Source: Sphingomonas quercus (GTDB lineage Bacteria > Pseudomonadota > Alphaproteobacteria > Sphingomonadales > Sphingomonadaceae). Taken from it: a stretch of DNA of 64,000 bases. Positions 1-64,000 of this stretch are shown here, piece after piece. Position numbers and translations under genes: made by a program. The notes under the pieces are model-generated. The model made no database searches. It was not told the origin of the DNA and saw nothing but the letters and a program-made list of their open reading frames with translations. Within the stretch, counting starts at the first letter, position 1. Each line of letters starts with the position of its first letter. The stretch lies in assembly GCF_018863195.1 (NCBI RefSeq), contig NZ_JAHKRT010000002.1, positions 434,001 to 498,000 of the forward strand, given 5' to 3'.

Positions 1-341
1 AGGCCGAGTTCAACGCGCTGCCCCACGTTCGCGGCGCCGTCGCCGCCGCCCGCTCGGCGGAGGAGAACAGCGCCAACAGCCAGTTCTACATCATGCTCTC
101 GCCCAATTTGCGGCTGGACAACCACTATACCGTGTTCGGGCGGGTCATCTCCGGCATGCAATATGTCGACGCCATCGAGAAGGGCGAGCCCCCGGCCAAC
201 CCGTCGCGCATCGTCACCGCGACGATCGGCGCCGAGGCGCCGGCCGCGGTCAGCGCGCCGCCGCCGCCCCCGCCGCTGCCCGTGCCGGCTCCGCCGCCTG
301 CGCCTGCGCCCGCGCCCGCGCCGGTACCGACCCGGCAATAA
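1..341 (+). CDS. Cyclophilin-type peptidylprolyl isomerase, C-terminal part
   Basis: The frame beginning at base 3 is open from the left edge and ends at a TAA at 339-341, so the N-terminus lies outside the window. The visible part carries the cyclophilin signature NSANSQFYIML, followed by the FGRVISGMQYVDAIEKGEP segment typical of the family's C-terminal half. These enzymes catalyse cis/trans isomerisation of X-Pro bonds. The last ~30 residues are an Ala/Pro-rich tail absent from compact cyclophilins, which suggests an extended, possibly periplasmic, form. The signal sequence that would settle location is not visible. queA follows 12 bases later on the same strand. Confidence 0.9.
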   Translation, partial: AEFNALPHVRGAVAAARSAEENSANSQFYIMLSPNLRLDNHYTVFGRVISGMQYVDAIEKGEPPANPSRIVTATIGAEAPAAVSAPPPPPPLPVPAPPPAPAPAPAPVPTRQ

Positions 342-353
342 GGCGCCGGCGCC

Positions 354-1379
354 GTGCGCGTCGATCTGTTCGACTTCGACCTGCCGGCGGAGCGAATCGC
401 CCTCCGCCCCGCCCGCCCGCGCGACGCCGCCCGCCTGCTCGTCGTCGATGAGGGTGGGATGGCGGACCATGTCGTCGCCGAGCTGCCGGCGATGCTGCGA
501 CCCGGCGACATGCTGGTGTTCAACGACACCCGCGTCATCCCCGCCCAGCTCGAGGGGCTGCGCGGCGAGGCGCGGATCGGCGCCACCCTCCACAAGCGGA
601 CCGGGCTCAGGACGTGGCAGGCCTTCCTCCGCAACGCCCGGCGCGTTCGCGTCGGCGAGACGATCGACTTCGGCCACGGGGTCAGCGCTACCGCGCTCGA
701 CAAGGCGGCTGACGGCAGCGTGCTGCTCGCTTTCGACGGCGACGAGCCGGTCGAGCTGCTGCTGGAGCGTGCCGGCCGCATGCCGCTGCCGCCCTATATC
801 GCCCAGAAGCGCGCCACCGACGCCGCCGACGCCGAAGATTATCAGACGATGTTCGCCGACGCCCCCGGTGCCGTCGCCGCGCCGACCGCGGCGCTCCATT
901 TCACCCCGCAGCTGCTGGCGGCGCTCGACGCGGCGGGCATCGCCCATGCCACGCTCACTCTCCATGTCGGCGCCGGCACCTTCCTGCCGGTCAAGGCGGA
1001 GGACACCGATGATCATCGCATGCACGCGGAGTGGGGCCGCATCGACGCGGCCACCGCCGATCGCCTCAATGCCGTGCGCAGCGGCGGCGGACGGCTGATC
1101 GCGGTCGGCACCACCAGCCTGCGCCTGCTCGAAAGCGCGGCGGGAGAGGATGGCATCATCCGCCCGTTCGAGGGGGACACCTCGATCTTCATCACGCCCG
1201 GCTATCGTTTCCGGGCGATCGACGGGCTGATGACCAATTTTCACCTGCCGCGCTCGACCTTGTTCATGCTGGTTTCGGCGCTGATGGGGCGGGAACGGAT
1301 GCAGGCCGCCTACGCCCACGCCATCGAAAGCGGCTACCGATTCTACAGCTATGGCGATTCGAGCCTGTTGATGCCCTGA
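354..1379 (+). CDS. queA: S-adenosylmethionine:tRNA ribosyltransferase-isomerase QueA
   Basis: This 341-residue protein matches QueA along its length: an N-terminal [18 protein letters not shown] segment, [16 protein letters not shown], the [13 protein letters not shown] block, and a C-terminal [17 protein letters not shown]. QueA transfers and isomerises the ribosyl moiety of SAM onto preQ1-modified tRNA to give epoxyqueuosine. The start is the GTG at 354. The gene follows the cyclophilin after 12 bases and is probably co-transcribed with it. The tRNA-guanine transglycosylase gene tgt, often next to queA, is not here; queF, an earlier pathway step, is at 25675. Confidence 0.96.
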
Positions 1380-1391
1380 ATCAAGCTGCTG

Positions 1392-1404
1392 TATTAGTGT
1401 AATA
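1392..1404. promoter_or_regulatory. AT-rich palindrome upstream of the RND efflux operon
   Basis: TATTA-GTG-TAATA is a perfect 5-bp inverted repeat in an unusually AT-rich stretch of an otherwise very GC-rich sequence, about 85 bases before the chosen start of the efflux adaptor gene. It could be a repressor operator or part of the promoter. No TetR- or MarR-type regulator gene lies next to the operon. This is a shape-based guess only. Confidence 0.25.
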
Positions 1405-1489
1405 AATCAGGAAAGCGGTGAACCGTGTTCGTTACGCTCTTGCGAGGTTAACGCGACGCATTATTTTTGCGGCGCGAAAGGGGACCGTC

Positions 1490-2680
1490 GTGAAGAGATT
1501 GAGCTTGGCCGCGGCGCTGATGCTGGCCGCCTGTGGCGGTGGGCAGAAGCAGGCTCCGCCGCCGCCGCCGACAGTCTCCGTGGCCGCGCCGCTAGGCCGC
1601 GAGGTGGTCGACTGGGACGATTATGTCGGCCGCTTCGAAGCGCCGCAGGATGTCGAGCTCAGGCCCCGCGTCACGGGCACGGTGACCCGCATCTATTTCA
1701 AGAACGGCCAGGACGTGAAGCGGGGCGAGGCCCTGTTCGAAATTGATCCCCGTCCTTATCGTGCTGCATTGCAGCAGGCGGAGGCACAGATTGCCCGCGC
1801 CGAGGCCGCCGTCACCAACGCCCGCCAGGTCCAGGCGCGCACCCAGTCCCTGCTCGAGGCGCGCGCCGTCAGCCGCGAGGAGTTCGAGAATAATCAGGCG
1901 ACGGTGCGCTCCGCCGAGGCCGATCTCGCCGCCGCCCGCGCGGCGCGGGACAATGCCCGGCTGAACGTCGGCTTCACCACGCTGCGCGCGCCCTTCTCGG
2001 GCCGCGTCTCGGATCGCCGGGTCGATCTCGGCGCCTCGGTGACGGCGGACACGACGGTGATGACGCGGCTGGTCTCGATCGACCCGATCTGGTTCTCGTT
2101 CGAGGGCGCCGAAGCCTTCTACCTCAAGAATCTGCGCCAGGATCAGCGCGGCGAGCGCCGGTCGTCGCGCTACACCGCAAATCCCGTGGAAATCCAGCTT
2201 GCCGACGAGACCGGCTATCGCTGGCACGGCCGCATGGCGTTCCTCGACAACGCCGTCGATCCCAATTCCGGCACGATCCGCGCCAAGGCGGTGGTGCCGA
2301 ACCCGACGCGCTTCCTGACGCCGGGCATGTTCGGCCGCGCCCGCCTGCTCGGATCCGGCACCTACCGGGCGCTGATGATTCCCGACGAGGCGGTGGTCAC
2401 CGATCAGTCCCGCAAGCTGGTGTGGGTCACCAACCGCGAGAACAAGGTCGAACAGCGCGCCATCGAGACCGGGCCGATCGTCGACGGATTGCGCGTCGTC
2501 CGCGCCGGCCTCGCGCCGACCGATCTCGTCATCATCGAGGGCATCGGCCGGCTCCAGCCGGGCATGCCGGTGACGCCCAAGCGTACCGAGATCAAGGCCA
2601 GGCCGTCCGACAATACGCCGCATTCCCAGCCGCTGATCACGCCGCCCTCATCGCAGGCGACGTCGGCGGGCGCGCAATGA
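1490..2680 (+). CDS. RND efflux periplasmic adaptor (membrane fusion) lipoprotein
   Basis: This protein links the inner-membrane RND pump to the outer-membrane channel. I chose the GTG at 1490 (396 residues) over the upstream in-frame GTG at 1418. It is preceded by an AAAGGGG ribosome-binding site and gives a clean lipoprotein signal, VKRLSLAAALMLAAC, with the lipid-carrying Cys at residue 15. The body has the HlyD/AcrA layout: RPRVTGTVTRIYFKNGQDVK (half lipoyl domain), an Ala/Glu-rich coiled-coil hairpin, then TTLRAPFSGRVSDRRVDLG and the beta-barrel segment. The C-terminus is Pro/Ser/Thr-rich. Its TGA overlaps the ATG of the permease gene, which indicates translational coupling. Confidence 0.94.
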   Translation: MKRLSLAAALMLAACGGGQKQAPPPPPTVSVAAPLGREVVDWDDYVGRFEAPQDVELRPRVTGTVTRIYFKNGQDVKRGEALFEIDPRPYRAALQQAEAQIARAEAAVTNARQVQARTQSLLEARAVSREEFENNQATVRSAEADLAAARAARDNARLNVGFTTLRAPFSGRVSDRRVDLGASVTADTTVMTRLVSIDPIWFSFEGAEAFYLKNLRQDQRGERRSSRYTANPVEIQLADETGYRWHGRMAFLDNAVDPNSGTIRAKAVVPNPTRFLTPGMFGRARLLGSGTYRALMIPDEAVVTDQSRKLVWVTNRENKVEQRAIETGPIVDGLRVVRAGLAPTDLVIIEGIGRLQPGMPVTPKRTEIKARPSDNTPHSQPLITPPSSQATSAGAQ

Positions 2681-5600
2681 AGTTCCCGCATTTCTTCATC
2701 GACCGGCCGATCTTCGCGGCCGTGCTGTCGGTGCTGATCGTGATTGTCGGCGCCATCGCCTATCCGTCGCTGCCGATCGCCCAATATCCGGAGATCGCAC
2801 CGCCGACGGTGGTGATCACCGCCACCTATCCCGGCGCCACCGCCGAGACGCTGGCCGAGACGGTGGCCGCGCCGATCGAGCAGGCGGTGAACGGCATCGA
2901 GGGCATGATCTACATGTCCTCCTCGTCGACGGGCAACGGACAGACGCAGATCACCGTCACCTTCGGCCAGGGCACAGACGTCGATCAGGCGCAGGTGCTG
3001 GTGCAGAACCGCGTCCAGACCGCCGAGCCGCGCCTGCCGGAGGATGTCCGCCGCATCGGCGTGACGGTGAACAAGAATTCGCCCGACATCCTGATGGTGG
3101 CGTTCTTCACCTCGCCGGACAACTCGCTCGACGAGCAATATATCGGCAATTACGTCACGCTGCAGGTGCTGGATCGCCTGTCACGCGTGCAGGGCGTGGG
3201 CGGCACCATCTCGCTCGGCGGGCGCGATTACAACATGCGCGTGTGGGTCGATCCGGACCTGGCCGCGTCGCGCAACCTGACGGTGGACGAGGTCGTCGCC
3301 GCGATCCGCGCCCAGAATGCACAGGTGGCCGCCGGCGCCGTCGGCCAGCCGCCCTATGGCAAGACGCGTTCGGCCTTCGAGCTCGGCGTGCAGGTCAAGG
3401 GCCGGCTCACCAGCCCGGAGGAATTCGGCCAGATCATCGTCAAGCGCGAGACCAATGGCGCGCTGACCCGGCTGCGCGACGTCGCCCGCATCGAGCTCGG
3501 CGCGCAGGATTATGGCACCAACGCCTATCTCGGCAAGAAGCGCGCGGTGGCGCTCGGCATCACCCAGCTGCCCGGCTCGAACGCGCTGACCACCGCCGCT
3601 GCCGTCAAGGCGGAGCTGGCGGAAGCCGCCAAGAGCTTCCCGGCCGGCATGGCCTATTCGATTGATTATGATCCGACGATCTACATCCAGGATTCGATCG
3701 TCGAGGTGCAGCATACGCTGATCGAGGCGATCATCCTCGTCGCGCTGGTGGTGCTGATCTTCCTCCAGAGCTGGCGCGCGGCGATCATCCCGATCATCGC
3801 CATCCCGATCTCGCTGGTCGGTTCGATGGCCGTGCTGGCGGCGTTCGGCTATTCGTTGAACAACCTCTCTTTGTTCGGGCTGGTGCTCGCCATCGGCATC
3901 GTCGTCGACGACGCCATCGTCGTCATCGAGAATACCGAGCGGCTGATGGAGGAGGAGGGGCTCGCCCCTCGCGAGGCCGCGCACAAGACCATGGACGAGG
4001 TGTCCGGCGCGCTGATCGCGATCGCGCTGGTGCTGGTCGGCGTGTTCGTGCCGACGATGTTCATTCCCGGCATCTCCGGTCAGTTCTACCGCCAGTTCGC
4101 GCTGACCATCTCGTCGGCGACGGTGATCTCGGCCTTCGTCTCGCTGACCCTGTCGCCCGCGCTCGCCGCCCTCATCCTGCGTCCGCGCCACAGCGACGGG
4201 CCGGTGCGCGACGGCATCCGCGGCTGGCCGCAGCGTTTCTCGCGCGGGTTCAATCGCGGCTTCGATGCCCTCTCGGCCCGCTATGGGCGCTGGACGGCGC
4301 GCTTCGTGCGCATGCTGGCGGTGATCGGCGTCGTCTATCTGATGCTGATCGCGGTGGCCGGCTGGCGCTTCTGGTCGACCCCGGCGGGCTTCATCCCGAC
4401 GCAGGACCAGGATTACCTGATCGGCATCGTCCAGCTGCCGCCCGGCGCCTCGCTGGAACGCACCGACGCGGTGCTGCGCCAGACGATCGAGGCCTCGCTG
4501 AAGAATCCGTCGGTGCGCACCGCGGTCGGCTTTGCCGGCTTCGACGGCGCCAGCTTCACGCCGGCCCCCAATGCCGGCGCCATCTTCTTCGCGCTGAAGC
4601 CGCGCAAGGAACGCCACGACGAGGGCGCTGCCAAGGTCCAGGGCGAGTTGTTCGGCGCCTTCGCCGGGGTGACCGGCGGCGACATCCTCGTCATCCAGCC
4701 GCCGCCCGTGCAGGGCATCGGCACGGGTGGCGGCTTCAAGATGATGATCGAGGACCGTCGCGGCCTCGGCTACGCGGCGCTCGCCGGCGCCACCTTCCAG
4801 ATGATGGGGGCGGCCAATCAGCTGGAGAGCGTGGCCGGCGCCTTCTCGGTATTCAACGTCGGTACGCCGCGCCTCGGCGCCGAGATCGACCGCGAGCGCG
4901 CCGAGCAGATGGGCGTGCCGGTGGCCAACATCTTCTCGACGCTGAATGCCTATCTCGGCTCGGCCTATGTCAACGACTTCAACTATCTCGGCCGCACCTA
5001 CCGGGTGACGGCGCAGGCCGACGCGCCCTATCGCGACGATCCGTCGGACGTGCTGCAGCTGCGCACGCGCTCCGCCTCTGGCGAGATGGTGCCGCTGGCC
5101 GCGATCATGTCGTTGACCAACACGTCCGGCCCCTATCGCGTGGTGCGCTACAATCTCTATCCGGCGGCCGAGCTGCAGGGCGATACCAAGCCCGGCTATT
5201 CCACCGGCCAGTCGCTGCGCGCGATGGAGGAGCTCGCCGCCAGGACGCTGCCGGCCGGCTTCTCCTATGACTGGACCGAGATCGCCTATCAGCAGAAGCA
5301 GGCGGGCAATACCGGCGTGATCGCCTTCGGCCTCGCCGTGGTGTTCGTGTTCCTGCTGCTCGCGGCGCTCTACGAAAGTCTGGTGCTGCCGCTGGCGGTG
5401 ATCCTGATCGTGCCGATGTGCCTGCTGGCCGCGATCCTCGGCGTCAACGCGATGAGCATGGACAACAACATCCTCACCCAGATCGGCCTCGTCGTGCTGA
5501 TCGGCCTCGCCGCCAAGAATGCGATCCTGATCGTCGAGTTCGCGCGGCAGGGCGAGGAGGAGGGGCTGGAGACGCGCGCCGCCGCCGAGCGCGCCGCCCA

Positions 5601-5874
5601 TCAGCGCCTCCGCCCGATCCTGATGACCTCGATCGCGTTCATCCTCGGCGTGCTGCCGCTGGTCACCAGCGACGGCGCCGGCGCCGAGATGCGCCAGGCG
5701 CTGGGCGTGGCGGTGTTCTTCGGGATGATCGGCGTGACCATCTTCGGCCTCGTCTTCACGCCGGCTTTCTACGTGATCAGCCGCCGGTTCGGTGACTGGG
5801 CCGGCCGTGTCGTGCTCCGTCGCGACCGACATCCGCCGCACGGCCCTGCCGCCCATCCGGAGGCCGGCGCATGA
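2677..5874 (+). CDS. RND multidrug efflux permease, HAE1/AcrB family
   Basis: This is a 1065-residue inner-membrane proton/drug antiporter, the usual length for AcrB/MexB proteins. The start is the ATG at 2677 inside the adaptor's stop (ATGA), giving the standard N-terminus MKFPHFFIDRPIF. The frame is open further upstream, but that part is shadow. The transmembrane-helix-4 motif GIVVDDAIVVIE contains the paired Asp residues needed for proton relay. The second half repeats the fold, with LTQIGLVVLIGLAAKNAILI in the matching helix. Two large periplasmic loops follow TM1 and TM7. The family exports hydrophobic drugs, dyes and detergents; the substrate cannot be read from sequence. Its stop overlaps the next gene's ATG. 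Confidence 0.97.
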   Translation: MKFPHFFIDRPIFAAVLSVLIVIVGAIAYPSLPIAQYPEIAPPTVVITATYPGATAETLAETVAAPIEQAVNGIEGMIYMSSSSTGNGQTQITVTFGQGTDVDQAQVLVQNRVQTAEPRLPEDVRRIGVTVNKNSPDILMVAFFTSPDNSLDEQYIGNYVTLQVLDRLSRVQGVGGTISLGGRDYNMRVWVDPDLAASRNLTVDEVVAAIRAQNAQVAAGAVGQPPYGKTRSAFELGVQVKGRLTSPEEFGQIIVKRETNGALTRLRDVARIELGAQDYGTNAYLGKKRAVALGITQLPGSNALTTAAAVKAELAEAAKSFPAGMAYSIDYDPTIYIQDSIVEVQHTLIEAIILVALVVLIFLQSWRAAIIPIIAIPISLVGSMAVLAAFGYSLNNLSLFGLVLAIGIVVDDAIVVIENTERLMEEEGLAPREAAHKTMDEVSGALIAIALVLVGVFVPTMFIPGISGQFYRQFALTISSATVISAFVSLTLSPALAALILRPRHSDGPVRDGIRGWPQRFSRGFNRGFDALSARYGRWTARFVRMLAVIGVVYLMLIAVAGWRFWSTPAGFIPTQDQDYLIGIVQLPPGASLERTDAVLRQTIEASLKNPSVRTAVGFAGFDGASFTPAPNAGAIFFALKPRKERHDEGAAKVQGELFGAFAGVTGGDILVIQPPPVQGIGTGGGFKMMIEDRRGLGYAALAGATFQMMGAANQLESVAGAFSVFNVGTPRLGAEIDRERAEQMGVPVANIFSTLNAYLGSAYVNDFNYLGRTYRVTAQADAPYRDDPSDVLQLRTRSASGEMVPLAAIMSLTNTSGPYRVVRYNLYPAAELQGDTKPGYSTGQSLRAMEELAARTLPAGFSYDWTEIAYQQKQAGNTGVIAFGLAVVFVFLLLAALYESLVLPLAVILIVPMCLLAAILGVNAMSMDNNILTQIGLVVLIGLAAKNAILIVEFARQGEEEGLETRAAAERAAHQRLRPILMTSIAFILGVLPLVTSDGAGAEMRQALGVAVFFGMIGVTIFGLVFTPAFYVISRRFGDWAGRVVLRRDRHPPHGPAAHPEAGA

Positions 5875-7403
5875 TCGCCCGCGCGCTTCTTCTCGCCGCG
5901 GCCGGCGGCCTCGCCCTGTCGGCCTGCGCGGTCGGGCCGGATTATGTGCGGCCGAAGCCGGCGGCGGACGCCACCGGCGCCTTCGCCGAACCGGCCGTCA
6001 GCGATCCGCAGGCCAGCCGCGTGTCGACCGCCGCCGCCGGCGGCCAATGGTGGAAGCTGTTCGAGGACCCTGCGCTGGATCGGCTGGTCGCCGATGCCCT
6101 CGCCCATAACCCGGACGTGCGCACCGCCGCCGCCAATCTCCAGCAGGCCCGCGGCGTGCTCAGCGAGGCGCGCGGCGCGCGCCTGCCGACGACGACCCCA
6201 TCGGCCTCCTACACCCGCCAGCGCATCGGCGCCGGTGCGCTCGCCGGCCAGGGCATTCCCGGCGCCGGCGCGGCCGGCCCGACCCATTATGACTTCGACT
6301 TCTACCAGCTCGGCTTCGACGCCTCCTACGAGGTCGATCTGTTCGGCAGGGTGACGCGCTCGATCCAGGCGGCGCGCGGCGATGCCGAGGCGGCGGCCGC
6401 CAATCTCGACGCCGCGCGCATCGCCGTCGCCGCCGAGACGGCGCGCACCTATGCCTCGGCCTGCTCGTCCGCTGCCCAGGCGGCGGTGGCGCGCGAGACC
6501 GCGGAGCTGCAGGAGCAGACGCTCGACCTCACCCGCCGCCTGCTCGCCGGCGGGCGCGGCACCCAGCGCGATCTCGATCAGGCGACGGTGCTCGCCGAAA
6601 ATGCCCGCGCCCAGGTGCCGACCTTCGAAGCCGAGCGCCGCGCCTCGCTTTATGCACTGGCCGTGCTCACCGGTCGCCCGCCGGCCGAGGTCGACCAGGC
6701 GGCGGCGCAATGCACCGTCGCGCCGCGCGTGAAGACGCCGATCCCGGTCGGCGACGGCGCCGCCCTGCTCGCGCGGCGACCGGACGTCCGCGCCGCCGAA
6801 CGGCGGCTGGCGGCGCAGACGGCGCGGATCGGGGTGGCGACGGCGGCCCTCTACCCGTCGATCACGCTGGCCGGCTCGGCGACGCTCGGCGCGACGCGCA
6901 CCGGCGACCTCGGCTCGGCGCGCTCCTTCGGCTTCTCGCTCGGCCCATTGATCCAGTGGAGCTTCCCGAACATCTCGGTGGCGCGCGCCCGCATCCGCCA
7001 GGCCGAAGCCGGCACCGCCGCCAGCCTCGCCACCTTCGACAAGACGGTGCTCGCCGCGCTGAGCGAGACGGAGCAGGCGCTGGCGCGCTATGCCGGCGCG
7101 CTGGACAGCGATGCCGCGCGCGAACGATCCGCCGCCGCCGCAGAGGATGCCGCGAAGCTGTCGCGGCTGCGTTTCGATTCGGGGCGTGATTCCTTCCTGC
7201 AACTGCTCGATGCGGAGCGTGATCGCGCCACTGCGCGCGCGGCGCTGGCGCAATCGCGCGCGACCTTGGCCAGTGCGCAGGTCAGCCTGTTCAAGGCGCT
7301 GGGCGGCGGGTGGGAAGATGCGCCGGCGATCGACACCGGCGTGCGAATCGGCACGGGTGATGTCGTCGCCAGCGAACGCCGCAGCGCTGCTGCACCGCGA
7401 TAG
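5871..7403 (+). CDS. RND efflux outer-membrane channel lipoprotein, NodT/OprM family
   Basis: This 510-residue protein is the outer-membrane exit duct of the pump. The N-terminus is a lipoprotein signal with lipobox LSAC followed by AVGPDYVRPKP, the classic start of mature NodT/OprM proteins. Two repeated helical halves of the TolC-like fold can be seen: GQWWKLFEDPALDRLVADAL in the first and RRPDVRAAERRLAAQTARIG in the second. Translation is coupled to the permease by an ATGA overlap, so the adaptor, permease and channel form one operon. The C-terminal ~30 residues are variable, as in relatives. Confidence 0.95.
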   Translation: MIARALLLAAAGGLALSACAVGPDYVRPKPAADATGAFAEPAVSDPQASRVSTAAAGGQWWKLFEDPALDRLVADALAHNPDVRTAAANLQQARGVLSEARGARLPTTTPSASYTRQRIGAGALAGQGIPGAGAAGPTHYDFDFYQLGFDASYEVDLFGRVTRSIQAARGDAEAAAANLDAARIAVAAETARTYASACSSAAQAAVARETAELQEQTLDLTRRLLAGGRGTQRDLDQATVLAENARAQVPTFEAERRASLYALAVLTGRPPAEVDQAAAQCTVAPRVKTPIPVGDGAALLARRPDVRAAERRLAAQTARIGVATAALYPSITLAGSATLGATRTGDLGSARSFGFSLGPLIQWSFPNISVARARIRQAEAGTAASLATFDKTVLAALSETEQALARYAGALDSDAARERSAAAAEDAAKLSRLRFDSGRDSFLQLLDAERDRATARAALAQSRATLASAQVSLFKALGGGWEDAPAIDTGVRIGTGDVVASERRSAAAPR

Positions 7404-7569
7404 AGAGTTTCGCCGCAGGGTAATAAAATTTCTGTAGCCGGAATGCGCTGTTTCGCCGGCTTGCCGCAGCGTGAATGCACCACGATTTGACGCGGCGGCG
7501 GAAACGCGCTCACCTTATCGGACGTTTCGCGGACTGATTGATCCGCCCCGAGAGGAGCCGAACGGCTAG

Positions 7570-8853
<1,284 letters not shown>

Positions 8854-8854
8854 C

Positions 8855-9868
8855 ATGGCAGTGATGAACATGATCCAGGCGATCAACAGCGCCATGGACG
8901 TCGCCATGGAGCGCGACCCCGACGTCATCGTCTTCGGTGAGGATGTCGGCTATTTCGGCGGCGTTTTCCGTGCCACCGCCGGCCTCCAGAAGAAGTTCGG
9001 CAAGAACCGCGCCTTCGACACGCCGATCTCGGAAAACGGCATTGTCGGCGTGGCGGTGGGCATGGCCGCCTATGGCCTCAGGCCGGTGCCGGAGATCCAG
9101 TTCGCCGACTATATCTATCCGGGGCTGGACCAGCTCGTCTCCGAGGCGGCGCGGCTGCGCTATCGCTCGGCCGGCGAGTTCACCGCGCCGATCACGGTGC
9201 GCTCGCCGTTCGGCGGCGGCATCTTCGGCGGCCAGACGCACAGCCAGAGCCCGGAGGCGATCTTCGCCCATGTCGCCGGGCTGAAGACGGTGATCCCGTC
9301 CAACCCTTATGACGCCAAGGGCCTGCTGATCGCCGCCATCGAGGATAATGACCCGGTCATCTTCTTCGAGCCGAAGCGCATCTATAACGGCCCGTTCGAC
9401 GGCCATTATGATCGCCCGGTCCAGCCCTGGTCGAGGCATCCCGCCTCCGAAGTGCCGGAGGGCCACTATACCGTGCCCCTCGGCAAGGCGGCGGTGGTGC
9501 GCGGCGGTGAGGCGGTGACGATCCTCGCCTATGGCACCATGGTCCATGTCGTCATGGGGGTCGTCGCCGAGCAGGGCATCGATGCCGAGGTGGTCGATCT
9601 GCGCACGATCGTTCCGGTCGACATCGCCACCATCGAGGCCTCGGTGAAGAAGACCGGTCGCTGCCTGATCGTGCACGAGGCGACGCGCACCGGCGGCTTC
9701 GGCGCGGAGCTGTCGGCGCTGGTCACCGAGCGCTGCTTCCACCATCTCGAGTCGCCGGTGGAGCGTGTGACCGGCTGGGACACGCCTTATCCGCATAGCC
9801 TTGAATGGGCCTATTTCCCGGGGCCGGTCCGCGTCGGCGAGGCCCTGAAGCGTATTTTGGAGGACTGA
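8855..9868 (+). CDS. Branched-chain 2-oxoacid dehydrogenase E1, beta subunit
   Basis: This 337-residue protein forms the E1 heterotetramer with the preceding gene product. The N-terminal half has the PYR-domain motifs VFGEDVGYFGGVFRAT and FDTPISENGIVGVAVGMA, which contribute the Glu that activates thiamine diphosphate. The second half is the transketolase C-terminal domain (VDLRTIVPVDIATIEASV, CLIVHEATRTGGFGAEL). The start lies one base after the E1alpha stop and E2 follows three bases after this stop, so the three genes are one operon. Confidence 0.94.
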   Translation: MAVMNMIQAINSAMDVAMERDPDVIVFGEDVGYFGGVFRATAGLQKKFGKNRAFDTPISENGIVGVAVGMAAYGLRPVPEIQFADYIYPGLDQLVSEAARLRYRSAGEFTAPITVRSPFGGGIFGGQTHSQSPEAIFAHVAGLKTVIPSNPYDAKGLLIAAIEDNDPVIFFEPKRIYNGPFDGHYDRPVQPWSRHPASEVPEGHYTVPLGKAAVVRGGEAVTILAYGTMVHVVMGVVAEQGIDAEVVDLRTIVPVDIATIEASVKKTGRCLIVHEATRTGGFGAELSALVTERCFHHLESPVERVTGWDTPYPHSLEWAYFPGPVRVGEALKRILED

Positions 9869-9871
9869 CCC

Positions 9872-11167
9872 GTGGCGCGCGTACCGTTCAAGCTGCCGGA
9901 TATCGGCGAAGGCATCGCCGAGGCCGAGATCGTCGCGTGGCACGTCAAGCCGGGCGACCATGTCGAAGAGGATTCGCCCATCGCGGACCTGATGACCGAC
10001 AAGGCCACGGTCGAGATGGCCGCCCCCGTCACGGGCACGGTGATCGAGATCAACGGCCAGGTCGGCGACCAGATCGCCATCGGCTCGATCCTCGCGGTGT
10101 TCGAGACGGCCGGCGAGGAAGGCGCGTCCGACGCTGCGGGAGCCGGCGAGACCGCCCCGCCGGTCGCCGACGGCCCCGCCGCGCCCGAAGCGAAGCCGCC
10201 GGTCGAGGCCGCTGCCGAGGCGCCGGAACAGGCGCCGGCTCCCGTTGCGGCCCCTGCGGCTGCGCCCGCGCCCGCCCCCGTGCCGGCACCCGCCGCGACA
10301 GCTGAGGTCCGCAAGGTGCTCGCCTCGCCGGCGGTGCGCGCCCGCGCCCGGGATCTCGGCGTCGATCTCGCCGAGGTGAAGGCAGCGGACGGCGATCGCG
10401 TGCGCCATGCCGATCTCGATGCCTATCTGCGCTATAATGGCGCGCAGGGCTTCGGCGCGGCCGGCGTGAAGCGTGCCGACGAGGCGATCCGCGTCATCGG
10501 CATGCGCCGCCGCATCGCCGAGAACATGGCCGCCTCCAAGCGCCACATCCCGCATTTCACCTATGTCGAGGAAATCGACGTCACCAAGCTGGAGGCGGTG
10601 CGCGCCGACCTCAACGCCAGCCGCGGCGGGCGGCCGAAGCTGACCATGCTGCCTCTGCTGATCGTCGCGATCTGCAAGGCGATCCCCGAATTCCCGATGA
10701 TCAACGCGCGCTACGACGACGAGGCCGGCGTCGTCACCCGCTCCGGCGCCGTCCATCTCGGCATGGCGACGCAGACGCCGGCGGGCTTGATGGTGCCGGT
10801 GATCCGCGACGCGCAGGATCGCAACATCTGGCAGCTCGCCAGCGAGATCACCCGCCTCGCCGAGGCGGCGCGCACCGGCAAGGCCAGGTCCGAGGAGCTG
10901 AGCGGCTCGACGCTGACCGTCACCTCGCTCGGGCCGCTCGGCGGCATCGCCACCACGCCGGTGATCAACCGGCCGGAAGTGGCGATCATCGGCCCCAACC
11001 GGGTGATCGAGCGGCCCGTGATCCGCGACGGCGAGATCGTCGCGGCGAAGCTGATGAACCTGTCCATCTCGTGCGACCACCGCGTCGTCGATGGCTGGGA
11101 TGCGGCGAGCTTCGTGCAGGCCGTGCGCCGCCTGCTGGAAACACCGGTGCTGCTGTTCGCCGACTAG
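9872..11167 (+). CDS. Branched-chain 2-oxoacid dehydrogenase E2 (dihydrolipoamide acyltransferase)
   Basis: This 431-residue E2 has the expected order of parts. The lipoyl domain (residues ~1-80) has the modified Lys in MTDKATVEMAAP. An Ala/Pro-rich linker follows. The peripheral-subunit-binding domain (~145-185) begins ASPAVRARARDLGVDLAEV. The catalytic domain ends with CDHRVVDGWDAASF, which contains the HxxxDG active-site motif. It transfers acyl groups from E1-bound intermediate to CoA. The GTG at 9872 is the start. The E3 gene (dihydrolipoamide dehydrogenase) does not follow, so the complex must share an E3 encoded elsewhere. Confidence 0.94.
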   Translation: MARVPFKLPDIGEGIAEAEIVAWHVKPGDHVEEDSPIADLMTDKATVEMAAPVTGTVIEINGQVGDQIAIGSILAVFETAGEEGASDAAGAGETAPPVADGPAAPEAKPPVEAAAEAPEQAPAPVAAPAAAPAPAPVPAPAATAEVRKVLASPAVRARARDLGVDLAEVKAADGDRVRHADLDAYLRYNGAQGFGAAGVKRADEAIRVIGMRRRIAENMAASKRHIPHFTYVEEIDVTKLEAVRADLNASRGGRPKLTMLPLLIVAICKAIPEFPMINARYDDEAGVVTRSGAVHLGMATQTPAGLMVPVIRDAQDRNIWQLASEITRLAEAARTGKARSEELSGSTLTVTSLGPLGGIATTPVINRPEVAIIGPNRVIERPVIRDGEIVAAKLMNLSISCDHRVVDGWDAASFVQAVRRLLETPVLLFAD

Positions 11168-11169
11168 CC

Positions 11170-11237
11170 CCCGACCGACGTTCAGCCTCTGGCGCGCCCT
11201 TCCGTTGCCGTTCAAGCTCAGCCTGAACGGGGTCGGG
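11170..11237. terminator. Stem-loop between convergent E2 and MFS genes
   Basis: Two inverted repeats stack directly: an inner CCGTTCA/TGAACGG pair (11208-11214 with 11224-11230) and an outer CCCGACC/GGTCGGG pair (11170-11176 with 11231-11237). The region separates two converging genes, so it is a plausible bidirectional transcription terminator. There is no T-run, as is common in this GC-rich group. The inner arm also resembles short palindromes scattered in sphingomonad intergenic DNA. Confidence 0.5.
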
Positions 11238-11252
11238 TGACTCCGTCGGGAT

Positions 11253-12503
11253 TTAAGCCGCCGGCGCCGGCGGCTGGTGATGGGCGCGGAACAGCTTGCC
11301 GCGCTCCGTCGCTGCCACGATCCCCAGCGCGACGATCGCAAAGACCGTGAAGCCCGCCGCCACCGGCACCGTCGTCCCGTCAAACTGCTGGCCGATGGCG
11401 AAGCCGGCCAGCGCCCCGCCCACCGTGCTCGCAAAGCCCTGTAGCGAGGCCGCGGCGCCCGCGACGCTGCCCAGATTCTCCATCGCCATCGCCCCGAAAT
11501 TGGCGCCGCACAGCGAAAAGCAGAACATCGTCAGCGCCTGGAGGATCGCGAAGCTGGCCAGCGTCTCATGCCCCGTCGCGGCGACGAGGAGATGGACGGC
11601 GCCGCAGCCGAGCAGCCCGATCAGCGCGGTGTGCGACACACGCCGCGTGCCCAGCCGCTCGACGATGCGCGAGTTGAGGAAGGAGCCCACCGCCATGCAG
11701 CTGCCGATGGTCGCGAACACCACCGGCAGCGCATGCGGCCGATGGAAGGTGTCGGCCGTGATCTGCTCCACGGAGTTGATGAAGCCGAACAGCCCGCCTG
11801 ACAGCAAGGTCATCGCCAGCGTGTAGCCCACCGACATGCGATCCCTGACGACGCGGGCCCAGGCCGCGGCGATGGCCCGCGGATCGATCGAGCGGCGGAA
11901 TTCGGGATGCAGGGTTTCCGGCAGCTTGAGCGCCGTCCAGGTGAGGATCAGCGCGCCGAGCACGCCGAGCAGACCGAAGATCCACCGCCACGGCCCGACC
12001 ATCAGCACCAATGTACCCACGCTCGGTGCCAGGATCGGCACCACCAGGAAGACGATGAAGGCGAGGCTCATCACCCGAGCCATCGGTCGCCCGGAATAGC
12101 AATCGCGCACCACCGATACCGCGACGACGCGCGACGCGGCCGCGCCGACGCCCTGAAGCCCGCGGGCGATGATCAGCATGGTGAAGCTGCCCGACACGGT
12201 GATCACCACCGAGAAGAGCACATAGGCGGCGAGCCCGCCGATCAGCACCGGCCGCCGCCCGAACCGATCGGACAAGGTGCCGTGGACGAGCTGCGCCACG
12301 CCGAAGCCGAGCAGATAGGCCGTGATCACCCATTGCCGGTCATTCTCATGGGTGACGCCGAGACTGTCCCCGATCGCGGCCAGCGCCGGCAGCATGGAAT
12401 CGATCGCCAGCGCGTTCAGCATCATCATGCACGCCACCATCGCGACGAAGGCGCGAAAGCTCAGCCCGGGATGCGGACTGTTGGCAGGTGGCGATGCAGA
12501 CAT
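11253..12503 (-). CDS. Bcr/CflA-type MFS drug efflux transporter
   Basis: This 416-residue protein has about twelve hydrophobic segments. MFS motifs of the drug:H+ antiporter-1 group are visible: VHGTLSDRFGRRPVLIGG between TM2 and TM3, and the TM5 region VAVSVVRDCYSGRPMARVMS, close to the Bcr/CflA consensus. It would export small drugs from the cytoplasm, inferred from the family. It is a single-gene unit that converges on the E2 gene. Its start at 12503 is ~100 bases from the divergent lepA start, so the two promoters share that gap. Confidence 0.88.
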   Translation of the reverse strand: MSASPPANSPHPGLSFRAFVAMVACMMMLNALAIDSMLPALAAIGDSLGVTHENDRQWVITAYLLGFGVAQLVHGTLSDRFGRRPVLIGGLAAYVLFSVVITVSGSFTMLIIARGLQGVGAAASRVVAVSVVRDCYSGRPMARVMSLAFIVFLVVPILAPSVGTLVLMVGPWRWIFGLLGVLGALILTWTALKLPETLHPEFRRSIDPRAIAAAWARVVRDRMSVGYTLAMTLLSGGLFGFINSVEQITADTFHRPHALPVVFATIGSCMAVGSFLNSRIVERLGTRRVSHTALIGLLGCGAVHLLVAATGHETLASFAILQALTMFCFSLCGANFGAMAMENLGSVAGAAASLQGFASTVGGALAGFAIGQQFDGTTVPVAAGFTVFAIVALGIVAATERGKLFRAHHQPPAPAA

Positions 12504-12607
12504 GATGATTGCGGCAATGCAGCAGAGGGGGCGGCTTGTCCATCTTTGGAGTTTGCCGGCTTGAATGCTATGCGCCTCGCCAACTCTCCCGAAAGAATGA
12601 CTTGCCT

Positions 12608-14404
12608 GTGGCGACGCCTCTCGAAAAGATCCGTAATTTCAGCATCATCGCGCACATCGATCATGGCAAGTCGACGCTCGCCGATCGGCTGATCCAGCGC
12701 ACCGGCGGCCTGACGGATCGCGAGATGTCGGCGCAGGTGCTCGACAACATGGATATCGAGAAGGAACGCGGCATCACCATCAAGGCGCAGACCGTGCGCC
12801 TCGAGTGGAAGGGTCATGTGCTGAATCTCATGGACACGCCGGGCCATGTCGACTTCGCCTATGAGGTCTCGCGCAGCCTCGCGGCCTGCGAGGGCGCGCT
12901 GCTGGTGGTGGACGCGGCGCAGGGCGTCGAGGCGCAGACGCTGGCCAATGTCTATCAGTCGATCGAGCATGATCACGAGATCGTGCCGGTGATCAACAAG
13001 ATCGACCTGCCCGCCGCCGAGCCGGAAAAGGTCCGCCACGAGATCGAGGATATCATCGGCCTCGACGCATCGGGCGCGGTGCTCGCCTCGGCCAAATCGG
13101 GCATCGGCATCGACGAGATACTGGACGCGATCGTCGAGCGCATCCCCGCGCCCAGGGGGGATATCGACGCGCCCTTGAAGGCGATGCTGATCGACAGCTG
13201 GTACGATCCTTATCTGGGCGTCGTCATCCTTATCCGGGTGATCGACGGGATGATTCGCAAGGGTCAGCAGATCAAGTTCATGAACGCCGGCACCCAGCAT
13301 CTGGTGGATCGCGTCGGCTGTTTCCGCCCGAAGATCGAGCAGCTGACCGAACTCGGCCCCGGCGAGGTCGGCTTCATCACCGCCCAGATCAAGGAGGTCA
13401 GCCAGACCGCTGTCGGCGACACCATCACCGACGTGAAGCGCCCGGCGGCAGAGGCGCTGCCCGGCTTCAAGGAAGTGCAGCCGGTGGTGTTCTGCGGGCT
13501 GTTCCCGGTCGACGCCAACGATTTCGACAAGCTGCGCGAATCGATCTCCAAGCTCCGGCTCAACGACGCCTCGTTCAGCTTCGAGATGGAGACCTCGGCA
13601 GCGCTCGGCTTCGGCTTTCGCTGCGGCTTTCTCGGCCTGTTGCACCTGGAGATCATCCAGGAACGGCTGACCCGCGAATATGATCTCGACCTGATCACCA
13701 CCGCGCCGTCGGTGGTCTACAAGATTCATCTCACCCATGGCGGCGGCGAGATCGAGCTGCACAATCCCGCCGACATGCCCGATCCCAACAAGATCGAGAT
13801 GATCGAGGAGCCGTGGATCGAGGCGACGATCTACGTGCCCGACGAATATCTCGGGCCGATCCTCAAGCTCTGCCAGGATCGCCGCGGCATCCAGAAGAAC
13901 CTCACCTATGTCGGCGGCCGCGCCCAGCTCGTCTATGAGCTGCCGCTCAACGAGGTGGTGTTCGATTTCTACGACCGCCTGAAATCGATCAGCCGCGGCT
14001 ATGCCAGCTTCGACTATCACCAGACCGGCTATCGCGAGGGCGACCTCGTCAAGATGTCGATCCTCGTCAACAACGAGCCGGTCGATGCCTTGTCGATGAT
14101 CGTCCACCGCGCCGCCGCCGAGGCGCGCGGCCGCCACATGTGCGAGCGGCTGAAGGACCTCATCCCGCGTCATCTGTTCAAGATCCCGATCCAGGCGGCG
14201 ATCGGCGGCAAGGTCATCGCTCGCGAGACGATCGCGGCGCTGCGCAAGGACGTCACCGCCAAATGCTATGGCGGCGACGCGACCCGCAAGCGCAAGCTTC
14301 TCGAAAAGCAGAAGGAAGGCAAGAAGCGGATGCGCGAATATGGCTCCGTGCAGATCCCGCAGGAAGCCTTCATCGCCGCGCTGCGCATGGGCGACGAGGG
14401 ATAG
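12608..14404 (+). CDS. lepA: Elongation factor 4 (LepA), ribosome-associated GTPase
   Basis: This 598-residue protein has all LepA landmarks. The GTPase motifs are [13 protein letters not shown] (G1), [12 protein letters not shown] (G3) and [10 protein letters not shown] (G4). EF-G-like domains follow, then the LepA-specific C-terminal domain with [20 protein letters not shown] near the end. LepA acts on stalled ribosomes and promotes back-translocation. I chose the GTG at 12608, which gives [20 protein letters not shown] at the normal family length. The longer frame from 12509 would add 33 residues of non-conserved sequence. Confidence 0.97.
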
Positions 14405-14493
14405 GGCATCGCGCCGGACGGGCACCGTGCCGCCCCACGATCCTCGCCACCCTACATGATCCTGACCGTCGCGGGGCGGGGCCACGCCCGTCG

Positions 14494-14853
14494 TTAGCCG
14501 GCGCTCTCGCGAAGATAGGCCCGCATCCGCTCCTGCACCTCGGTGGTGAGCGCCACAGTCATGCAGTCCGGCGCCTCGCGGTCGGGGATCTTGCGGAGCA
14601 GGCCGCGCTCTTCGAGCAGGTCGACCCAGCGCCGCGCCGCTGCCGCCGGCACGCCCGCCGCCGAGCCGACGCGGGCGAGCGGCGCACGCACATGGGTCTC
14701 GCTGGCCAGGAACAGCTCGAGCATGATCTCCCACGCCGGATTGGCGAACAGGTCCTCGCCGAACAGCGCGGCGCGGCGCCGGCGCTCTTCGAGCAGGTGG
14801 CGCGCCGTCTCCGCCGGGTCCGTCTCAATCGCGTCGGCGGGCCTCCCGATCAT
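14494..14853 (-). CDS. Small winged-helix DNA-binding protein, uncharacterised
   Basis: This 119-residue protein starts at the ATG at 14853, two bases after the radC stop, so it is probably translated from the same message. The central part (LARVGSAAGVPAAAARRWVDLLEERG) has the helix-turn-helix plus wing pattern of MarR/ROK-like winged helices, and LLRKIPDREAPDCMTVALT would form the wing. The N-terminus is an Arg-rich helix (HLLEERRRRAALFG). I do not recognise the family beyond a probable transcriptional regulator. Confidence 0.7.
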   Translation of the reverse strand: MIGRPADAIETDPAETARHLLEERRRRAALFGEDLFANPAWEIMLELFLASETHVRAPLARVGSAAGVPAAAARRWVDLLEERGLLRKIPDREAPDCMTVALTTEVQERMRAYLRESAG

Positions 14854-14855
14854 GT

Positions 14856-15479
14856 TCAGACATGACCAAGCGCGTGCAGGCTGACCACGCCGGAACGCGC
14901 GATGATCATGTGATCGAGCAGGCGGATGTCGAGCGCGTTGGCGGCGTTGGCGAGCAGGCGGGTGGTGTCGATATCCTGCCGGCTGGGCTTGGGATCGCCG
15001 CTCGGGTGATTGTGCGCGAGCACGATCGACGAGGCGCCCAGCTCCAGCGCGCGACGGATGATGTCGCGCGGCTGGCAAGGGGCGAAGCCGATCGTGCCGC
15101 GCGCCACCATCTCGTCGCGGATCAGTCGGTTGCGGACGTCGAGATACAGCGCGTGCACCTCTTCATGCGACAGGTTGGCGAGCTGCATGCGCAGATAGGC
15201 GACGAGCGCGTTGGCGTTGGAAAGCAGCGGCTCCTCCAGCCGCTCGGGCCGCAGGCTGTGCAGCATCGAGGCGCGCATCGTCGCGAGCAGTTCGGCGACA
15301 GGCTTGCCGGCGATCGCGACCAGCCGTTCGGGGCTCGCCGACAGCGTCTGGCCGAGCGAGCCGAACTCCTCGATCAGCCGCGCCGCGACGGCGGCGGCAT
15401 TGCCGGCGAGGATGGGGTGTAGGAGACCGCCCAGGAGCTGTCGGCACCGCAGGCGGCCAGCCGCCGCTGATGACGCCAC
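14856..15479 (-). CDS. radC: RadC-like JAB/JAMM-domain protein
   Basis: The C-terminal half carries the RadC/JAMM signature LAHNHPSGDPKPSRQDID with the metal-binding His and Asp residues, preceded by GTIGFAPCQPRDIIRRAL. A helix-hairpin-helix-like stretch (ERLVAIAGKPVAELLATM) lies before it. RadC proteins were linked historically to DNA repair, but their activity is not established. The start is uncertain. The best in-frame codon is a GTG at 15479 (207 residues), which makes the gene overlap the preceding membrane-protein gene by ~106 bases in another frame. The protein lacks part of the usual N-terminus, so a frame error or a short form is possible. Confidence 0.75.
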   Translation of the reverse strand: MASSAAAGRLRCRQLLGGLLHPILAGNAAAVAARLIEEFGSLGQTLSASPERLVAIAGKPVAELLATMRASMLHSLRPERLEEPLLSNANALVAYLRMQLANLSHEEVHALYLDVRNRLIRDEMVARGTIGFAPCQPRDIIRRALELGASSIVLAHNHPSGDPKPSRQDIDTTRLLANAANALDIRLLDHMIIARSGVVSLHALGHV

Positions 15480-15859
15480 GTCGCCACCACCAGCACCAGC
15501 AGCATCGGATAGATCGAAAGGGTCACGGCGTTTCCGTACACCCTCGGGATCACGTCCGGCGCGAGAATGCTGAGGTGCGAAACCAAATTCACGCCCTGCA
15601 TGGCGGTCATCCAGAGTGGCCAAAACCGCCTCGTCGTCAGAGCCAGGATGAAGAACAGCGCGAAGACGATCAGATCGACCATCAGCATGCCGTGTTCGAC
15701 GTGTTGGAAGCGGGTGAGCCATGCGGAAGCAACCAATGGAGAAAGCACGGAACCGAGGAACAGGATGGCGGCCGCGATCCGCTCCGGCGCTCCGCCGCGC
15801 ATCAGCGCATAGCCGCATGCGAGCACCAGGAGCACCGAGAACAGAATGAAACGGATCAT
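15374..15859 (-). CDS. Small integral membrane protein, uncharacterised
   Basis: This 161-residue protein has four hydrophobic segments. The first is a signal-like MIRFILFSVLLVLACGYALM, and FALFFILALTTRRFWPLWM and SIYPMLLVLVVATWR are later ones. It looks like an inner-membrane protein of unknown function. The final ~30 residues (ending PAMPPPSRRG) are hydrophilic and overlap the N-terminal coding region of radC in another frame. The natural end may lie nearer VATWRHQRRL. It is the first gene of the minus-strand group membrane protein-radC-winged helix. Confidence 0.6.
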   Translation of the reverse strand: MIRFILFSVLLVLACGYALMRGGAPERIAAAILFLGSVLSPLVASAWLTRFQHVEHGMLMVDLIVFALFFILALTTRRFWPLWMTAMQGVNLVSHLSILAPDVIPRVYGNAVTLSIYPMLLVLVVATWRHQRRLAACGADSSWAVSYTPSSPAMPPPSRRG

Positions 15860-15910
15860 CCCTTATCCGGATCACCAATGGCGATCCGGATCAAGAGCCG
15901 GACGGCCGGA

Positions 15911-16237
15911 TCACGGCACGGCGACGCTGTCGCCGAGGCTGGTCACCGGAATGCGCAGGTCCTTGCGGGTCTGGTTGAGCGTGTAATGGCCGGCGGCGGT
16001 CTGCTCCATCGCCTGGGCCAGGCTGTTCAGCGCGGCGGCGATCTGCGCGAAGGCGGGCTGGCCGGCGATCGGGGAAAGGCCGGCGGCGGTGCGGGCGACC
16101 GACATGGTCATGGCAAGCTCGCCGCCCTTGGCGAAAGCCTCGGAGAGCGCGAGTTCGAAGGCGTTGAGGCTGAGGCCGATCTCTTCGGCGGCCTGGAAAC
16201 GGGCGTCACGGGTGTGACGGAGCTGCGTAACGGACAT
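15911..16237 (-). CDS. Small helical protein of unknown function
   Basis: This 108-residue protein is predicted to be almost wholly alpha-helical, with two long amphipathic stretches (FQAAEEIGLSLNAFELALSE and AFAQIAAALNSLAQAMEQTA) and no membrane segment or Cys. A strong ribosome-binding site (GGGAGAAG) precedes the ATG at 16237, which supports expression. I do not recognise a family. Position next to the LuxR-type gene may hint at a shared pathway, but nothing in the sequence proves it. Confidence 0.65.
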   Translation of the reverse strand: MSVTQLRHTRDARFQAAEEIGLSLNAFELALSEAFAKGGELAMTMSVARTAAGLSPIAGQPAFAQIAAALNSLAQAMEQTAAGHYTLNQTRKDLRIPVTSLGDSVAVP

Positions 16238-16307
16238 AACTTCTCCCTAGCGCGCAGGGCATCGCTGCCCGCGCGGCTTTCTGAAGGTGAGCGATCCTGA
16301 ATTGGGG

Positions 16308-16874
16308 TCAGCGCGCCAGCGAACGCGCCAGTTGGGAGAGCGTCGCGAAGCTGTTGATCAGCAATCCGGTGCCGACCAGCAGGCCGAACAGGATGATCAG
16401 CGACCACATGCCTCGCTGCCAGATCGTCAGGTCATTGTGCGGCCTCCGGGCTGTCCGGAAGGGCCAGTCGAATGTCGCGGGCGGGGTCAGGGAGAAGTGA
16501 TCGAACGCCGCGCGCTCTTCCCCGACATGCACACCTCTGAACGCTTCGCCAGGCTCCCTCTCGGGTTCAGGTGACGAGGCAAAGGTGGCGAAATCGACGG
16601 ATTCGGAAACCCGTATCGGATCGCATGTGATTCGATACGGGGCGGCTTCATCCTCCCCGTAGCCGGTCTCATGGACATGGAAGAGGGTGGCGGCCTCGAT
16701 CCGGTTGGCAACGCCGAGCTTGGCACGCGCGCTGTCGAGATAGCCGTCGACAGTGCGTTTGGAGAGGCCGAACAGCCGCGCAATGTCCTTGGATTGCTTG
16801 TGCTGATACACCAAGCGTAGACATTCACGCTCGCGTTCGGTCAGATCGGCAAAGCGAACTGGCTGCATGCGCAT
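16308..16874 (-). CDS. LuxR-type regulator with C-terminal membrane anchor
   Basis: This is a 188-residue protein. Residues ~10-60 form a LuxR/GerE helix-turn-helix: LTERERECLRLVYQHKQSK and DIARLFGLSKRTVDGYLDSA. No receiver or ligand domain precedes it. The middle is charged and probably flexible. Near the C-terminus there is one strong hydrophobic helix (MWSLIILFGLLVGTGLLI) followed by a short basic tail. The predicted arrangement is a DNA-binding head in the cytoplasm tethered to the inner membrane by its tail. The longer frame upstream to 17561 lies antisense to folA and is not coding. Two ATGs (16874, 16868) are possible starts. Confidence 0.8.
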   Translation of the reverse strand: MRMQPVRFADLTERERECLRLVYQHKQSKDIARLFGLSKRTVDGYLDSARAKLGVANRIEAATLFHVHETGYGEDEAAPYRITCDPIRVSESVDFATFASSPEPEREPGEAFRGVHVGEERAAFDHFSLTPPATFDWPFRTARRPHNDLTIWQRGMWSLIILFGLLVGTGLLINSFATLSQLARSLAR

Positions 16875-17120
16875 CCCGTACCGGAAAACAATCGTCCACC
16901 GGGCGACCCGGCATTGCTGGCAAGCTATATCGTTTCGTCGTCTGATTTGACAGGCATTCCGCGACACAGGCGTGACCCGATCGCCCGAATCCGGGGTTTC
17001 TCCTTCAGTTTTGGCGGATGGCCGCGATTTATTGGCAGTCATCGCGGGGATCGCCGAATGAACAACGGGCGAATCGCCTGGGGCTTTACGCCGTCGGCCG
17101 GCTGGGCGAGAGCATCGGCG

Positions 17121-17618
17121 ATGGAACCCGCGATCGTCTTCTACGTGGCGCGCGCCGACAATGGCGTCATCGGCCGCGACGGCGGCCTGCCCTGGCGGCT
17201 GCCGGCCGACCTCAGGCGCTTCAAGGCGCTGACCATGGGCAAGCCGATGCTGATGGGTCGCGCCACCTTCGAGAGCCTCGGCGGCCCGTTGCCCGGCCGG
17301 CGCCATCTGGTGCTGACCCGCGACGCCGGCTGGCGGGCGGACGGCGCGGAGCCGGTGCCGACGCTGGCCGCCGCGCTCGCCGCGGCGGGGCCGGTAGCGG
17401 AGCTGGCGGTGATCGGCGGCGCGCAGGTCTTCGCGGCGCTCCGCGCCCGCGCGGCCCGCGTCGAGCTGACCGAAGTGCACGACATGGCCATTGCCGGGGA
17501 TACCATCCTGCCGGCCTTCGCCGCCGAGGAAGGCTGGCGCGAGACTGCGCGCGAGGATCATCCCGCCGCCGATGGTCGCCCGGCCTACAGCTTCGTTACG
17601 CTGGTGCGCCGCGCCTGA
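17121..17618 (+). CDS. folA: Dihydrofolate reductase
   Basis: This 165-residue enzyme reduces dihydrofolate to tetrahydrofolate with NADPH. The N-terminal signature GVIGRDGGLPWRLPADLRRF contains the substrate-binding Trp-Arg/Asp region. GKPMLMGRATFESLG and AVIGGAQVF are the cofactor-binding segments. I chose the ATG at 17121 because it places the catalytic motif at the normal distance from the N-terminus. The longer open frame from 16914 adds unrelated residues. ribF starts 19 bases downstream. Confidence 0.93.
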   Translation: MEPAIVFYVARADNGVIGRDGGLPWRLPADLRRFKALTMGKPMLMGRATFESLGGPLPGRRHLVLTRDAGWRADGAEPVPTLAAALAAAGPVAELAVIGGAQVFAALRARAARVELTEVHDMAIAGDTILPAFAAEEGWRETAREDHPAADGRPAYSFVTLVRRA

Positions 17619-17637
17619 GCTTCCTATAGCAGCGGCA

Positions 17638-18579
17638 ATGGAAACTCTGTCGAGCGACGTGGCCGTGCCGGCGGGCCTGAGGGGGGCTATCGTCGCGCTG
17701 GGAAATTTCGACGGCTTCCACCGCGGCCATCAGGCGGTGGTCGGCCGTGCCGTTTCGCGTGCGCGCGCCGAGGGGCGGCCGGCGATCGTCGCCACCTTCG
17801 ATCCGCATCCCGCCCGCCTGTTCCGGCCCGATGCCGCCCCCTTCCTGCTCACCACCATTCCGCAGCGCGTCGCCCTGTTCGCGGCGGCAGGCGCCGACGC
17901 CGCCTATGTGCTGCGCTTCGATCGGGCGCTGGCCGGAGTCGCCGCCGCCGAGTTCGTCAGCGACTGGCTGGTCGGCCGGATCGGTGCCGCCGGCGTGGTG
18001 ACCGGCGAGGATTTCAGCTTCGGGCGGGGCGGCGCCGGCAATGCCGCGGTGCTCGCCGAGCTGGCGGGCGCGCACGGCGTTTCCGCCGACGCGGTGGCAC
18101 CGGTGGTGGCGGACGAGGCGCCGGTCTCCTCGTCGCGCATCCGCCAGGCGCTGCGCGACGCCGATCCGGGGGAGGCGGCGCGGCTGCTCACTCGCCCCTT
18201 TGCCATCCGCGGCACGGTGATCCACGGCGACAAGCGCGGCCGGACGATCGGCTACCCCACCGCCAATCTGCTGCTCGGCGATTATGTGCGGCCGGCCTAT
18301 GGCATCTATGCGGTGCGGGGGCGCCTCGCCGACGGGCGGGTGCTGGATGGCGCCGCCAATCTCGGCGTCCGCCCCAGCTTTGATCCGCCGCGCGAGCTGC
18401 TCGAGCCTTATTTCTTCGATTTCTCCGGCGATCTCTACGGGCAGGAGATCAGCGTCGAGCTGATCGCCCACCTGCGCGCCGAGGCGAGGTTCGACACGCT
18501 CGCCGCGCTCACCGCGCAGATGGAGGCGGATTGCGAGCGGGCGCGGGCGATCCTTGCCGGAAATCGCCCGCTGGCTTAA
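17638..18579 (+). CDS. ribF: Bifunctional riboflavin kinase / FAD synthetase
   Basis: This 313-residue protein makes FMN and FAD from riboflavin. The N-terminal adenylyltransferase domain has the GNFDGFHRGHQAVV nucleotide-binding motif and ATFDPHPARLF. The junction EAPVSSSRIRQALRDADPGEA is typical. The C-terminal flavokinase domain has RGRTIGYPTANLLLGDYVRP. Start codon: the ATG at 17638, just after the folA stop. It precedes ileS and lspA, a widespread bacterial gene order. Confidence 0.96.
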   Translation: METLSSDVAVPAGLRGAIVALGNFDGFHRGHQAVVGRAVSRARAEGRPAIVATFDPHPARLFRPDAAPFLLTTIPQRVALFAAAGADAAYVLRFDRALAGVAAAEFVSDWLVGRIGAAGVVTGEDFSFGRGGAGNAAVLAELAGAHGVSADAVAPVVADEAPVSSSRIRQALRDADPGEAARLLTRPFAIRGTVIHGDKRGRTIGYPTANLLLGDYVRPAYGIYAVRGRLADGRVLDGAANLGVRPSFDPPRELLEPYFFDFSGDLYGQEISVELIAHLRAEARFDTLAALTAQMEADCERARAILAGNRPLA

Positions 18580-18590
18580 GCGCCGGGGCG

Positions 18591-21425
18591 ATGACCGACA
18601 CCTCCTCCAAGCCCGACTGGCGCGACACCGTCTTCCTGCCGAAGACCGACTTCCCGATGAAGGCGGGCCTCGCCGCCAGGGAGCCGGCGATTCTCGCGAA
18701 ATGGGCGGGCGAAGACCTGTACGGCAAGCTGCGCGCCGCCCGCGCCGGCCGCGAGCGCTTCATCCTTCACGACGGCCCGCCCTATGCCAATGGCGACATC
18801 CATATGGGCCACGCCATGAACAAGGTGCTGAAGGACATCATCGTCCGCAGCCAGACCTTGCTCGGCAAGGATGCGCCCTATGTCCCCGGCTGGGATTGCC
18901 ACGGCCTGCCGATCGAATGGAAGGTCGAGGAGGCCTATCGCGCGAAAAAGCTGAACAAGGACGAGGTGCCCGTCGCCCAGTTCCGCGCCGAATGCCGCGC
19001 CTATGCCGAAAAATGGGTGGCGGTGCAGCGCGCCCAGTTCGAACGGCTGGGCGTGATGGGCGATTGGGACGATCCCTATCTGACGATGAAGTTCGAGGCC
19101 GAGGCCGCGATCGTGGCGGAGCTTCTGAAGTTCGCCGAGACCGGCCAGCTTTATCGCGGCGCCAAGCCGGTGATGTGGTCCCCGGTGGAGAAGACCGCGC
19201 TCGCCGAGGCGGAGGTCGAATATGAGGACATCACCTCCACCCAGATCGACGTCGCGTTCGAGATCGTCGAGAGCGCGATCCCGGAGCTGGTCGGCGCTTA
19301 TGCGGTGATCTGGACGACGACGCCGTGGACGATCCCGGTCAACCAGGCGCTCGCCTATGGGCCGGAGGTGGACTATGTTCTGCTCACCGCCGATCGCCGC
19401 TATCTGGTCGCCGCCGAGCTCGCCCAGACGTTTGTCGCACGCGCCGGGCTCACCGTATCGGATCGCAGTCAGCCGATCCGGGGCAGCGCGCTCGCCGGCA
19501 CGATCGTTCGTCACCCGATGCACGCCATCGGCGGCTTCTTCGCGCGGCCGCGCCCGATGCTCCCCGGCGACTTCGTCACCACCGACAGCGGCACGGGCCT
19601 CGTCCATATGTCGCCGGATCATGGCGAGGATGATTTCCTGCTATGCAAGGAACACGGCCTCGATCCGGTGTTCGCGGTCGAGGGCGACGGCAAGTACCGC
19701 GCCGACTGGGCGTGGCTCGGCGGGCAGGGCTCGGTGATCAACCCGAAGTTCAACGCGCCGGACGGGCCGATCTGCTCGGACCTGCGCGAAACCGGAGCGC
19801 TGCTCGCGGCGAGCGCGGATTACCGGCACAGCTATCCGCATAGCTGGCGCTCCAAGGCGAAGGTGATCTTCCGGGCGACCCCGCAATGGTTCATCCCGAT
19901 GGACCGGCCGATCGCCGACAGCGCCATTCCCCGTTGCGCCGAGGAGGAGCGCATCCGCGCCGGCTCGAACGATCCGACGCTGCGCGAGCTGGCGCTCGAC
20001 GCCATCGACCATACGCGCTGGGTGCCGGAAAAGTCGCGCAATCGCATCCACGCCATGGTCTCGGGCCGGCCGGACTGGGTGATCAGCCGCCAGCGCGCCT
20101 GGGGCGTGCCGATCGCGCTCTATGTCGATCGCCGCACCAGCGAATATCTGCGCGATCCGGCGGTCAACGCCCGCATCGTCGAGGCTTTCAGGCTGGGCGG
20201 CGCCGACGCCTGGTTCGCCGCCGATCACGCCGCGCTGCTGGGCGAGGGCCGGGATCCGGCCGATTACGAGATCGTCACCGATATCCTCGACGTGTGGTTT
20301 GATTCGGGCTCGACCCATGCGTTCACCATCGAGGCGCGCTATGGCGCCGGCGTCCGCGCCGATCTTTATCTGGAGGGGTCGGACCAGCATCGCGGCTGGT
20401 TCCAGTCCTCGCTCCTCGAAAGCTGCGGCACGCGCGGCCGCGCGCCCTATGAGGCGGTGCTGACCCACGGCTTTGCGCTCGACGGGCAGGGGCGGAAAAT
20501 GTCCAAATCGGTCGGCAATGTCGTCGATCCGCTCAAGATCATTGGCGAGAGCGGGGCGGACATCCTGCGCCTGTGGGTGGCGAGCACCGATTATTTCGAG
20601 GATGTGCGCATCGGCAAGGAGATCCTCGCCGGCACCTCCGACTCCTATCGCAAGCTGCGCAACACCTTCCGTTACCTGCTCGGCGCGCTCGACGGGTTCA
20701 GCGAGGCGGAGCGGGTGCCGGTCGCGGAGATGCCGGAGCTGGAGCGCTACATGCTCCATCTCACCGCCGCGCTGGAGGCGGAGCTGCGCGCCGCCACCGA
20801 CGGCTTCGAGTTCAACCGCTACGCGCGCGCGCTTACCGAATTCTGCAACAACGACCTGTCCGCCTTCTTCTTCGATATCCGCAAGGACAGCCTCTATTGC
20901 GACGCGCCCGCCGATCCGAAGCGGCGCGCCTATCGCACCGTGCTCGACGTGCTGTTCCATGCGCTGGTGCGCTGGGCGGCGCCGATCCTCTGCTTCACCG
21001 CCGAAGAGGTCTGGGCGGCGCGCTTCCCCGAGGGGGGCAGCGTCCACATGCTGGAATGGCCGGTCCTCCCCGAGGGCAGCGCCGCGTCCGAGGGGCTGGC
21101 GCTGCGCTGGCAGCGGGTGCGCGAACTGCGCCGCCGGGCCACCGAGGAGATCGAGCCGCTCCGCCGCGCCAAGGCGCTCGGCTCCAGCCTGGAGGCGCGC
21201 GTCGGCCTGTCTCTATCGGCGGAGGACGCGGCCTTGCTCGCCGGGATCGACTTCGCCGAGATATTCATCACCGCGCCGGTGGTGACCGAGACGGACGGGC
21301 CCGGCGGTGCGATCCTCGTCACCCGCACCGATCATCAGAAATGCGGCCGCTGCTGGCGCCACCTTCCCGAGGTCGATGAGGAAGGCGATCTCTGCGCGCG
21401 CTGCGCCGGGGTGGTCGAGGCATGA
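18591..21425 (+). CDS. ileS: Isoleucyl-tRNA synthetase
   Basis: This 944-residue class I synthetase charges tRNA-Ile. It has the HIGH-type motif in PPYANGDIHMGHAMNK, the KMSKS loop in GQGRKMSKSVGNVVDP, and an intact editing (CP1) domain between them, including TWTTTPWTIPVNQ-like sequence. The C-terminus has the zinc ribbon CGRCWRHLPEV and LCARC found in bacterial-type IleS. I chose the ATG at 18591, which gives MTDTSSKPDWRDTVFLPKT. The stop overlaps the lspA ATG by 4 bases. Confidence 0.97.
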   Translation: MTDTSSKPDWRDTVFLPKTDFPMKAGLAAREPAILAKWAGEDLYGKLRAARAGRERFILHDGPPYANGDIHMGHAMNKVLKDIIVRSQTLLGKDAPYVPGWDCHGLPIEWKVEEAYRAKKLNKDEVPVAQFRAECRAYAEKWVAVQRAQFERLGVMGDWDDPYLTMKFEAEAAIVAELLKFAETGQLYRGAKPVMWSPVEKTALAEAEVEYEDITSTQIDVAFEIVESAIPELVGAYAVIWTTTPWTIPVNQALAYGPEVDYVLLTADRRYLVAAELAQTFVARAGLTVSDRSQPIRGSALAGTIVRHPMHAIGGFFARPRPMLPGDFVTTDSGTGLVHMSPDHGEDDFLLCKEHGLDPVFAVEGDGKYRADWAWLGGQGSVINPKFNAPDGPICSDLRETGALLAASADYRHSYPHSWRSKAKVIFRATPQWFIPMDRPIADSAIPRCAEEERIRAGSNDPTLRELALDAIDHTRWVPEKSRNRIHAMVSGRPDWVISRQRAWGVPIALYVDRRTSEYLRDPAVNARIVEAFRLGGADAWFAADHAALLGEGRDPADYEIVTDILDVWFDSGSTHAFTIEARYGAGVRADLYLEGSDQHRGWFQSSLLESCGTRGRAPYEAVLTHGFALDGQGRKMSKSVGNVVDPLKIIGESGADILRLWVASTDYFEDVRIGKEILAGTSDSYRKLRNTFRYLLGALDGFSEAERVPVAEMPELERYMLHLTAALEAELRAATDGFEFNRYARALTEFCNNDLSAFFFDIRKDSLYCDAPADPKRRAYRTVLDVLFHALVRWAAPILCFTAEEVWAARFPEGGSVHMLEWPVLPEGSAASEGLALRWQRVRELRRRATEEIEPLRRAKALGSSLEARVGLSLSAEDAALLAGIDFAEIFITAPVVTETDGPGGAILVTRTDHQKCGRCWRHLPEVDEEGDLCARCAGVVEA

Positions 21426-21925
21426 ATCGCGTGACGCGCGCCGGCTACGCCACCGCGCTCGCGGTGATCCTGGTCGACCAGCTCACCAAATGGATCGCCG
21501 CCGGCCCGCTGGATCTCACCGGCCGGCTGATCATCCCGGTGCTGCCGATCTTCGACCTGCGCTATGTGCAGAATTTCGGCGTGTCGATGGGCTTCCTCGT
21601 CGCCGACAGCGACACCGGCCGCTGGCTGCTGGTGGCGATGACCGGGCTGATCGCGCTTGTCCCGGCGATCTGGATCCTGCGCGAGAAGAGCCGGGCCGAT
21701 GCCGTCGCCCTCGGCCTGGTGCTGGGCGGCGCGCTCGGCAACATCCTCGATCGGGTGCGGCTCGGCCATGTGTTCGATTTCCTCGACCTGCACTTCGGGG
21801 ACTGGCACCCTTTTCTCGTGTTCAATGTCGCCGATGCGGCTATTACGCTCGGTGTCGTAGCGCTGCTGCTGCGCGCCTTCCTGGTGCGCGGCGAGCCGGC
21901 GGTTTCGGAGGATAAGCATGCGTAA
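21422..21925 (+). CDS. lspA: Lipoprotein signal peptidase II
   Basis: This 167-residue inner-membrane aspartic protease removes signal peptides from prolipoproteins. Four hydrophobic helices are visible. The two catalytic Asp residues lie in GNILDRVRLGHVFDF and FNVADAAITLG, and the conserved FNxG-type region reads VQNFGVSMGFL. It is translationally coupled to ileS (ATGA). Its stop lies inside the next gene, a lipoprotein that may itself be an LspA substrate. Confidence 0.96.
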   Translation: MNRVTRAGYATALAVILVDQLTKWIAAGPLDLTGRLIIPVLPIFDLRYVQNFGVSMGFLVADSDTGRWLLVAMTGLIALVPAIWILREKSRADAVALGLVLGGALGNILDRVRLGHVFDFLDLHFGDWHPFLVFNVADAAITLGVVALLLRAFLVRGEPAVSEDKHA

Positions 21926-22352
21926 GGTTGTGGTCGTGGTGGGTCTCGTGGCGGCAGCGGGGACGCTGGCGTCGTGTGGAGGCCACAAGGGCGGCGTGTT
22001 CGCCGGCCGCGCCGGCCCGGACGAGCTGGCCGTGTCGCGCCAGCAGCCTCTCGTCATCCCGCCGGATTTCAACCTCGTGCCGCCGCGCCCCGGCGCGCCC
22101 CGCCCGCAGGAGGCGGACAGCTCGACCCAGGCATTGCAGGCGATGTTCGGCGGTCAGGCGCAGCGCAGCGAGACGGAGAAGGCGGTGCTGAGCGCGGCCG
22201 GCGCCGGCCGTGCCGAGGAGGGCATCCGCTCCACCGCCGGCGATCCGGCGACGGAGACGGTCAACAAGGGCCAGACCACGCGCGACATCCTCAACGCGCC
22301 CGCCGCGCAGGGCAAAGAGGCCACGGTGCAGACCGGGCAGCAGCCGAAGTAA
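21918..22352 (+). CDS. DUF3035-type lipoprotein
   Basis: This 144-residue protein overlaps the end of lspA by 8 bases. The N-terminus is a lipoprotein signal (VAAAGTLASC) with the lipidated Cys at residue 20. The mature part contains PDELAVSRQQPLVIPPDFNL, the recognisable DUF3035 core. This family is common in alphaproteobacteria directly downstream of lspA; its function is unknown. The rest is low-complexity and probably unfolded. Its position suggests a cell-envelope role by association only. Confidence 0.88.
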   Translation: MRKVVVVVGLVAAAGTLASCGGHKGGVFAGRAGPDELAVSRQQPLVIPPDFNLVPPRPGAPRPQEADSSTQALQAMFGGQAQRSETEKAVLSAAGAGRAEEGIRSTAGDPATETVNKGQTTRDILNAPAAQGKEATVQTGQQPK

Positions 22353-22502
22353 GCGGACGCGCGCCGTCGCGCCCATAGTACGGATCCTCGACATCGCTCA
22401 GTCCCGCTCGAAGGGCGGGGCAGGTCCATCCGGAACAATGTGGGTGGCCCGGATTCGGGCGACCCGCACCCCCTCAGTGGCTGCTGAGCCTGCCGAAGCG
22501 GC

Positions 22503-22543
22503 GTATCGAAGGGTCGCCGCCGACGCGGGGCGCCCTTCGATAC
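22503..22543. terminator. 11-bp inverted repeat between convergent genes
   Basis: GTATCGAAGGG (22503-22513) and CCCTTCGATAC (22533-22543) are perfect reverse complements with a 19-base loop. The hairpin lies between the DUF3035 lipoprotein gene and the TorF-like porin gene, which converge, so it can terminate both. The surrounding 22480-22560 sequence also has the look of a sphingomonad intergenic palindromic repeat. Confidence 0.55.
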
Positions 22544-22563
22544 CTCATCTCAGCCTGTGGCGC

Positions 22564-23322
22564 TCAGAAGCTCGCGCCGAGGGACACCACGGCGCCGGCC
22601 TTGGCCGGGTGGCGGCCGGAGGGGGTGGTGAACTCGTCATTCTTGATGTCGGTATCGGCATAGGCGACGCCCAAGGTCAGGTGCTGCCACGTGTAATTGA
22701 CGCCGAGATTCCAGTCGACATAGCCCTTGAGGCTCGACGTCAGCACGCTGCGGCCCTTGGAATAGCCGACATGGCCGAGCACCGAGAAGCCGGTGTCCGG
22801 GATCGCCCCGCCGAGCTCGCCATACATATAGAGATTGTCTTCCTTGTCGTGGAAGGCAGTGGCGAGCGCGCGCTGCTTGGGCGCATAGGCGAGGCCCGCC
22901 TTGGCGGTTGCGGGACCGAAGACGTGGCTCACCGAAGCATAGGGCTCGATGAAGTCGGTGTTGTTGCCGTGCGAGCCCGGATAGTAATAATAGAGCCCGC
23001 CAATGTCGAAGGTCGTGCCGTTCACCGTCTTGTGATAGCCGGCGATCAGATCGATCTCCTGATCGCTGCCATAGGCGACATAGTCGTCGATCGAGCTGCC
23101 CCAGGTGCTGACATAGAAACCGGATTCATGGGTGACGGTCAGCGTGCCCTGAAGGGCGAAGCGCCGGTCGGTCTGCGATACGCCGCGGAAGCGATAGTCG
23201 GAGACCACCGTGGCGCCACCGGTGACGGTGATCGGCCCGCTCGGCGGCGCGGTGTCCTCGGCGAAGGCCGGAGCGGCGACGGCGGCGGACAGGATGAGTG
23301 CGATCTTCAGTGTGTAGCGCAT
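22564..23322 (-). CDS. TorF-family putative outer-membrane porin
   Basis: This 252-residue protein starts with a Sec signal (MRYTLKIALILSAAVAAPAFA). The mature part has the alternating pattern of a beta-barrel, with family features near the start (GGATVVSDYRFRGVSQTDRR) and repeated strands ending in Phe at the C-terminus (VVSLGASF). This matches the TIGR02001/TorF group of putative porins, whose substrates are not known. It stands alone with ~180 bases upstream that should hold its promoter. Confidence 0.88.
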   Translation of the reverse strand: MRYTLKIALILSAAVAAPAFAEDTAPPSGPITVTGGATVVSDYRFRGVSQTDRRFALQGTLTVTHESGFYVSTWGSSIDDYVAYGSDQEIDLIAGYHKTVNGTTFDIGGLYYYYPGSHGNNTDFIEPYASVSHVFGPATAKAGLAYAPKQRALATAFHDKEDNLYMYGELGGAIPDTGFSVLGHVGYSKGRSVLTSSLKGYVDWNLGVNYTWQHLTLGVAYADTDIKNDEFTTPSGRHPAKAGAVVSLGASF

Positions 23323-23502
23323 GAGACTCCCCAGTTTAGCGAGTTCATCCGCCTGCGTGTCCCGGGTGGCGGCCTCTGGACATGCCGGACCACCTTACCG
23401 CGACTGCGAAATTCCTGCGCCCGAGTTCCGCGTCGCACAATAGTTATTGCTGAATCGTATCCATCCGCTTCCGCAACGTTGCTGAATCGCAACACAGGGA
23501 TG

Positions 23503-24681
23503 TCAAAGGCGGCGCAGCCCCGCGTCCAGGTCGGCGATCAGGTCGGCCGGATCCTCCAGGCCGATATGAAGCCGCACCGCCGGCCCTCCCGCTTCCCACC
23601 GGACCGCGCTGCGCAGCGGCGCGGGGTCGACGGGCAGCGCCAGGCTCTCATAGCCGCCCCAGCTGAAACCGATGCCGAACAGCGCCAGCCCGTCGATCAG
23701 CCGCGCGCGCGCCGCCGCATCGGCATCCCGCAGCACGAAGCTGAACAGGCCCGAGGCGCCGCCGAAATCACGCCGCCAGAGGTCGTGGCCGGGGCAGTCG
23801 GGGAGGGCAGGATGCAGCACTCGCGCCACTTCCGGCCGCGTCGCCAGCCATTGCGCCACGGCGAGCCCGCCCTCCTGATGCTGGCGCAGCCGGACGCCCA
23901 GCGTGCGCAGGCCGCGCAGCGCCAGCCACGCATCATCCGGCCCGACATGCTGGCCAAGCGACTGGGCGACCATGCGCAGGCGCTTATAATAGGGCGCGGT
24001 GGCGGTGACCGAGCCGAGCATCACGTCGGAATGGCCAACGATATATTTCGTGCAGGCGATGATCGACAGGTCCACGCCGAGCGCGATGGCCGGCAGCAGC
24101 AGCGGCGTCGCCCAGGTATTGTCGATCAGCGTGACGATGCCGCGCGCGCGCGCGGCGGCGCAGATCGCGGGCACGTCCTGCACCTCGAAGGTGAGGCTGC
24201 CCGGGCTCTCCATGAACACGGCGCGGGTCTTGTCGGTGAACAGCTCGGCGATGCCGGCGCCGACCAGCGGATCGTAGAAGCGCGTGGCGACGCCCATCGG
24301 CGCCAGGATGTTCTGCGCGAAGGCGCGGGTCGGCTGATAGCAGCTGTCGACGAGCAGCAGTTCGTCGCCCGGCTTCAGCACCGAGAGCAGAGCGCCCGCC
24401 ACTGCCGCCACGCCCGACGGATAGAGCATCGTGCCCGCCGCGCCCGGCTCCAGCTCGGTCAGCGCGTCGGCCAGCGCCCATTGGGTGGGCGTGCCGCGCC
24501 GGCCATAATAAAGCTCGCCGTCGCGATTGCGGCTGCTCTTCGCGTCGAGGTCGGCACAGTCGTCGAACAGGATGGTCGACGCCCGCCACACCGGCGGATT
24601 GACGACGCCGCCGGTCCATTCCGGGCGCCGGCCGGCACCGGCGAGGCGGGTGAGTGGACGGTCGCCTCCCTGCCCGCTCAT
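23503..24681 (-). CDS. metC: Cystathionine beta-lyase
   Basis: This 392-residue PLP enzyme of the Cys/Met metabolism family cleaves cystathionine to homocysteine. The PLP-binding Lys is in SIIACTKYIVGHSDVMLG, and VTLIDNTWATPLLLPAIALG precedes it as in MetC. The N-terminal NPPVWRASTILFDDCADL is typical. The start at 24681 overlaps the stop of sseA (ATGA), so the two sulfur genes are one transcript. The related cystathionine gamma-synthase is a less likely alternative. Confidence 0.9.
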   Translation of the reverse strand: MSGQGGDRPLTRLAGAGRRPEWTGGVVNPPVWRASTILFDDCADLDAKSSRNRDGELYYGRRGTPTQWALADALTELEPGAAGTMLYPSGVAAVAGALLSVLKPGDELLLVDSCYQPTRAFAQNILAPMGVATRFYDPLVGAGIAELFTDKTRAVFMESPGSLTFEVQDVPAICAAARARGIVTLIDNTWATPLLLPAIALGVDLSIIACTKYIVGHSDVMLGSVTATAPYYKRLRMVAQSLGQHVGPDDAWLALRGLRTLGVRLRQHQEGGLAVAQWLATRPEVARVLHPALPDCPGHDLWRRDFGGASGLFSFVLRDADAAARARLIDGLALFGIGFSWGGYESLALPVDPAPLRSAVRWEAGGPAVRLHIGLEDPADLIADLDAGLRRL

Positions 24682-25526
24682 GCCGCCGGGCCCGTCGCCT
24701 TGGGGGTGGCCGGATCGCCGCCCCATTCCGTCCAGCTGCCGTCATAGAGGGCGACGTCGTCGCGCCCGAGAAGATGCGCGCCGAAGGCCACGACGCAGGC
24801 GGTGATGCCCGATCCGCACGTCACCACCAGCGGCCGGCCCGGATCGACGCCGGCCCGATCGAATTCCGCCTGCAACGCCGCGCCGCGCTTCCACCGGCCG
24901 TCGCCGTCGAACAGCTTCGAATAGGGCAGGCTGCGGCTGCCCGGGATATGGCCGGGCTCCACCCCGGCGCGCTCGGCTTCCTCGCCGGCATAGCGCGCCG
25001 CCGAACGTGCATCGACGAGCTGCTCGGCATCGCTTTGCAGATTGGCCTGCACCGCGGCGAGATCGCGGGTGCCCGCGAACGGGGCGGGCGCCGTCGCCGC
25101 GGCGACGGCGGCGGCGGGCAACGGCGCGCCGGTCTCGATCGGCCGCCCCTCGGCCTTCCACAGGGCCAGCCCGCCGTCGAGGATCGCCACCCGCTCGAAG
25201 CCGGAGGCGCGCAGCATCCACCAGCCACGCGCCGCCGTCTTCCACGGCGAGTTGTCGTAAAGGACGAGGCGGGCATCGCCGTTGACCCCCAGCGCCGCCA
25301 GCCGCGAGGCGAACGCGCCCGGCTCCGGCAATGTGTTGGGCAGCGGGCTGGATGCGTCGACGAGCGTCTTGAGGCCGAGAAAACGCGCGCCGGGAATGTG
25401 GGCGTCGGCGAATTCGGCCTCGGCGTCGCGGCCCAGGGCAGGATCGAGCAAGGTCGCGTCGAGGATGACGAGATCGGCGGCGCCGGCCTGATCGGCCAGC
25501 CATTGGGTCGAGACGAGCGAGTCCAT
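24678..25526 (-). CDS. sseA: 3-mercaptopyruvate/thiosulfate sulfurtransferase
   Basis: This 282-residue protein has two rhodanese domains. The second holds the active-site Cys in VTCGSGITACVVA; the CGSGxTA form is the one seen in 3-mercaptopyruvate sulfurtransferases. The inter-domain region and DARSAARYAGE-type rhodanese motif are present. It would transfer sulfur from mercaptopyruvate to thiol acceptors or cyanide. It is the first gene of a two-gene unit with metC. Confidence 0.9.
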   Translation of the reverse strand: MDSLVSTQWLADQAGAADLVILDATLLDPALGRDAEAEFADAHIPGARFLGLKTLVDASSPLPNTLPEPGAFASRLAALGVNGDARLVLYDNSPWKTAARGWWMLRASGFERVAILDGGLALWKAEGRPIETGAPLPAAAVAAATAPAPFAGTRDLAAVQANLQSDAEQLVDARSAARYAGEEAERAGVEPGHIPGSRSLPYSKLFDGDGRWKRGAALQAEFDRAGVDPGRPLVVTCGSGITACVVAFGAHLLGRDDVALYDGSWTEWGGDPATPKATGPAA

Positions 25527-25674
25527 GGATCCTCTCCTCCGGGGCTAATGCTCCGTCCCTAGAGCCCCCACGCGCCGCTTGCCAGCGATGCCGCCACGCC
25601 CCGGGGTCGGAACCCGCCAAGGGCCCGCCGTCACGGCCATTGGCCTCGGCTGGTTCAGACCCTACATGGCGGCG

Positions 25675-26121
25675 ATGGAAACCCAGCATCTCGGCAAGAC
25701 GAGCAGCCTGCCTGCCACCCCGGAAGCGGCGGTGCTCGATTACGTCCCCAATCCGCGCCCGGGCCGGCTTTATCTGGTGCGCTTCACGGCGCCGGAATTC
25801 ACCTCGCTGTGCCCGGTGACCGGCCAGCCCGATTTCGCCCACCTTGTCATCGACTATGCGCCGGGCGAGACGATCGTCGAATCCAAGTCGCTCAAGCTGT
25901 TCCTCGGCGCCTTCCGCAATCACGCCGCCTTCCACGAGGATTGCACGGTCGGCATCGCCGAGCGGCTGGTTGCGGAGATGAAGCCGGTATGGCTGCGCAT
26001 CGGTGGCTATTGGTATCCGCGCGGCGGCATCCCGATCGACGTGTTCTGGCAGACCGGCGCCGCGCCGGACGGCCTGTGGGTGCCGGGGCAGGACGTTCCG
26101 GGATATCGCGGCCGCGGATAG
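25675..26121 (+). CDS. queF: NADPH-dependent preQ0 reductase QueF
   Basis: This 148-residue short-type QueF reduces the nitrile of preQ0 to the amine of preQ1 in queuosine synthesis. The catalytic Cys is in [16 protein letters not shown], and the QueF motif [15 protein letters not shown] follows. The C-terminal [11 protein letters not shown] is also conserved. The ATG at 25675 is preferred because [10 protein letters not shown] aligns with usual N-termini. ATG 25666 is also possible. Confidence 0.94.
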
Positions 26122-26170
26122 GCGTGGAAATCGCGGTCGCTTAGGGCCTGTCGAGATACGGCCGCGACAT

Positions 26171-26203
26171 CCCGGCAGGCACGAAGCGAATGGGCCTGCC
26201 GGG
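26171..26203. terminator. 10-bp inverted repeat between queF and the oxygenase gene
   Basis: CCCGGCAGGC (26171-26180) and GCCTGCCGGG (26194-26203) form a perfect GC-rich hairpin with a 13-base loop, just beyond the stop codon of the minus-strand oxygenase gene. The two genes converge here, which fits a shared terminator. Confidence 0.6.
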
Positions 26204-27163
26204 CTAAAGCAGCCGGATCTCGCGCAACCGCTGCATCAGATAATCATGGGCGGTGATCGGCTGCGGATAAAGGTCCGGATGGTCCGCATCGACGCATGAG
26301 GGCAAGGTCTCGATCAGATAATCCGGCCGGAAATGCAGGAAGAAGGGCATGGAGTAGCGCGAGTGCCCGCGCCGCTCCGGCGCCGGGTTCATCACCCGGT
26401 GGGTGGTCGAGCGCAGCCGGTTGTTGGTCAGCCGTTGCAGCATGTCGCCGACGTTGACGGCAAGCTCGCCCTCCTTCGGGCTCACCGCCAGCCATCGCCC
26501 TGAGTCGCGGTCGAGCAGTTGCAGCCCCGCCTCCTCGGCGCCGAGCAGCAGGGTGATGGTGTTGATGTCCTCATGCGCGCCCGCGCGGATGCCGGGCGCG
26601 TCGGCCGGCACCGGGGGATAATGAAGCAGCCGCATCACGCTGTTGCCGTCGTCGACCGTGTCCACGAAGAAGTCGGGCGCGAGGCCGAGGTGGCGGGCGA
26701 TCGCGGCGAGCAGCCGCGCGCCGGTCGCCTCGAAGGCCGCGTAGAGCGCCAGCATCGTGTCGCGAAACTCGCCAAGCTCCGCGGGCCACAGATTCGGCGC
26801 CATCACCTGCGCATAGCGATGCCCGGCCGGCAGCTCCCGCCCGACGTGCCAGAATTCCTTGAGGTCGACGAGCGTGGCGTCCTTCGCGGCCTCGGTGCCG
26901 AACGGCGTATAGCCGCGCGCGCCGCCGGTGCCGGGCAGATGATAGGCCCGCTTCGCTGCCTCGGGTAGCGCGAACAGCGCCTTTGCCGCCGCCTCGGCGC
27001 GGGCGATCAGCTCGGCCGGAATGCCATGGTCGGAGACGATGGCGAAGCCGTAGCGCTCGAACGAGGCGCCGAGCGCCGCCGCGAAGCCGTCGGGATCGCG
27101 CGCCTCCCCGGCAAGCGACACGGAGGCGACGGTGGCGGGCGGAGCATCGAGGGCGGTTTCCAT
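26204..27163 (-). CDS. 2-oxoglutarate/Fe(II)-dependent oxygenase, isopenicillin-N-synthase-like
   Basis: This 319-residue protein resembles the IPNS-like dioxygenases. The DIOX_N region (VSDHGIPAELIARAEA) is followed by the double-stranded beta-helix. Iron ligands are visible in GAHEDINTITLLLG (HxD) and in RSTTHRVMNP, and the 2-oxoglutarate-binding Arg/Ser follows in HSRYSMPFF. Members hydroxylate or desaturate small molecules; the substrate here is unknown. It is probably the last gene of a unit with the DsbA-like gene 38 bases upstream. Confidence 0.88.
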   Translation of the reverse strand: METALDAPPATVASVSLAGEARDPDGFAAALGASFERYGFAIVSDHGIPAELIARAEAAAKALFALPEAAKRAYHLPGTGGARGYTPFGTEAAKDATLVDLKEFWHVGRELPAGHRYAQVMAPNLWPAELGEFRDTMLALYAAFEATGARLLAAIARHLGLAPDFFVDTVDDGNSVMRLLHYPPVPADAPGIRAGAHEDINTITLLLGAEEAGLQLLDRDSGRWLAVSPKEGELAVNVGDMLQRLTNNRLRSTTHRVMNPAPERRGHSRYSMPFFLHFRPDYLIETLPSCVDADHPDLYPQPITAHDYLMQRLREIRLL

Positions 27164-27201
27164 CGGCCCAATCTAGAGTCGCCGGCAGCGCGGGGAAAGC
27201 G

Positions 27202-27846
27202 CTACAACGCGCCCCGCGCCCGCGACACGATCCGGCTGAAACCGCCGTCGCCCATCGCGCCAATGCCGAGGAACTGGTTGGCGAGATAGCCCGGCGTGCC
27301 GGGAAGGCGCAGCGCGGCCGCCTCGCGGGCATGTTCGGCGAGGAGCATGTCGATCGCTTCCGAATGCAGCGCCAGATCGGCCTGCGCCCGATCCCAGTCG
27401 GCGCCCGCCTCGCCCAGCGCCTGACGCAGCCCCGGCTCGTCGAGACGGGAGGCGGCCATCAGCGCGCGATGCACCTCGCCGTAGCGGCCCTGATAGGCCG
27501 CCGCCAGCGCCAGCCGCGCCGCCACCCGCGATTCGGGAGTGAGGATCGGCCAGTCCTTGTAGAGGATGCGCACCCGTTTCTCGCGCGATGCCAGCCGTTC
27601 GAGCGCCCTGGCGTCGCCCCGACACACCGGGCAGCGATAATCAGTGTAGACGACGAGCGTCACGTCGCCGTCCGCCGGCCCCTCGCTTGGCGAGGCGTGA
27701 TCGGCGAGGATGCCCGCCAGCGCCGCATCTCCGGACAGGTCGGTCAGCGGCGGCCCGCCATGGCGCATCGCATAGCTCACGCCCACCGCCAGCAGCAGGA
27801 ACAGCGCCAGCCCCCGCCACGATGTCCAGAAGCTGCGGCCCGGCAT
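27202..27846 (-). CDS. DsbA-like thiol-disulfide protein with CPVC active site
   Basis: This 214-residue protein has an N-terminal membrane anchor or signal (GLALFLLLAVGVSYAMR). A thioredoxin fold follows, with the CxxC redox site in VVYTDYRCPVCRGDARALER and the cis-Pro loop at LPGTPGYLANQ near the C-terminus. An insert of helices between them fits the DsbA family. It probably acts in the periplasm on disulfide exchange. It starts six bases downstream of the HerA-like gene. Confidence 0.85.
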   Translation of the reverse strand: MPGRSFWTSWRGLALFLLLAVGVSYAMRHGGPPLTDLSGDAALAGILADHASPSEGPADGDVTLVVYTDYRCPVCRGDARALERLASREKRVRILYKDWPILTPESRVAARLALAAAYQGRYGEVHRALMAASRLDEPGLRQALGEAGADWDRAQADLALHSEAIDMLLAEHAREAAALRLPGTPGYLANQFLGIGAMGDGGFSRIVSRARGAL

Positions 27847-27852
27847 GCCGGC

Positions 27853-29490
27853 TCAGCGCCCCTTGAACAGCCCGCCGAGCAGGCCCCGCACCAGCTGCTG
27901 CCCGATCGACCCGGCCATCTGTCGTCCGATCGACGAGGCCGCCGAGCGGGCTGCCGACTGGAGCATCTTCTCGGTCATCGTCGGGCGCGCCGCCTCGCGC
28001 GCGGCGGCGGCCTCGGCGCGCTGGCGGGCGCGCTCGGCAGCCGCGGCCTCGCGGGCGGCCTGCGCGTCGAGCCGGGCCTGCTCGCGGGCCGCCTGGGCGT
28101 CGAGCCTGGCTTGTTCCTTGGCCTGGGTGGCGTCGAGCCTGGCCTGCTCGGCGGCAGCCTTGGCATCCTCGGCCGCCTCCGCGGCGGCGCTGGCCTTGCC
28201 GGCAAGGATCTCCGCGGCCGAATCGCGATCCACCGCGGTATCGTAGGTGCCGGCGAGCGGCGAGGTGGACAGGATCACCTTGCGCTCCTCGTCCGTCACC
28301 GGGCCCAGCCGGGAGCCGGGCGGCGCGATCAGCGTGCGCTCGACCGGCGAGGGGGAGCCGTCCTCCTGCAGGAACGACACCAGGGCCTCGCCCACTTTCA
28401 GCTCGGTGATCGCGGTGGCGACATCGACGCCCGCATTGGCCCGGAACGTCTTCGCGGCCTGCGCCACCGCCTCGGCATCGCGCGGCGTGAAGGCGCGCAG
28501 CGCGTGCTGGACACGATTGCCGAGCTGGCCGGCGACCTTTTCCGGAATGTCGATCGGGTTCTGGGTGACGAAATAGACGCCGACGCCCTTGGAGCGGATC
28601 AGCCGCACCACCTGCTCCACCTTCTCGAGCAGGGCCGGCGGCGCCTCGTCGAACAGCAGATGGGCCTCGTCGAAGAAGAACACCAGCTTCGGCTTGTCCG
28701 GATCGCCGACCTCGGGCAGCGCCTCGAACAGCTCGGACAACAGCCACAGCAGGAAGCTCGCATAGAGCTTCGGCGCGGCCATCAGCCGGTCGGCGGCGAG
28801 GATGCCGACCCGGCCGCGGCCGCTCTCGTCCACGGCGATCAGGTCATGGATGTCGAGGGCAGGCTCGCCGAAGAAATGCTCGGCGCCTTGCGAACGCAGC
28901 TGGAGCAGGGCGCGCTGGATGGCGCCGATCGATTGCTTGCCGACATTGCCATATTGCGTGGTCAGCTCATCCGCCCGCTCGGCGCAATCGACCAGCATCG
29001 CCTGCAGATCGTCGAGATCGAGCAGCAGCAGTCCGTCCTTGTCGGCAACATGGAAGGCGATGGTCAACACGCCCTCCTGCGTCTCGTTCAGCCCCATCAG
29101 GCGGGAGAGTAGCAGCGGCCCCATTTCGGAGACGGTGGCGCGCACCGGATGGCCGGCCTCGCCGAACAGATCCCAGAACACCACCGGATTGTCGTGATAG
29201 GCCCAGCCGGTGTCGCCCACTTGCCCGGCGCGTTCCGACAGTGCGGCATGGGATTTCGCGGCCGGCGATCCCTGCATGGCCATGCCGGACAGGTCCCCCT
29301 TCACGTCGGCGACGAAGACCGGGACGCCGGCGGCGGAGAATTGCTCGGCCATGCGCTGGAGGGTGACGGTCTTGCCAGTGCCGGTGGCGCCGGCGATCAG
29401 CCCATGGCGGTTGGCCCGCCGGAGATTGAGCAGCTGCGGCCCACCACTAGGCGACGCGCCGATGAACAGGCCGGGGGCGGTGTCAGGCAT
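27853..29490 (-). CDS. HerA-like P-loop ATPase (DUF853 family)
   Basis: This 545-residue protein has Walker A in [16 protein letters not shown] and Walker B in [16 protein letters not shown]. The family is related to HerA/FtsK-type DNA translocases and is annotated as 'DUF853'; no clear cellular role is known. I chose the ATG at 29490, which follows a GAGGAG ribosome-binding site. Residues ~435-510 form a long charged Ala/Arg/Glu coiled coil containing three tandem 11-residue units. The C-terminus is Gly/Leu-rich ([15 protein letters not shown]). Confidence 0.9.
28051..28149 (-). repeat. Three tandem 33-bp units inside the HerA-like gene
   Basis: Three consecutive in-frame 33-base units (28117-28149, 28084-28116, 28051-28083) encode [22 protein letters not shown] and [11 protein letters not shown]. 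The period of 11 residues is that of a regular coiled coil, so copy-number changes would alter coil length without a frame shift. Confidence 0.8.
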
Positions 29491-29594
29491 GCGGCGGGCT
29501 CCTCGATCCATGGTCGCGGCCCTGTGTAGCGCGCGAGCCGGCGGACGCGAAGCGGGTGTGGCACGGGCGACCCGACACGACCCGTCACCCCGCA

Positions 29595-29681
29595 CCTGTT
29601 TCAGGGTCCACCCTTCCGCGAACTGCGAAATGTGTTGCGAGATGGATGCTGAAACAGGTTCAGCATGACGGTCGCGGAAGG
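29595..29681. repeat. Interleaved palindromic repeat downstream of the HtrA-like protease gene
   Basis: CCTGTTTCAG (29595-29604) pairs with CTGAAACAGG (29649-29658), and CCTTCCGCGA (29612-29621) pairs with TCGCGGAAGG (29672-29681). The two pairs interleave rather than nest, so an RNA would form either hairpin or a pseudoknot. It lies between the stop of the protease gene (minus strand, 29707) and the HerA-like gene start (29490). It resembles repetitive extragenic palindromes and may also act as a terminator. Confidence 0.5.
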
Positions 29682-29706
29682 GGGGCGTCGCCGCCCCCCG
29701 AGCCGC

Positions 29707-31284
29707 TTACTTGGCCGCCGGCTTGGCCAGCTTCACGCCCAGATAGAAAGGCGGGTTCGGCCCGCGCTGGACGAGCAGCGCCACGCTGGCCTTGTTCGCC
29801 GCGCGCGCCGCCGCGACCGCCTGGGCAACGGCCGCTGTGGTCGTGGTCGGCTGGTTGTTGATCGACAGGATCACGTCGCCGCGCCGCAGATCGCTCGCCG
29901 CATCGGACGAGGGATCGACCGCGCCCACCACCACGCCGCGCGTCGTCGGCGGCATGCGCAGCTGCTGGGCGATCTGCGGGGTCAGCGGCTGCACGGTGAT
30001 GCCGAGGGCGGCGCGGATGCCGGTCTCGGTGCTGCTGCTGCTCGGCGTCTGATTGTCGTCGTCGTCGTCGTCGTCGCTGAAATTATTGGTGTTGGCGGCG
30101 AGCTGGTCCTCGGGCGGGCGCTCGCCGACGGTGGCGGTGACGCTGATCGTCTTGCCGTTGCGGATCAGCTCGATCGGGATGCGGCTGCCCACCGTCACAT
30201 TGGCGACGATGTAGGACAGGGTCTCGTCCGGCGTCACCTCGACGCCGTTCACCTTCATGATGACGTCGCCCTGCTGGATGCCGGCGCGGGCGGCGGCATA
30301 GCCGGGCTCGACGCGGCTGACGATCTCGCCGCGATTCTTCGGCAGGCCGAGCGAGGTGGCGAGGTCGTCGGTCATCGGCTGGATGCCGACGCCGAGATAG
30401 CCGCGGCGCACCTTGCCGCCCTTCATCAATGCGTCGATCACCGGCTTGGCCTGCTCCGCCGGGATGGCGAAGCCGATGCCGACATTGCCCCCGGTCGGCG
30501 AGAAGATGGCGGTGTTGATGCCGACGACATTGCCGCGCAGGTCGAACATCGGCCCGCCGGAATTGCCCTGGTTGATCGCCGCGTCCGTCTGGATGTAGCG
30601 ATCATAGGCGCCGCCCTGGCCGATATTGCGGTGGATCGCCGAGACGATGCCCGCCGTCACCGTGCCGCCCAGCGCGAAGGGGTTGCCGATCGCCACCACC
30701 CAGTCGCCAACGCGGGTGCGAGTCGAATCGCCGAACTGCACGAACGGCAGGTTCTGTGCGTCGATCTTGAGCAGCGCCAGGTCGGAAGCCGGATCCTTGC
30801 CGACGACGCGGGCGGTGAACTCGCGCCGGTCGGGCAGGGTGACGGTAATGCTCTCCACCGTCCCCTGGGTGCGCGGATCGCGCGGGTCGCCGGAGATGAC
30901 ATGGTTGTTGGTGACGATATAGCCGTCGGCCGAGATCACGAAGCCGGAGCCGAGCGAGGTCGCCTCACGGGTGATCGGACGGCCCTGCTGGTCGCTGCCG
31001 CCGCCGAAGCCGCGAAACATTTCCTCGAACGGCGTGCCGGCGAACGGATTGCGGCCCTGGGTCCCGACCTGAACGCGCTGGGTGGTCGAGATGTTGACCA
31101 CCGCCGGCTGCAGGCGGGCGGTGAGGTCGGCAAAGCTCATCGGCGCATCGGCGCGCGGCGGCGCGGCCTGGATCGCGCCTGGCGCGTTCTGCGCGACCTG
31201 GGCGCCGACCGGCTGTTGCAGCGCCATGGTGGCGGCGGCACCGCCGGCGATCAGCGCGGTCGTAATGGCATAGGCATAACGCAC
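29707..31284 (-). CDS. Periplasmic serine endoprotease, HtrA/DegP (Do) family
   Basis: This 525-residue protein degrades or refolds damaged envelope proteins. The N-terminus is a signal sequence. The catalytic triad is visible: His in GYIVTNNHVI, Asp in DPASDLALLKID and Ser in GNSGGPMFDLRG. Two PDZ domains follow (YLGVGIQPMTDDLATSLG and GITVQPLTPQIAQQLR). Between them is a run of seven Asp residues and a Ser-rich stretch, probably a flexible linker. It is 93 bases downstream of hflC, so it may be co-transcribed with hflKC, a common arrangement. Confidence 0.94.
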   Translation of the reverse strand: MRYAYAITTALIAGGAAATMALQQPVGAQVAQNAPGAIQAAPPRADAPMSFADLTARLQPAVVNISTTQRVQVGTQGRNPFAGTPFEEMFRGFGGGSDQQGRPITREATSLGSGFVISADGYIVTNNHVISGDPRDPRTQGTVESITVTLPDRREFTARVVGKDPASDLALLKIDAQNLPFVQFGDSTRTRVGDWVVAIGNPFALGGTVTAGIVSAIHRNIGQGGAYDRYIQTDAAINQGNSGGPMFDLRGNVVGINTAIFSPTGGNVGIGFAIPAEQAKPVIDALMKGGKVRRGYLGVGIQPMTDDLATSLGLPKNRGEIVSRVEPGYAAARAGIQQGDVIMKVNGVEVTPDETLSYIVANVTVGSRIPIELIRNGKTISVTATVGERPPEDQLAANTNNFSDDDDDDDNQTPSSSSTETGIRAALGITVQPLTPQIAQQLRMPPTTRGVVVGAVDPSSDAASDLRRGDVILSINNQPTTTTAAVAQAVAAARAANKASVALLVQRGPNPPFYLGVKLAKPAAK

Positions 31285-31377
31285 TGTCGGAATTCTCCCT
31301 TGGGAAGGAATCGTCGGCCCTGCGATGAACGATGGGCAATGAACGCTGATTGAATAAGCAGGGGTCCGCGGCGCTGC

Positions 31378-32226
31378 TTATTTCTGGCCCTTGAACTCGC
31401 GCAGATAATCATTCTCCGGCGACAGGATCATGGTCGTCGCGCCCTGGCCACCCGGCGCGAAGCTTTGCCGGTAGGATTGCATGGCCCGGTAGAAATCATA
31501 GAAGCCGGCGTCCTTGCCAAAGCTTGCCGCATAGGTCTGGGCAGCCGCGGCGTCGGCGTCGGCGCGGATGATCTGGGCCTGCTTGGCGGCCTGGGCGCGG
31601 ATGGTCAGCGCCTCCTGCTGGCGGGCCGAGCGCATGCGCTGGAAGGCGCTTTCCAGCGGGGTTCCGTCCGGCAGATCGGCGCGCTTGATGCGCACGTCGA
31701 CGATCTCGGCGCCATATTGGCGGGCGACGCGATCGAGGCGGTTCTGGATATTATCCATGATCTGGCCGCGCTCGGGGCTGAGCAGCACCGCGAAGTTGCG
31801 GCGGCCGAGCTCGTTGCGCAGCGCCGAGCCGAGGATCGGGCGCAGCGCGTCCGCCACCCGGTTTTCCTCCCGCGCGACGACATACATGCGCAGTGGATCG
31901 ACGATGCGGTAACGCGCGAAGGCGTCGACCTCGAGCCGGAGCTGGTCGGTGGACAGCACCGCCTGACGCTGCATGTCGAAATCGAGCACGCGCTTGTCGA
32001 TCCACACGATCTGCTCGAGGAACGGGATGCGCCAGACCAGCCCCGCGCCGGTGGCGCCAAAGGGCTGGCCGGGCTTGTAGGGATTGACGATGCGGTTGGG
32101 CTTGCCGAGCCGGACGACCAGCGCCTGCTTGGTCTCCGGCACGATCGCGAACACCGACGCGAAGACGAGCACCGCGGCGATCGCCGCGATCGCCCACAAT
32201 ATGGGGTTGCGCATGCTGGCGTTCAT
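31378..32226 (-). CDS. hflC: HflC, SPFH-domain membrane protein
   Basis: This 282-residue protein has one N-terminal transmembrane helix (ILWAIAAIAAVLVFASVFAI) followed by the SPFH/band-7 domain (VPETKQALVVRLGKPNRIVN, WIDKRVLDFDMQRQAVLS). HflC assembles with HflK into a large cage around the FtsH protease in the inner membrane and regulates its access to substrates. The start overlaps the hflK stop (ATGA). Confidence 0.95.
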   Translation of the reverse strand: MNASMRNPILWAIAAIAAVLVFASVFAIVPETKQALVVRLGKPNRIVNPYKPGQPFGATGAGLVWRIPFLEQIVWIDKRVLDFDMQRQAVLSTDQLRLEVDAFARYRIVDPLRMYVVAREENRVADALRPILGSALRNELGRRNFAVLLSPERGQIMDNIQNRLDRVARQYGAEIVDVRIKRADLPDGTPLESAFQRMRSARQQEALTIRAQAAKQAQIIRADADAAAAQTYAASFGKDAGFYDFYRAMQSYRQSFAPGGQGATTMILSPENDYLREFKGQK

Positions 32227-33320
32227 CGGCCGGGCTCCTCGGCGGGGGCTTGCGCGGGCGCGGCCTTGCGGGCGCGATCGAGCGGCAGGTAGGGCATCAC
32301 GCCCGGCGCCTGCACCACCGTCTTGTCCACCTTGGACAGCACATCCTCCATCGTCTCGTAATACATGCGCCGGCGGGTCACCTCGGGGGCGAGGCGATAT
32401 TGCTCATAGACCTTGTCGAAGGCGGTCGCCTCGCCCTGCGCCTTGGCGGTAAGCTGCTCGGCATAGGCGCGCGCGCCGTTCAGATAGCTCTGCGCCTCCT
32501 GCTGGGCGGCGGACACCTCCTTGAAGGCGTCGAGCACCTGCGCGGGCGGGTCGGCCTGGCGGATCGCCACGCCCTGGATGACGACACCCGCCCGATAGCT
32601 GTCGAGCAGGGCCTGCATCCGCGTCGCCACCCGTCCCTCGATCTGGCCGCGCTGCGATCCGATCGCATCGTTGAGCGAGACGCGGGCGATTTCCTCGCGC
32701 ATCGCGCTCTCGGCGACTTCGCGGATGGTATCGTCCGGATCGGCCAGCTCGAAGATGTAGAGCTCGGGATCGCGGATCGACCAGCGCACCGAATAAGCGA
32801 GATCGATGATGTTCTGATCGCCGGTGAGGACCAGATTGCCCTTGTCGCCGGAGCTGTCGATGTCGACGGTGCGGATGCCGTCGACGTTAACCGGCGTCAC
32901 CGTGTCGATCGGCGCCGGGTAGGTGAAGGAGATGCCCGGCCGGAGCGTGCCCGCATATTTGCCGAGCCGGGTCACCACGCCGCGCTCCTGCGGCTCGACG
33001 CGGTGGAAGCTTGTGCCGACCAGCCACAGCACGACGAGCAGCGCCACCGCCCACAGCCACAGGGTCTGACCGCCGCCGGACGGAAGGCGCCCGCCAAACC
33101 GCTCGCGCCCACGCCGCAGCAGCGCGTCGAGCGCCGGCGGGTTCATGCCCGCCCGTCCGCCGCCGCGCTTGCCGGGCGGCTGGCGCCACGGGTTGCGCGG
33201 GCCGAGGCCGCCGCCGCCCTTGCCGTCGCCATCGCCGGGGCCGCCGGGCGACCCCCCCCAGGGGCCGCCCTCGTTCAGCACCGCCTGCTCTTCCATTCCT
33301 CGGCCGTCTTGATTGGTCAT
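32223..33320 (-). CDS. hflK: HflK, SPFH-domain membrane protein
   Basis: This 365-residue partner of HflC starts at the ATG at 33320 (MTNQDGRGMEEQ). A Gly/Pro-rich cytoplasmic tail of ~90 residues precedes one membrane helix (LWLWAVALLVVLWLVGTSF) and an SPFH domain (RVEPQERGVVTRLGKYAG). The low-complexity tail is typical of HflK. The start lies ~60 bases from the divergent apbC start, so the two promoters face away from a short shared region. Confidence 0.94.
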   Translation of the reverse strand: MTNQDGRGMEEQAVLNEGGPWGGSPGGPGDGDGKGGGGLGPRNPWRQPPGKRGGGRAGMNPPALDALLRRGRERFGGRLPSGGGQTLWLWAVALLVVLWLVGTSFHRVEPQERGVVTRLGKYAGTLRPGISFTYPAPIDTVTPVNVDGIRTVDIDSSGDKGNLVLTGDQNIIDLAYSVRWSIRDPELYIFELADPDDTIREVAESAMREEIARVSLNDAIGSQRGQIEGRVATRMQALLDSYRAGVVIQGVAIRQADPPAQVLDAFKEVSAAQQEAQSYLNGARAYAEQLTAKAQGEATAFDKVYEQYRLAPEVTRRRMYYETMEDVLSKVDKTVVQAPGVMPYLPLDRARKAAPAQAPAEEPGR

Positions 33321-33378
33321 CCGGCCATTATAGGGGGCGATGCTCCGAAAAACAGTGGCATTGCCTTGCTGGCGTCTT

Positions 33379-34374
33379 ATGTCGCTCGCCATGACCTATC
33401 CGGAAGCAGACGCCCTCGCCGCCGCCCTCGCCCGAGTCACCGGGATCGAGGGGCGTGCCGCCGCCCCGCGCCGGGGCGCCGACGGCGCGGTCAGCGTCGT
33501 GCTCGACGTCACCGGCCTCGACGGCGATCGCCGCGCGGCGCTGGAGGACGAGATGAAGCGCGCGCTCGGCGCGGTGCCGGGGGTGACGGCGGTGCGCGTC
33601 GCCCAGACCGCGGAGAAGACCGGCCGGCGGATCATCGCCGTCGGCTCGGGCAAGGGCGGCGTCGGGAAATCGACGCTCGCCGCCAACCTTGCCGTGGCGC
33701 TGGCCCGCGCCGGCACCCGCACCGGCCTCGTCGACGCCGATATTTATGGCCCCTCCCAGCCGCGCCTGCTCTCCGCCGAGGGCATCCGGCCCGAGGGGCG
33801 GGACAAGACGCTGCTGCCCGTCGCCACCCGCTTCGGCGTGCCGATGCTGTCGATGGGCCAGCTCGTCGAGCCCGGCCAGGCGATCGCCTGGCGCGGGCCG
33901 ATGGCCGGGAGTGCGCTCGCCCAGCTGCTCGATGCCGACTGGGGCGATTGCGAGGTGCTGATCGTCGATCTGCCGCCGGGCACCGGCGACGTCCAGTTGT
34001 CGATGCTGCAAAAGCACAGGCCCGAAGGCGCGGTGATCGTCTCGACCCCCCAGGATCTGGCGCTCATCGACGCGATGCGCGCCATCGACCTGTTCGGCAA
34101 GACGGGCGTGCCGGTGATCGGCGTCGTCGAGAACATGGCGGGCTATATCTGCCCGCATTGCGGCGAGTTCTCCGACCCCTTCGGCATCGGCGGGGCGGAG
34201 TCCGCGGCGGGCACGATGGGCCTGCCCTTCCTCGGCCGCGTGCCGCTCGATCCCGCCATCCGCCGCCGCTCCGATGCCGGCGACCCGCCGGCGGCTGGAG
34301 ACGAACCCGAGGGCGAGGCGTTCGCCCTGCTTGCCGCGCGTGTCCGCCAATGGCTGGATCGGCCGCGCGCCTGA
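33379..34374 (+). CDS. apbC: Mrp/ApbC-family iron-sulfur cluster carrier ATPase
   Basis: The protein is ~331 residues from the ATG at 33379; in-frame ATGs at 33340 and 33391 are also possible. The N-terminal domain is MIP18-like. The P-loop is the deviant Walker A of the ParA/Mrp group (GSGKGGVGKSTLAANLA). Further along are DADIYGPSQPRLL, IVDLPPGTGDVQLSML and the cluster-binding CPHC in YICPHCGEFSDPFG. It loads [4Fe-4S] clusters onto apo-proteins. Confidence 0.93.
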   Translation: MSLAMTYPEADALAAALARVTGIEGRAAAPRRGADGAVSVVLDVTGLDGDRRAALEDEMKRALGAVPGVTAVRVAQTAEKTGRRIIAVGSGKGGVGKSTLAANLAVALARAGTRTGLVDADIYGPSQPRLLSAEGIRPEGRDKTLLPVATRFGVPMLSMGQLVEPGQAIAWRGPMAGSALAQLLDADWGDCEVLIVDLPPGTGDVQLSMLQKHRPEGAVIVSTPQDLALIDAMRAIDLFGKTGVPVIGVVENMAGYICPHCGEFSDPFGIGGAESAAGTMGLPFLGRVPLDPAIRRRSDAGDPPAAGDEPEGEAFALLAARVRQWLDRPRA

Positions 34375-34386
34375 AGGAGACGGACC

Positions 34387-34818
34387 ATGCCGCTGACCAG
34401 TCCTGATGAGATCAAGGCGCTGCTCGAGGAGACGCGCACCATCGCCATGATCGGCGCGTCGGACCGGCCGGACCGGCCGAGCTACGGCGTGATGAAGACG
34501 CTGCAGGATCACGGCTACCGGGTGATCCCGGTCAACCCGCAGATCACCGGCGAGCATGTCCATGGCGAATATGTCTGGCGCGAACTGTCGCAGATCGGCG
34601 AGCCGATCGACATGGTCGACATCTTCCGTCGCCCCGCGGCCGCCGGCGAGGCGGTGGACGAGGCGATCCGGGCGGGGGCGAAGTCGGTGTGGATGCAGCT
34701 CGGCGTCATCAACGAGGAGGCCGCCGCCCGCGCCGAGGCGGCAGGGCTGAAGGTGGTGATGGACCACTGCCCGGCGATCGAGATCAGGCGGCTGGGCGTG
34801 GCGCCGGTCGCAGGCTAG
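34387..34818 (+). CDS. CoA-binding (Rossmann-fold) protein
   Basis: This 143-residue protein is a stand-alone CoA-binding domain (PF13380-type), related to the N-terminal part of succinyl-CoA synthetase alpha. The nucleotide-binding loop is TIAMIGASDRPDRPSYGVMK, and EPIDMVDIFRRPAAAG and KSVWMQLGVINEEAA are the other family blocks. The exact role is unknown. It follows apbC by 12 bases, with a ribosome-binding site in the gap (GAAGGAGA), so both are likely one transcript. Confidence 0.9.
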   Translation: MPLTSPDEIKALLEETRTIAMIGASDRPDRPSYGVMKTLQDHGYRVIPVNPQITGEHVHGEYVWRELSQIGEPIDMVDIFRRPAAAGEAVDEAIRAGAKSVWMQLGVINEEAAARAEAAGLKVVMDHCPAIEIRRLGVAPVAG

Positions 34819-35570
34819 CGCGGCAGCGCTGCCTCGGCGCGCGCGCGCAGCCGCGCCAGCGCGGCGGCGTGGATGCCCGGCGCGGTGGCGAGGATGCCGA
34901 ACGCCTCGCCGGTGGGCGTGTTGTAGGACAAGGCCATGCCGAGCGCGTCGGTAACGGTCGCGCCTGCCTCCTCGCCGATCAGGGCCGCCGCCGCGATATC
35001 CCACTCATTGCCCCAGCGCAGGGAGGCGACGAGGTCTGCCTCGCCGGCCGCGACCATCGCCAATCTGAGCGCGATCGAATTGGGCTTGGCCACCATCACC
35101 AGGTCCTGATCGACTCGCGGCAGGGAATCCGCCGGCACCCGTGCGCCGGCCAGCGCCGTGCGCGGGCGCACGGCCAGCGGCCGGCCGTTCAGCGCCGCGC
35201 CCTCGCCCTGCGCGGCAGTCCAGCGTTGCCCGCGCGCCGGCGCGTCGAGCACGCCCAATGCCACCTGCCAGCGATCGACCAGCGCCACCGACACGCACCA
35301 CCCGTCCCGTCCGCGCACGAAATCGCGGGTGCCGTCGATCGGATCGACGACCCACACCCGTCGCGCCTCCAGTCGCGCCGGATCATCCGCCGTTTCCTCC
35401 GACAGCCAGCCGGCGTCGGGCAGCAGCGCGCACAGCTCCCGCTTGAGAAATTCGTCGACCTCAAGGTCGAGCTCGCAGACGATCTGCCCGGGCGATTTCT
35501 CCCAGCGGCGGAATTCGCCCCGCCAGCCGGCGAGCGCCAGCTGGCCGGCGCGGGCGGTGATCTCCGCCAC
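34815..35570 (-). CDS. Inositol-monophosphatase-family phosphatase, probable CysQ
   Basis: This 251-residue protein has the metal-binding motifs of the IMPase/bisphosphate nucleotidase superfamily: WLSEETADD (first Glu), WVVDPIDGTRDFVRG (DPIDGT) and NEWDIAAAALIGEEAG (WD). CysQ-type proteins hydrolyse 3'-phosphoadenosine 5'-phosphate during sulfate assimilation; inositol monophosphatase is an alternative. It converges on the CoA-binding gene with a 4-base overlap. It begins 19 bases after the pmbA stop, suggesting co-transcription. Confidence 0.85.
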   Translation of the reverse strand: MAEITARAGQLALAGWRGEFRRWEKSPGQIVCELDLEVDEFLKRELCALLPDAGWLSEETADDPARLEARRVWVVDPIDGTRDFVRGRDGWCVSVALVDRWQVALGVLDAPARGQRWTAAQGEGAALNGRPLAVRPRTALAGARVPADSLPRVDQDLVMVAKPNSIALRLAMVAAGEADLVASLRWGNEWDIAAAALIGEEAGATVTDALGMALSYNTPTGEAFGILATAPGIHAAALARLRARAEAALPR

Positions 35571-35589
35571 CGCGTCGAGGGAGGGGAGG

Positions 35590-36945
35590 TCAGGCCCCGG
35601 CGACGGTCATCCCCTCGATGCGCAGCGTCGGCACGTCGACGCCGCGGCGGAAGACGAGATCGGACGCCGGCGTCAGCGCGCCGAACATCTCGCGCAGGTT
35701 GCCGGCGATGGTAAATTCCGCGACCGGCCGCGTGATCACGCCATTCTCGATCAGAAAACCTGAGGCGCCGCGGCTGTAATCGCCCGTCACCGGGTTGACG
35801 CCATGGCCGATCAGCTCGGTTACGTAGAGGCCGTTCCCGGTCTCGGCGAGCAGATCGTCCACCGACAGCGCGCCGGACTCCAGGTAGATGTTGGTCGTCG
35901 ATACGCCCGGCGCGCCGCCGGTGCCGCGGCTGGCATGGCCGGTAGGCTGGCGGCCGAGCTGGCGGGCGGAGGCGGAGTCCATCAGCCAGCCGGTGAGCAC
36001 GCCGTCGGCGATGATGTCGGACGGCGCCGTCGCCAGCCCCTCGCCGTCGAACGGGCGGGAGCGGGGGCCGCGCGGCCGGTGCGGATCGTCGCGGATGGTG
36101 ATGCCGGGCGCGAACAATTGCGTGCCTTCGGCGTCGAGCAGGAAGCTGGTCCGCCGCGCGATCGCCGAGCCGGTGATCGCGCCGATCAGATGCCCGATCA
36201 TCGAGCTGCCGACGCGCGGGTCGAACACCACATGCATGCGCCCCGACGCCACCTTGCCGGGGTTGAGCCTTGCGACCGTACGCTCGCCGGCGCGGCGCCC
36301 GATGTCGGCGGCATCCTCCAGGTCGGCGCGGTGGCGAGCGGAGTGATAGGCATAGTCGCGCTGCATCGCGCCGCCCTCGCCGCCGATCACCGTCGCCGAC
36401 ACGCCGTAGGAGGAGGTGGCGTAGCCGCGCGCGAAGCCGGTCGAGGTGGCCAGCGCCACCGTCGCGCGGCCGGCCGAGGCGCCGGCGCCTTCCGAATTGG
36501 TGATGCCGGCCACGGCGCGCGCCGCATCCTCGGCGGCGAGCGCCTGCGCGCGAAGTTCGGCCGGCGATGCCTCGCCGCCGTCGTCGCCATCCACCGCAAC
36601 GAGCGCGCCGGTGGCCAGCATCTCGGCAGGCGCGAGGCCCGCCCATTGATCCTCCGGCGCCTCGCGCGCCATCGCCACCGCGCGCTCGACCAGCGCCGCC
36701 AGCGCGGCAGCGGACAGGTCGGACGAGGAGACGGTTGCCGAACGCTGGCCGACGAACACGCGCAGGCCGATCTCCTCGCCCTCCGCGCGCGATACATCCT
36801 CCAGCCTGGCCAGGCGCACCTGCACCTGCGTCGAGGCATCGCCTACATAAAGGGCGTCGGCGGCGTCGGCGCCGGCCTTGCGGGCGGCCGAGACGAGGTC
36901 GGCGACGCGGGTTTCGGCTGCGATCACGGGAAGCATGCCCGGCAC
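35590..36945 (-). CDS. pmbA: PmbA (TldE)-type metalloprotease subunit
   Basis: This 451-residue protein belongs to the TldD/PmbA family. Recognisable parts are DASTQVQVRLARLEDVSRAE near the N-terminus, VVFDPRVGSSMIGHLIGAI centrally, and a C-terminal VTGDYSRGASGFLIENG followed by AGNLREMF. In characterised pairs, TldD carries the zinc site and PmbA is its partner; the HExxxH site is not seen here, as expected for PmbA. The tldD gene is not in the window. The gene lies between ubiA and the cysQ-like gene on the minus strand. Confidence 0.92.
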   Translation of the reverse strand: MPGMLPVIAAETRVADLVSAARKAGADAADALYVGDASTQVQVRLARLEDVSRAEGEEIGLRVFVGQRSATVSSSDLSAAALAALVERAVAMAREAPEDQWAGLAPAEMLATGALVAVDGDDGGEASPAELRAQALAAEDAARAVAGITNSEGAGASAGRATVALATSTGFARGYATSSYGVSATVIGGEGGAMQRDYAYHSARHRADLEDAADIGRRAGERTVARLNPGKVASGRMHVVFDPRVGSSMIGHLIGAITGSAIARRTSFLLDAEGTQLFAPGITIRDDPHRPRGPRSRPFDGEGLATAPSDIIADGVLTGWLMDSASARQLGRQPTGHASRGTGGAPGVSTTNIYLESGALSVDDLLAETGNGLYVTELIGHGVNPVTGDYSRGASGFLIENGVITRPVAEFTIAGNLREMFGALTPASDLVFRRGVDVPTLRIEGMTVAGA

Positions 36946-37013
36946 TTAGGATCGCCGGGCCGCGCGGTAAAGGCCGTCAAGCTCTTCGGCGAGCCTGCCC
37001 GGGGAAGAATCGC

Positions 37014-37937
37014 TCAGGCCGTCGACCCCACTACGAAACAGGCGAGGAACATCAGCAGACCCGCAAAGCGATTGGCGCGAAACCGCGCGAGCGCGTTCGT
37101 TCCCGAAGATGGATCGAGCGTGGCGATCTGCCAGCCGAGATGCAATGCCATCGGCGCCAGCGCCGCCAGCGCCAGCGGATCGGGCCGCACTTGCCAGAAG
37201 GCCGCGGCCCACAACGCCACCGCCAGCGCATAGCAAAGCGCGGTGCCGGCGCGCAGATGCCGGCCCATCGCCCGCGCCGAGGATTTCACGCCGGCCAGCG
37301 CATCGTCCTCGATGTCCTGCACGGCATAGATGGTGTCGTAGCCGATCACCCAGAAGATCGATCCGGCATAGAGCAGCAGCGGCGCGGCCGAGAAGCCGCC
37401 CGTCACCGCCGGCCAGCCGACCAGCGCCGCCCAGGAAAAGACGATGCCGAGCCATGCCTGCGGCCACCAGGTGATCCGCTTCATGAAGGGATAGAGCGCC
37501 ACCGGGGCGAGGCTGGCCAGCCCGACGATCTGCGCGGTGCGATCGAGCCTGAGCAGCACCACCAGCCCGACCATGCACAAGGCGACGAGGAACAGCCAGG
37601 CGGTGCGCAGCGACATCCGCCCGCTGGCCAGCGGGCGGCTGCGCGTTCGCGCCACCTTCCGATCAAGGTCGCGATCGACGATGTCGTTATAGACGCATCC
37701 CGCGCCGCGCATCGCCGCCGCGCCGAGTGCGAACCACAGGATCAGGTCGAGCCGGCCCCGCCCCCCGCCGGCGAGCGCAATCGCCCAGGCGCCCGGCCAG
37801 AACAGCAGCCAGATGCCGATCGGCCGGTCGAGCCGGGCCAGCTGAACGAGATCGCGCAACGTCGAGGGCAGAGCGGCGACCAGCCCGCGCTGCTCGGTGT
37901 CGGGCACGATGACGCGATCGGGGGGAGGGCGCTCCAT
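37014..37937 (-). CDS. ubiA: 4-hydroxybenzoate polyprenyltransferase UbiA
   Basis: This 307-residue inner-membrane enzyme attaches the polyprenyl chain to 4-hydroxybenzoate in ubiquinone synthesis. Both Asp-rich motifs are intact: NDIVDRDLDRKVARTRSRPL and YDTIYAVQDIEDDALAG. Eight to nine hydrophobic helices fit the family. ubiA is first in the minus-strand group ubiA-pmbA-cysQ, with 68 bases before pmbA. Confidence 0.95.
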   Translation of the reverse strand: MERPPPDRVIVPDTEQRGLVAALPSTLRDLVQLARLDRPIGIWLLFWPGAWAIALAGGGRGRLDLILWFALGAAAMRGAGCVYNDIVDRDLDRKVARTRSRPLASGRMSLRTAWLFLVALCMVGLVVLLRLDRTAQIVGLASLAPVALYPFMKRITWWPQAWLGIVFSWAALVGWPAVTGGFSAAPLLLYAGSIFWVIGYDTIYAVQDIEDDALAGVKSSARAMGRHLRAGTALCYALAVALWAAAFWQVRPDPLALAALAPMALHLGWQIATLDPSSGTNALARFRANRFAGLLMFLACFVVGSTA

Positions 37938-38268
37938 CGGGGCGGCTTAGCGGCAAGCCACGCGCGCGGGAAGCGGCGGCGATGCCCGTCCCCAGCCGAC
38001 CCGCCCTGTTGCCGGGCACGACGAGCCCGCGTGCTGAGCGCGAACGGCGTCTCGGCAACGGCCGGCCCCCCGGCGCTCGCGCAGCACCAGCTGATAATGA
38101 TGCCGTCGCGAACCGCATGACGGCGGCGCCTGCTCCTGCGCTTTCGAAACAGGACCGCGCACGCCACACCACTGCGATGTCGAACGCGCCGCGACCACCT
38201 TTCGATATTGTCAGCTTCGTCCACTTCGCCCGCTCGACTCGTCGGCCGGGGGCGGGCAAAGCGGGGCC
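37938..38268. other. Divergent intergenic region, no recognised gene
   Basis: About 330 bases separate the divergent ubiA and rsmE starts. Several overlapping open frames exist on both strands, but their translations are rich in Arg/Pro/Ala with no conserved motif, as expected from GC-rich non-coding DNA. The region should contain the promoters of both flanking genes. I could not pick out convincing -35/-10 elements. Confidence 0.6.
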
Positions 38269-39012
38269 ATGCCCGCCATCCCCGCCTGGCCGCCCGCGAG
38301 CGCGCCGCGCCTGTTCGTCGATGCCCCGCTGACCGAGGGCGCGTCGGTGCCGCTCGATCGTGCCCAGGCCAATTATCTGCTCAACGTCATGCGCCTCAAG
38401 ACGGGGGACGCGGTGCGCATCTTCGACGATCGTACCGGGGAATGGGCGGCGCGGATCGAAAGCGAGGGTCGCCGTGACGCGCGGCTCGTCGTCGCGACCC
38501 GGTTGGGACCCCGCGAGGCGGTGCCCGACCTGTGGCTATGCGTCGCCCCGATCAAGCGCGCCCGTATCGATCTCGTCGCCGAGAAGGCTTCGGAACTCGG
38601 CGTGGCGCGGCTGGTGCCGGTGGCGACGCGGCGCACCGTCATCGAACGGCTCAACCCCGAGCGGCTGCGCGCCCACATGATCGAGGCGGCCGAGCAATGC
38701 GGCCGCACCGCGTTGCCCGAACTGGTCGCAGAGCCGGTGAAGCTGGAGCGTCTGCTCGCCGACTGGCCGGCCGGGCGCGCGCTGATCTTCGCCGACGAGA
38801 CGGGCGGCGTGCCGCTGGCGAAGGCGGCGAGGCCCTGCCCTGCCGCGATCCTGATCGGCCCGGAGGGGGGCTTCACGCCGGAAGAGCGCGACGCGATCCG
38901 TGCCTGCCCGGCTGCCGTCGGCGTTTCGCTCGGTCCGCGCATCCTGCGCGCCGAAACGGCGGCGCTCGCCGCGGTGGCGGTGTGGATGGCTGCTGCGGGG
39001 GACTGGCGTTGA
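38269..39012 (+). CDS. rsmE: 16S rRNA m3U1498 methyltransferase RsmE
   Basis: This 247-residue SPOUT-class methyltransferase modifies U1498 of 16S rRNA. The C-terminal knot contains ILIGPEGGFTPEERDA and LGPRILRAETAALAAVAVW, both highly diagnostic. The N-terminal PUA-like domain contains LNVMRLKTGDAVRIFDDRTG. The start ATG at 38269 may be slightly upstream of the true start. The gene is followed by gshA after 26 bases. Confidence 0.93.
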   Translation: MPAIPAWPPASAPRLFVDAPLTEGASVPLDRAQANYLLNVMRLKTGDAVRIFDDRTGEWAARIESEGRRDARLVVATRLGPREAVPDLWLCVAPIKRARIDLVAEKASELGVARLVPVATRRTVIERLNPERLRAHMIEAAEQCGRTALPELVAEPVKLERLLADWPAGRALIFADETGGVPLAKAARPCPAAILIGPEGGFTPEERDAIRACPAAVGVSLGPRILRAETAALAAVAVWMAAAGDWR

Positions 39013-39038
39013 GCGCGGAGCCGGTCTAGGCGGCGGCG

Positions 39039-40415
39039 ATGACGACCCGCACCGAATCCGCGCCGAAGCTCGATCCGGTTATCGAGGATAAGGCGCAGCT
39101 TATCGCCTATTTCGCTGGCGGCGAGAAACCGCCGGAGCGCTGGCGCATCGGCACCGAGCACGAGAAGTTCGTCTACGCCAGGGCGGACCATCATGCGCCC
39201 TCCTATGCCGAGCCGGGCGGCATCCGCGATCTGCTCGACGGGCTCACCGCCTATGGCTGGCGGCCGGTCGAGGAAGGTGGCAACGTCATCGCAATGACCG
39301 GGGCCGACGGCGCGATCAGCCTGGAGCCGGCCGGCCAGTTCGAGCTGTCGGGCGCGCCGCTCGACAATCTTCATGAGACCTGCGCCGAAACGGCGCGCCA
39401 CCTCAGCCAGGTCAAGGAGGTCGGCGACCGGCTCGGCCTCGGCTTCCTCGGCCTCGGCTTCTGGCCGGACAAGACCCGCGCCGAGCTGCCGGTCATGCCC
39501 AAGGGCCGCTACGGCATCATGCGCGCGCACATGCCGCGGGTCGGCTCGCTCGGCCTCGACATGATGCTGCGCACCTGCACTATCCAGACCAACCTCGATT
39601 ATGCGAGCGAGGCGGATATGGTGCGCAAATTCCGTGTCGGCCTCGCCCTCCAGCCTCTCGCCACCGCGCTGTTCGCCAACTCGCCATTCACCGAGGGCAG
39701 GCCGAACGGCTTCCTTTCCTTCCGCTCCCACATCTGGACCGATACCGATCCGGCGCGCACCGGCATGCTGCCCTTCGTGTTCGAAGACGGTTTCGGCTAT
39801 GAACGCTATGCCGACTACGCGCTCGATGTGCCGATGTACTTCGTCTACCGCGACGGCCGCTATATCGACGCCGCCGGCCTGTCGTTCCGCGATTTCCTGA
39901 AGGGCGAGCTCTCCGTCCTGCCCGGCGAGAAGCCCCGCGTCTCGGATTGGGCGGATCATCTGTCGACCGCCTTCCCGGAGGTGCGGCTCAAGACCTTCCT
40001 AGAGATGCGCGGCGCCGATGGCGGGCCGTGGGGGCGCATCTGCGCCTTGCCGGCCTTGTGGGTCGGGCTGCTTTATGACGGCGCGGCGCTCGATGCGGCG
40101 TGGGATCTGGTCAAGGGCTGGTCGCTGGCCGAGCGGCAGGCGCTGCGCGATGCTGTTCCGGTCGAGGGGCTGCGCGCCCGGCTGCCCGGCGGCGGCACGC
40201 TGCTCGATCTCGGCCGCGAGGCGCTGGCGATCTCGTCGGAGGGCCTCAAGGCGCGCGCGCGCCTCAACGGCGCCGGCGACGACGAGCGCGGCTATCTCGA
40301 TCCGCTGCGGCAGGTGATCGCCGACGGGCGCACGCCGGCCGAATTGCTGCTTGCCCGCTACGAAGGGGAATGGGCCGGTGACATCGGCCGCATCTATGAG
40401 GAAATGAGCTTCTAG
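39039..40415 (+). CDS. gshA: Glutamate-cysteine ligase, plant/alphaproteobacterial type
   Basis: This 458-residue enzyme joins glutamate and cysteine with ATP, the first step of glutathione synthesis. The GCS2 features include RIGTEHEKFVYARADHHAPSY near the N-terminus, GNVIAMTGADGAISLEPAGQ for substrate binding, and NSPFTEGRPNGFLSFRSHIW. This is the longer plant-like class common in alphaproteobacteria, not the E. coli type. The stop shares the tetranucleotide CTAG with the stop of the convergent eipA gene. Confidence 0.95.
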   Translation: MTTRTESAPKLDPVIEDKAQLIAYFAGGEKPPERWRIGTEHEKFVYARADHHAPSYAEPGGIRDLLDGLTAYGWRPVEEGGNVIAMTGADGAISLEPAGQFELSGAPLDNLHETCAETARHLSQVKEVGDRLGLGFLGLGFWPDKTRAELPVMPKGRYGIMRAHMPRVGSLGLDMMLRTCTIQTNLDYASEADMVRKFRVGLALQPLATALFANSPFTEGRPNGFLSFRSHIWTDTDPARTGMLPFVFEDGFGYERYADYALDVPMYFVYRDGRYIDAAGLSFRDFLKGELSVLPGEKPRVSDWADHLSTAFPEVRLKTFLEMRGADGGPWGRICALPALWVGLLYDGAALDAAWDLVKGWSLAERQALRDAVPVEGLRARLPGGGTLLDLGREALAISSEGLKARARLNGAGDDERGYLDPLRQVIADGRTPAELLLARYEGEWAGDIGRIYEEMSF

Positions 40416-41170
40416 AAGGGCAGTACCTTGCCCTTGTGGCTGAAGTTCATGTAGCCGACGCTGGCGCCGAACCGCCAGCCGACGCCGAGCCGGATCGGCA
40501 CCAGCGCGACGTCGCCGCGGCGCAGATAGGAGGCGGTGAACCCGCCGACCGCGTAGAGATTGCCCTCGACCAGCGGGAAGCGCTCGAACAGCTCCTCGCT
40601 GTCATAGAGGTTGTAGACGAGGATCAGCACCTTCGATCCGGCCCCGCCGATATCGAGGCCGAGCGAGGGACCCGTCCAGTAGATCGGCTGCTGCCCCTCG
40701 ACCTTGTGATAGAGATCGCCCTGGCCGTAGCGCAGACCGATGCCGATCGCGCCGCCGGCCTCTCGCCCGGCGATATAGGCGGTGGGGCAGCCCTGCTTCT
40801 TCAGCACGTCCTGGACGAACTTGGCGATGCCCTGGGTACCGTCGCCGAACACGCGCTCGGCGGCGCCGAAAATTTCCTCGTCGCGGAAACTGGCCTTGCC
40901 CGGCTGGCCGCAGCCGCCATCCGCGACCCCGGCCGGCGCCGGCTGTTGCGGCGCGGGGGCAGGAGCCGCCACCGGGGGCGGCGCCGGCTGGCCGGCGGGA
41001 TCCGGCGCGCCCGGATCGACCGGCTGGCTCCACCCGTCACTGCCGCGCGCCGCCGACGCGGCGACGTCGGGCGATGAGGGGTCCGAGGTGCGGATTTGCG
41101 CCTGGGCGAGGCCGGGCGCGGCCAGCAGCACCAGCGCGGCGAGGCGGATCGGGGTGGATGAGACGGGCAT
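40412..41170 (-). CDS. EipA-like envelope integrity protein (DUF1134)
   Basis: This 252-residue protein has a signal sequence (ALVLLAAPGLAQA), then a Pro/Ala-rich linker of ~60 residues, and a C-terminal DUF1134 domain of ~160 residues. Domain features include FRDEEIFGAAERVFGDGTQG, AIGIGLRYGQGDLYHK and VALVPIRLGVGWRFGASVGY. EipA of this family is needed for envelope integrity in Brucella; its molecular activity is unknown. The assignment is by domain match. It converges on gshA with overlapping stop codons. Confidence 0.9.
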   Translation of the reverse strand: MPVSSTPIRLAALVLLAAPGLAQAQIRTSDPSSPDVAASAARGSDGWSQPVDPGAPDPAGQPAPPPVAAPAPAPQQPAPAGVADGGCGQPGKASFRDEEIFGAAERVFGDGTQGIAKFVQDVLKKQGCPTAYIAGREAGGAIGIGLRYGQGDLYHKVEGQQPIYWTGPSLGLDIGGAGSKVLILVYNLYDSEELFERFPLVEGNLYAVGGFTASYLRRGDVALVPIRLGVGWRFGASVGYMNFSHKGKVLPF

Positions 41171-41329
41171 GGCACTCCAGAATCCGAACGGGATGCGATA
41201 CCTAGCCCGTCTCCGCCTTGCCCCGCAATGAACGGGCGATGACCTGAGTCGTCGATACGCTAATATGCGCTGTCGAAGACGTTGAAAGGCTGGAAGCTCG
41301 TCGCTATAGCCCCCTCTCGCGCCGCATCC

Positions 41330-41422
41330 GGAGACGTGGGTGAGTGGCTGAAACCAGCGGTTTGCTAAACCGCCGTACGGGGATTACTCGTACCGAGGGT
41401 TCGAATCCCTCCGTCTCCGCCA
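41330..41422 (+). tRNA. tRNA-Ser (GCT anticodon), CCA encoded
   Basis: The acceptor stem GGAGACG (41330-41336) pairs with CGTCTCC (41412-41418), followed by discriminator G and an encoded CCA (41420-41422). The anticodon arm has stem GCGGT/ACCGC around the loop TTGCTAA with anticodon GCT, so it decodes AGC/AGU. A long variable arm (CGTACGGGGATTACTCGTACC) and the T-arm GAGGGTTCGAATCCCTC complete a class II tRNA. The DNA downstream becomes gene-poor and lower in GC, as often seen when a tRNA-Ser 3' end serves as an integration site. Confidence 0.97.
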
Positions 41423-41702
41423 GAACGCCCTCATTTTCCATCGAATTTGAGGAAATCGGCGTTCCCTGCCCACTTTCGTGCCCATTTTTGAAATGGCTTC
41501 TGACGGCCATGGGCGGTCTCGCCGGATTCAAGGAAGGCCCGGAGCTCCGCCGATGCTTGGCCGGCGCGGTTCGAGCGCAAGAGCGCGACGGCTCGAATTT
41601 CCGCGACATCGGCGGTCCCGTCAGCAGGAAGCCCGTCAATGATGGCCTCGGGACCGATCGATTCCAGGAGAAGGATCGAGCGCAGCCCGATTGGAATCGC
41701 CA

Positions 41703-42311
41703 TCAAGCGCATCGGCCTGATCGAGCAGATTCTGCCTGATCGAGGCGCGTGACAAAGGCCTGGAGGCTCAGAACGCTGGGGTTCCAGCCGCATTCGAGGT
41801 CCTGCAGCAGGCCCGTCAGCGGGTCAGTCGGTTTGCCGAAGATGCTCTCATGCCAGTCCTGCCTAAGATTGGTCCGGACAGCGAAATTGTCGCCGGGAAG
41901 GTGGCCATAGATCACCAAGGAGTTCCAGAGTGAGAAGGTCGCGCCCCGTTCCGCGAACTGCTCGGTCTGGAGATCACTTCGTCGGCGGCCTTGCGGCTCT
42001 TGAGGGCATAGCCGACAACAGGATGAACCGCCGAACGTCCTTGTCTCGCCAGTGGCTATCTCAGCTGTCGAGAATTTATTGGCGGCTTCGCGGATGTTGG
42101 CGGGCGAGAATGTCCGCTCAGCCTTCGCCTGACGAATTTCCAAGTACGATTCGCTGTCAGTGCGGTGAAAGGCGATATGGTCTGCACCATGATGTCCCTG
42201 CCCGACCGGCGCGTACAGGATGGCGCCAATGATGTCGGGCTCCGCGGCGTGCAGCGCGCGTGCGAAATGCTCGAAGCGCCGCGAACCGAGCTCATGAAAA
42301 GCATTCTCGTC
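41703..42311 (-). pseudogene. Frameshifted fragment resembling a PD-(D/E)XK nuclease domain of STAND/Avs-type proteins
   Basis: Reading the minus strand from 42311 gives DENAFHELGSRRFEHFARAL, then GQGHHGADHIAFHR and SYLEIRQAKAERTFSPANIR. This pattern (RRFEhhh...GxDhhh...hhxExxQAK...IRxA) matches the PD-(D/E)XK-like N-terminal effector of STAND/Avs-type and related restriction proteins. Between ~42030 and ~41960 the match continues only by moving through all three frames (FILLSA, then YALKSRKAADEVIS, then LQTEQFAERG), so at least two frameshifts are present. It resumes with LWNSLVIYGHLPGDNF and DWHESIFG before a stop at 41703. No start codon is evident, and the downstream ATPase half is gone. 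A second minus-strand open stretch (41431-41793) may be further debris. Confidence 0.5.
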
Positions 42312-43598
42312 TTGAGGGTTGCGGGAGAGCTTCGGAAAGCTTCGAGGCTCGGCCGAGGCCGGACATGAATGCCATGTCCGAACGCGCTTGCGAACAGGTT
42401 TTCGCGAGACAGTTAGCTGATGATTGCAGGGGCAAACAGATCCGATTGAGCGGGGGTCTTGGCCTCCGCTCCGGTCAGACTATGGATCATTTTGGACTAC
42501 GATGGTGACGTTGCTGTCGATATCTTCAGCGGTGACGACGGCAAACTGGGTGTCAATCGCGATCACGGTGTGGCGGCCATCAGCGTCTTTGAGAAACTGA
42601 ATGCGCTGCGGCGGACGATCGAGATATCGTCGAACATATCGGCTCCCTGACCGTCGGCGGGCTCATCCCGCTCGACCGGCGCGCGACCTGCACGGAGACT
42701 GGCCGCGATCACTTTTTCGGATAGGGAGAAGCGGTACCAAAGCGACCAGACCCTCTTAGCGGCCTCGCTGCTGAAAGCCGCCATTCTGCAACCGGCCCAT
42801 TCTTGGTCCTTCAAGGATGCCGGCGCCTAACCCATGGGCACGGATTGGTTAACAGCTCCGCGCTCATCTCGTCGCTGGAGACCGGATTTCATTTTCCTTG
42901 TTGTTCGATGGGCATGCTCCTACCTCCCGTGCCGCGGTACGGTGTCAAGCATGCAATCACTCACGATCGGAAGCTCGCCGCAGCCGGATTGGTCGGACAC
43001 CCCGGGCCGGGATCGTTGTGCACTATGAGGGCGAGACCGATTGCGAAGGTCAGTCTCCTGCTCGCCCTCTGATACCATCCCCCCGGGCATTATTCCGTTT
43101 CCTTTACGGAGAGGCAATCAGCCAAATCGGTCCAGAATGGATGGAGGGGCTGCCTGGCAAGTGCTGCCTGCGGTGCGAGCGTCACGCAACGTCGCCGTGA
43201 CGTCACTTGTGACGCGAGTATCTCGCTACCGGCATGCACCTGTCGTTGGCGGAATTAATTCCACGGCCATGACCACCACGATCGTCCGCCCGCTGCACTT
43301 GCCGATCAATGTCACATTCGCGCTCGGCCCTCGGGGTTTATGATGGCCGCGACCCTGCTGACGACCATCCGTGCCGTGAACAGCGGCTCATATGTCGCGA
43401 CACCGGTAGCGACCGCTCGCTGACCGCAACGAGAATTGGCGGTGCCATTTCATGCGCTGCTTCCCCAGGCATTTGCAATGTAGGATCGCACCTGATGTTC
43501 TTGATTCGTTCGCAACGAAGCGGACCGAGGCTGCGTCCCTGTGCTCAATCGGAGCCACGCGATCGCGCGTCTCGCACTGATCATAGAAGGATCAGGCA
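42312..43598. other. Gene-poor island DNA, no intact gene recognised
   Basis: About 1.3 kb holds only short overlapping open frames. One minus-strand stretch near 42480-42620 reads PPQRIQFLKDADGRH and VIAIDTQFAVVTAEDID with protein-like character, but I cannot place it. Base composition is less GC-rich than the flanking core genes. The segment next to 43599 should contain the promoter of the large downstream gene. I see no transposase, integrase or CRISPR repeats. Confidence 0.55.
43197..43206. promoter_or_regulatory. GTGACGTCAC palindrome upstream of the large gene
   Basis: A perfect 10-bp palindrome sits among further GTCAC/GTGAC half-sites (near 43181 and 43208-43213), ~390 bases before the large 1260-residue gene. 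Clustered half-sites can mark an operator. No matching regulator is known and chance is not excluded. Confidence 0.2.
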
Positions 43599-46500
43599 AT
43601 GGCCGTGGAAATCTCCGTTTACGTCGACCCTGCCCGCGATAGTGGCGAAGTGCCTGAAGGCGCGCCTGTTACGGTGCAGCGGCTCTTAGACGTGGGTGAC
43701 ACCATCACGGTGACACAGGTCGGCCCGGACGGCACGGCACTCGTGCGCATCAATCCGCTCGGCGACGAAGCGGTCACGCTTGCGTTCGCTGGCGCGCTCA
43801 CCGAAACGTTCGAAGGGCTGGAGTATCGCAGGCTGCCGATCAACGGCACGCTGACCTTGGCCGATCCGTGGGATTCGACGCCGATCCTGCAGACGCAGGC
43901 GCGCTTCGATCGCGACGAAGCCTATGATCGGCATCTTACGGGTGTGCCGGCCGTGTTCGACCGCGGTGTCGTCGTCAGCGAATGGTATGCCGACGACGTT
44001 CCCACGGGCCTCGATCTCACGATTAACGGTAATGACTTCGCCGGCAAGATGCTGAAATATATCTCGATCTGCACGTCCGGTTCACATGAGCTGGTGTCGG
44101 AGAGCGAGGGCGAACTGATCCCGGGGCAGGGCACCTGCATCATCGATGATGATTTCAACGGCGCGCCGAACGGCACGCTTGTCAGCGACGACAACAGCGA
44201 CAAGGGGGCTTGGGTCGGTGAGGGCGGCCCGACGACCATGGTGCTCATCGCCGACACCTATGCCACGCCACCCTCAGGCGTCACCGCCAATTCCCTTGCC
44301 GAGATCGACGTTGGCGAGACCGATGTTATGGCAGACTTTGGGTACGGTGACCTTCAGGGCAGCGGCGGTAGCCTGATCATGCTCCTATGCTACGATCGCG
44401 CCGAGAAAAATGCCGTACGTGTCGCTGTCACCCTCAACAACGCACAGAACCGCGTCGAGGTCTCCTTCTTCACATATAAGAAGGGTGCGCAAATTGGTGT
44501 TAACAAGTACACGTTCCTGCACATTCCACAGCCTGGCGACATCCTTCGCCTGAAGCTGCAGAACAGTCAGCTCACCGTCTATAAGAAATACGTCACCACT
44601 GACGGCGACACCAGCTATAGGCGAATGAATATCGGCAACTATCAAGCCAGCGGGTATAGCAATGAAGGTGCCGGCGTCATCGACATCAGCGCCTCGCCCT
44701 GGGACTATGCCAGGGGCACTTGGTTCTACTGGACCGTCTCCGGCACTACAGCCAACACTCACCGCATGGACCGCGTCACCGTCTGGGCGCTGAGCGGCTC
44801 GGGTTTTAATATCGCGTCGGTCGAAGACGGTGAGACTGTCGTCGGCCTGCCGACGCGCTCGCAAGGCCACACCCTGAAGATCAACGGCGTCTATGACGGC
44901 AGCGCGCCAACCAGCCTTGACGTGGAGGTTACGCAGAGCACCACGGTCGTGCTGGATCGTCGTCCGGCAAGCATCACGCAGGCCGAAGACGGCACCTGGA
45001 GTGCCACGGTGCAGAGCCTGGATCTTTTGGGGCTGGACGCGACCAAGGACCATGCGGTGAGAATCTGGAAAGACGGGGCTGGCAATCCCGCCACCCTCAG
45101 CTTCCGGCCCACCATTTATGCCGAGCTGCAGCCTCACCATCCGGCTCAGCAGAAGAACAGCGAGACCTACTGGGAGGGCACCGACAGCTATCGCGACCTC
45201 GGTCCCAAACTCTTCTGGCTCACCTTCTACCCCGGCAGCAACCAAGACACTCCGCTGCACCCGGCTGATCAGAGTGCCGATCCGGTGGCGGAAGGCGCCG
45301 TCGGCCTCGATGGCGTTGTTCACACCTACCCTGGAGGCGGCACCACGAGCAGCCGCCTAAGGGCAATCCTGCCCTATAGCCGGGGTGCTGGTCGCTACGG
45401 CACTGGCGTGAAGTGGGTCGTCAAGGGCTGGCCTGCTGGCATGACGGCCGGCATCGGAGGCAACGCCAACGACTACACCATCGTCCCCGGTGCTCCGGCC
45501 GGTGAGATCTGGTTCAACTTCCCCCGCGCCGAGAACACGGACACGGGCAACAAGATCGTCTACCTTGAATTTGCGGGCAACCTTCCCGCCGAGGGCTTCG
45601 ACACGCGTGCGATCAGCGTCGCGCCCGAGGGGAGCGGCACCGACTTCTGCACGCCTGTCGAGCATCAGATGAAGGCTGGCATCAAGGGCATGCGGTTCAT
45701 GCAGGCCGACGACATCAATTCTGTGAACGTCATTCCTGGTGGCCGGGTTGATCCCTGGTTCGGTACGAATCAGAACGGCTTCGGGCTGGACACCAAAATC
45801 GAGCACTGCAACGCGCTTGGCTGCGACCTCTGGTTCAATATCCCCCGAGACGCCAAGAACGAGTGGATCACGACTGCCGCCACCTTTATCAGGGACAATC
45901 TAAACTCCGGCCTCAAGGTCTGGCCGCAGTACGCTAATGAAACCTGGAATGTCGCCGGTGGTGGCTTCGTCCGCACGAACTGGTACACAGCAATCAGGGG
46001 TATCGAGCGCGGCCTTGTGGCCCCGTCAGCAACCACCTTCGCGGATGCAGAGCCACTGGGATTCAACATCACTATTCCTGAAGTTGACGTTTGGGTGGTG
46101 CCCTATCGCATCAGCGACCTGCGCATCATTGCGAACCCGCTGGCCGCCTACAACATCTTCCCGATCAATTTCGACCTTCCGGAGTTTGAGGATTTCCGGA
46201 GCTTGAATGGCGGCACCCTCACGGGCGTGCATTTTGTGCAGAACATGACGGTGTTACGCTCTGCGGATGGCAGCAACAACCCAAGCTACCTCACGCCGGG
46301 GATGCTGCGCTATGTCCGGCCTGCGACGGGTGAGGATCTCGCCAAGTGGTGCCCCTTCGATAATTACCTGAGGGCATGGCAGTCGATCGAGTCCGACTAT
46401 CACTTCCACTCGGCCGGTGCGGCGGACGTGTGGGGCATGGGCGATTATAAGATCATCGTCACAGAGAAGGATATCTCCGCCGGCGATACTCTCAGCCTCG

Positions 46501-47381
46501 ATAACTGCGGCGTCTATCTTATTCCCTCCTATATAGTCGCTAGCGACCGGTATACGACGGTGAGGGAGGCTGAAATCCACGACATATTCACAGACGTGTT
46601 TGGCGGCCACGAGCGCCTCAATCGTGTTAAAGGCTGGTGGTGGGCTGCCGCTTCCAGCATTATAAACCCCAATAGCCTCGCTAATGTTCTCGCCTGGTAT
46701 GGGGACACGAGCAAGTTCGATTATTACGCCTGCGCTCCTTATTGGGGCAATGATCCCCTGGGCTACCTCTACATGGGCATCACGACGCCGTATGATAGGC
46801 CGGGCGGCTGGGCCCTCGATAGCGGCAAGCAGTTCTATCCGGGGTGGGGCCTCACGACAAAGGCGCTGGTCGATAGCGATCAGGCGGCGTGGCTGAATTT
46901 CAGCATCTACGGCAACACGGCAGGCACCGGCTCGAATTTGGATGGCCCATGGCCGCTGTCGATGAAGGCCACCGTCTACGCCATCGGTTCAGCGGCGCAT
47001 AGGAATGAGCGCGCCTTCCGCTCTATCGTTCCTGGCTACGTTCCCAACTCGATCAAGTTTTGCAGCTACGAGTGCGGCATGGGTACCGGCATGATGCTGG
47101 ATCACGACTCAGGTTATGCGGAGGAGAACAGCGCATCAGATAATGCAACGGCCGCCTATGAGGCTTTGCTGAACCACCCTGCAATGCGCGACTGGACGTA
47201 TGGCTATTATGCCGGCATCAGGGATGTACTCGGCGGCGCCCATTTCCAGTTCGTGGATCTGCGCGGCAGCGTCACGGAGGTCGGGACGCAATATCTGCGC
47301 TACGGCCTAGGCAACAACGTACATGATACCGGCTCGCCCGCTTTGCTGGGCTGGCTCGAGGCTGCGGCGCTCCCGGAATAG
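43599..47381 (+). CDS. Large multidomain glycoside-hydrolase-like protein of unknown role
   Basis: This 1260-residue protein starts at an ATG preceded by GAAGGA. It has no signal peptide or membrane helix. Residues ~1-170 are beta-rich and unrecognised. About 183-395 looks like a concanavalin-A-like lectin/LamG jelly roll (DDDFNGAPNGTL ... MDRVTVWAL). About 405-500 looks Ig-like. About 600-1260 resembles a TIM-barrel glycosidase family: GMRFMQADDINSVN, then EHCNALGCDLWFNIPRDA, then LKVWPQYANETWN near residue 776, where the NE..WN motif places a likely catalytic Glu. Codon choice is noticeably less GC-biased than the neighbours, which suggests transfer. A phage tail/adhesin role or an intracellular or phage-released carbohydrase are both possible. 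No activity can be assigned. Confidence 0.75.
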   Translation: MAVEISVYVDPARDSGEVPEGAPVTVQRLLDVGDTITVTQVGPDGTALVRINPLGDEAVTLAFAGALTETFEGLEYRRLPINGTLTLADPWDSTPILQTQARFDRDEAYDRHLTGVPAVFDRGVVVSEWYADDVPTGLDLTINGNDFAGKMLKYISICTSGSHELVSESEGELIPGQGTCIIDDDFNGAPNGTLVSDDNSDKGAWVGEGGPTTMVLIADTYATPPSGVTANSLAEIDVGETDVMADFGYGDLQGSGGSLIMLLCYDRAEKNAVRVAVTLNNAQNRVEVSFFTYKKGAQIGVNKYTFLHIPQPGDILRLKLQNSQLTVYKKYVTTDGDTSYRRMNIGNYQASGYSNEGAGVIDISASPWDYARGTWFYWTVSGTTANTHRMDRVTVWALSGSGFNIASVEDGETVVGLPTRSQGHTLKINGVYDGSAPTSLDVEVTQSTTVVLDRRPASITQAEDGTWSATVQSLDLLGLDATKDHAVRIWKDGAGNPATLSFRPTIYAELQPHHPAQQKNSETYWEGTDSYRDLGPKLFWLTFYPGSNQDTPLHPADQSADPVAEGAVGLDGVVHTYPGGGTTSSRLRAILPYSRGAGRYGTGVKWVVKGWPAGMTAGIGGNANDYTIVPGAPAGEIWFNFPRAENTDTGNKIVYLEFAGNLPAEGFDTRAISVAPEGSGTDFCTPVEHQMKAGIKGMRFMQADDINSVNVIPGGRVDPWFGTNQNGFGLDTKIEHCNALGCDLWFNIPRDAKNEWITTAATFIRDNLNSGLKVWPQYANETWNVAGGGFVRTNWYTAIRGIERGLVAPSATTFADAEPLGFNITIPEVDVWVVPYRISDLRIIANPLAAYNIFPINFDLPEFEDFRSLNGGTLTGVHFVQNMTVLRSADGSNNPSYLTPGMLRYVRPATGEDLAKWCPFDNYLRAWQSIESDYHFHSAGAADVWGMGDYKIIVTEKDISAGDTLSLDNCGVYLIPSYIVASDRYTTVREAEIHDIFTDVFGGHERLNRVKGWWWAAASSIINPNSLANVLAWYGDTSKFDYYACAPYWGNDPLGYLYMGITTPYDRPGGWALDSGKQFYPGWGLTTKALVDSDQAAWLNFSIYGNTAGTGSNLDGPWPLSMKATVYAIGSAAHRNERAFRSIVPGYVPNSIKFCSYECGMGTGMMLDHDSGYAEENSASDNATAAYEALLNHPAMRDWTYGYYAGIRDVLGGAHFQFVDLRGSVTEVGTQYLRYGLGNNVHDTGSPALLGWLEAAALPE

Positions 47382-47461
47382 TGCTTCGACGTTAACGAGG
47401 CGGCCGCGCGATCAGGGGCGGCCGCTTCGCCTTTCGAGGATTTCCTGCAGCGGCGGGGAGC

Positions 47462-48106
47462 TTGCCTTGCCGGCGGAGCCGCTGGCAATGTTTGAACTGC
47501 CGGCGACGCCACATCAAGTCCCTCCTGGACCTGCACAGCATCCAGTGCGACGCCGCGGTGGTGTGCATGAGCTGCGGCAGGACCGCCGTCTATGATCCGG
47601 ACTCCCTTGCCGGCTACCTGCGGACCGCGCGACGGCCCGAGAGGCTGGAGGATATCGGGCAGCACTTCTCGTGTCGGCGCTGCCGGTCCCGGGAAATCGA
47701 GGTGAAGCCATTCCCGCGGGCGCACAGGCCCGAGCCGCTGCCGGTCCCGGACAGGCCGGTTCCCCTCTACGTATTGCCGCCGGGCAGATGCGCCCGCGAG
47801 CTTGCCGAGGCCGAGAAGGCGCTCGCCGAGGCGCTGAAGGAGGTCCCCGCCATCATGCCTGTCCTGGTTCGGCAGGCGGACGTCCGTGAGAGGGGGAGGC
47901 ACGCGGGATATATGCTGCGGGAACGGCTGTCCCCGAGGGGTGGATTACTGAGTGGAGGCGGTGGAATGCGGGCGTTCTCAATAGCCATTGTTATCGTCCG
48001 AAAATCGATTTGGCTCGACCCAGGTGAGCCTCTTGATAGATCGGCGGCGAAACAGGAACATGGCCCAGCCGCCGTGGCGCAGAGCATCGCCACCGCCTCG
48101 ATGTAG
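47462..48106 (+). CDS. Small zinc-ribbon-like protein
   Basis: The first ~80 residues carry paired Cys motifs: CLNCRRRH at the start, CMSCGRTAVYDPDSLAGYL, and FSCRRCRSREIEVKPFPRAH. This is the pattern of a small zinc-ribbon protein found in sphingomonads; its function is unknown. The start is uncertain (a TTG at 47462 is the only start for the full frame), and no ribosome-binding site is well placed. The part after ~residue 150 (from GGLLSGGG) has no protein-like pattern and may be read-through beyond a lost stop or frame. It follows the large gene by 80 bases. Confidence 0.5.
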   Translation: MPCRRSRWQCLNCRRRHIKSLLDLHSIQCDAAVVCMSCGRTAVYDPDSLAGYLRTARRPERLEDIGQHFSCRRCRSREIEVKPFPRAHRPEPLPVPDRPVPLYVLPPGRCARELAEAEKALAEALKEVPAIMPVLVRQADVRERGRHAGYMLRERLSPRGGLLSGGGGMRAFSIAIVIVRKSIWLDPGEPLDRSAAKQEHGPAAVAQSIATASM

Positions 48107-48282
48107 CCGAGCGTCGACGGCGTTTCGGTGAAAGCCATCGCGATCCAAAACGGGATCGTTGGCACCCACTTAAGGCTGCGTAAGTCCCTTATGAAATGGC
48201 CCAGATAGACGCAGATTTGGTCATCGATAAGATCGAAGACCGCTCGCCAAAATCGCTCATGACGGAAACTAACGAGAAACAT
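47767..48282 (-). CDS. Possible membrane-protein fragment (low confidence)
   Basis: From the ATG at 48282 this frame reads MFLVSFRHERFWRAVFDLID, then two hydrophobic stretches (VPTIPFWIAMAF and IEAVAMLCATAAG). The second half lies antisense to the zinc-ribbon gene and becomes low-complexity. The 47950-48310 stretch is visibly less GC-rich than its surroundings. It may be a relic of a transferred membrane protein or chance. The rest of the gap up to 48574 shows nothing recognisable apart from the ribosome-binding site of the next gene. Confidence 0.2.
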   Translation of the reverse strand: MFLVSFRHERFWRAVFDLIDDQICVYLGHFIRDLRSLKWVPTIPFWIAMAFTETPSTLGYIEAVAMLCATAAGPCSCFAADLSRGSPGSSQIDFRTITMAIENARIPPPPLSNPPLGDSRSRSIYPACLPLSRTSACRTRTGMMAGTSFSASASAFSASASSRAHLPGGNT

Positions 48283-48574
48283 GACGACTAAAGCTTCTGG
48301 GGCTCGCCTTTGCGGAGACTTACTGACGCCACCGCTGGGGTTCACGGCCGGCGGCCACATTCCTTTGCAAGGCGCCGGACATCCTCGATCAGGCGTCCAG
48401 ACCAGCTGGGTCATCCCCGTCCAAGCCAGCCTATGATGCTCCCGAGCCACCATCAGCTTGTGAAGTAGCGCCTTTAGGTCTGAGCCGGGCGATATCGGAC
48501 CCGGCGCCGCCCGGCCGGCGTTGAGGAGAATAACGCCACGCCCGAGCCGGCGTCGTTCAGTGCAGGAGCATAGG

Positions 48575-49408
48575 ATGTCGGACGATGTGCAGTCCCGCGC
48601 GGACGATATCGACCTGTCCGGCAGAGAGCGGCAGGACGCTTACGAACAGCAGTTGATGAGCGCGCGGGTCCTTCACGAAGTGATCCGCCGATCCGGCGAC
48701 GAGGAGCTGGACCGGCCCGCCCTCTCGCTCTTGTGGTCCGGACTGGCGGGCGGCGTCGCGATCAGTGCATCGCTCATGGGACAGGCGCTCATCGAAAGCA
48801 GGCTCCCCGATGCGCCCTGGCGGCCACTGGTGGCGAGTTTCGGTTATACGCTCGGCTTCCTGATCGTGATCCTGGGCCGTCTCCAGCTCTTTACCGAGAG
48901 CACGCTGTCGGCGGTCATACCGGTGGCGACGCATCTCAGCCTCGCCAATGTCCGCCGCATGCTCCGCCTGTGGAGTCTGGTACTCTGCTTCAATCTGATC
49001 GGAACGCTGCTCATCGCCACGGCGACGGGCCTGTCGCTGATCGGGTCGGTGGAGCAGCGCGCAGCCATGCTCGAGGTCTCCCGCAAGCTCATTGAGCATG
49101 ATTGGCTCGAGACCCTGAAACTCGGGGTCCCGGCTGGTTTCCTGATCGCCGCGGTGCCGTGGATCATGCCCGTCGCCAGGGGGCAGGGCTTCTGGGTGGT
49201 GCTGGCGCTCACCTACAGCATCGCGCTCGGCGGCTTCGCGCATGTCGTGGCCGGTTCGGGCGAGGCTTGGCTGCTGGCGGTCTGCGGGGAGACGAGCTTC
49301 GCGCACGCCGCCTTCGGGCTGATCCTGCCTGCGCTTCTCGGCAACATCATTGGCGGGACCGGGCTGTTCGCTCTTCTCGCCCATGCCCAGGTACGCCAGG
49401 AGCTCTAG
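48575..49408 (+). CDS. Formate/nitrite transporter (FNT) family protein, YfdC-like
   Basis: This 277-residue inner-membrane protein starts at the ATG at 48575, behind GGAG. It has a charged N-terminal tail, then six or so hydrophobic helices. The FNT-type LLWSGLAGGVAISASLMGQA, the family loop LQLFTESTLSAVIPV and the SIALGGFAHVVAGSGEAW region are recognisable. FNT channels pass formate, nitrite or related small anions; this subgroup (YfdC) has no settled substrate. It converges on the alcohol-oxidation operon, ending 31 bases from that operon's last gene. A role with formate made by one-carbon oxidation is an inference only. Confidence 0.85.
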   Translation: MSDDVQSRADDIDLSGRERQDAYEQQLMSARVLHEVIRRSGDEELDRPALSLLWSGLAGGVAISASLMGQALIESRLPDAPWRPLVASFGYTLGFLIVILGRLQLFTESTLSAVIPVATHLSLANVRRMLRLWSLVLCFNLIGTLLIATATGLSLIGSVEQRAAMLEVSRKLIEHDWLETLKLGVPAGFLIAAVPWIMPVARGQGFWVVLALTYSIALGGFAHVVAGSGEAWLLAVCGETSFAHAAFGLILPALLGNIIGGTGLFALLAHAQVRQEL

Positions 49409-49439
49409 CGACGCGCGCCCGCGCCCTTACGGACGGCTG

Positions 49440-50249
49440 CTATCGCGCGACGAGGGGCACGCCGTAGCGCCGTAGCAACCTTTCGATCTCGGCCCGGCGT
49501 CGCTCCAGGATCGCGTCGACGCGGCGCAGGAGCACCGTATCGTCCCTCCGCGCCGCTACCGAGATGTCAAACACCATCGGCAGCTGCGGGCCGTCGAACA
49601 GCGGCGAAACGGGGCTGATCGCCACCCGCTCGGGATGGCGCAGCCGGTAATAGCCCGCCACCGGTCCCCAGACATAGGCGATGTCGAGTTTGCCGCTCGT
49701 CAACGCATCGAGGATCGCGTCCTGCGGGTAGGCGCGGCGATAATCCCCCTGGACCATGAACCCGCGTACGTTCCGGACGATGCCGCGGCGTGTCAGGGCA
49801 TGTGCGGGCGGGGTGTTGATGCCGTCGTCGCCGATCAGCTGCACCCCGATGCGCAGGTGCCGCAACCGGGGGTCATCGAACGAGCGCGGGACGGGGGAGC
49901 TCCCATGCCGCCGCGCCACGACCACATAGCTTGACCGGTAATAGGGCGTGCTCGTTGCCACCGCCTCCAGCGTGCTGCCGACGCCCGGCACCAGATCGCA
50001 CTGCCCGGCGCGCAGCGTCTCACGCAGATTGCCGCGGCGCTGCGCCCACCAGACGTAGCGAAGCTCCGCGTTCATGTCGCGGGCGATCAGCCGGACAAGG
50101 GCGTTCTCGAAACCCTGTTCCGCCCGGTTCGAAAAGGGCATGTTGTTGGGATCGGCGCAGACGCGCAGCACTGCGCGTGCCGGCGCCGCGGCGGCGGGCA
50201 TGCACGCGCCGACGGACGCGAGGAGCACGCAGGCCCGAACAACCCTCAT
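49440..50249 (-). CDS. Quinoprotein-associated periplasmic substrate-binding protein (MoxJ-like)
   Basis: This 269-residue protein has a signal sequence (VVRACVLLASVGACMPAAAA) and an SBP-fold body. Motifs of the 'quinoprotein dehydrogenase-associated ABC transporter substrate-binding protein' group (TIGR03871-like) are visible: VLRVCADPNNMPFSNRAEQG, LRYVWWAQRRGNLRETLRAG and RIGVQLIGDDGINTPPAHAL. No transporter genes accompany it, and MoxJ relatives support assembly of PQQ dehydrogenases. It overlaps the beta-propeller gene by 4 bases and is the last gene of the operon. Confidence 0.88.
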   Translation of the reverse strand: MRVVRACVLLASVGACMPAAAAPARAVLRVCADPNNMPFSNRAEQGFENALVRLIARDMNAELRYVWWAQRRGNLRETLRAGQCDLVPGVGSTLEAVATSTPYYRSSYVVVARRHGSSPVPRSFDDPRLRHLRIGVQLIGDDGINTPPAHALTRRGIVRNVRGFMVQGDYRRAYPQDAILDALTSGKLDIAYVWGPVAGYYRLRHPERVAISPVSPLFDGPQLPMVFDISVAARRDDTVLLRRVDAILERRRAEIERLLRRYGVPLVAR

Positions 50250-51220
50250 CGCGCCACCACGCCCCAGGGCCTGCCGCCGAGCCGGATCGTGCCCGCCGGC
50301 CGGTTCTGCACCAGATCGACGACGCTCATGTCGCCGCTGAGCCCGTTGGCGGTGTAGAGGCGCCGGCCATCCGGCGAGAGAGCCAGGTTCCAGGCCCGCC
50401 ACCCGACCGGGAACGTCCGCACCAGGGCCAGCGTCCGCGGATCGAGTTCGGCGACGAGCCTGGCCCGGCCCAGCGCCACGAAGGCGCGGTCGCCGCCGCG
50501 CGTGAAGGCGATCGCTACGGCCTGCAGCTTGTTCTCCGATGGCCGCTCGCCGGGGATTGCGCTGTTGAAGTCGATCCGGCCGACGGGGCGGCGGGTGGCA
50601 GTGTCGAAGGCGGTTACCGTCGCGCGAACCTCCGAGGAAACCCAGAAGCGCCGCCCACCGGGTTCGAAGGCGACGAAGCGTGGACGAGTGTCGACGATCA
50701 GATTGTCGATCACGGCGGCCGTGCGGGCATCGATGACATGGGCCATGCTCGCCGTCTCGGAGGTCTGCACGACGAGGCGGCCATCCGGGCTCGCCGCGGT
50801 CCCTTCCGGCTCACCGCCGACCGGCACCTTCGCCACCAGCCTGCCGGCCGCGATGTCGACGATGGAAAGCAGATTATCGTCCTCGTTCGCCACATAGAGG
50901 CGGCTGCCGTCGGGCGAAAGGGTGATCGTCTCGGGGTCCGGCCCGCTCGGCAGCGCCGGCAGGACGCGGTTCTGGTCGAGGTCGATGACATCCACGCGGC
51001 TGTCGCCGCCGCTCGCCACGTAGAGGCGCCGCCTGTCCGGCGAGAGCACCATGCCCCTTGGCCGGCGGCCGACCGCGATGTCCATCCGCAGCGCGAGGGC
51101 GGCGGCGTCGATGACATGGACCACGTTCGATGCCTCATCCGACACATAGATCGCCGGGCCGGTCGAGGGCGCGGCGTGGCAGGCGGAGAGCGCGAGCAGC
51201 GCCAGCGTGATCCGCCTCAT
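50246..51220 (-). CDS. PQQ-associated YVTN beta-propeller lipoprotein
   Basis: This 324-residue protein has a lipobox (LLALSAC) followed by repeating YVTN-type blades: AIYVSDEASNVVHVIDAAAL, RLYVASGGDSRVDVIDLD, RLYVANEDDNLLSIVDIA and RLYTANGLSGDMSVVDLV. It matches the 'PQQ-dependent catabolism-associated beta-propeller' group. Members occur beside quinoprotein dehydrogenases and their role is unknown. The 4-base overlaps on both sides place it inside the operon. Confidence 0.88.
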   Translation of the reverse strand: MRRITLALLALSACHAAPSTGPAIYVSDEASNVVHVIDAAALALRMDIAVGRRPRGMVLSPDRRRLYVASGGDSRVDVIDLDQNRVLPALPSGPDPETITLSPDGSRLYVANEDDNLLSIVDIAAGRLVAKVPVGGEPEGTAASPDGRLVVQTSETASMAHVIDARTAAVIDNLIVDTRPRFVAFEPGGRRFWVSSEVRATVTAFDTATRRPVGRIDFNSAIPGERPSENKLQAVAIAFTRGGDRAFVALGRARLVAELDPRTLALVRTFPVGWRAWNLALSPDGRRLYTANGLSGDMSVVDLVQNRPAGTIRLGGRPWGVVAR

Positions 51221-51630
51221 GTCTGGGTGTAGAGGAAGGCTGACAGGTCGCGCGCCTGATCGGGGCGCACGCCCAGGCGCGGCATGGCAGTGCCCGGCGT
51301 GATCGCCTGCGGGTCGATGATCCAGCGCTGGAGGTTGTCCGGGTTGTTGGCGAGCTTGCCGGCGATGATCGCGCGGGCACCGATCGTGTCGAGCGGCGGG
51401 CCGACCATGCCCTGCGCCTGCGGCACACCGCTCGCGGCGTGGCATGCCCCGCAGCCGAAGGCCGCAAACAGCTTCGCGCCTCGCTGGGCGTCGCCGCCGG
51501 TGATTGCCTCGGCCCGTTGGCGCAGCTGCGTCTGCTCGTGCCGATATTCGAACGTCACGCCACCCGCAGCAGCGGCGACGAGCGCCGTCACCACGGCCAG
51601 CGCGATCCGGCTATTCCGCCGAAACGGCAT
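51217..51630 (-). CDS. Membrane-anchored c-type cytochrome
   Basis: This 137-residue protein has an N-terminal hydrophobic segment (IALAVVTALVAAAAGGVTF) that would anchor or export it. Heme is attached covalently at FGCGACHAASG (CxxCH), and the sixth ligand is the Met in PGTAMPRLGV. It would carry electrons in the periplasm, probably between the dehydrogenase and the oxidase. It overlaps ctaG by 20 bases. Confidence 0.92.
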   Translation of the reverse strand: MPFRRNSRIALAVVTALVAAAAGGVTFEYRHEQTQLRQRAEAITGGDAQRGAKLFAAFGCGACHAASGVPQAQGMVGPPLDTIGARAIIAGKLANNPDNLQRWIIDPQAITPGTAMPRLGVRPDQARDLSAFLYTQT

Positions 51631-52507
51631 GGCGTTCCTCCCCAGGCTTCAACCAACGGTACAGGATGACCAATGCCGCGCCCATGTGGACGATCCCGCC
51701 CGGTATCCACATGATCAGGCCGGCCAGCTGCTGGTCTTCCTCGGGCGTGAGGCCGAGCGGCGTCATCCCCATTGCTGCATAGCCTGCATACCAGGGGCTG
51801 GAGGAGAGGGCCATCAGTCCCCCCAGCGCCGCGCCGACGCAGGCGGTGATAAGCAGGCAGAAGGCGGCGACGCCGGCGCTGCCGCGCGCGTCCGCTCGCG
51901 CGATCGTCCACCAGAAGAGCAGCGAGGTGACGATGAAGCTGAGATGCTGCGCGACATGCCACCCCTCGCTCGCCAACGCGCGATCGAACAGCGCCGGGGC
52001 GTGCCATAGCCACAGCGCAGCGGCCTGCAGGGCGGTGGCGACCCACGGCGAGGACAGGGCCCCCCAGCCGGCCGCAATCGACCGCGCATGGACCAGCCTT
52101 CCGAATGCCCGGCGCGCGGCCGCGGGCAGACCCCACAGAAGCATCGACCCCGCGCCCGCGGTGGCGAGCAGCAACGTGGCGACGAGCATGATGAGCTCAT
52201 GCTCGATCATGTGAACGGTGAAGGAGCGTTCCCCCGCCTCGTGCAAAGGCGATACCAGCGACGCTGTCAGCACGAGCCAGCCGAGGCCAAACAGCAGCGC
52301 GTCGCGTCGCATCGCCCTGCGCCCGCGTCGCGCCCGTGCCCAGAGCCGCGCAAAGCCCACTCCATAGAGCAGCAGCGTGATCGCGAGCGGCAGCGTCACC
52401 GATGGCGCCAGGGTCCAGCCGGGCGCCTCGGCATGATCGTGCCCGGCATGGGCAAGCGCTGCCTCCGGCAGCAGCAGGAGGCACAGCATCGCCTTTGCCC
52501 GCCTCAT
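51611..52507 (-). CDS. ctaG: Cytochrome c oxidase assembly factor, caa3_CtaG type
   Basis: This 298-residue protein has about seven hydrophobic helices. The family-defining segments are FTVHMIEHELIMLVATLLLA and LWLWHAPALFDRALASEGWH. A His-rich stretch just after the signal (HAGHDHAEAP) could bind copper. CtaG of the Gram-positive/caa3 type is needed for formation of active caa3 oxidase. The start is the ATG at 52507, overlapping the preceding gene's stop. Confidence 0.9.
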   Translation of the reverse strand: MRRAKAMLCLLLLPEAALAHAGHDHAEAPGWTLAPSVTLPLAITLLLYGVGFARLWARARRGRRAMRRDALLFGLGWLVLTASLVSPLHEAGERSFTVHMIEHELIMLVATLLLATAGAGSMLLWGLPAAARRAFGRLVHARSIAAGWGALSSPWVATALQAAALWLWHAPALFDRALASEGWHVAQHLSFIVTSLLFWWTIARADARGSAGVAAFCLLITACVGAALGGLMALSSSPWYAGYAAMGMTPLGLTPEEDQQLAGLIMWIPGGIVHMGAALVILYRWLKPGEERHAVSAE

Positions 52508-52824
52508 GACAGGCAGCCCGGCACCAGCAGGCCGGCGATGGTCTGCATGAGGATCGGGAACGCCAGCAGCAAGGCAAGGAGCATGCTCAGGAGCGCGACG
52601 AACTGCCATCCGTCCTGCTCCGTGCGTCCGTCCTGCCAGCGGCGGTAGGAGAGCATGGCGCCGGCCGCGACCAGCGCCAGGCCCGCCGCCCCGAGCAGCG
52701 CGACGCTCCACCAGTGCCCCCTCGTGCACTGGGCGAAGATCATGCCGGAACCCGCCTGCTGGCTCAGATACCAGCCGGCGACCCCGCCGATCAGGCCGGC
52801 CCAGGGCTGAAGGATGCGCCGCAT
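52504..52824 (-). CDS. Small membrane protein of the oxidase cluster
   Basis: This 106-residue protein has three hydrophobic segments (QPWAGLIGGVAGWYLSQQ, SVALLGAAGLALVAAGAML and LLSMLLALLLAFPILMQ). The start ATG at 52824 shares one base with the coxC stop (TGATG). An ATG at 52836 is also possible. Position between coxC and ctaG points to a small accessory subunit or assembly protein; I cannot name a family. Confidence 0.75.
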   Translation of the reverse strand: MRRILQPWAGLIGGVAGWYLSQQAGSGMIFAQCTRGHWWSVALLGAAGLALVAAGAMLSYRRWQDGRTEQDGWQFVALLSMLLALLLAFPILMQTIAGLLVPGCLS

Positions 52825-53456
52825 CACGGAAGCCATCGCGGCACCCAGTAGATGAGCAGGTAGATCAACAGCCAGGAGAGCCAGACGAACCGCCAGTAAA
52901 GCGCGTTCTCGCTGGTATCGACGAAGCGATTGGCTTCCTTGCCATGCTCCGTGAACATCAGCGCGGTGAGGACGAGAGTGTCGCCCCAATCCGTCACCAG
53001 GTGGGTGGTGTGCAGGAAGAGCAGCAGCCACATCACGGAGCCATAGGCATTGTCCGTCCAGCTCACGTTGAGTGACGCGAACTCGAAGCCGCGCAGCACG
53101 AACAGCGGGATCACGGCCGCCGACATCACCACCAGCCCCTTGCGCACCGTCGCCAGATCGTAGCGCTCCGCGGCACGCTTGATCCAGCTGTTGGGGATTT
53201 CGGTCAGCAGGATCAGGATGGTGAGGAGCGAGCCGGCGAGCAGGTCCGGCGGGGCCAGCGGTGCCGGCGGCCAGGTCTGCTCCTTGTCGAGGATGAAGAA
53301 ATAGGCCGCGAAGGAGAGCGCAAAGAACATCCCCTCCACCACCATGAAGCCGATGATGCCCCACCAGGTGATGCTGCGGTGGCCGAAGCCATGGGTCGGC
53401 AGCGCGGCAAGGTCGCCTTCGAAGCGTACGCCGTCGGCCATGCTGCGCCCGCTCAT
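52824..53456 (-). CDS. Cytochrome c oxidase subunit III
   Basis: This 210-residue protein has five or so transmembrane helices, a short form of subunit III. Family segments include GIIGFMVVEGMFFALSFAAY, LLLFLHTTHLVTDWGDTL and the C-terminal YWRFVWLSWLLIYLLIYWVP. Subunit III stabilises the catalytic core and guards proton uptake to the active site. The ATG at 53456 overlaps the coxA stop. Confidence 0.92.
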   Translation of the reverse strand: MSGRSMADGVRFEGDLAALPTHGFGHRSITWWGIIGFMVVEGMFFALSFAAYFFILDKEQTWPPAPLAPPDLLAGSLLTILILLTEIPNSWIKRAAERYDLATVRKGLVVMSAAVIPLFVLRGFEFASLNVSWTDNAYGSVMWLLLFLHTTHLVTDWGDTLVLTALMFTEHGKEANRFVDTSENALYWRFVWLSWLLIYLLIYWVPRWLP

Positions 53457-55360
53457 TCGATCACCGGTTCTGCTGTGGGCGAGCCCTTTGGCCAAAACCA
53501 GGCGAGGAAGGCCACGCCGAGCGGCGCCAGACCGATCACCACCGCCCACGGGGTGAAGATCGAGCCGATGAACAAGGCCGCCAGCGCGATCGCCGAGAGG
53601 AGCGGCCAGATGGTCCCCTCGGGCGAAGGGTAGCGTATGTCCGGCCGTGCATCGATCGCGGTGGTGATGAGCAGTTCGCGATCGTCGACGCGCAGCCCCG
53701 TCATCACCGGCAGCGGACCCTGCTCCCAGAGCGGCGTCGCGCTCCGCACGACCGGCACGTGGGGGAAGTTATAGGGTGGCGGCGGCGATGCCGCTGCCCA
53801 TTCCAGGCTGGCGGCGTTCCACGGATTGGGGGCCGCGTCCCGAGGCCGCCTCAGCGTCAGCGCGACATTGGCGAGGAAGACGAGCCCGCCCAGCACGATC
53901 ACCCCGACGCCGATGCTGGACAGCATGTTGAGGCCGTCCCACCCCATGTTCGCCGGATAGGTATAGACGCGCCGTGGCATCCCCAGCATCCCCGTGATGT
54001 GCATCGGGAAGAAGGCGATGTTGAAGCCCAGAAAGATCAGCCAGAAGGCGAGCTTCCCCAGCCCTTCCGAGAGCATGCGGCCGCTGAATTTGGGAAACCA
54101 ATAAGTGAGCGCGCCGAGCAGCGGGAAGACGGCGCCGCCGACCAGCACATAATGGAAGTGCGCGACCACGAAATAGGTGTCGTGGAATTGCAGGTCTAGC
54201 GGCACGCTTGCCACCATCACACCCGACAAGCCGCCGATGACGAACGTCACGATGAACGCGATGACATAGAGGAACGGCGTCGCATAGCGCGGCTTGCCCA
54301 GCCACATGGTGGCGATCCAGCAGAAGATCTGGATCGAGGCGGGGATCGCAACCGCCATCGTCGCCGCCGTGTAGAAGTCATAGCCGAGCCGCGGCAGCCC
54401 GGTCGCGAACATGTGATGGACCCACACGCCGAAACTCAGGAAACCGGTGGCGACCACCGCCAGCACCATCGCGGGATAGGCGATGACGGGGCGGCCGGTG
54501 AAGGTCTCGACGATCTGGCTGACGAAGCCGGTTGCGGGCAGGAAGATGATGTACACCTCCGGATGCGCGAAGAACCAGAACAGGTGTTGCCACAGCAGCG
54601 GATCGCCATGCTCGAAGGGGTTGAAGAACTGCGTCCCGATCAGCCGGTCCGCGATCAGCATGCCCGAGCAGAGCGCCACCGCCGGCAGCGAGAGGATGAT
54701 CATGATCGAGGTGACCAGGATCGCCCAGGCGTAAAGCGGCATCCTGTTCAGGCTCATGCCGGGAGCGCGAAACTTGAGGATGGTGGCAGTCAGCTCGATG
54801 GCCACGGCAAGCCCGGCCACTTCCGTGAAGGTGATCATCTGCGCCCATATGTCGGTGCGCTTGCCGGGTGAGAATTGTGGGCCGGAGAGCGGCGTGTACA
54901 TGAACCAGCCGGCATCAGGGCCGACATTGAGCACGAAGCCCACCCACAGCAGCAGCGCGCCGAACAGATAGGTCCAGTAGCTGAACGCGTTGAGGCGCGG
55001 GAAGGCGATGTTGCGCGTGCCCATCATCAGCGGGATGACGTAGATCGCCGCCGCCTCCATCACCGGCACGGCGAAGAGGAACATCATCGTCGTGCCATGC
55101 ATGGTGAAAATCTGGTTGTAGCGAGCCGGACTGATCAGCCCGCTTTCCGGTCGCGCCAGCTGGAGCCGCATCGCCACCGACAGGATGCTGCCCAGGATCA
55201 GGAAGGTCATCGCCGTGTAGATGTAGCGGCGCCCGATATCCTTGTGGTCGACGGTGGTCAGCCACCCCCACAGGCCGGGGGCGGGGCGCCAGGTCCGGTC
55301 CAGCCGCCCCTCGAGCTCGGCGCCCTTCAGCGCCTCTCCGTCGCGGGCGATCCCGGTCAC
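53453..55360 (-). CDS. Cytochrome c oxidase subunit I (caa3-type, heme-copper)
   Basis: This 635-residue protein starts at a GTG at 55360 that overlaps the coxB stop. It has twelve core helices plus C-terminal ones. The redox site is intact: heme a His in FTMHGTTMMFLF; the CuB His and cross-linked Tyr in FWFFAHPEVYIIFLP; the CuB HH pair in VWVHHMFATGLP; and the heme ligands in FHDTYFVVAHFHYVL. Two usual proton-channel residues appear changed: RNIAFPRLN has Asn where D-channel proteins have Asp, and IPASIQIFCW has Gln where the K-channel Lys is expected. The E of HPEVY is kept. Confidence 0.95.
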   Translation of the reverse strand: MTGIARDGEALKGAELEGRLDRTWRPAPGLWGWLTTVDHKDIGRRYIYTAMTFLILGSILSVAMRLQLARPESGLISPARYNQIFTMHGTTMMFLFAVPVMEAAAIYVIPLMMGTRNIAFPRLNAFSYWTYLFGALLLWVGFVLNVGPDAGWFMYTPLSGPQFSPGKRTDIWAQMITFTEVAGLAVAIELTATILKFRAPGMSLNRMPLYAWAILVTSIMIILSLPAVALCSGMLIADRLIGTQFFNPFEHGDPLLWQHLFWFFAHPEVYIIFLPATGFVSQIVETFTGRPVIAYPAMVLAVVATGFLSFGVWVHHMFATGLPRLGYDFYTAATMAVAIPASIQIFCWIATMWLGKPRYATPFLYVIAFIVTFVIGGLSGVMVASVPLDLQFHDTYFVVAHFHYVLVGGAVFPLLGALTYWFPKFSGRMLSEGLGKLAFWLIFLGFNIAFFPMHITGMLGMPRRVYTYPANMGWDGLNMLSSIGVGVIVLGGLVFLANVALTLRRPRDAAPNPWNAASLEWAAASPPPPYNFPHVPVVRSATPLWEQGPLPVMTGLRVDDRELLITTAIDARPDIRYPSPEGTIWPLLSAIALAALFIGSIFTPWAVVIGLAPLGVAFLAWFWPKGSPTAEPVIE

Positions 55361-56349
55361 TTCAGACCCTGCAGATAGGCGACGACGGCATGCAGCTTTG
55401 CGGAGTCGAAGCCGATATAGGGCATGTTGTTGCCGGGCTTCACCCCCTGCGGGTCGGCGATCCAGGCGTAAAGATGTCCGCGTGTCATCGGCAATGTCCC
55501 TGCGGCGATCGAGCGCCGGCTGGCGAGGTGGGTGAGATCGGGTCCGAAGCGGGCGGACGCGGGCGTGCCGGCGATCGCGTGGCAGCTCGCGCATTGCTGC
55601 GACATCACCAGGTCATGGCCGGCCTGCGCCAGAGGGGTGGACGGGGGCGCGGCGGGGGCAAGCTGCGCCTGCTGCCAGCGCCTGAACGAGGCGACCGGCT
55701 CGACCGTCACGTCGAGCGCCATATGGGCGTGCTGCGTGCCGCAGAATTCGGCGCATTGGCCGCGGAATTGACCGGTCCGGGTCGGCAGGAGCAGCAGATC
55801 GTTGACGCGGCCGGGAATGAGGTCCTGCTTGCCGGCGAGCGACGGGATCCAGAAGCTGTGGATCACATCATTGGACTTGAGCGTGACCTTCACCGGCACG
55901 CCGACGGGCAGGTGCAGCTCGTTGGCCGTGCGCAGTTCATTGGCCGGCACCGCGTTCTTGTAGGTGATGTCCCACCACCATTGGTTGGCGGTGATCTGCA
56001 CCTCGAGCGGCGGGCGCGCCGGGATCGCCGCGGAGACGCGCCGCTCGCTCGCATAGCTGCCGACTGTCAGCACCGTGAGGCCGAGCACGACCGCAGCGAT
56101 CCAGCCGAGCAGGGCGGTGCGCGCGAGGCGCTCGCCACGCTCCGTTCCGGCGGCCCGTCCGCGTATCGCGATGCCGGCGAGCATGCCGACGATGACGAGC
56201 ACATAGAAGAAGCCGGTGATGCCCATGAACAGCGTGAACAGCCGGTTGAACTGCTCGCCCTGGAGGCCGCCGCCACCGGTCATGGACTGGGTGCCGCCGC
56301 ACCCGGCAAGAAGGCCGGCAAGGCACAGGCCGGCGGGAAGGCGTGTCAC
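55357..56349 (-). CDS. Cytochrome c oxidase subunit II with fused cytochrome c domain
   Basis: This 330-residue lipoprotein (LAGLLAGC) has two membrane helices, then the cupredoxin domain with the CuA ligands (VIHSFWIPSLAGKQDLIPGR and GQCAEFCGTQHAHM). A C-terminal cytochrome c domain follows, with heme site QQCASCHAIAG and axial Met in GNNMPYIGF. This is the caa3 architecture, in which subunit II carries its own cytochrome c. The start is a GTG at 56349 overlapping the preceding gene's stop. Confidence 0.95.
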   Translation of the reverse strand: MTRLPAGLCLAGLLAGCGGTQSMTGGGGLQGEQFNRLFTLFMGITGFFYVLVIVGMLAGIAIRGRAAGTERGERLARTALLGWIAAVVLGLTVLTVGSYASERRVSAAIPARPPLEVQITANQWWWDITYKNAVPANELRTANELHLPVGVPVKVTLKSNDVIHSFWIPSLAGKQDLIPGRVNDLLLLPTRTGQFRGQCAEFCGTQHAHMALDVTVEPVASFRRWQQAQLAPAAPPSTPLAQAGHDLVMSQQCASCHAIAGTPASARFGPDLTHLASRRSIAAGTLPMTRGHLYAWIADPQGVKPGNNMPYIGFDSAKLHAVVAYLQGLK

Positions 56350-56909
56350 CGGCTGGTGCCCTGCACGCCAGCCGGCGAGGAGGGCACCACCGGCTGCCGG
56401 CTCTGCAGCGTCGCCGGCTCCGTGCTGCTCGGTGCGTCGGGGCGGCTGGACAGCACGTCCTGCCGCGGCTGTGCCGAGAGCGAGCGTACATAGGCGGCCA
56501 GCTGCCACATCTGCTGCTCGGTAAGCTTGCCGCGCCAGGAGGGCATGCCGTTCGGCCGGCCCTGATCGATCGTGGCGACGATCTCCTCCATGCTGCCGCC
56601 ATAGCGCCACTCGGCGTCCGAAAGCGCCGGTCCCATGCCGCCACCGCCATGGGCGTGGCAGCCCGAGCAGTTCATCTTCTGATAGAGGAGCTGGCCCTGT
56701 GACATCTGGTAGCTGTTATTCTCATAGGCCCTGGCGCGCGGGTCGGCGGCAGTCCTGGCGGGCACGCCCGGCTGGAGGATGCTCTGCCGGGGGGTCGGCA
56801 GCGTCTCGGGGACGGGCTGGGCACGGCTTTGCCGTTCCTCGCGGTCACACGCGGAGAGCAGCGCAAGCGCGGCGAGGGCGGCCAGCCTAGCGCGACAGCG
56901 AGAAGACAT
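56346..56909 (-). CDS. c-type cytochrome lipoprotein
   Basis: This 187-residue protein has a lipobox (ALALLSAC) and a cytochrome c core with YQKMNCSGCHAHGGGGMGPA (CxxCH) and axial Met in PNGMPSWRGKLT. The C-terminus is Pro/Ser-rich and likely flexible. Position directly after the dehydrogenase gene (23-base overlap) makes it the probable first electron acceptor from PQQ. The ATG at 56909 has a GAGGAA site upstream. The longer frame upstream runs antisense-like through the dehydrogenase and is not used. Confidence 0.9.
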   Translation of the reverse strand: MSSRCRARLAALAALALLSACDREERQSRAQPVPETLPTPRQSILQPGVPARTAADPRARAYENNSYQMSQGQLLYQKMNCSGCHAHGGGGMGPALSDAEWRYGGSMEEIVATIDQGRPNGMPSWRGKLTEQQMWQLAAYVRSLSAQPRQDVLSSRPDAPSSTEPATLQSRQPVVPSSPAGVQGTSR

Positions 56910-58767
56910 AGAGCATTCCTCCCGCGGTGGTCTTCTGCGGCAGATCGGCCATCGCCACGCCCCAGCCGTTCGCGGCGGTCGCGTCCGCGGTGTTGAGATT
57001 GTTGCTGACGATCGCGCCGGGCCAGCCGCCCACGCCGGCAAGCACGGCGACATATTGGTGCCCGTCAGGGCCGCGATAGCTGATTGGCTGGCCGATGATC
57101 CCGGAGCCCGTCTTGAACTGCCAGAGAAGCTTTCCGCTGCGTTGATCAACGGCCTTGAACCATCCATCCATGGTTCCGTAGAAGACGAGCCCGCCGGCGG
57201 TGGTGAGCGCGCCGCTCCACACCGGCAGGTCTTCCTTGATCTCCCAGACGGGCCGTCCACGGACCGGATCCCAGGCGGTGAACACGCCGCGATTGCCGCC
57301 GGGACCAGCGTAATATTTGACGTCGGCGCCGACATAGGGCGTGCCGGCGATGTAGCTCGCCTCATAGCTTCCCCAGTCCATGCAAAGGTTATTGTGCGGG
57401 ATGTAGACGAGGCCGGTGAGCGGGCTGAACGCGGCCGGGTTCCAGTCCTTCATGCCCGGCGCCGACGGGCAGATGCCGCGCACGACCTGCCCCTCCCTGG
57501 GCTCCATGGCGGGGTTGGGGATCAGCCGGCCGCTCTTGAGGTCGACGCCCTTATAGGCGGTGACATGGCCGAACGGGGTCGCCGACAGCACCTCGCCCGT
57601 GCCCCTGTCCATCACGTAGAAATAGCCGTTGCGCTCCGGCCGGACCATCACCTCGCGCATGCGGCCCTTGACTGGCATGTCGAGCAGGATCTGCTCGTTG
57701 ACACTGTCATGGTCGAACAGGTCGTGGGGCGACGTCTGATAATACCAGCGTGCCGCCCCGGTATCGATGTCGCGCGCGAAGACGCCGGTGGTAAACTTGT
57801 TGTCGCCGGGGCGCTGCTCCGGATTCCACGGGCCGGGATTGCCTGTGCCGTAGAAGACGAGCCGGGTCTTCGGGTCGTAGCTCACCCAGCCCCAGGCATT
57901 GCCGCCGCCCTGCTTCCAGGCTTCGGGCGGCCAGGTCGTGACACCCAGATCGCGACCGCGATCCATCGCGTAGAAGGGGTGGTAGCCGTTGCCGATCAAC
58001 ACATCCTTGTCGGGCCCGGTGGCATAGGCGCGCCAGGCGATCTTGCCGCTGTCCGCGTCGAGCGCGGCGAGCCAGCCACGCACGCCGAGTTCGCCGCCGG
58101 AATTGCCGACGATCACCTTCCCCTCCGCGACGAGCGGCGCCATCGTCATCGTTTCGCCGAGGTTGATTTCGCCGAGCTTGGTCTGCCACAATTCCTTGCC
58201 GGTCGCCGCGTCCAGCGCGATGGTGCGGTTGTCGAGGGTGTTGAAGAAGATGCGGCCATTGGCATAGGCCGCGCCGCGATTGACGACGTCGCAGCATGCG
58301 ACACCCTGCGCCGCCGAGAGCGGCCTCGGCTTGTACGTCCATTTGGTCGGCGCCCCGGGCTTGGTGAGGTCGAGCGCATAGACGTTGTTGGGGAAGGGCG
58401 CGACGATGTACATCGTGCCACCGACCACCAGCGGGGCGGCCTCATGCCCCTTGGCCACGCCGGTCGAGAAGGTGAACGCGACCTTCAGCCGGCTGACATT
58501 GGCGGTATTGATTTCAGTGGCGGTGGAGAAGCGCGTGCTGGCGAAGTTCTTCGCCGCCATCGTCCATTGGCCGTCATCGCCGTCTCCCACCGATCGGGCG
58601 GTGACGGCGCCGCTGCTGCCAGCATAGGGGGTGAGGGGAGCCTGTGCCACAGGCTGCGGTGCCCGGGAGCGCACGACGATGATCGCGATCGCTGAAATCA
58701 CCAGCAGCGCAGCTGCTGCGGCGAGCATGGCGACCAGTCGCTGCTTCTTCAATTCGGCTGCCCTCAC
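56887..58767 (-). CDS. Membrane-tethered PQQ-dependent alcohol dehydrogenase
   Basis: This 626-residue quinoprotein resembles the methanol/ethanol dehydrogenase group. The N-terminus has a basic start and one hydrophobic helix (ALLVISAIAIIVV) that may stay as an anchor. The eight-bladed propeller then follows. The vicinal disulfide Cys pair that touches PQQ is in GVACCDVVNRG. The metal site is visible: Glu in GNSGGELGVRG and Asn in GGGNAWGWVSYDP. The catalytic Asp is the D of SYDPK; the residue two positions later is Lys rather than the Asp of lanthanide (XoxF/ExaF) enzymes, so calcium is expected. It would oxidise a primary alcohol; the substrate is not defined. Confidence 0.92.
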   Translation of the reverse strand: MRAAELKKQRLVAMLAAAAALLVISAIAIIVVRSRAPQPVAQAPLTPYAGSSGAVTARSVGDGDDGQWTMAAKNFASTRFSTATEINTANVSRLKVAFTFSTGVAKGHEAAPLVVGGTMYIVAPFPNNVYALDLTKPGAPTKWTYKPRPLSAAQGVACCDVVNRGAAYANGRIFFNTLDNRTIALDAATGKELWQTKLGEINLGETMTMAPLVAEGKVIVGNSGGELGVRGWLAALDADSGKIAWRAYATGPDKDVLIGNGYHPFYAMDRGRDLGVTTWPPEAWKQGGGNAWGWVSYDPKTRLVFYGTGNPGPWNPEQRPGDNKFTTGVFARDIDTGAARWYYQTSPHDLFDHDSVNEQILLDMPVKGRMREVMVRPERNGYFYVMDRGTGEVLSATPFGHVTAYKGVDLKSGRLIPNPAMEPREGQVVRGICPSAPGMKDWNPAAFSPLTGLVYIPHNNLCMDWGSYEASYIAGTPYVGADVKYYAGPGGNRGVFTAWDPVRGRPVWEIKEDLPVWSGALTTAGGLVFYGTMDGWFKAVDQRSGKLLWQFKTGSGIIGQPISYRGPDGHQYVAVLAGVGGWPGAIVSNNLNTADATAANGWGVAMADLPQKTTAGGMLYVFSLSR

Positions 58768-58804
58768 CCTTCAGCTTATTTTTTCTGCCCAAAATGCCGT
58801 TCTC

Positions 58805-58921
58805 TCACCCCACCCAGCTCTCCCCAAAGGCATAAGCGAGGGTGGCGAAAGCTCCGATCAGGACGAAGGCGGCGGCGACCTTTTCGATCGATCGCAGACG
58901 GCGGCCGGTCACATCGTTCAT
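58805..58921 (-). CDS. 38-residue single-span membrane peptide
   Basis: An ATG at 58921, ten bases after a clear GGGAG ribosome-binding site, opens a 38-codon frame ending at a TGA at 58805-58807. The peptide is MNDVTGRRLRSIEKV (basic head), then AAAFVLIGAFATLAYAFG (one hydrophobic helix), then a short tail. It sits 37 bases upstream of the dehydrogenase start in the same direction, so it is likely the first cistron. It is not PqqA-like (no E-x3-Y). A role as a small oxidase or dehydrogenase subunit is only an inference. Confidence 0.6.
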   Translation of the reverse strand: MNDVTGRRLRSIEKVAAAFVLIGAFATLAYAFGESWVG

Positions 58922-58946
58922 GCTGACGTCGCTCCCTGCCGGATCA

Positions 58947-58965
58947 ATGCAGCAATGCGTTGCAT
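58947..58965. promoter_or_regulatory. Imperfect palindrome at the head of the alcohol-oxidation operon
   Basis: ATGCA (58947-58951) and TGCAT (58961-58965) flank an inner GCAA/TTGC pair. The site is 26 bases upstream of the first cistron, where a regulator of the operon could bind. No regulator gene specific to the operon is in the window. Confidence 0.2.
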
Positions 58966-59011
58966 GTTCCGGGCAACAGTGCGGAAATCAGTGAGCGCGG
59001 AAGTCGCGGGC

Positions 59012-59031
59012 CGAGGGGCGCTTTCCCCTCG
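59012..59031. terminator. 7-bp GC-rich hairpin downstream of the EAL gene
   Basis: CGAGGGG (59012-59018) and CCCCTCG (59025-59031) form a perfect stem with a 6-base loop, ~95 bases beyond the stop of the minus-strand EAL gene and ~90 bases before the operon's first start. It can separate the two transcripts. There is no T-run. Confidence 0.4.
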
Positions 59032-59124
59032 CTTAGAGATGGTGCAGCCGCGGACTACGGCCGCTTTTCGGCTGTGAGGTCGGGGAAGTAACCCTCCGTG
59101 TACACACCCGCGTGCACTTTCTGA

Positions 59125-60897
59125 TCAGGCCGCCGCGCTCGCCCGCGGATGGGACGATGTCAGCCACGCCCCAAAGGCGTCTGCGCTCATCGGCCGGCCG
59201 TAGAGGTAACCCTGTCCCTCCTGGCAGCCGATCTGTCTCAATGCGATTGCAGCCTCCGCCGTCTCTATCCCCTCGGCCACGACACGGAATCCCAGACGGT
59301 GGGAAAGGCTGACCATCGACTCGACCAGCACATGGTCCGGACTGGCCCCTGCGGTGAGGTTCTTCACGAAGGCCTGGTCGATCTTGACAATCTTCACCGG
59401 CAGGCGCTGCAGATAGGCGAGGCTGCTGTGGCCCGTCCCGAAATCGTCGATCGCCAGCGACACGCCCGCCCCGGCGAGCGCGTTCAGAATGCCGAGTGCC
59501 TGCTCCGGCTGCTCCATCATCGCGCTTTCGGTGAGCTCCAGCTCGAGACGCTCCGCCGGCAGGTTGCGCTTCAGCAGGCCGAGCTGGACACGCTGAACGA
59601 GATCATTCTCGGTGAGGTTGGCGGCGGACAGGTTGAGCGACAGGTTCAGCGCCAGCCCGGCCCGATGCCATTCGGCGAGCTGGTCGAGCGCAATGTCCAG
59701 CACGCGTTGCGTGGCCGCCCGGGCTAGCGAGGTCTGCTCGATCACCGGGATGAATTCGCCGGGGGAAACGTCGCCCAATAAGGGGTGCCGCCAGCGCAGC
59801 AGCGCCTCCGCGCCGACGCAGCGTCCGGTCGCCAGGTCGATGCGCGGCTGATAGACCATGCGAAGCTGGTCCGCGGCCTCCAGCGCTGCGCTGAAGTCAC
59901 GCAGCAACCCGTATTGACGGCGATGCGCCTCGTCCTTGGCCGGCGAATAGACCGCAATGCCATTGGCCATTTCGCGCGCCTCATGGGCGGCGCTCGCAGC
60001 GCCGCGCAGCACGTCCTCGCCCGGCACCTCCCCCAGCTTGAAGGGCCGGACGCCGAGTGCGGCATTGGTGGCGAAGCGGCTCGCCGAAGTGGCGCGCAGC
60101 CGCTCCAGCGACGCCTGCAGCGATCGCAGATCGGGATCGCTATCGGGACAGCGGGGCGACAGGAAGGCGAATTGCGCCGGTCCGACATGATAGGTCTCGC
60201 GGCCCGTGCCGAGTTCCGCCCGCAGCGCGCGCGCGGCATCGCGGATCAGCTCTTCAACCCGGCCCCCGCCCAGCGCCCGGGCGATGCGGCTGATCTGTTC
60301 GCCGCGGGCGAAATCGACGACGATGGCGAAGCGCTGCTCACCGGGATTGTCGCGGGCGAGATCGCTGAGGTCGTCGAGGAACTGGTTGCGCGTCGGCAAC
60401 CCGCTGATCGGGTCAATGCGGCCGAAGGCATGCTGCAGTTCGATCTGCGCCATGACCATGGCAGCAAGATCGACCAGAGCCATCATCTCGGCCGCCGACG
60501 CCTGCCGCGGCTCGGTGCCCAGCACGCACAGCGCGCCAAGGCCATGGCCTTCGCGCGTGATCAGCGGAGCGCCCGCGTAGAAGCGGGTCCCGGCGCGGGC
60601 CAGCACGCTCTCGGCATAGCAAGGGTCGGCGAGCAGATCGTCGACCACCAGCGGCACCGCCGATTCGGCGACGGCCGCGCAGGGCGCCCTGTCCCTCGGA
60701 ATGCTCCAATGATCAACGCCGACGCGGGATTTGAACCATTGCCGATCCTGGTCGGTCAGGGAAACCGCCGCGATCGGCAGCCCGAAAATCTGGCTGGCCA
60801 TCCGCGTGATGCGATCGAAGCTTTCGCTCGGCGGCGTGTCGAGCAGCTTGAGCTGATGGAGCGCATCCAGCCGCGCCGCCTCACGATGATTGTCCAC
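59125..60897 (-). CDS. GAF / degenerate GGDEF / EAL cyclic-di-GMP protein
   Basis: This 590-residue cytoplasmic protein has three domains. An N-terminal GAF domain (~1-155) has DQDRQWFKSRVGVDHWSIPR. A GGDEF-fold domain (~155-320) has the catalytic motif replaced by HVGPAQF, so it should not make c-di-GMP. The C-terminal EAL domain (~335-580) is intact: GAEALLRWRHP, LELTESAMME, SLAIDDFGTGHSSLAYLQ and VVAEGIET. It is predicted to hydrolyse c-di-GMP, with the GAF domain sensing a ligand or redox state. It is upstream of, and separate from, the alcohol-oxidation operon. Confidence 0.93.
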   Translation of the reverse strand: MDNHREAARLDALHQLKLLDTPPSESFDRITRMASQIFGLPIAAVSLTDQDRQWFKSRVGVDHWSIPRDRAPCAAVAESAVPLVVDDLLADPCYAESVLARAGTRFYAGAPLITREGHGLGALCVLGTEPRQASAAEMMALVDLAAMVMAQIELQHAFGRIDPISGLPTRNQFLDDLSDLARDNPGEQRFAIVVDFARGEQISRIARALGGGRVEELIRDAARALRAELGTGRETYHVGPAQFAFLSPRCPDSDPDLRSLQASLERLRATSASRFATNAALGVRPFKLGEVPGEDVLRGAASAAHEAREMANGIAVYSPAKDEAHRRQYGLLRDFSAALEAADQLRMVYQPRIDLATGRCVGAEALLRWRHPLLGDVSPGEFIPVIEQTSLARAATQRVLDIALDQLAEWHRAGLALNLSLNLSAANLTENDLVQRVQLGLLKRNLPAERLELELTESAMMEQPEQALGILNALAGAGVSLAIDDFGTGHSSLAYLQRLPVKIVKIDQAFVKNLTAGASPDHVLVESMVSLSHRLGFRVVAEGIETAEAAIALRQIGCQEGQGYLYGRPMSADAFGAWLTSSHPRASAAA

Positions 60898-61253
60898 GTC
60901 GCTTCCCCTGATGAAGATCGCGTCGTACCGCGCGGATCTTAAATTCAGGCTACTTCAACACGGCGCCGCTTCGTGTTCGATGCCGGATCGACGCAACAGG
61001 AGCGGACGGGGCCTGATCACAGATTTTGGCGCGCCGGAAGCGACGGCAGGTCGGTGTGGGACAGGAGGCACGCCGGGACCTCCTCCATCGTGCCGCATGT
61101 CCGCGTCGTCGCCTGGCCCCGGGCGGCGCGGCCCGGGCCAACAGAAGCACGCCCATGATCGGACTACCCATCGCCTATCACCCACGCCGCCCAGGGCTGA
61201 GAATGGCCGGTTGTGGCAACAGTCGCACACCCAAGGAACGTCCGCTCTCCCGA
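60898..61253. other. Intergenic stretch, no recognised gene
   Basis: About 350 bases lie between the EAL gene start and the end of the small ATPase gene, both on the minus strand. The open frames on either strand translate to Arg/Pro-rich sequence with no conserved motif. The EAL promoter should lie here. Confidence 0.55.
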
Positions 61254-61763
61254 CTAATCCCTTAGCGTCGCCAGGATAAAGTCGGCGCGAGCAGTCACAG
61301 TATCGCGAGGCAATATGACTGGATCATAACCCGCATCCACATAGGCATCCCGGACACGCTCGTAATCGCGCAGCGCCTTTTCGAGGCTGTGGCGCCGATC
61401 GGCGTCGTTCACATATATTTCTGGCCAGGGCGGCGCGATGAACAACCGGTCATAGCGACGGGTTGCGATGATATGGGCAGGCCGCTGTCCGCCGGTCGCG
61501 ACGATCGCGACGGACGCATCCACGACGCCGCGGTCGAAGAAAGTCAGCCCACGCGCCGCTTCATGATCCGCGATGGACATTGCGAGCGCGCGACGGGCGA
61601 AGGCGGCGGCATCTACCCAGGGGAAAGCGTCTCCGTTTCTCTCGCGCTCCTCGGCGATGATGCGCCGCCCCGGCTCAGCGACCACCGCGTGACCGCGTCG
61701 CGCGAGTTCCTCGAGAAGGGTTGATTTGCCGCCACCGGAGCATCCCGAGATCATCACGAACAT
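61254..61763 (-). CDS. Small P-loop ATPase (AAA_28-like)
   Basis: This 169-residue protein begins MFVMISGCSGGGKSTLLEEL, a Walker A motif immediately after the start, which fixes the ATG at 61763. AVVAEPGRRIIAEER and LTFFDRGVVDASVAI follow in the pattern of AAA_28/NadR-like single-domain NTPases. The family is often annotated as ATPase or kinase-like without a known substrate. The longer open frame to 61928 adds unconserved residues. Confidence 0.85.
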   Translation of the reverse strand: MFVMISGCSGGGKSTLLEELARRGHAVVAEPGRRIIAEERERNGDAFPWVDAAAFARRALAMSIADHEAARGLTFFDRGVVDASVAIVATGGQRPAHIIATRRYDRLFIAPPWPEIYVNDADRRHSLEKALRDYERVRDAYVDAGYDPVILPRDTVTARADFILATLRD

Positions 61764-62189
61764 ATGACTTCGCTTCCGATACCGACCCCCGTCCGGGGTT
61801 AGCCAATGATCTTGTGAAGGGCGACAATGGGCCAGGGCAGGAATTATCTGGGTCATGCCATATAGGCAATCGGCTGCTTCAGATTGTCGGTCCTCATCGC
61901 GTCGCCGGGTGGGCAAGTGAAACTGCATCAGGTTCGTGGTCGCGCACGACAGCCAGGCGATCGGACCTCATGCACGCCGCACCAGACCCGCAGGCACTCC
62001 AGGGGGACATCGCCGGGGGCCTGCGTCGCCGGCGCTCTTGCGGGGAAGCGCACCAAATAGCCGGATTTCAGAAGGTCAGGTGAAGTTGTGCAACGTATAA
62101 TTAACAGGTTGGAGGCTAAAAACACGCAGATTCTTGAGGATTGCGTTCACTTCTTTGCCGAACGCCCTCTCTGCGCGAGGAAGTGGCCA
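61764..62189. other. Divergent intergenic region, no recognised gene
   Basis: About 425 bases separate the divergent small ATPase and chemotaxis-receptor genes. No frame shows conserved motifs. An AT-rich patch at ~62088-62120 may hold the receptor promoter, and GAGGAAG at 62177-62183 is the receptor's ribosome-binding site. Confidence 0.5.
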
Positions 62190-64000
62190 ATGAATTTGCC
62201 GAACATGCCTATCTCAAAAAAGATCATGGTGGCGCTTGGCCTCTTCGTGTTTCTTTGCGCCGGCCTCACCGCCTTCGCGGTCAACAGGATGAACGTCCTC
62301 GCCACCAACGCAAATCGCCTCGGCACGGTACTCGGCGGTGAGGCCCGCTTGTTCGCCGGCGTGAGCGAAAACCTCACGAAGATGCAGCAGCTCGGCTTCG
62401 AAACCATCGTGGAGTCCGACCCGGTTCGTCGGGCGACGCTTCCCGGCGAAATCGAAGAGGAGATCAAGGCGCTCAACCAGCGCTTCGAGGAACTCCATGC
62501 GATCATACCCGACGAGGACAAGGCGCTTGTTTCCAGCATCGAAGACGGTGCGGCGAAGTACGAGGAGAGCCTGCGCAAGAGCGTGGCACTTGCCGTTCAG
62601 AACAAGGATCAGGAAGCCGAGGATATCATCCAGGACGTTGCGGGCGCGCAGTATGACAAGCTCGACACGCCGCTCGACAAGGTCCGGAAAGAGAAGAAAG
62701 AAGCGTTGAACGCCGGTGTGACTGAGGCGGCCGCGATTGCGAACACGGCGCTGTGGTCGATGCTCGGCGTCGCCACGTTCGGCCTCATCTCGATTGGCAT
62801 TATCGCGCTCACTATCGTTCGTCGCCAGATCGTCCGCCCGCTCATCCGGATCAACGGCATCATGACGACGCTGGCAGCCGGCGATAACACCGTCGAGGTT
62901 GCGCATATGGACCGGCTCGACGAGATCGGCAGCATGGCAAAAACCGTGCTCGTGTTCCGTGATGCCGCGATCGCGAAGGAGCGGAGCGACGCCGATCAGA
63001 AGCGCGTCGTCGAAAGCGTAGCGACGAGCCTCAATAAGCTGAGCGCGGGCGATCTCACGGTTCGTCTTGCCGACTTCCCGCCATCATATGCGCAGCTAGA
63101 GCACGACTTCAACAGCGCGGTGGAGGGGCTGCGCCAGACGATGATCTCAGTCAACGCTAGCGCCGTCGGTATCCAAACCGGTGCAGGCGAGGTGCGCGAG
63201 GCGTCCAATGATCTTTCGCAGCGTACCGAGCAGCAGGCGGCAAGTCTTGAGGAGACCGCTGCTGCCATGAATGAAATCACCAGCACGGTCCAGGGTACGG
63301 CGGAAAGCGCATCCACGGCGAAGTCGGTCGTTGAACAGGCGAGAGGCGATGCCGAGGAGAGCGGCATCGTGGTTCAACGCACGGTCGACGCCATGAACGG
63401 CATCGAGCGATCCTCGCAGGAAATCTCCGAGATCATCTCGGTTATCGACGGCATCGCCTTCCAGACCAATCTTCTCGCTCTCAATGCTGGTGTCGAAGCA
63501 GCGCGCGCCGGAGATGCCGGGAAGGGGTTCGCCGTGGTTGCATCCGAGGTCCGGGCTCTGGCTCAGCGATCGGCGGACGCCGCCAAGGACGTCAAGGAGA
63601 AGATCAACGCCAGCGGTCAGCAGGTGCAGGCCGGCGTCCAGCTGGTTGGTGAGACTGGCCAGGCACTCACGCGTATCATCGAGCGCGTAAAGCAGATCAG
63701 CGAGCATATTTCCAAGATTGCGGCGGGGGCTGAGCAGCAGGCGACCGGGCTCCAGCAGGTCAACACGGCGGTCTCTGAAATGGACGGGGTAACTCAGCAG
63801 AACGCCGCAATGGTCGAAGAGGCGACCGCCGCAGCCCGTTCGCTTGCCAGTGAAGCCGAGCAGCTGGCGCACCAGGTCGCGCAGTTCAAGCTTGGGGAAA
63901 GCGGCTCCGGCCCGACTGTCGCCAGCCAGCCGCGGTCCAATAAGGTGCAGAAACTGCATACGCGCGTGAGCACCGGGTCCCATGGCCGCATGGTGAACCG
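62190..64000 (+). CDS. Methyl-accepting chemotaxis protein, 3' end beyond window
   Basis: An open frame from the ATG at 62190 runs past the right edge (603 codons visible). It has TM1 at ~13-34 ([20 protein letters not shown]), a periplasmic helical sensor of ~150 residues, TM2 at ~188-210 ([20 protein letters not shown]) and a HAMP domain with a second HAMP-like segment (~210-330). The signalling hairpin is at ~414-450, with [20 protein letters not shown] and [18 protein letters not shown]. The Ala of the usual LNAAVEAARAGE is Gly here. The sensor resembles four-helix-bundle receptors. It would signal to CheA; the ligand is unknown. An ATG at 62205 is an alternative start. Confidence 0.95.

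Follow-up and report, generated by a model that had tools for sequence, protein, structure and literature searches.

Introduction

The presence of a PQQ dehydrogenase and a caa3-like cytochrome oxidase in one operon of a sphingomonad raises two questions: which substrate feeds this chain, and does its oxidase conserve energy in the usual way? The window (the whole stretch of DNA that was analysed, 64,000 nucleotides) had been predicted to carry ten or eleven same-strand genes, and 11 were found on the minus strand (49440-58921), all translating without stops. The families named in that original prediction (PQQ dehydrogenase, oxidase subunits II-I-III, CtaG, beta-propeller and MoxJ-like SBP) were confirmed by TIGR and Pfam profiles, as were three cytochrome c domains, with a CxxCH motif in the XoxG-like protein, in the tail of CoxB and in a separate small cytochrome. 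Taken as a whole, the locus is probably an XoxF3-type lanthanide/PQQ methanol-oxidation cluster, whose oxidase has lost residues of both proton channels.

Layout of the Locus

The features are collected in Table 1. Start/stop overlaps of 4 nt had been noted at most junctions and were confirmed at six (XoxG/CoxB, CoxB/CoxA, CoxA/CoxC, small membrane protein/CtaG, cytochrome c/beta-propeller and beta-propeller/XoxJ), the remaining operon junctions being overlaps of 23, 13 and 20 nt and one gap of 37 nt, which separates the dehydrogenase gene from the 38-aa ORF. The span first proposed (48575-58921) held for the operon at 49440-58921, but its remainder, 48575-49408, is a convergent plus-strand FNT-family gene outside the operon. 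This gene and the GGDEF/EAL neighbours were rejected as operon members, conservation with the operon being absent, and the 38-aa ORF was rejected as a general part of the cluster, since among the relatives the closest alone has it ahead of xoxF. FNT homologues near XoxF3 recur in seven loci, other phyla included.

Table 1. Features of the operon and its convergent neighbour.
Feature	Coordinates	Strand	Evidence
38-aa single-TM ORF, first gene	58805..58921	-	no Pfam or NCBIfam match
Probable XoxF-type (XoxF3-like) PQQ methanol dehydrogenase, 626 aa	56887..58767	-	TIGR03075, 4mae, tree, site residues
XoxG-like cytochrome c lipoprotein	56346..56909	-	PF13442; weak match to TIGR03872, cytochrome c(L), under cut-off
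CoxB, oxidase subunit II, caa3-like	55357..56349	-	PF00116, PF00034, CuA motif
CoxA, oxidase subunit I	53453..55360	-	TIGR02891 over cut-off, PF00115
CoxC, oxidase subunit III	52824..53456	-	PF00510
Three-helix membrane protein of 110 aa, encoded between CoxC and CtaG	52504..52836	-	homologues, model
caa3-type CtaG, probable CuB assembly factor	51611..52507	-	PF09678, 168 bits
Small cytochrome c, N-terminal hydrophobic anchor	51217..51630	-	PF00034, CxxCH
PQQ-catabolism-associated beta-propeller (YncE-like)	50246..51220	-	TIGR03866, 335.5 bits, cut-off 287.3
XoxJ/MoxJ-like periplasmic binding protein	49440..50249	-	TIGR03871, 253.3 bits, cut-off 212.15
Formate/nitrite-transporter-family (FNT) gene, convergent neighbour	48575..49408	+	TIGR00790 match under cut-off

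Identity of the Dehydrogenase

The enzyme had been called an alcohol dehydrogenase of the PQQ type; the cofactor assignment stands, whereas methanol, oxidised by a lanthanide-type enzyme, is the better first guess at the substrate, as suggested by an Asp pair in the active site and by the match to 4mae. The dehydrogenase scored 622.8 bits with TIGR03075 (cut-off 480.05), and its best match in the PDB was 4mae, the XoxF2 of Methylacidiphilum, at 654 bits. The family name spans methanol and ethanol enzymes and several alcohols are usable by XoxF enzymes, both of which would suit a general ethanol-type alcohol quinoprotein in place of XoxF; with ethanol dehydrogenases in the PDB reaching 330 bits or less, and with the Asp pair present, that alternative is quite improbable.

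The residues expected of a lanthanide-type XoxF were all found, i.e., the extra Asp two positions after the catalytic Asp (both in FDHDSVNE), the Glu and Asn ligands and the vicinal Cys, so that the metal/PQQ site reads Cys, Cys, Glu, Asn, Asp, Asp, where MxaF has Ala at the last site. The lanthanide-site Asp is present in 65 of the 67 oxidase-linked XoxF sequences. These site residues are common to XoxF2, but in the tree the window XoxF falls elsewhere, within a clade of acidobacterial and gemmatimonadotal XoxF (84 rows, SH-aLRT 97) separate from the XoxF1, XoxF2, XoxF5 and MxaF references, a set that held no XoxF4 and no sequence labelled XoxF3. The N-terminus was considered as a conserved membrane anchor and rejected, the relatives showing signal peptides or lipoboxes by no common rule. 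The dehydrogenase is thus probably, as judged from its sequence, an XoxF-type lanthanide methanol dehydrogenase; we infer methanol and the lanthanide as substrate and metal, since XoxF3-based systems have so far had no experimental study according to the available text of PMC10875860.

A Cluster Conserved across Phyla

The original prediction regarded the pairing of a PQQ dehydrogenase with an oxidase as unusual, which it is not: the available text of PMC10875860 (Voutsinos et al. 2024) describes an “XoxF3 system” in Acidobacteria and Gemmatimonadetes, with cox, ctaG, cytc, xoxG and xoxJ in its clusters, and cites Keltjens et al. 2014 for xoxF3 operons with cox and ctaG. The window has in common with this system the lanthanide-Asp XoxF, XoxG, XoxJ, CoxI-III, CtaG, CytC, the YncE-like propeller and a hypothetical protein of ~110 aa between CoxIII and CtaG, and its XoxF groups as described above; unlike the published system, the window operon has no NRAMP gene. 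XoxJ and the propeller come last in the window, whereas XoxJ immediately follows XoxF in most Acidobacteria.

Most of the gene order recurs in 80 named loci, far beyond chance. Because this order is conserved across phyla, the predicted dedicated route from dehydrogenase to oxygen is strongly supported; the two halves may also form one supercomplex, as first suggested. The expected linkage of the two halves held from the XoxF side, the oxidase adjoining an XoxF of the window type in 45 of 46 long-flank loci from at least four phyla (the exception, L036, has XoxF, propeller and XoxJ and no oxidase within 10 kb); it did not hold from the oxidase side, where related oxidases occur without XoxF. 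The XoxF-linked oxidases of the window type form one clade (SH-aLRT 96).

The 110-aa protein carries two invariant Cys (C37 and C108), both kept in 54/54 homologues, and was modelled confidently as three helices (pLDDT 90), for which a PDB search returned no match at E <= 0.001. GGA GAT domains were among the weak fold matches and may explain the published label “vesicle-mediated transport”, a label that in our view reflects a generic helix-bundle match.

The Electron Route

The route from XoxF to oxygen is well supported, and the order of its carriers is what we infer. Carrying PQQ and, as its Asp pair suggests, a lanthanide, XoxF would oxidise methanol, perhaps also other small alcohols, in the periplasm and would pass electrons to the XoxG-like cytochrome (lipobox LLSAC, one CxxCH), the likely first acceptor. 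From there, directly or by way of the second small cytochrome, they would reach CoxB, which has an N-terminal lipobox, a CuA site with its motif CAEFCGTQHAHM intact and a C-terminal cytochrome c domain, and scored slightly below the cut-off of TIGR02866 (142.8 against 147.7). CuA would hand the electrons on to CoxA, first to haem a and then to the haem a3-CuB site, at which O2 would be reduced. XoxJ and the beta-propeller may aid maturation or docking of the dehydrogenase, and CtaG, probably also the Cys-pair membrane protein, would aid assembly of the oxidase.

The predicted absence of PQQ synthesis genes from the window was borne out, pqqC lying elsewhere in the genome, which also encodes a formaldehyde dehydrogenase of the GSH-dependent kind and a protein that resembles formate dehydrogenase but scored below the cut-off; Fae was not found in the genome. 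A canonical aa3 oxidase is encoded as well, and electrons could go to it instead, which counts against the reading of the locus given here.

Proton Channels of the Oxidase

The oxidase had been predicted to be of the caa3 type, and its subunits, CuA site and cytochrome c tail agree with this, but it is not a canonical proton-pumping enzyme: the K-channel Lys and the D-channel entrance are lost. CoxA was compared, in Paracoccus numbering (K354, D124, N113, S193, N199, E278, Y280), with 65 relatives (59 dehydrogenase-linked, six not XoxF-linked), 32 canonical controls and 11 W-type oxidases. With the family A1 caa3/aa3 enzymes (Paracoccus 1ar1, Rhodobacter 1m56) it shares subunits I-III, CuA, the haem and CuB His ligands, Glu278 and Tyr280, all these CoxA residues being kept in 65/65 relatives.

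In family A1 the K-channel set is Lys354, Thr351, Ser291 and Tyr280, and the D-channel set Asp124, Asn113, Asn131, Asn199, Tyr35, Ser134, Ser193 and Glu278 (PMC3084760). In the window CoxA, Lys354 is replaced by Gln and Thr351 by Ala, with Ser291 and Tyr280 kept, and Asp124 by Asn, Asn113 by Ile, Asn199 by Glu and Ser193 by Gly, with Asn131, Tyr35, Ser134 and Glu278 kept. The same Gln at 354 was found in 65/65 relatives, N113 was lost in 65/65 and S193 in 63/65, and an acidic residue at 124 was present in just 4 of the 59 dehydrogenase-linked relatives; D124, E278 and K354 were all kept in 32/32 canonical controls.

NO reductases typically lack proton channels, and the enzyme could be an oxidase-like protein that does not reduce O2, for example an NO reductase; with Tyr280, all His ligands, the CuA motif and CtaG present, this is highly improbable. 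As the oxidase is without the usual proton-feeding residues, methanol may be burnt without proton pumping: judging from these residues, the enzyme would pump few or no protons, and those consumed in its chemistry would have to arrive along a non-canonical path. The missing residues are no proof that pumping is lost as well; another inlet may exist. The chain might then be an ordinary energy-conserving one, with pumping via an unrecognised N-side path, e.g., Glu189 (at the N199 position) or Gln344 plus waters. Consistent with this are the universal Glu278 and Tyr280, Ser291 in 60/65 relatives, a Glu at the N199 position in 31/65 and the D124 retained by related oxidases without XoxF; the universal loss of K354 and N113, the near-universal loss of S193 and the missing acidic residue at 124 in 55/59 linked members argue against it, as does the statement that in family A every pumped proton takes the D-channel (PMC8079940). 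We regard it as a real possibility, though we lean against it.

Helix IV of CoxA carries a new invariant Glu180, where Gly stands in 32/32 canonical and 11/11 W-type oxidases, and opens with a stretch of conserved residues that are polar or basic. By established topology, which we take to apply here, helix IV begins on the periplasmic side. These features would fit an uncoupled safety valve, in which chemical protons enter from the periplasm via Glu180, so that methanol oxidation and O2 reduction, both acting on that side, would offset each other, and methanol electrons are disposed of quickly with nothing added to the proton gradient. A second XoxF-linked clade without K354 (Ala/Gly) and with Trp for Glu278 also speaks for it; however, Glu180 occurs in the six relatives that are not XoxF-linked as well and so is not specific to the XoxF chain. 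The proposal is possible but doubtful.

This second clade, the W-type, comprises oxidases from Sphingomonas, from Caulobacteraceae and from another contig of the same genome (C15), on which a second XoxF cluster with this different K-less oxidase was found. Its members are tied to XoxF of the same larger clade as that of the window; they differ from the window enzyme in keeping the D-channel entrance, in the Trp at 278 and in having the cox genes upstream of xoxF. A broader reading would join these observations: in at least four phyla, XoxF3 methanol oxidation would feed an oxidase clade of its own, in which O2 reduction proceeds with no proton input from the D- or K-channel and the chemical protons come from the periplasm via the helix IV Glu. 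The chain as a whole would then be electrically silent and would serve as a short circuit for detoxification or redox balancing; in some proteobacteria its oxidase would have been swapped for a second K-less one. In its entirety this is rather unlikely.

Significance

The cluster layout was already known for XoxF3; the loss of proton-channel residues in its oxidase was read from the sequences. Searches of the openly accessible literature gave no report of oxidases linked to XoxF that have lost the K- or D-channel, and the XoxF3 description in the available text of PMC10875860 makes no mention of it; independent K-channel losses have been described among archaeal family A oxidases (PMC8239418). 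In the metagenomes of weathered granite and soil studied in PMC10875860, no methanol dehydrogenase clade was commoner than XoxF3. If the oxidase does not pump, organisms with XoxF3 would gain less energy from methanol oxidation than models assume. To our knowledge, the need for the channels in family A has been approached until now mainly via laboratory mutants. If the proposed loss of function is true, the oxidase would be a natural test of whether the K- and D-channels are needed for O2 reduction in this family.

Organization and distribution of the cluster

The eleven genes of the operon are all encoded on the minus strand and are joined by six 4-nt overlaps, three longer overlaps and a single 37-nt gap, with the family assignments of their products backed by NCBIfam and Pfam. 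The original observation of a PQQ dehydrogenase and a caa3 oxidase in one operon at 48575-58921 held for the eleven co-directional genes, but its left border took in the plus-strand gene of an FNT-family protein.

Features of the window and of the compared loci
Feature	Location	Strand	Remarks
XoxF/oxidase operon	49440-58921	-	38-aa TM peptide, XoxF, XoxG-like cytochrome, CoxB (cytochrome c tail), CoxA, CoxC, 110-aa membrane protein, CtaG, small cytochrome c, beta-propeller, XoxJ-like binding protein
110-aa three-helix membrane protein	52504-52836	-	two Cys kept in 54/54 homologues
FNT (formate/nitrite transporter) family gene	48575-49408	+	convergent with xoxJ, 31 bp from its end
GAF-GGDEF-EAL-like signalling gene	59125-60897	-	about 200 bp upstream of operon, same strand
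1260-aa ORF	43599-47381	+	
Second XoxF cluster	contig C15, about 143.8-152.5 kb		L109 13827-19998 and L110 1-2537
First-type oxidase locus L129 (genome G373)	8390-13566		linked to XoxF-like protein

A scan using one genome per species found 80 named loci, spread over the Alpha-, Beta- and Gammaproteobacteria, Acidobacteriota, Gemmatimonadota and Myxococcota, and mapping of the eleven window proteins onto them recovered the same gene set, with XoxJ in either of two placements, which bears out conservation of the gene order across genomes. Where the sequence extends 8 kb or more upstream and 7 kb or more downstream of XoxF (46 loci), CoxA lies beside XoxF in 45, the sole exception being that of Phenylobacterium deserti (L036). 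The XoxF3 system as published (PMC10875860) includes a protein of ~110 aa between CoxIII and CtaG and a YncE-like propeller, and the occurrence of cox and ctaG within xoxF3 operons is credited there to Keltjens et al. 2014. The window cluster matches this make-up, both proteins included, and thus belongs to an already known kind; given the 45 linked loci and this publication, the dehydrogenase–oxidase pairing can no longer be called unusual. Among close relatives its distribution is patchy, with XoxF at a comparable level in only 2 of 99 genomes.

FNT homologues occur within XoxF3 loci L060, L061, L066, L068, L072 and L107 and at the edge of L099, which belong to Acidobacteriota and Gemmatimonadota, and are possibly linked to methanol-derived formate. 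The GAF-GGDEF-EAL-like gene is not conserved alongside the cluster. The two cysteines of the 110-aa protein probably lie on one membrane side, making it a candidate disulphide or copper-handling subunit; the fold match published for it under “vesicle-mediated transport” probably reflects a generic helix bundle.

The dehydrogenase

Among known structures the window dehydrogenase comes closest to Methylacidiphilum XoxF2 (4mae), at 654 bits as against at most 330 bits for ethanol-type enzymes. Its motif FDHDSVNE holds the catalytic Asp together with the extra Asp of the lanthanide site, the latter kept in 65 of 67 oxidase-linked XoxF relatives and replaced by Ala in MxaF; methanol would be the substrate and a lanthanide would be used. 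In a 93-row tree with XoxF1, XoxF2, XoxF5 and MxaF as references (XoxF4 was left out and no sequence was labelled XoxF3), the window protein falls inside a clade of 84 acidobacterial, gemmatimonadotal and proteobacterial XoxF (SH-aLRT 97), with all references outside.

Loss of channel residues in the oxidase

CoxA was aligned, numbered as in Paracoccus and with the channels defined as in PMC3084760, for 65 first-type oxidases (59 in linkage with a XoxF-like gene and 6 unlinked), 11 of the second type (Trp for Glu278) and 32 canonical controls (31 genome-derived plus 1ar1), the last retaining D124, E278 and K354 throughout. Lys354 is replaced by Gln in 65/65 first-type oxidases, a rule that helped to sort the rows and so partly defines the set, and Lys occurs there in no XoxF-linked oxidase of the first-type clade. 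Asn113 is missing in all 65 and Ser193 in 63, and an acidic residue at 124 is found in 4 of the 59 linked versus all 6 unlinked members. Since every His ligand of the haems and CuB is kept, along with Tyr280, Glu278 and (one gap excepted) the propionate Arg pair, while the channel residues named above are lost or mostly lost, the enzyme looks, from its sequence, catalytically intact without the known cytoplasmic proton inlets. Position 180 of the window CoxA (Paracoccus Gly190, helix IV) is Glu in 65/65 first-type and Gly in all canonical oxidases. No account of channel loss in XoxF-linked oxidases was found in the open-licence literature, and one may exist beyond it. At L131, L133-L136 and L138, oxidases with Gln for Lys354 keep Asp124 and have no XoxF nearby; an open frame of 819-895 aa in L133-L136 and L138 leaves room for a fused subunit I+III.

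On the oxidase tree, the XoxF-linked first-type members form a single clade (59 rows, SH-aLRT 96), the second type its own (100) and the canonical oxidases a third (100), with three changes needed for the state at 354 and four for the presence or absence of Asp124. Loss of Asp124 goes with XoxF linkage (Fisher p 2.5e-6), a value that overstates independence because this is mostly one ancestral association. In one linked member, L129, the dehydrogenase metal-site motif fails to align; its XoxF-like protein (49% identical, degenerate motif FALGSAEP) may be a quinoprotein that is inactive or free of PQQ, or the mismatch may be an alignment end effect.

The second cluster of the same genome, on contig C15, encodes another XoxF (66% identical) together with a XoxG-like cytochrome, a propeller and XoxJ, and its cox genes lie upstream. 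Its CoxA keeps Asp124, while Glu278 is replaced by Trp and Lys354 by Ala, so that the K-channel lysine is missing from both XoxF-linked oxidase types. In the XoxF tree, the XoxF paired with this second oxidase type fall within those paired with the first, which suggests an exchange of the partner oxidase. The genome also encodes a canonical aa3 oxidase on contig C10 and another oxidase, of no stated type, on C15.

Implications for methanol oxidation

In family A oxidases the D-channel carries all pumped protons (PMC8079940), and weak or no pumping would therefore be expected of the window oxidase, which may take up protons from the periplasm; the order of electron carriers from methanol to oxygen is likewise a predicted one. 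PqqC, a GSH-dependent formaldehyde dehydrogenase and a formate-dehydrogenase-like protein (below the family cut-off) are present in the genome, where Fae was not found. Methanol oxidation here does not imply growth on methanol; given this gene complement, its carbon would most likely be released as formate and CO2 through the glutathione route.
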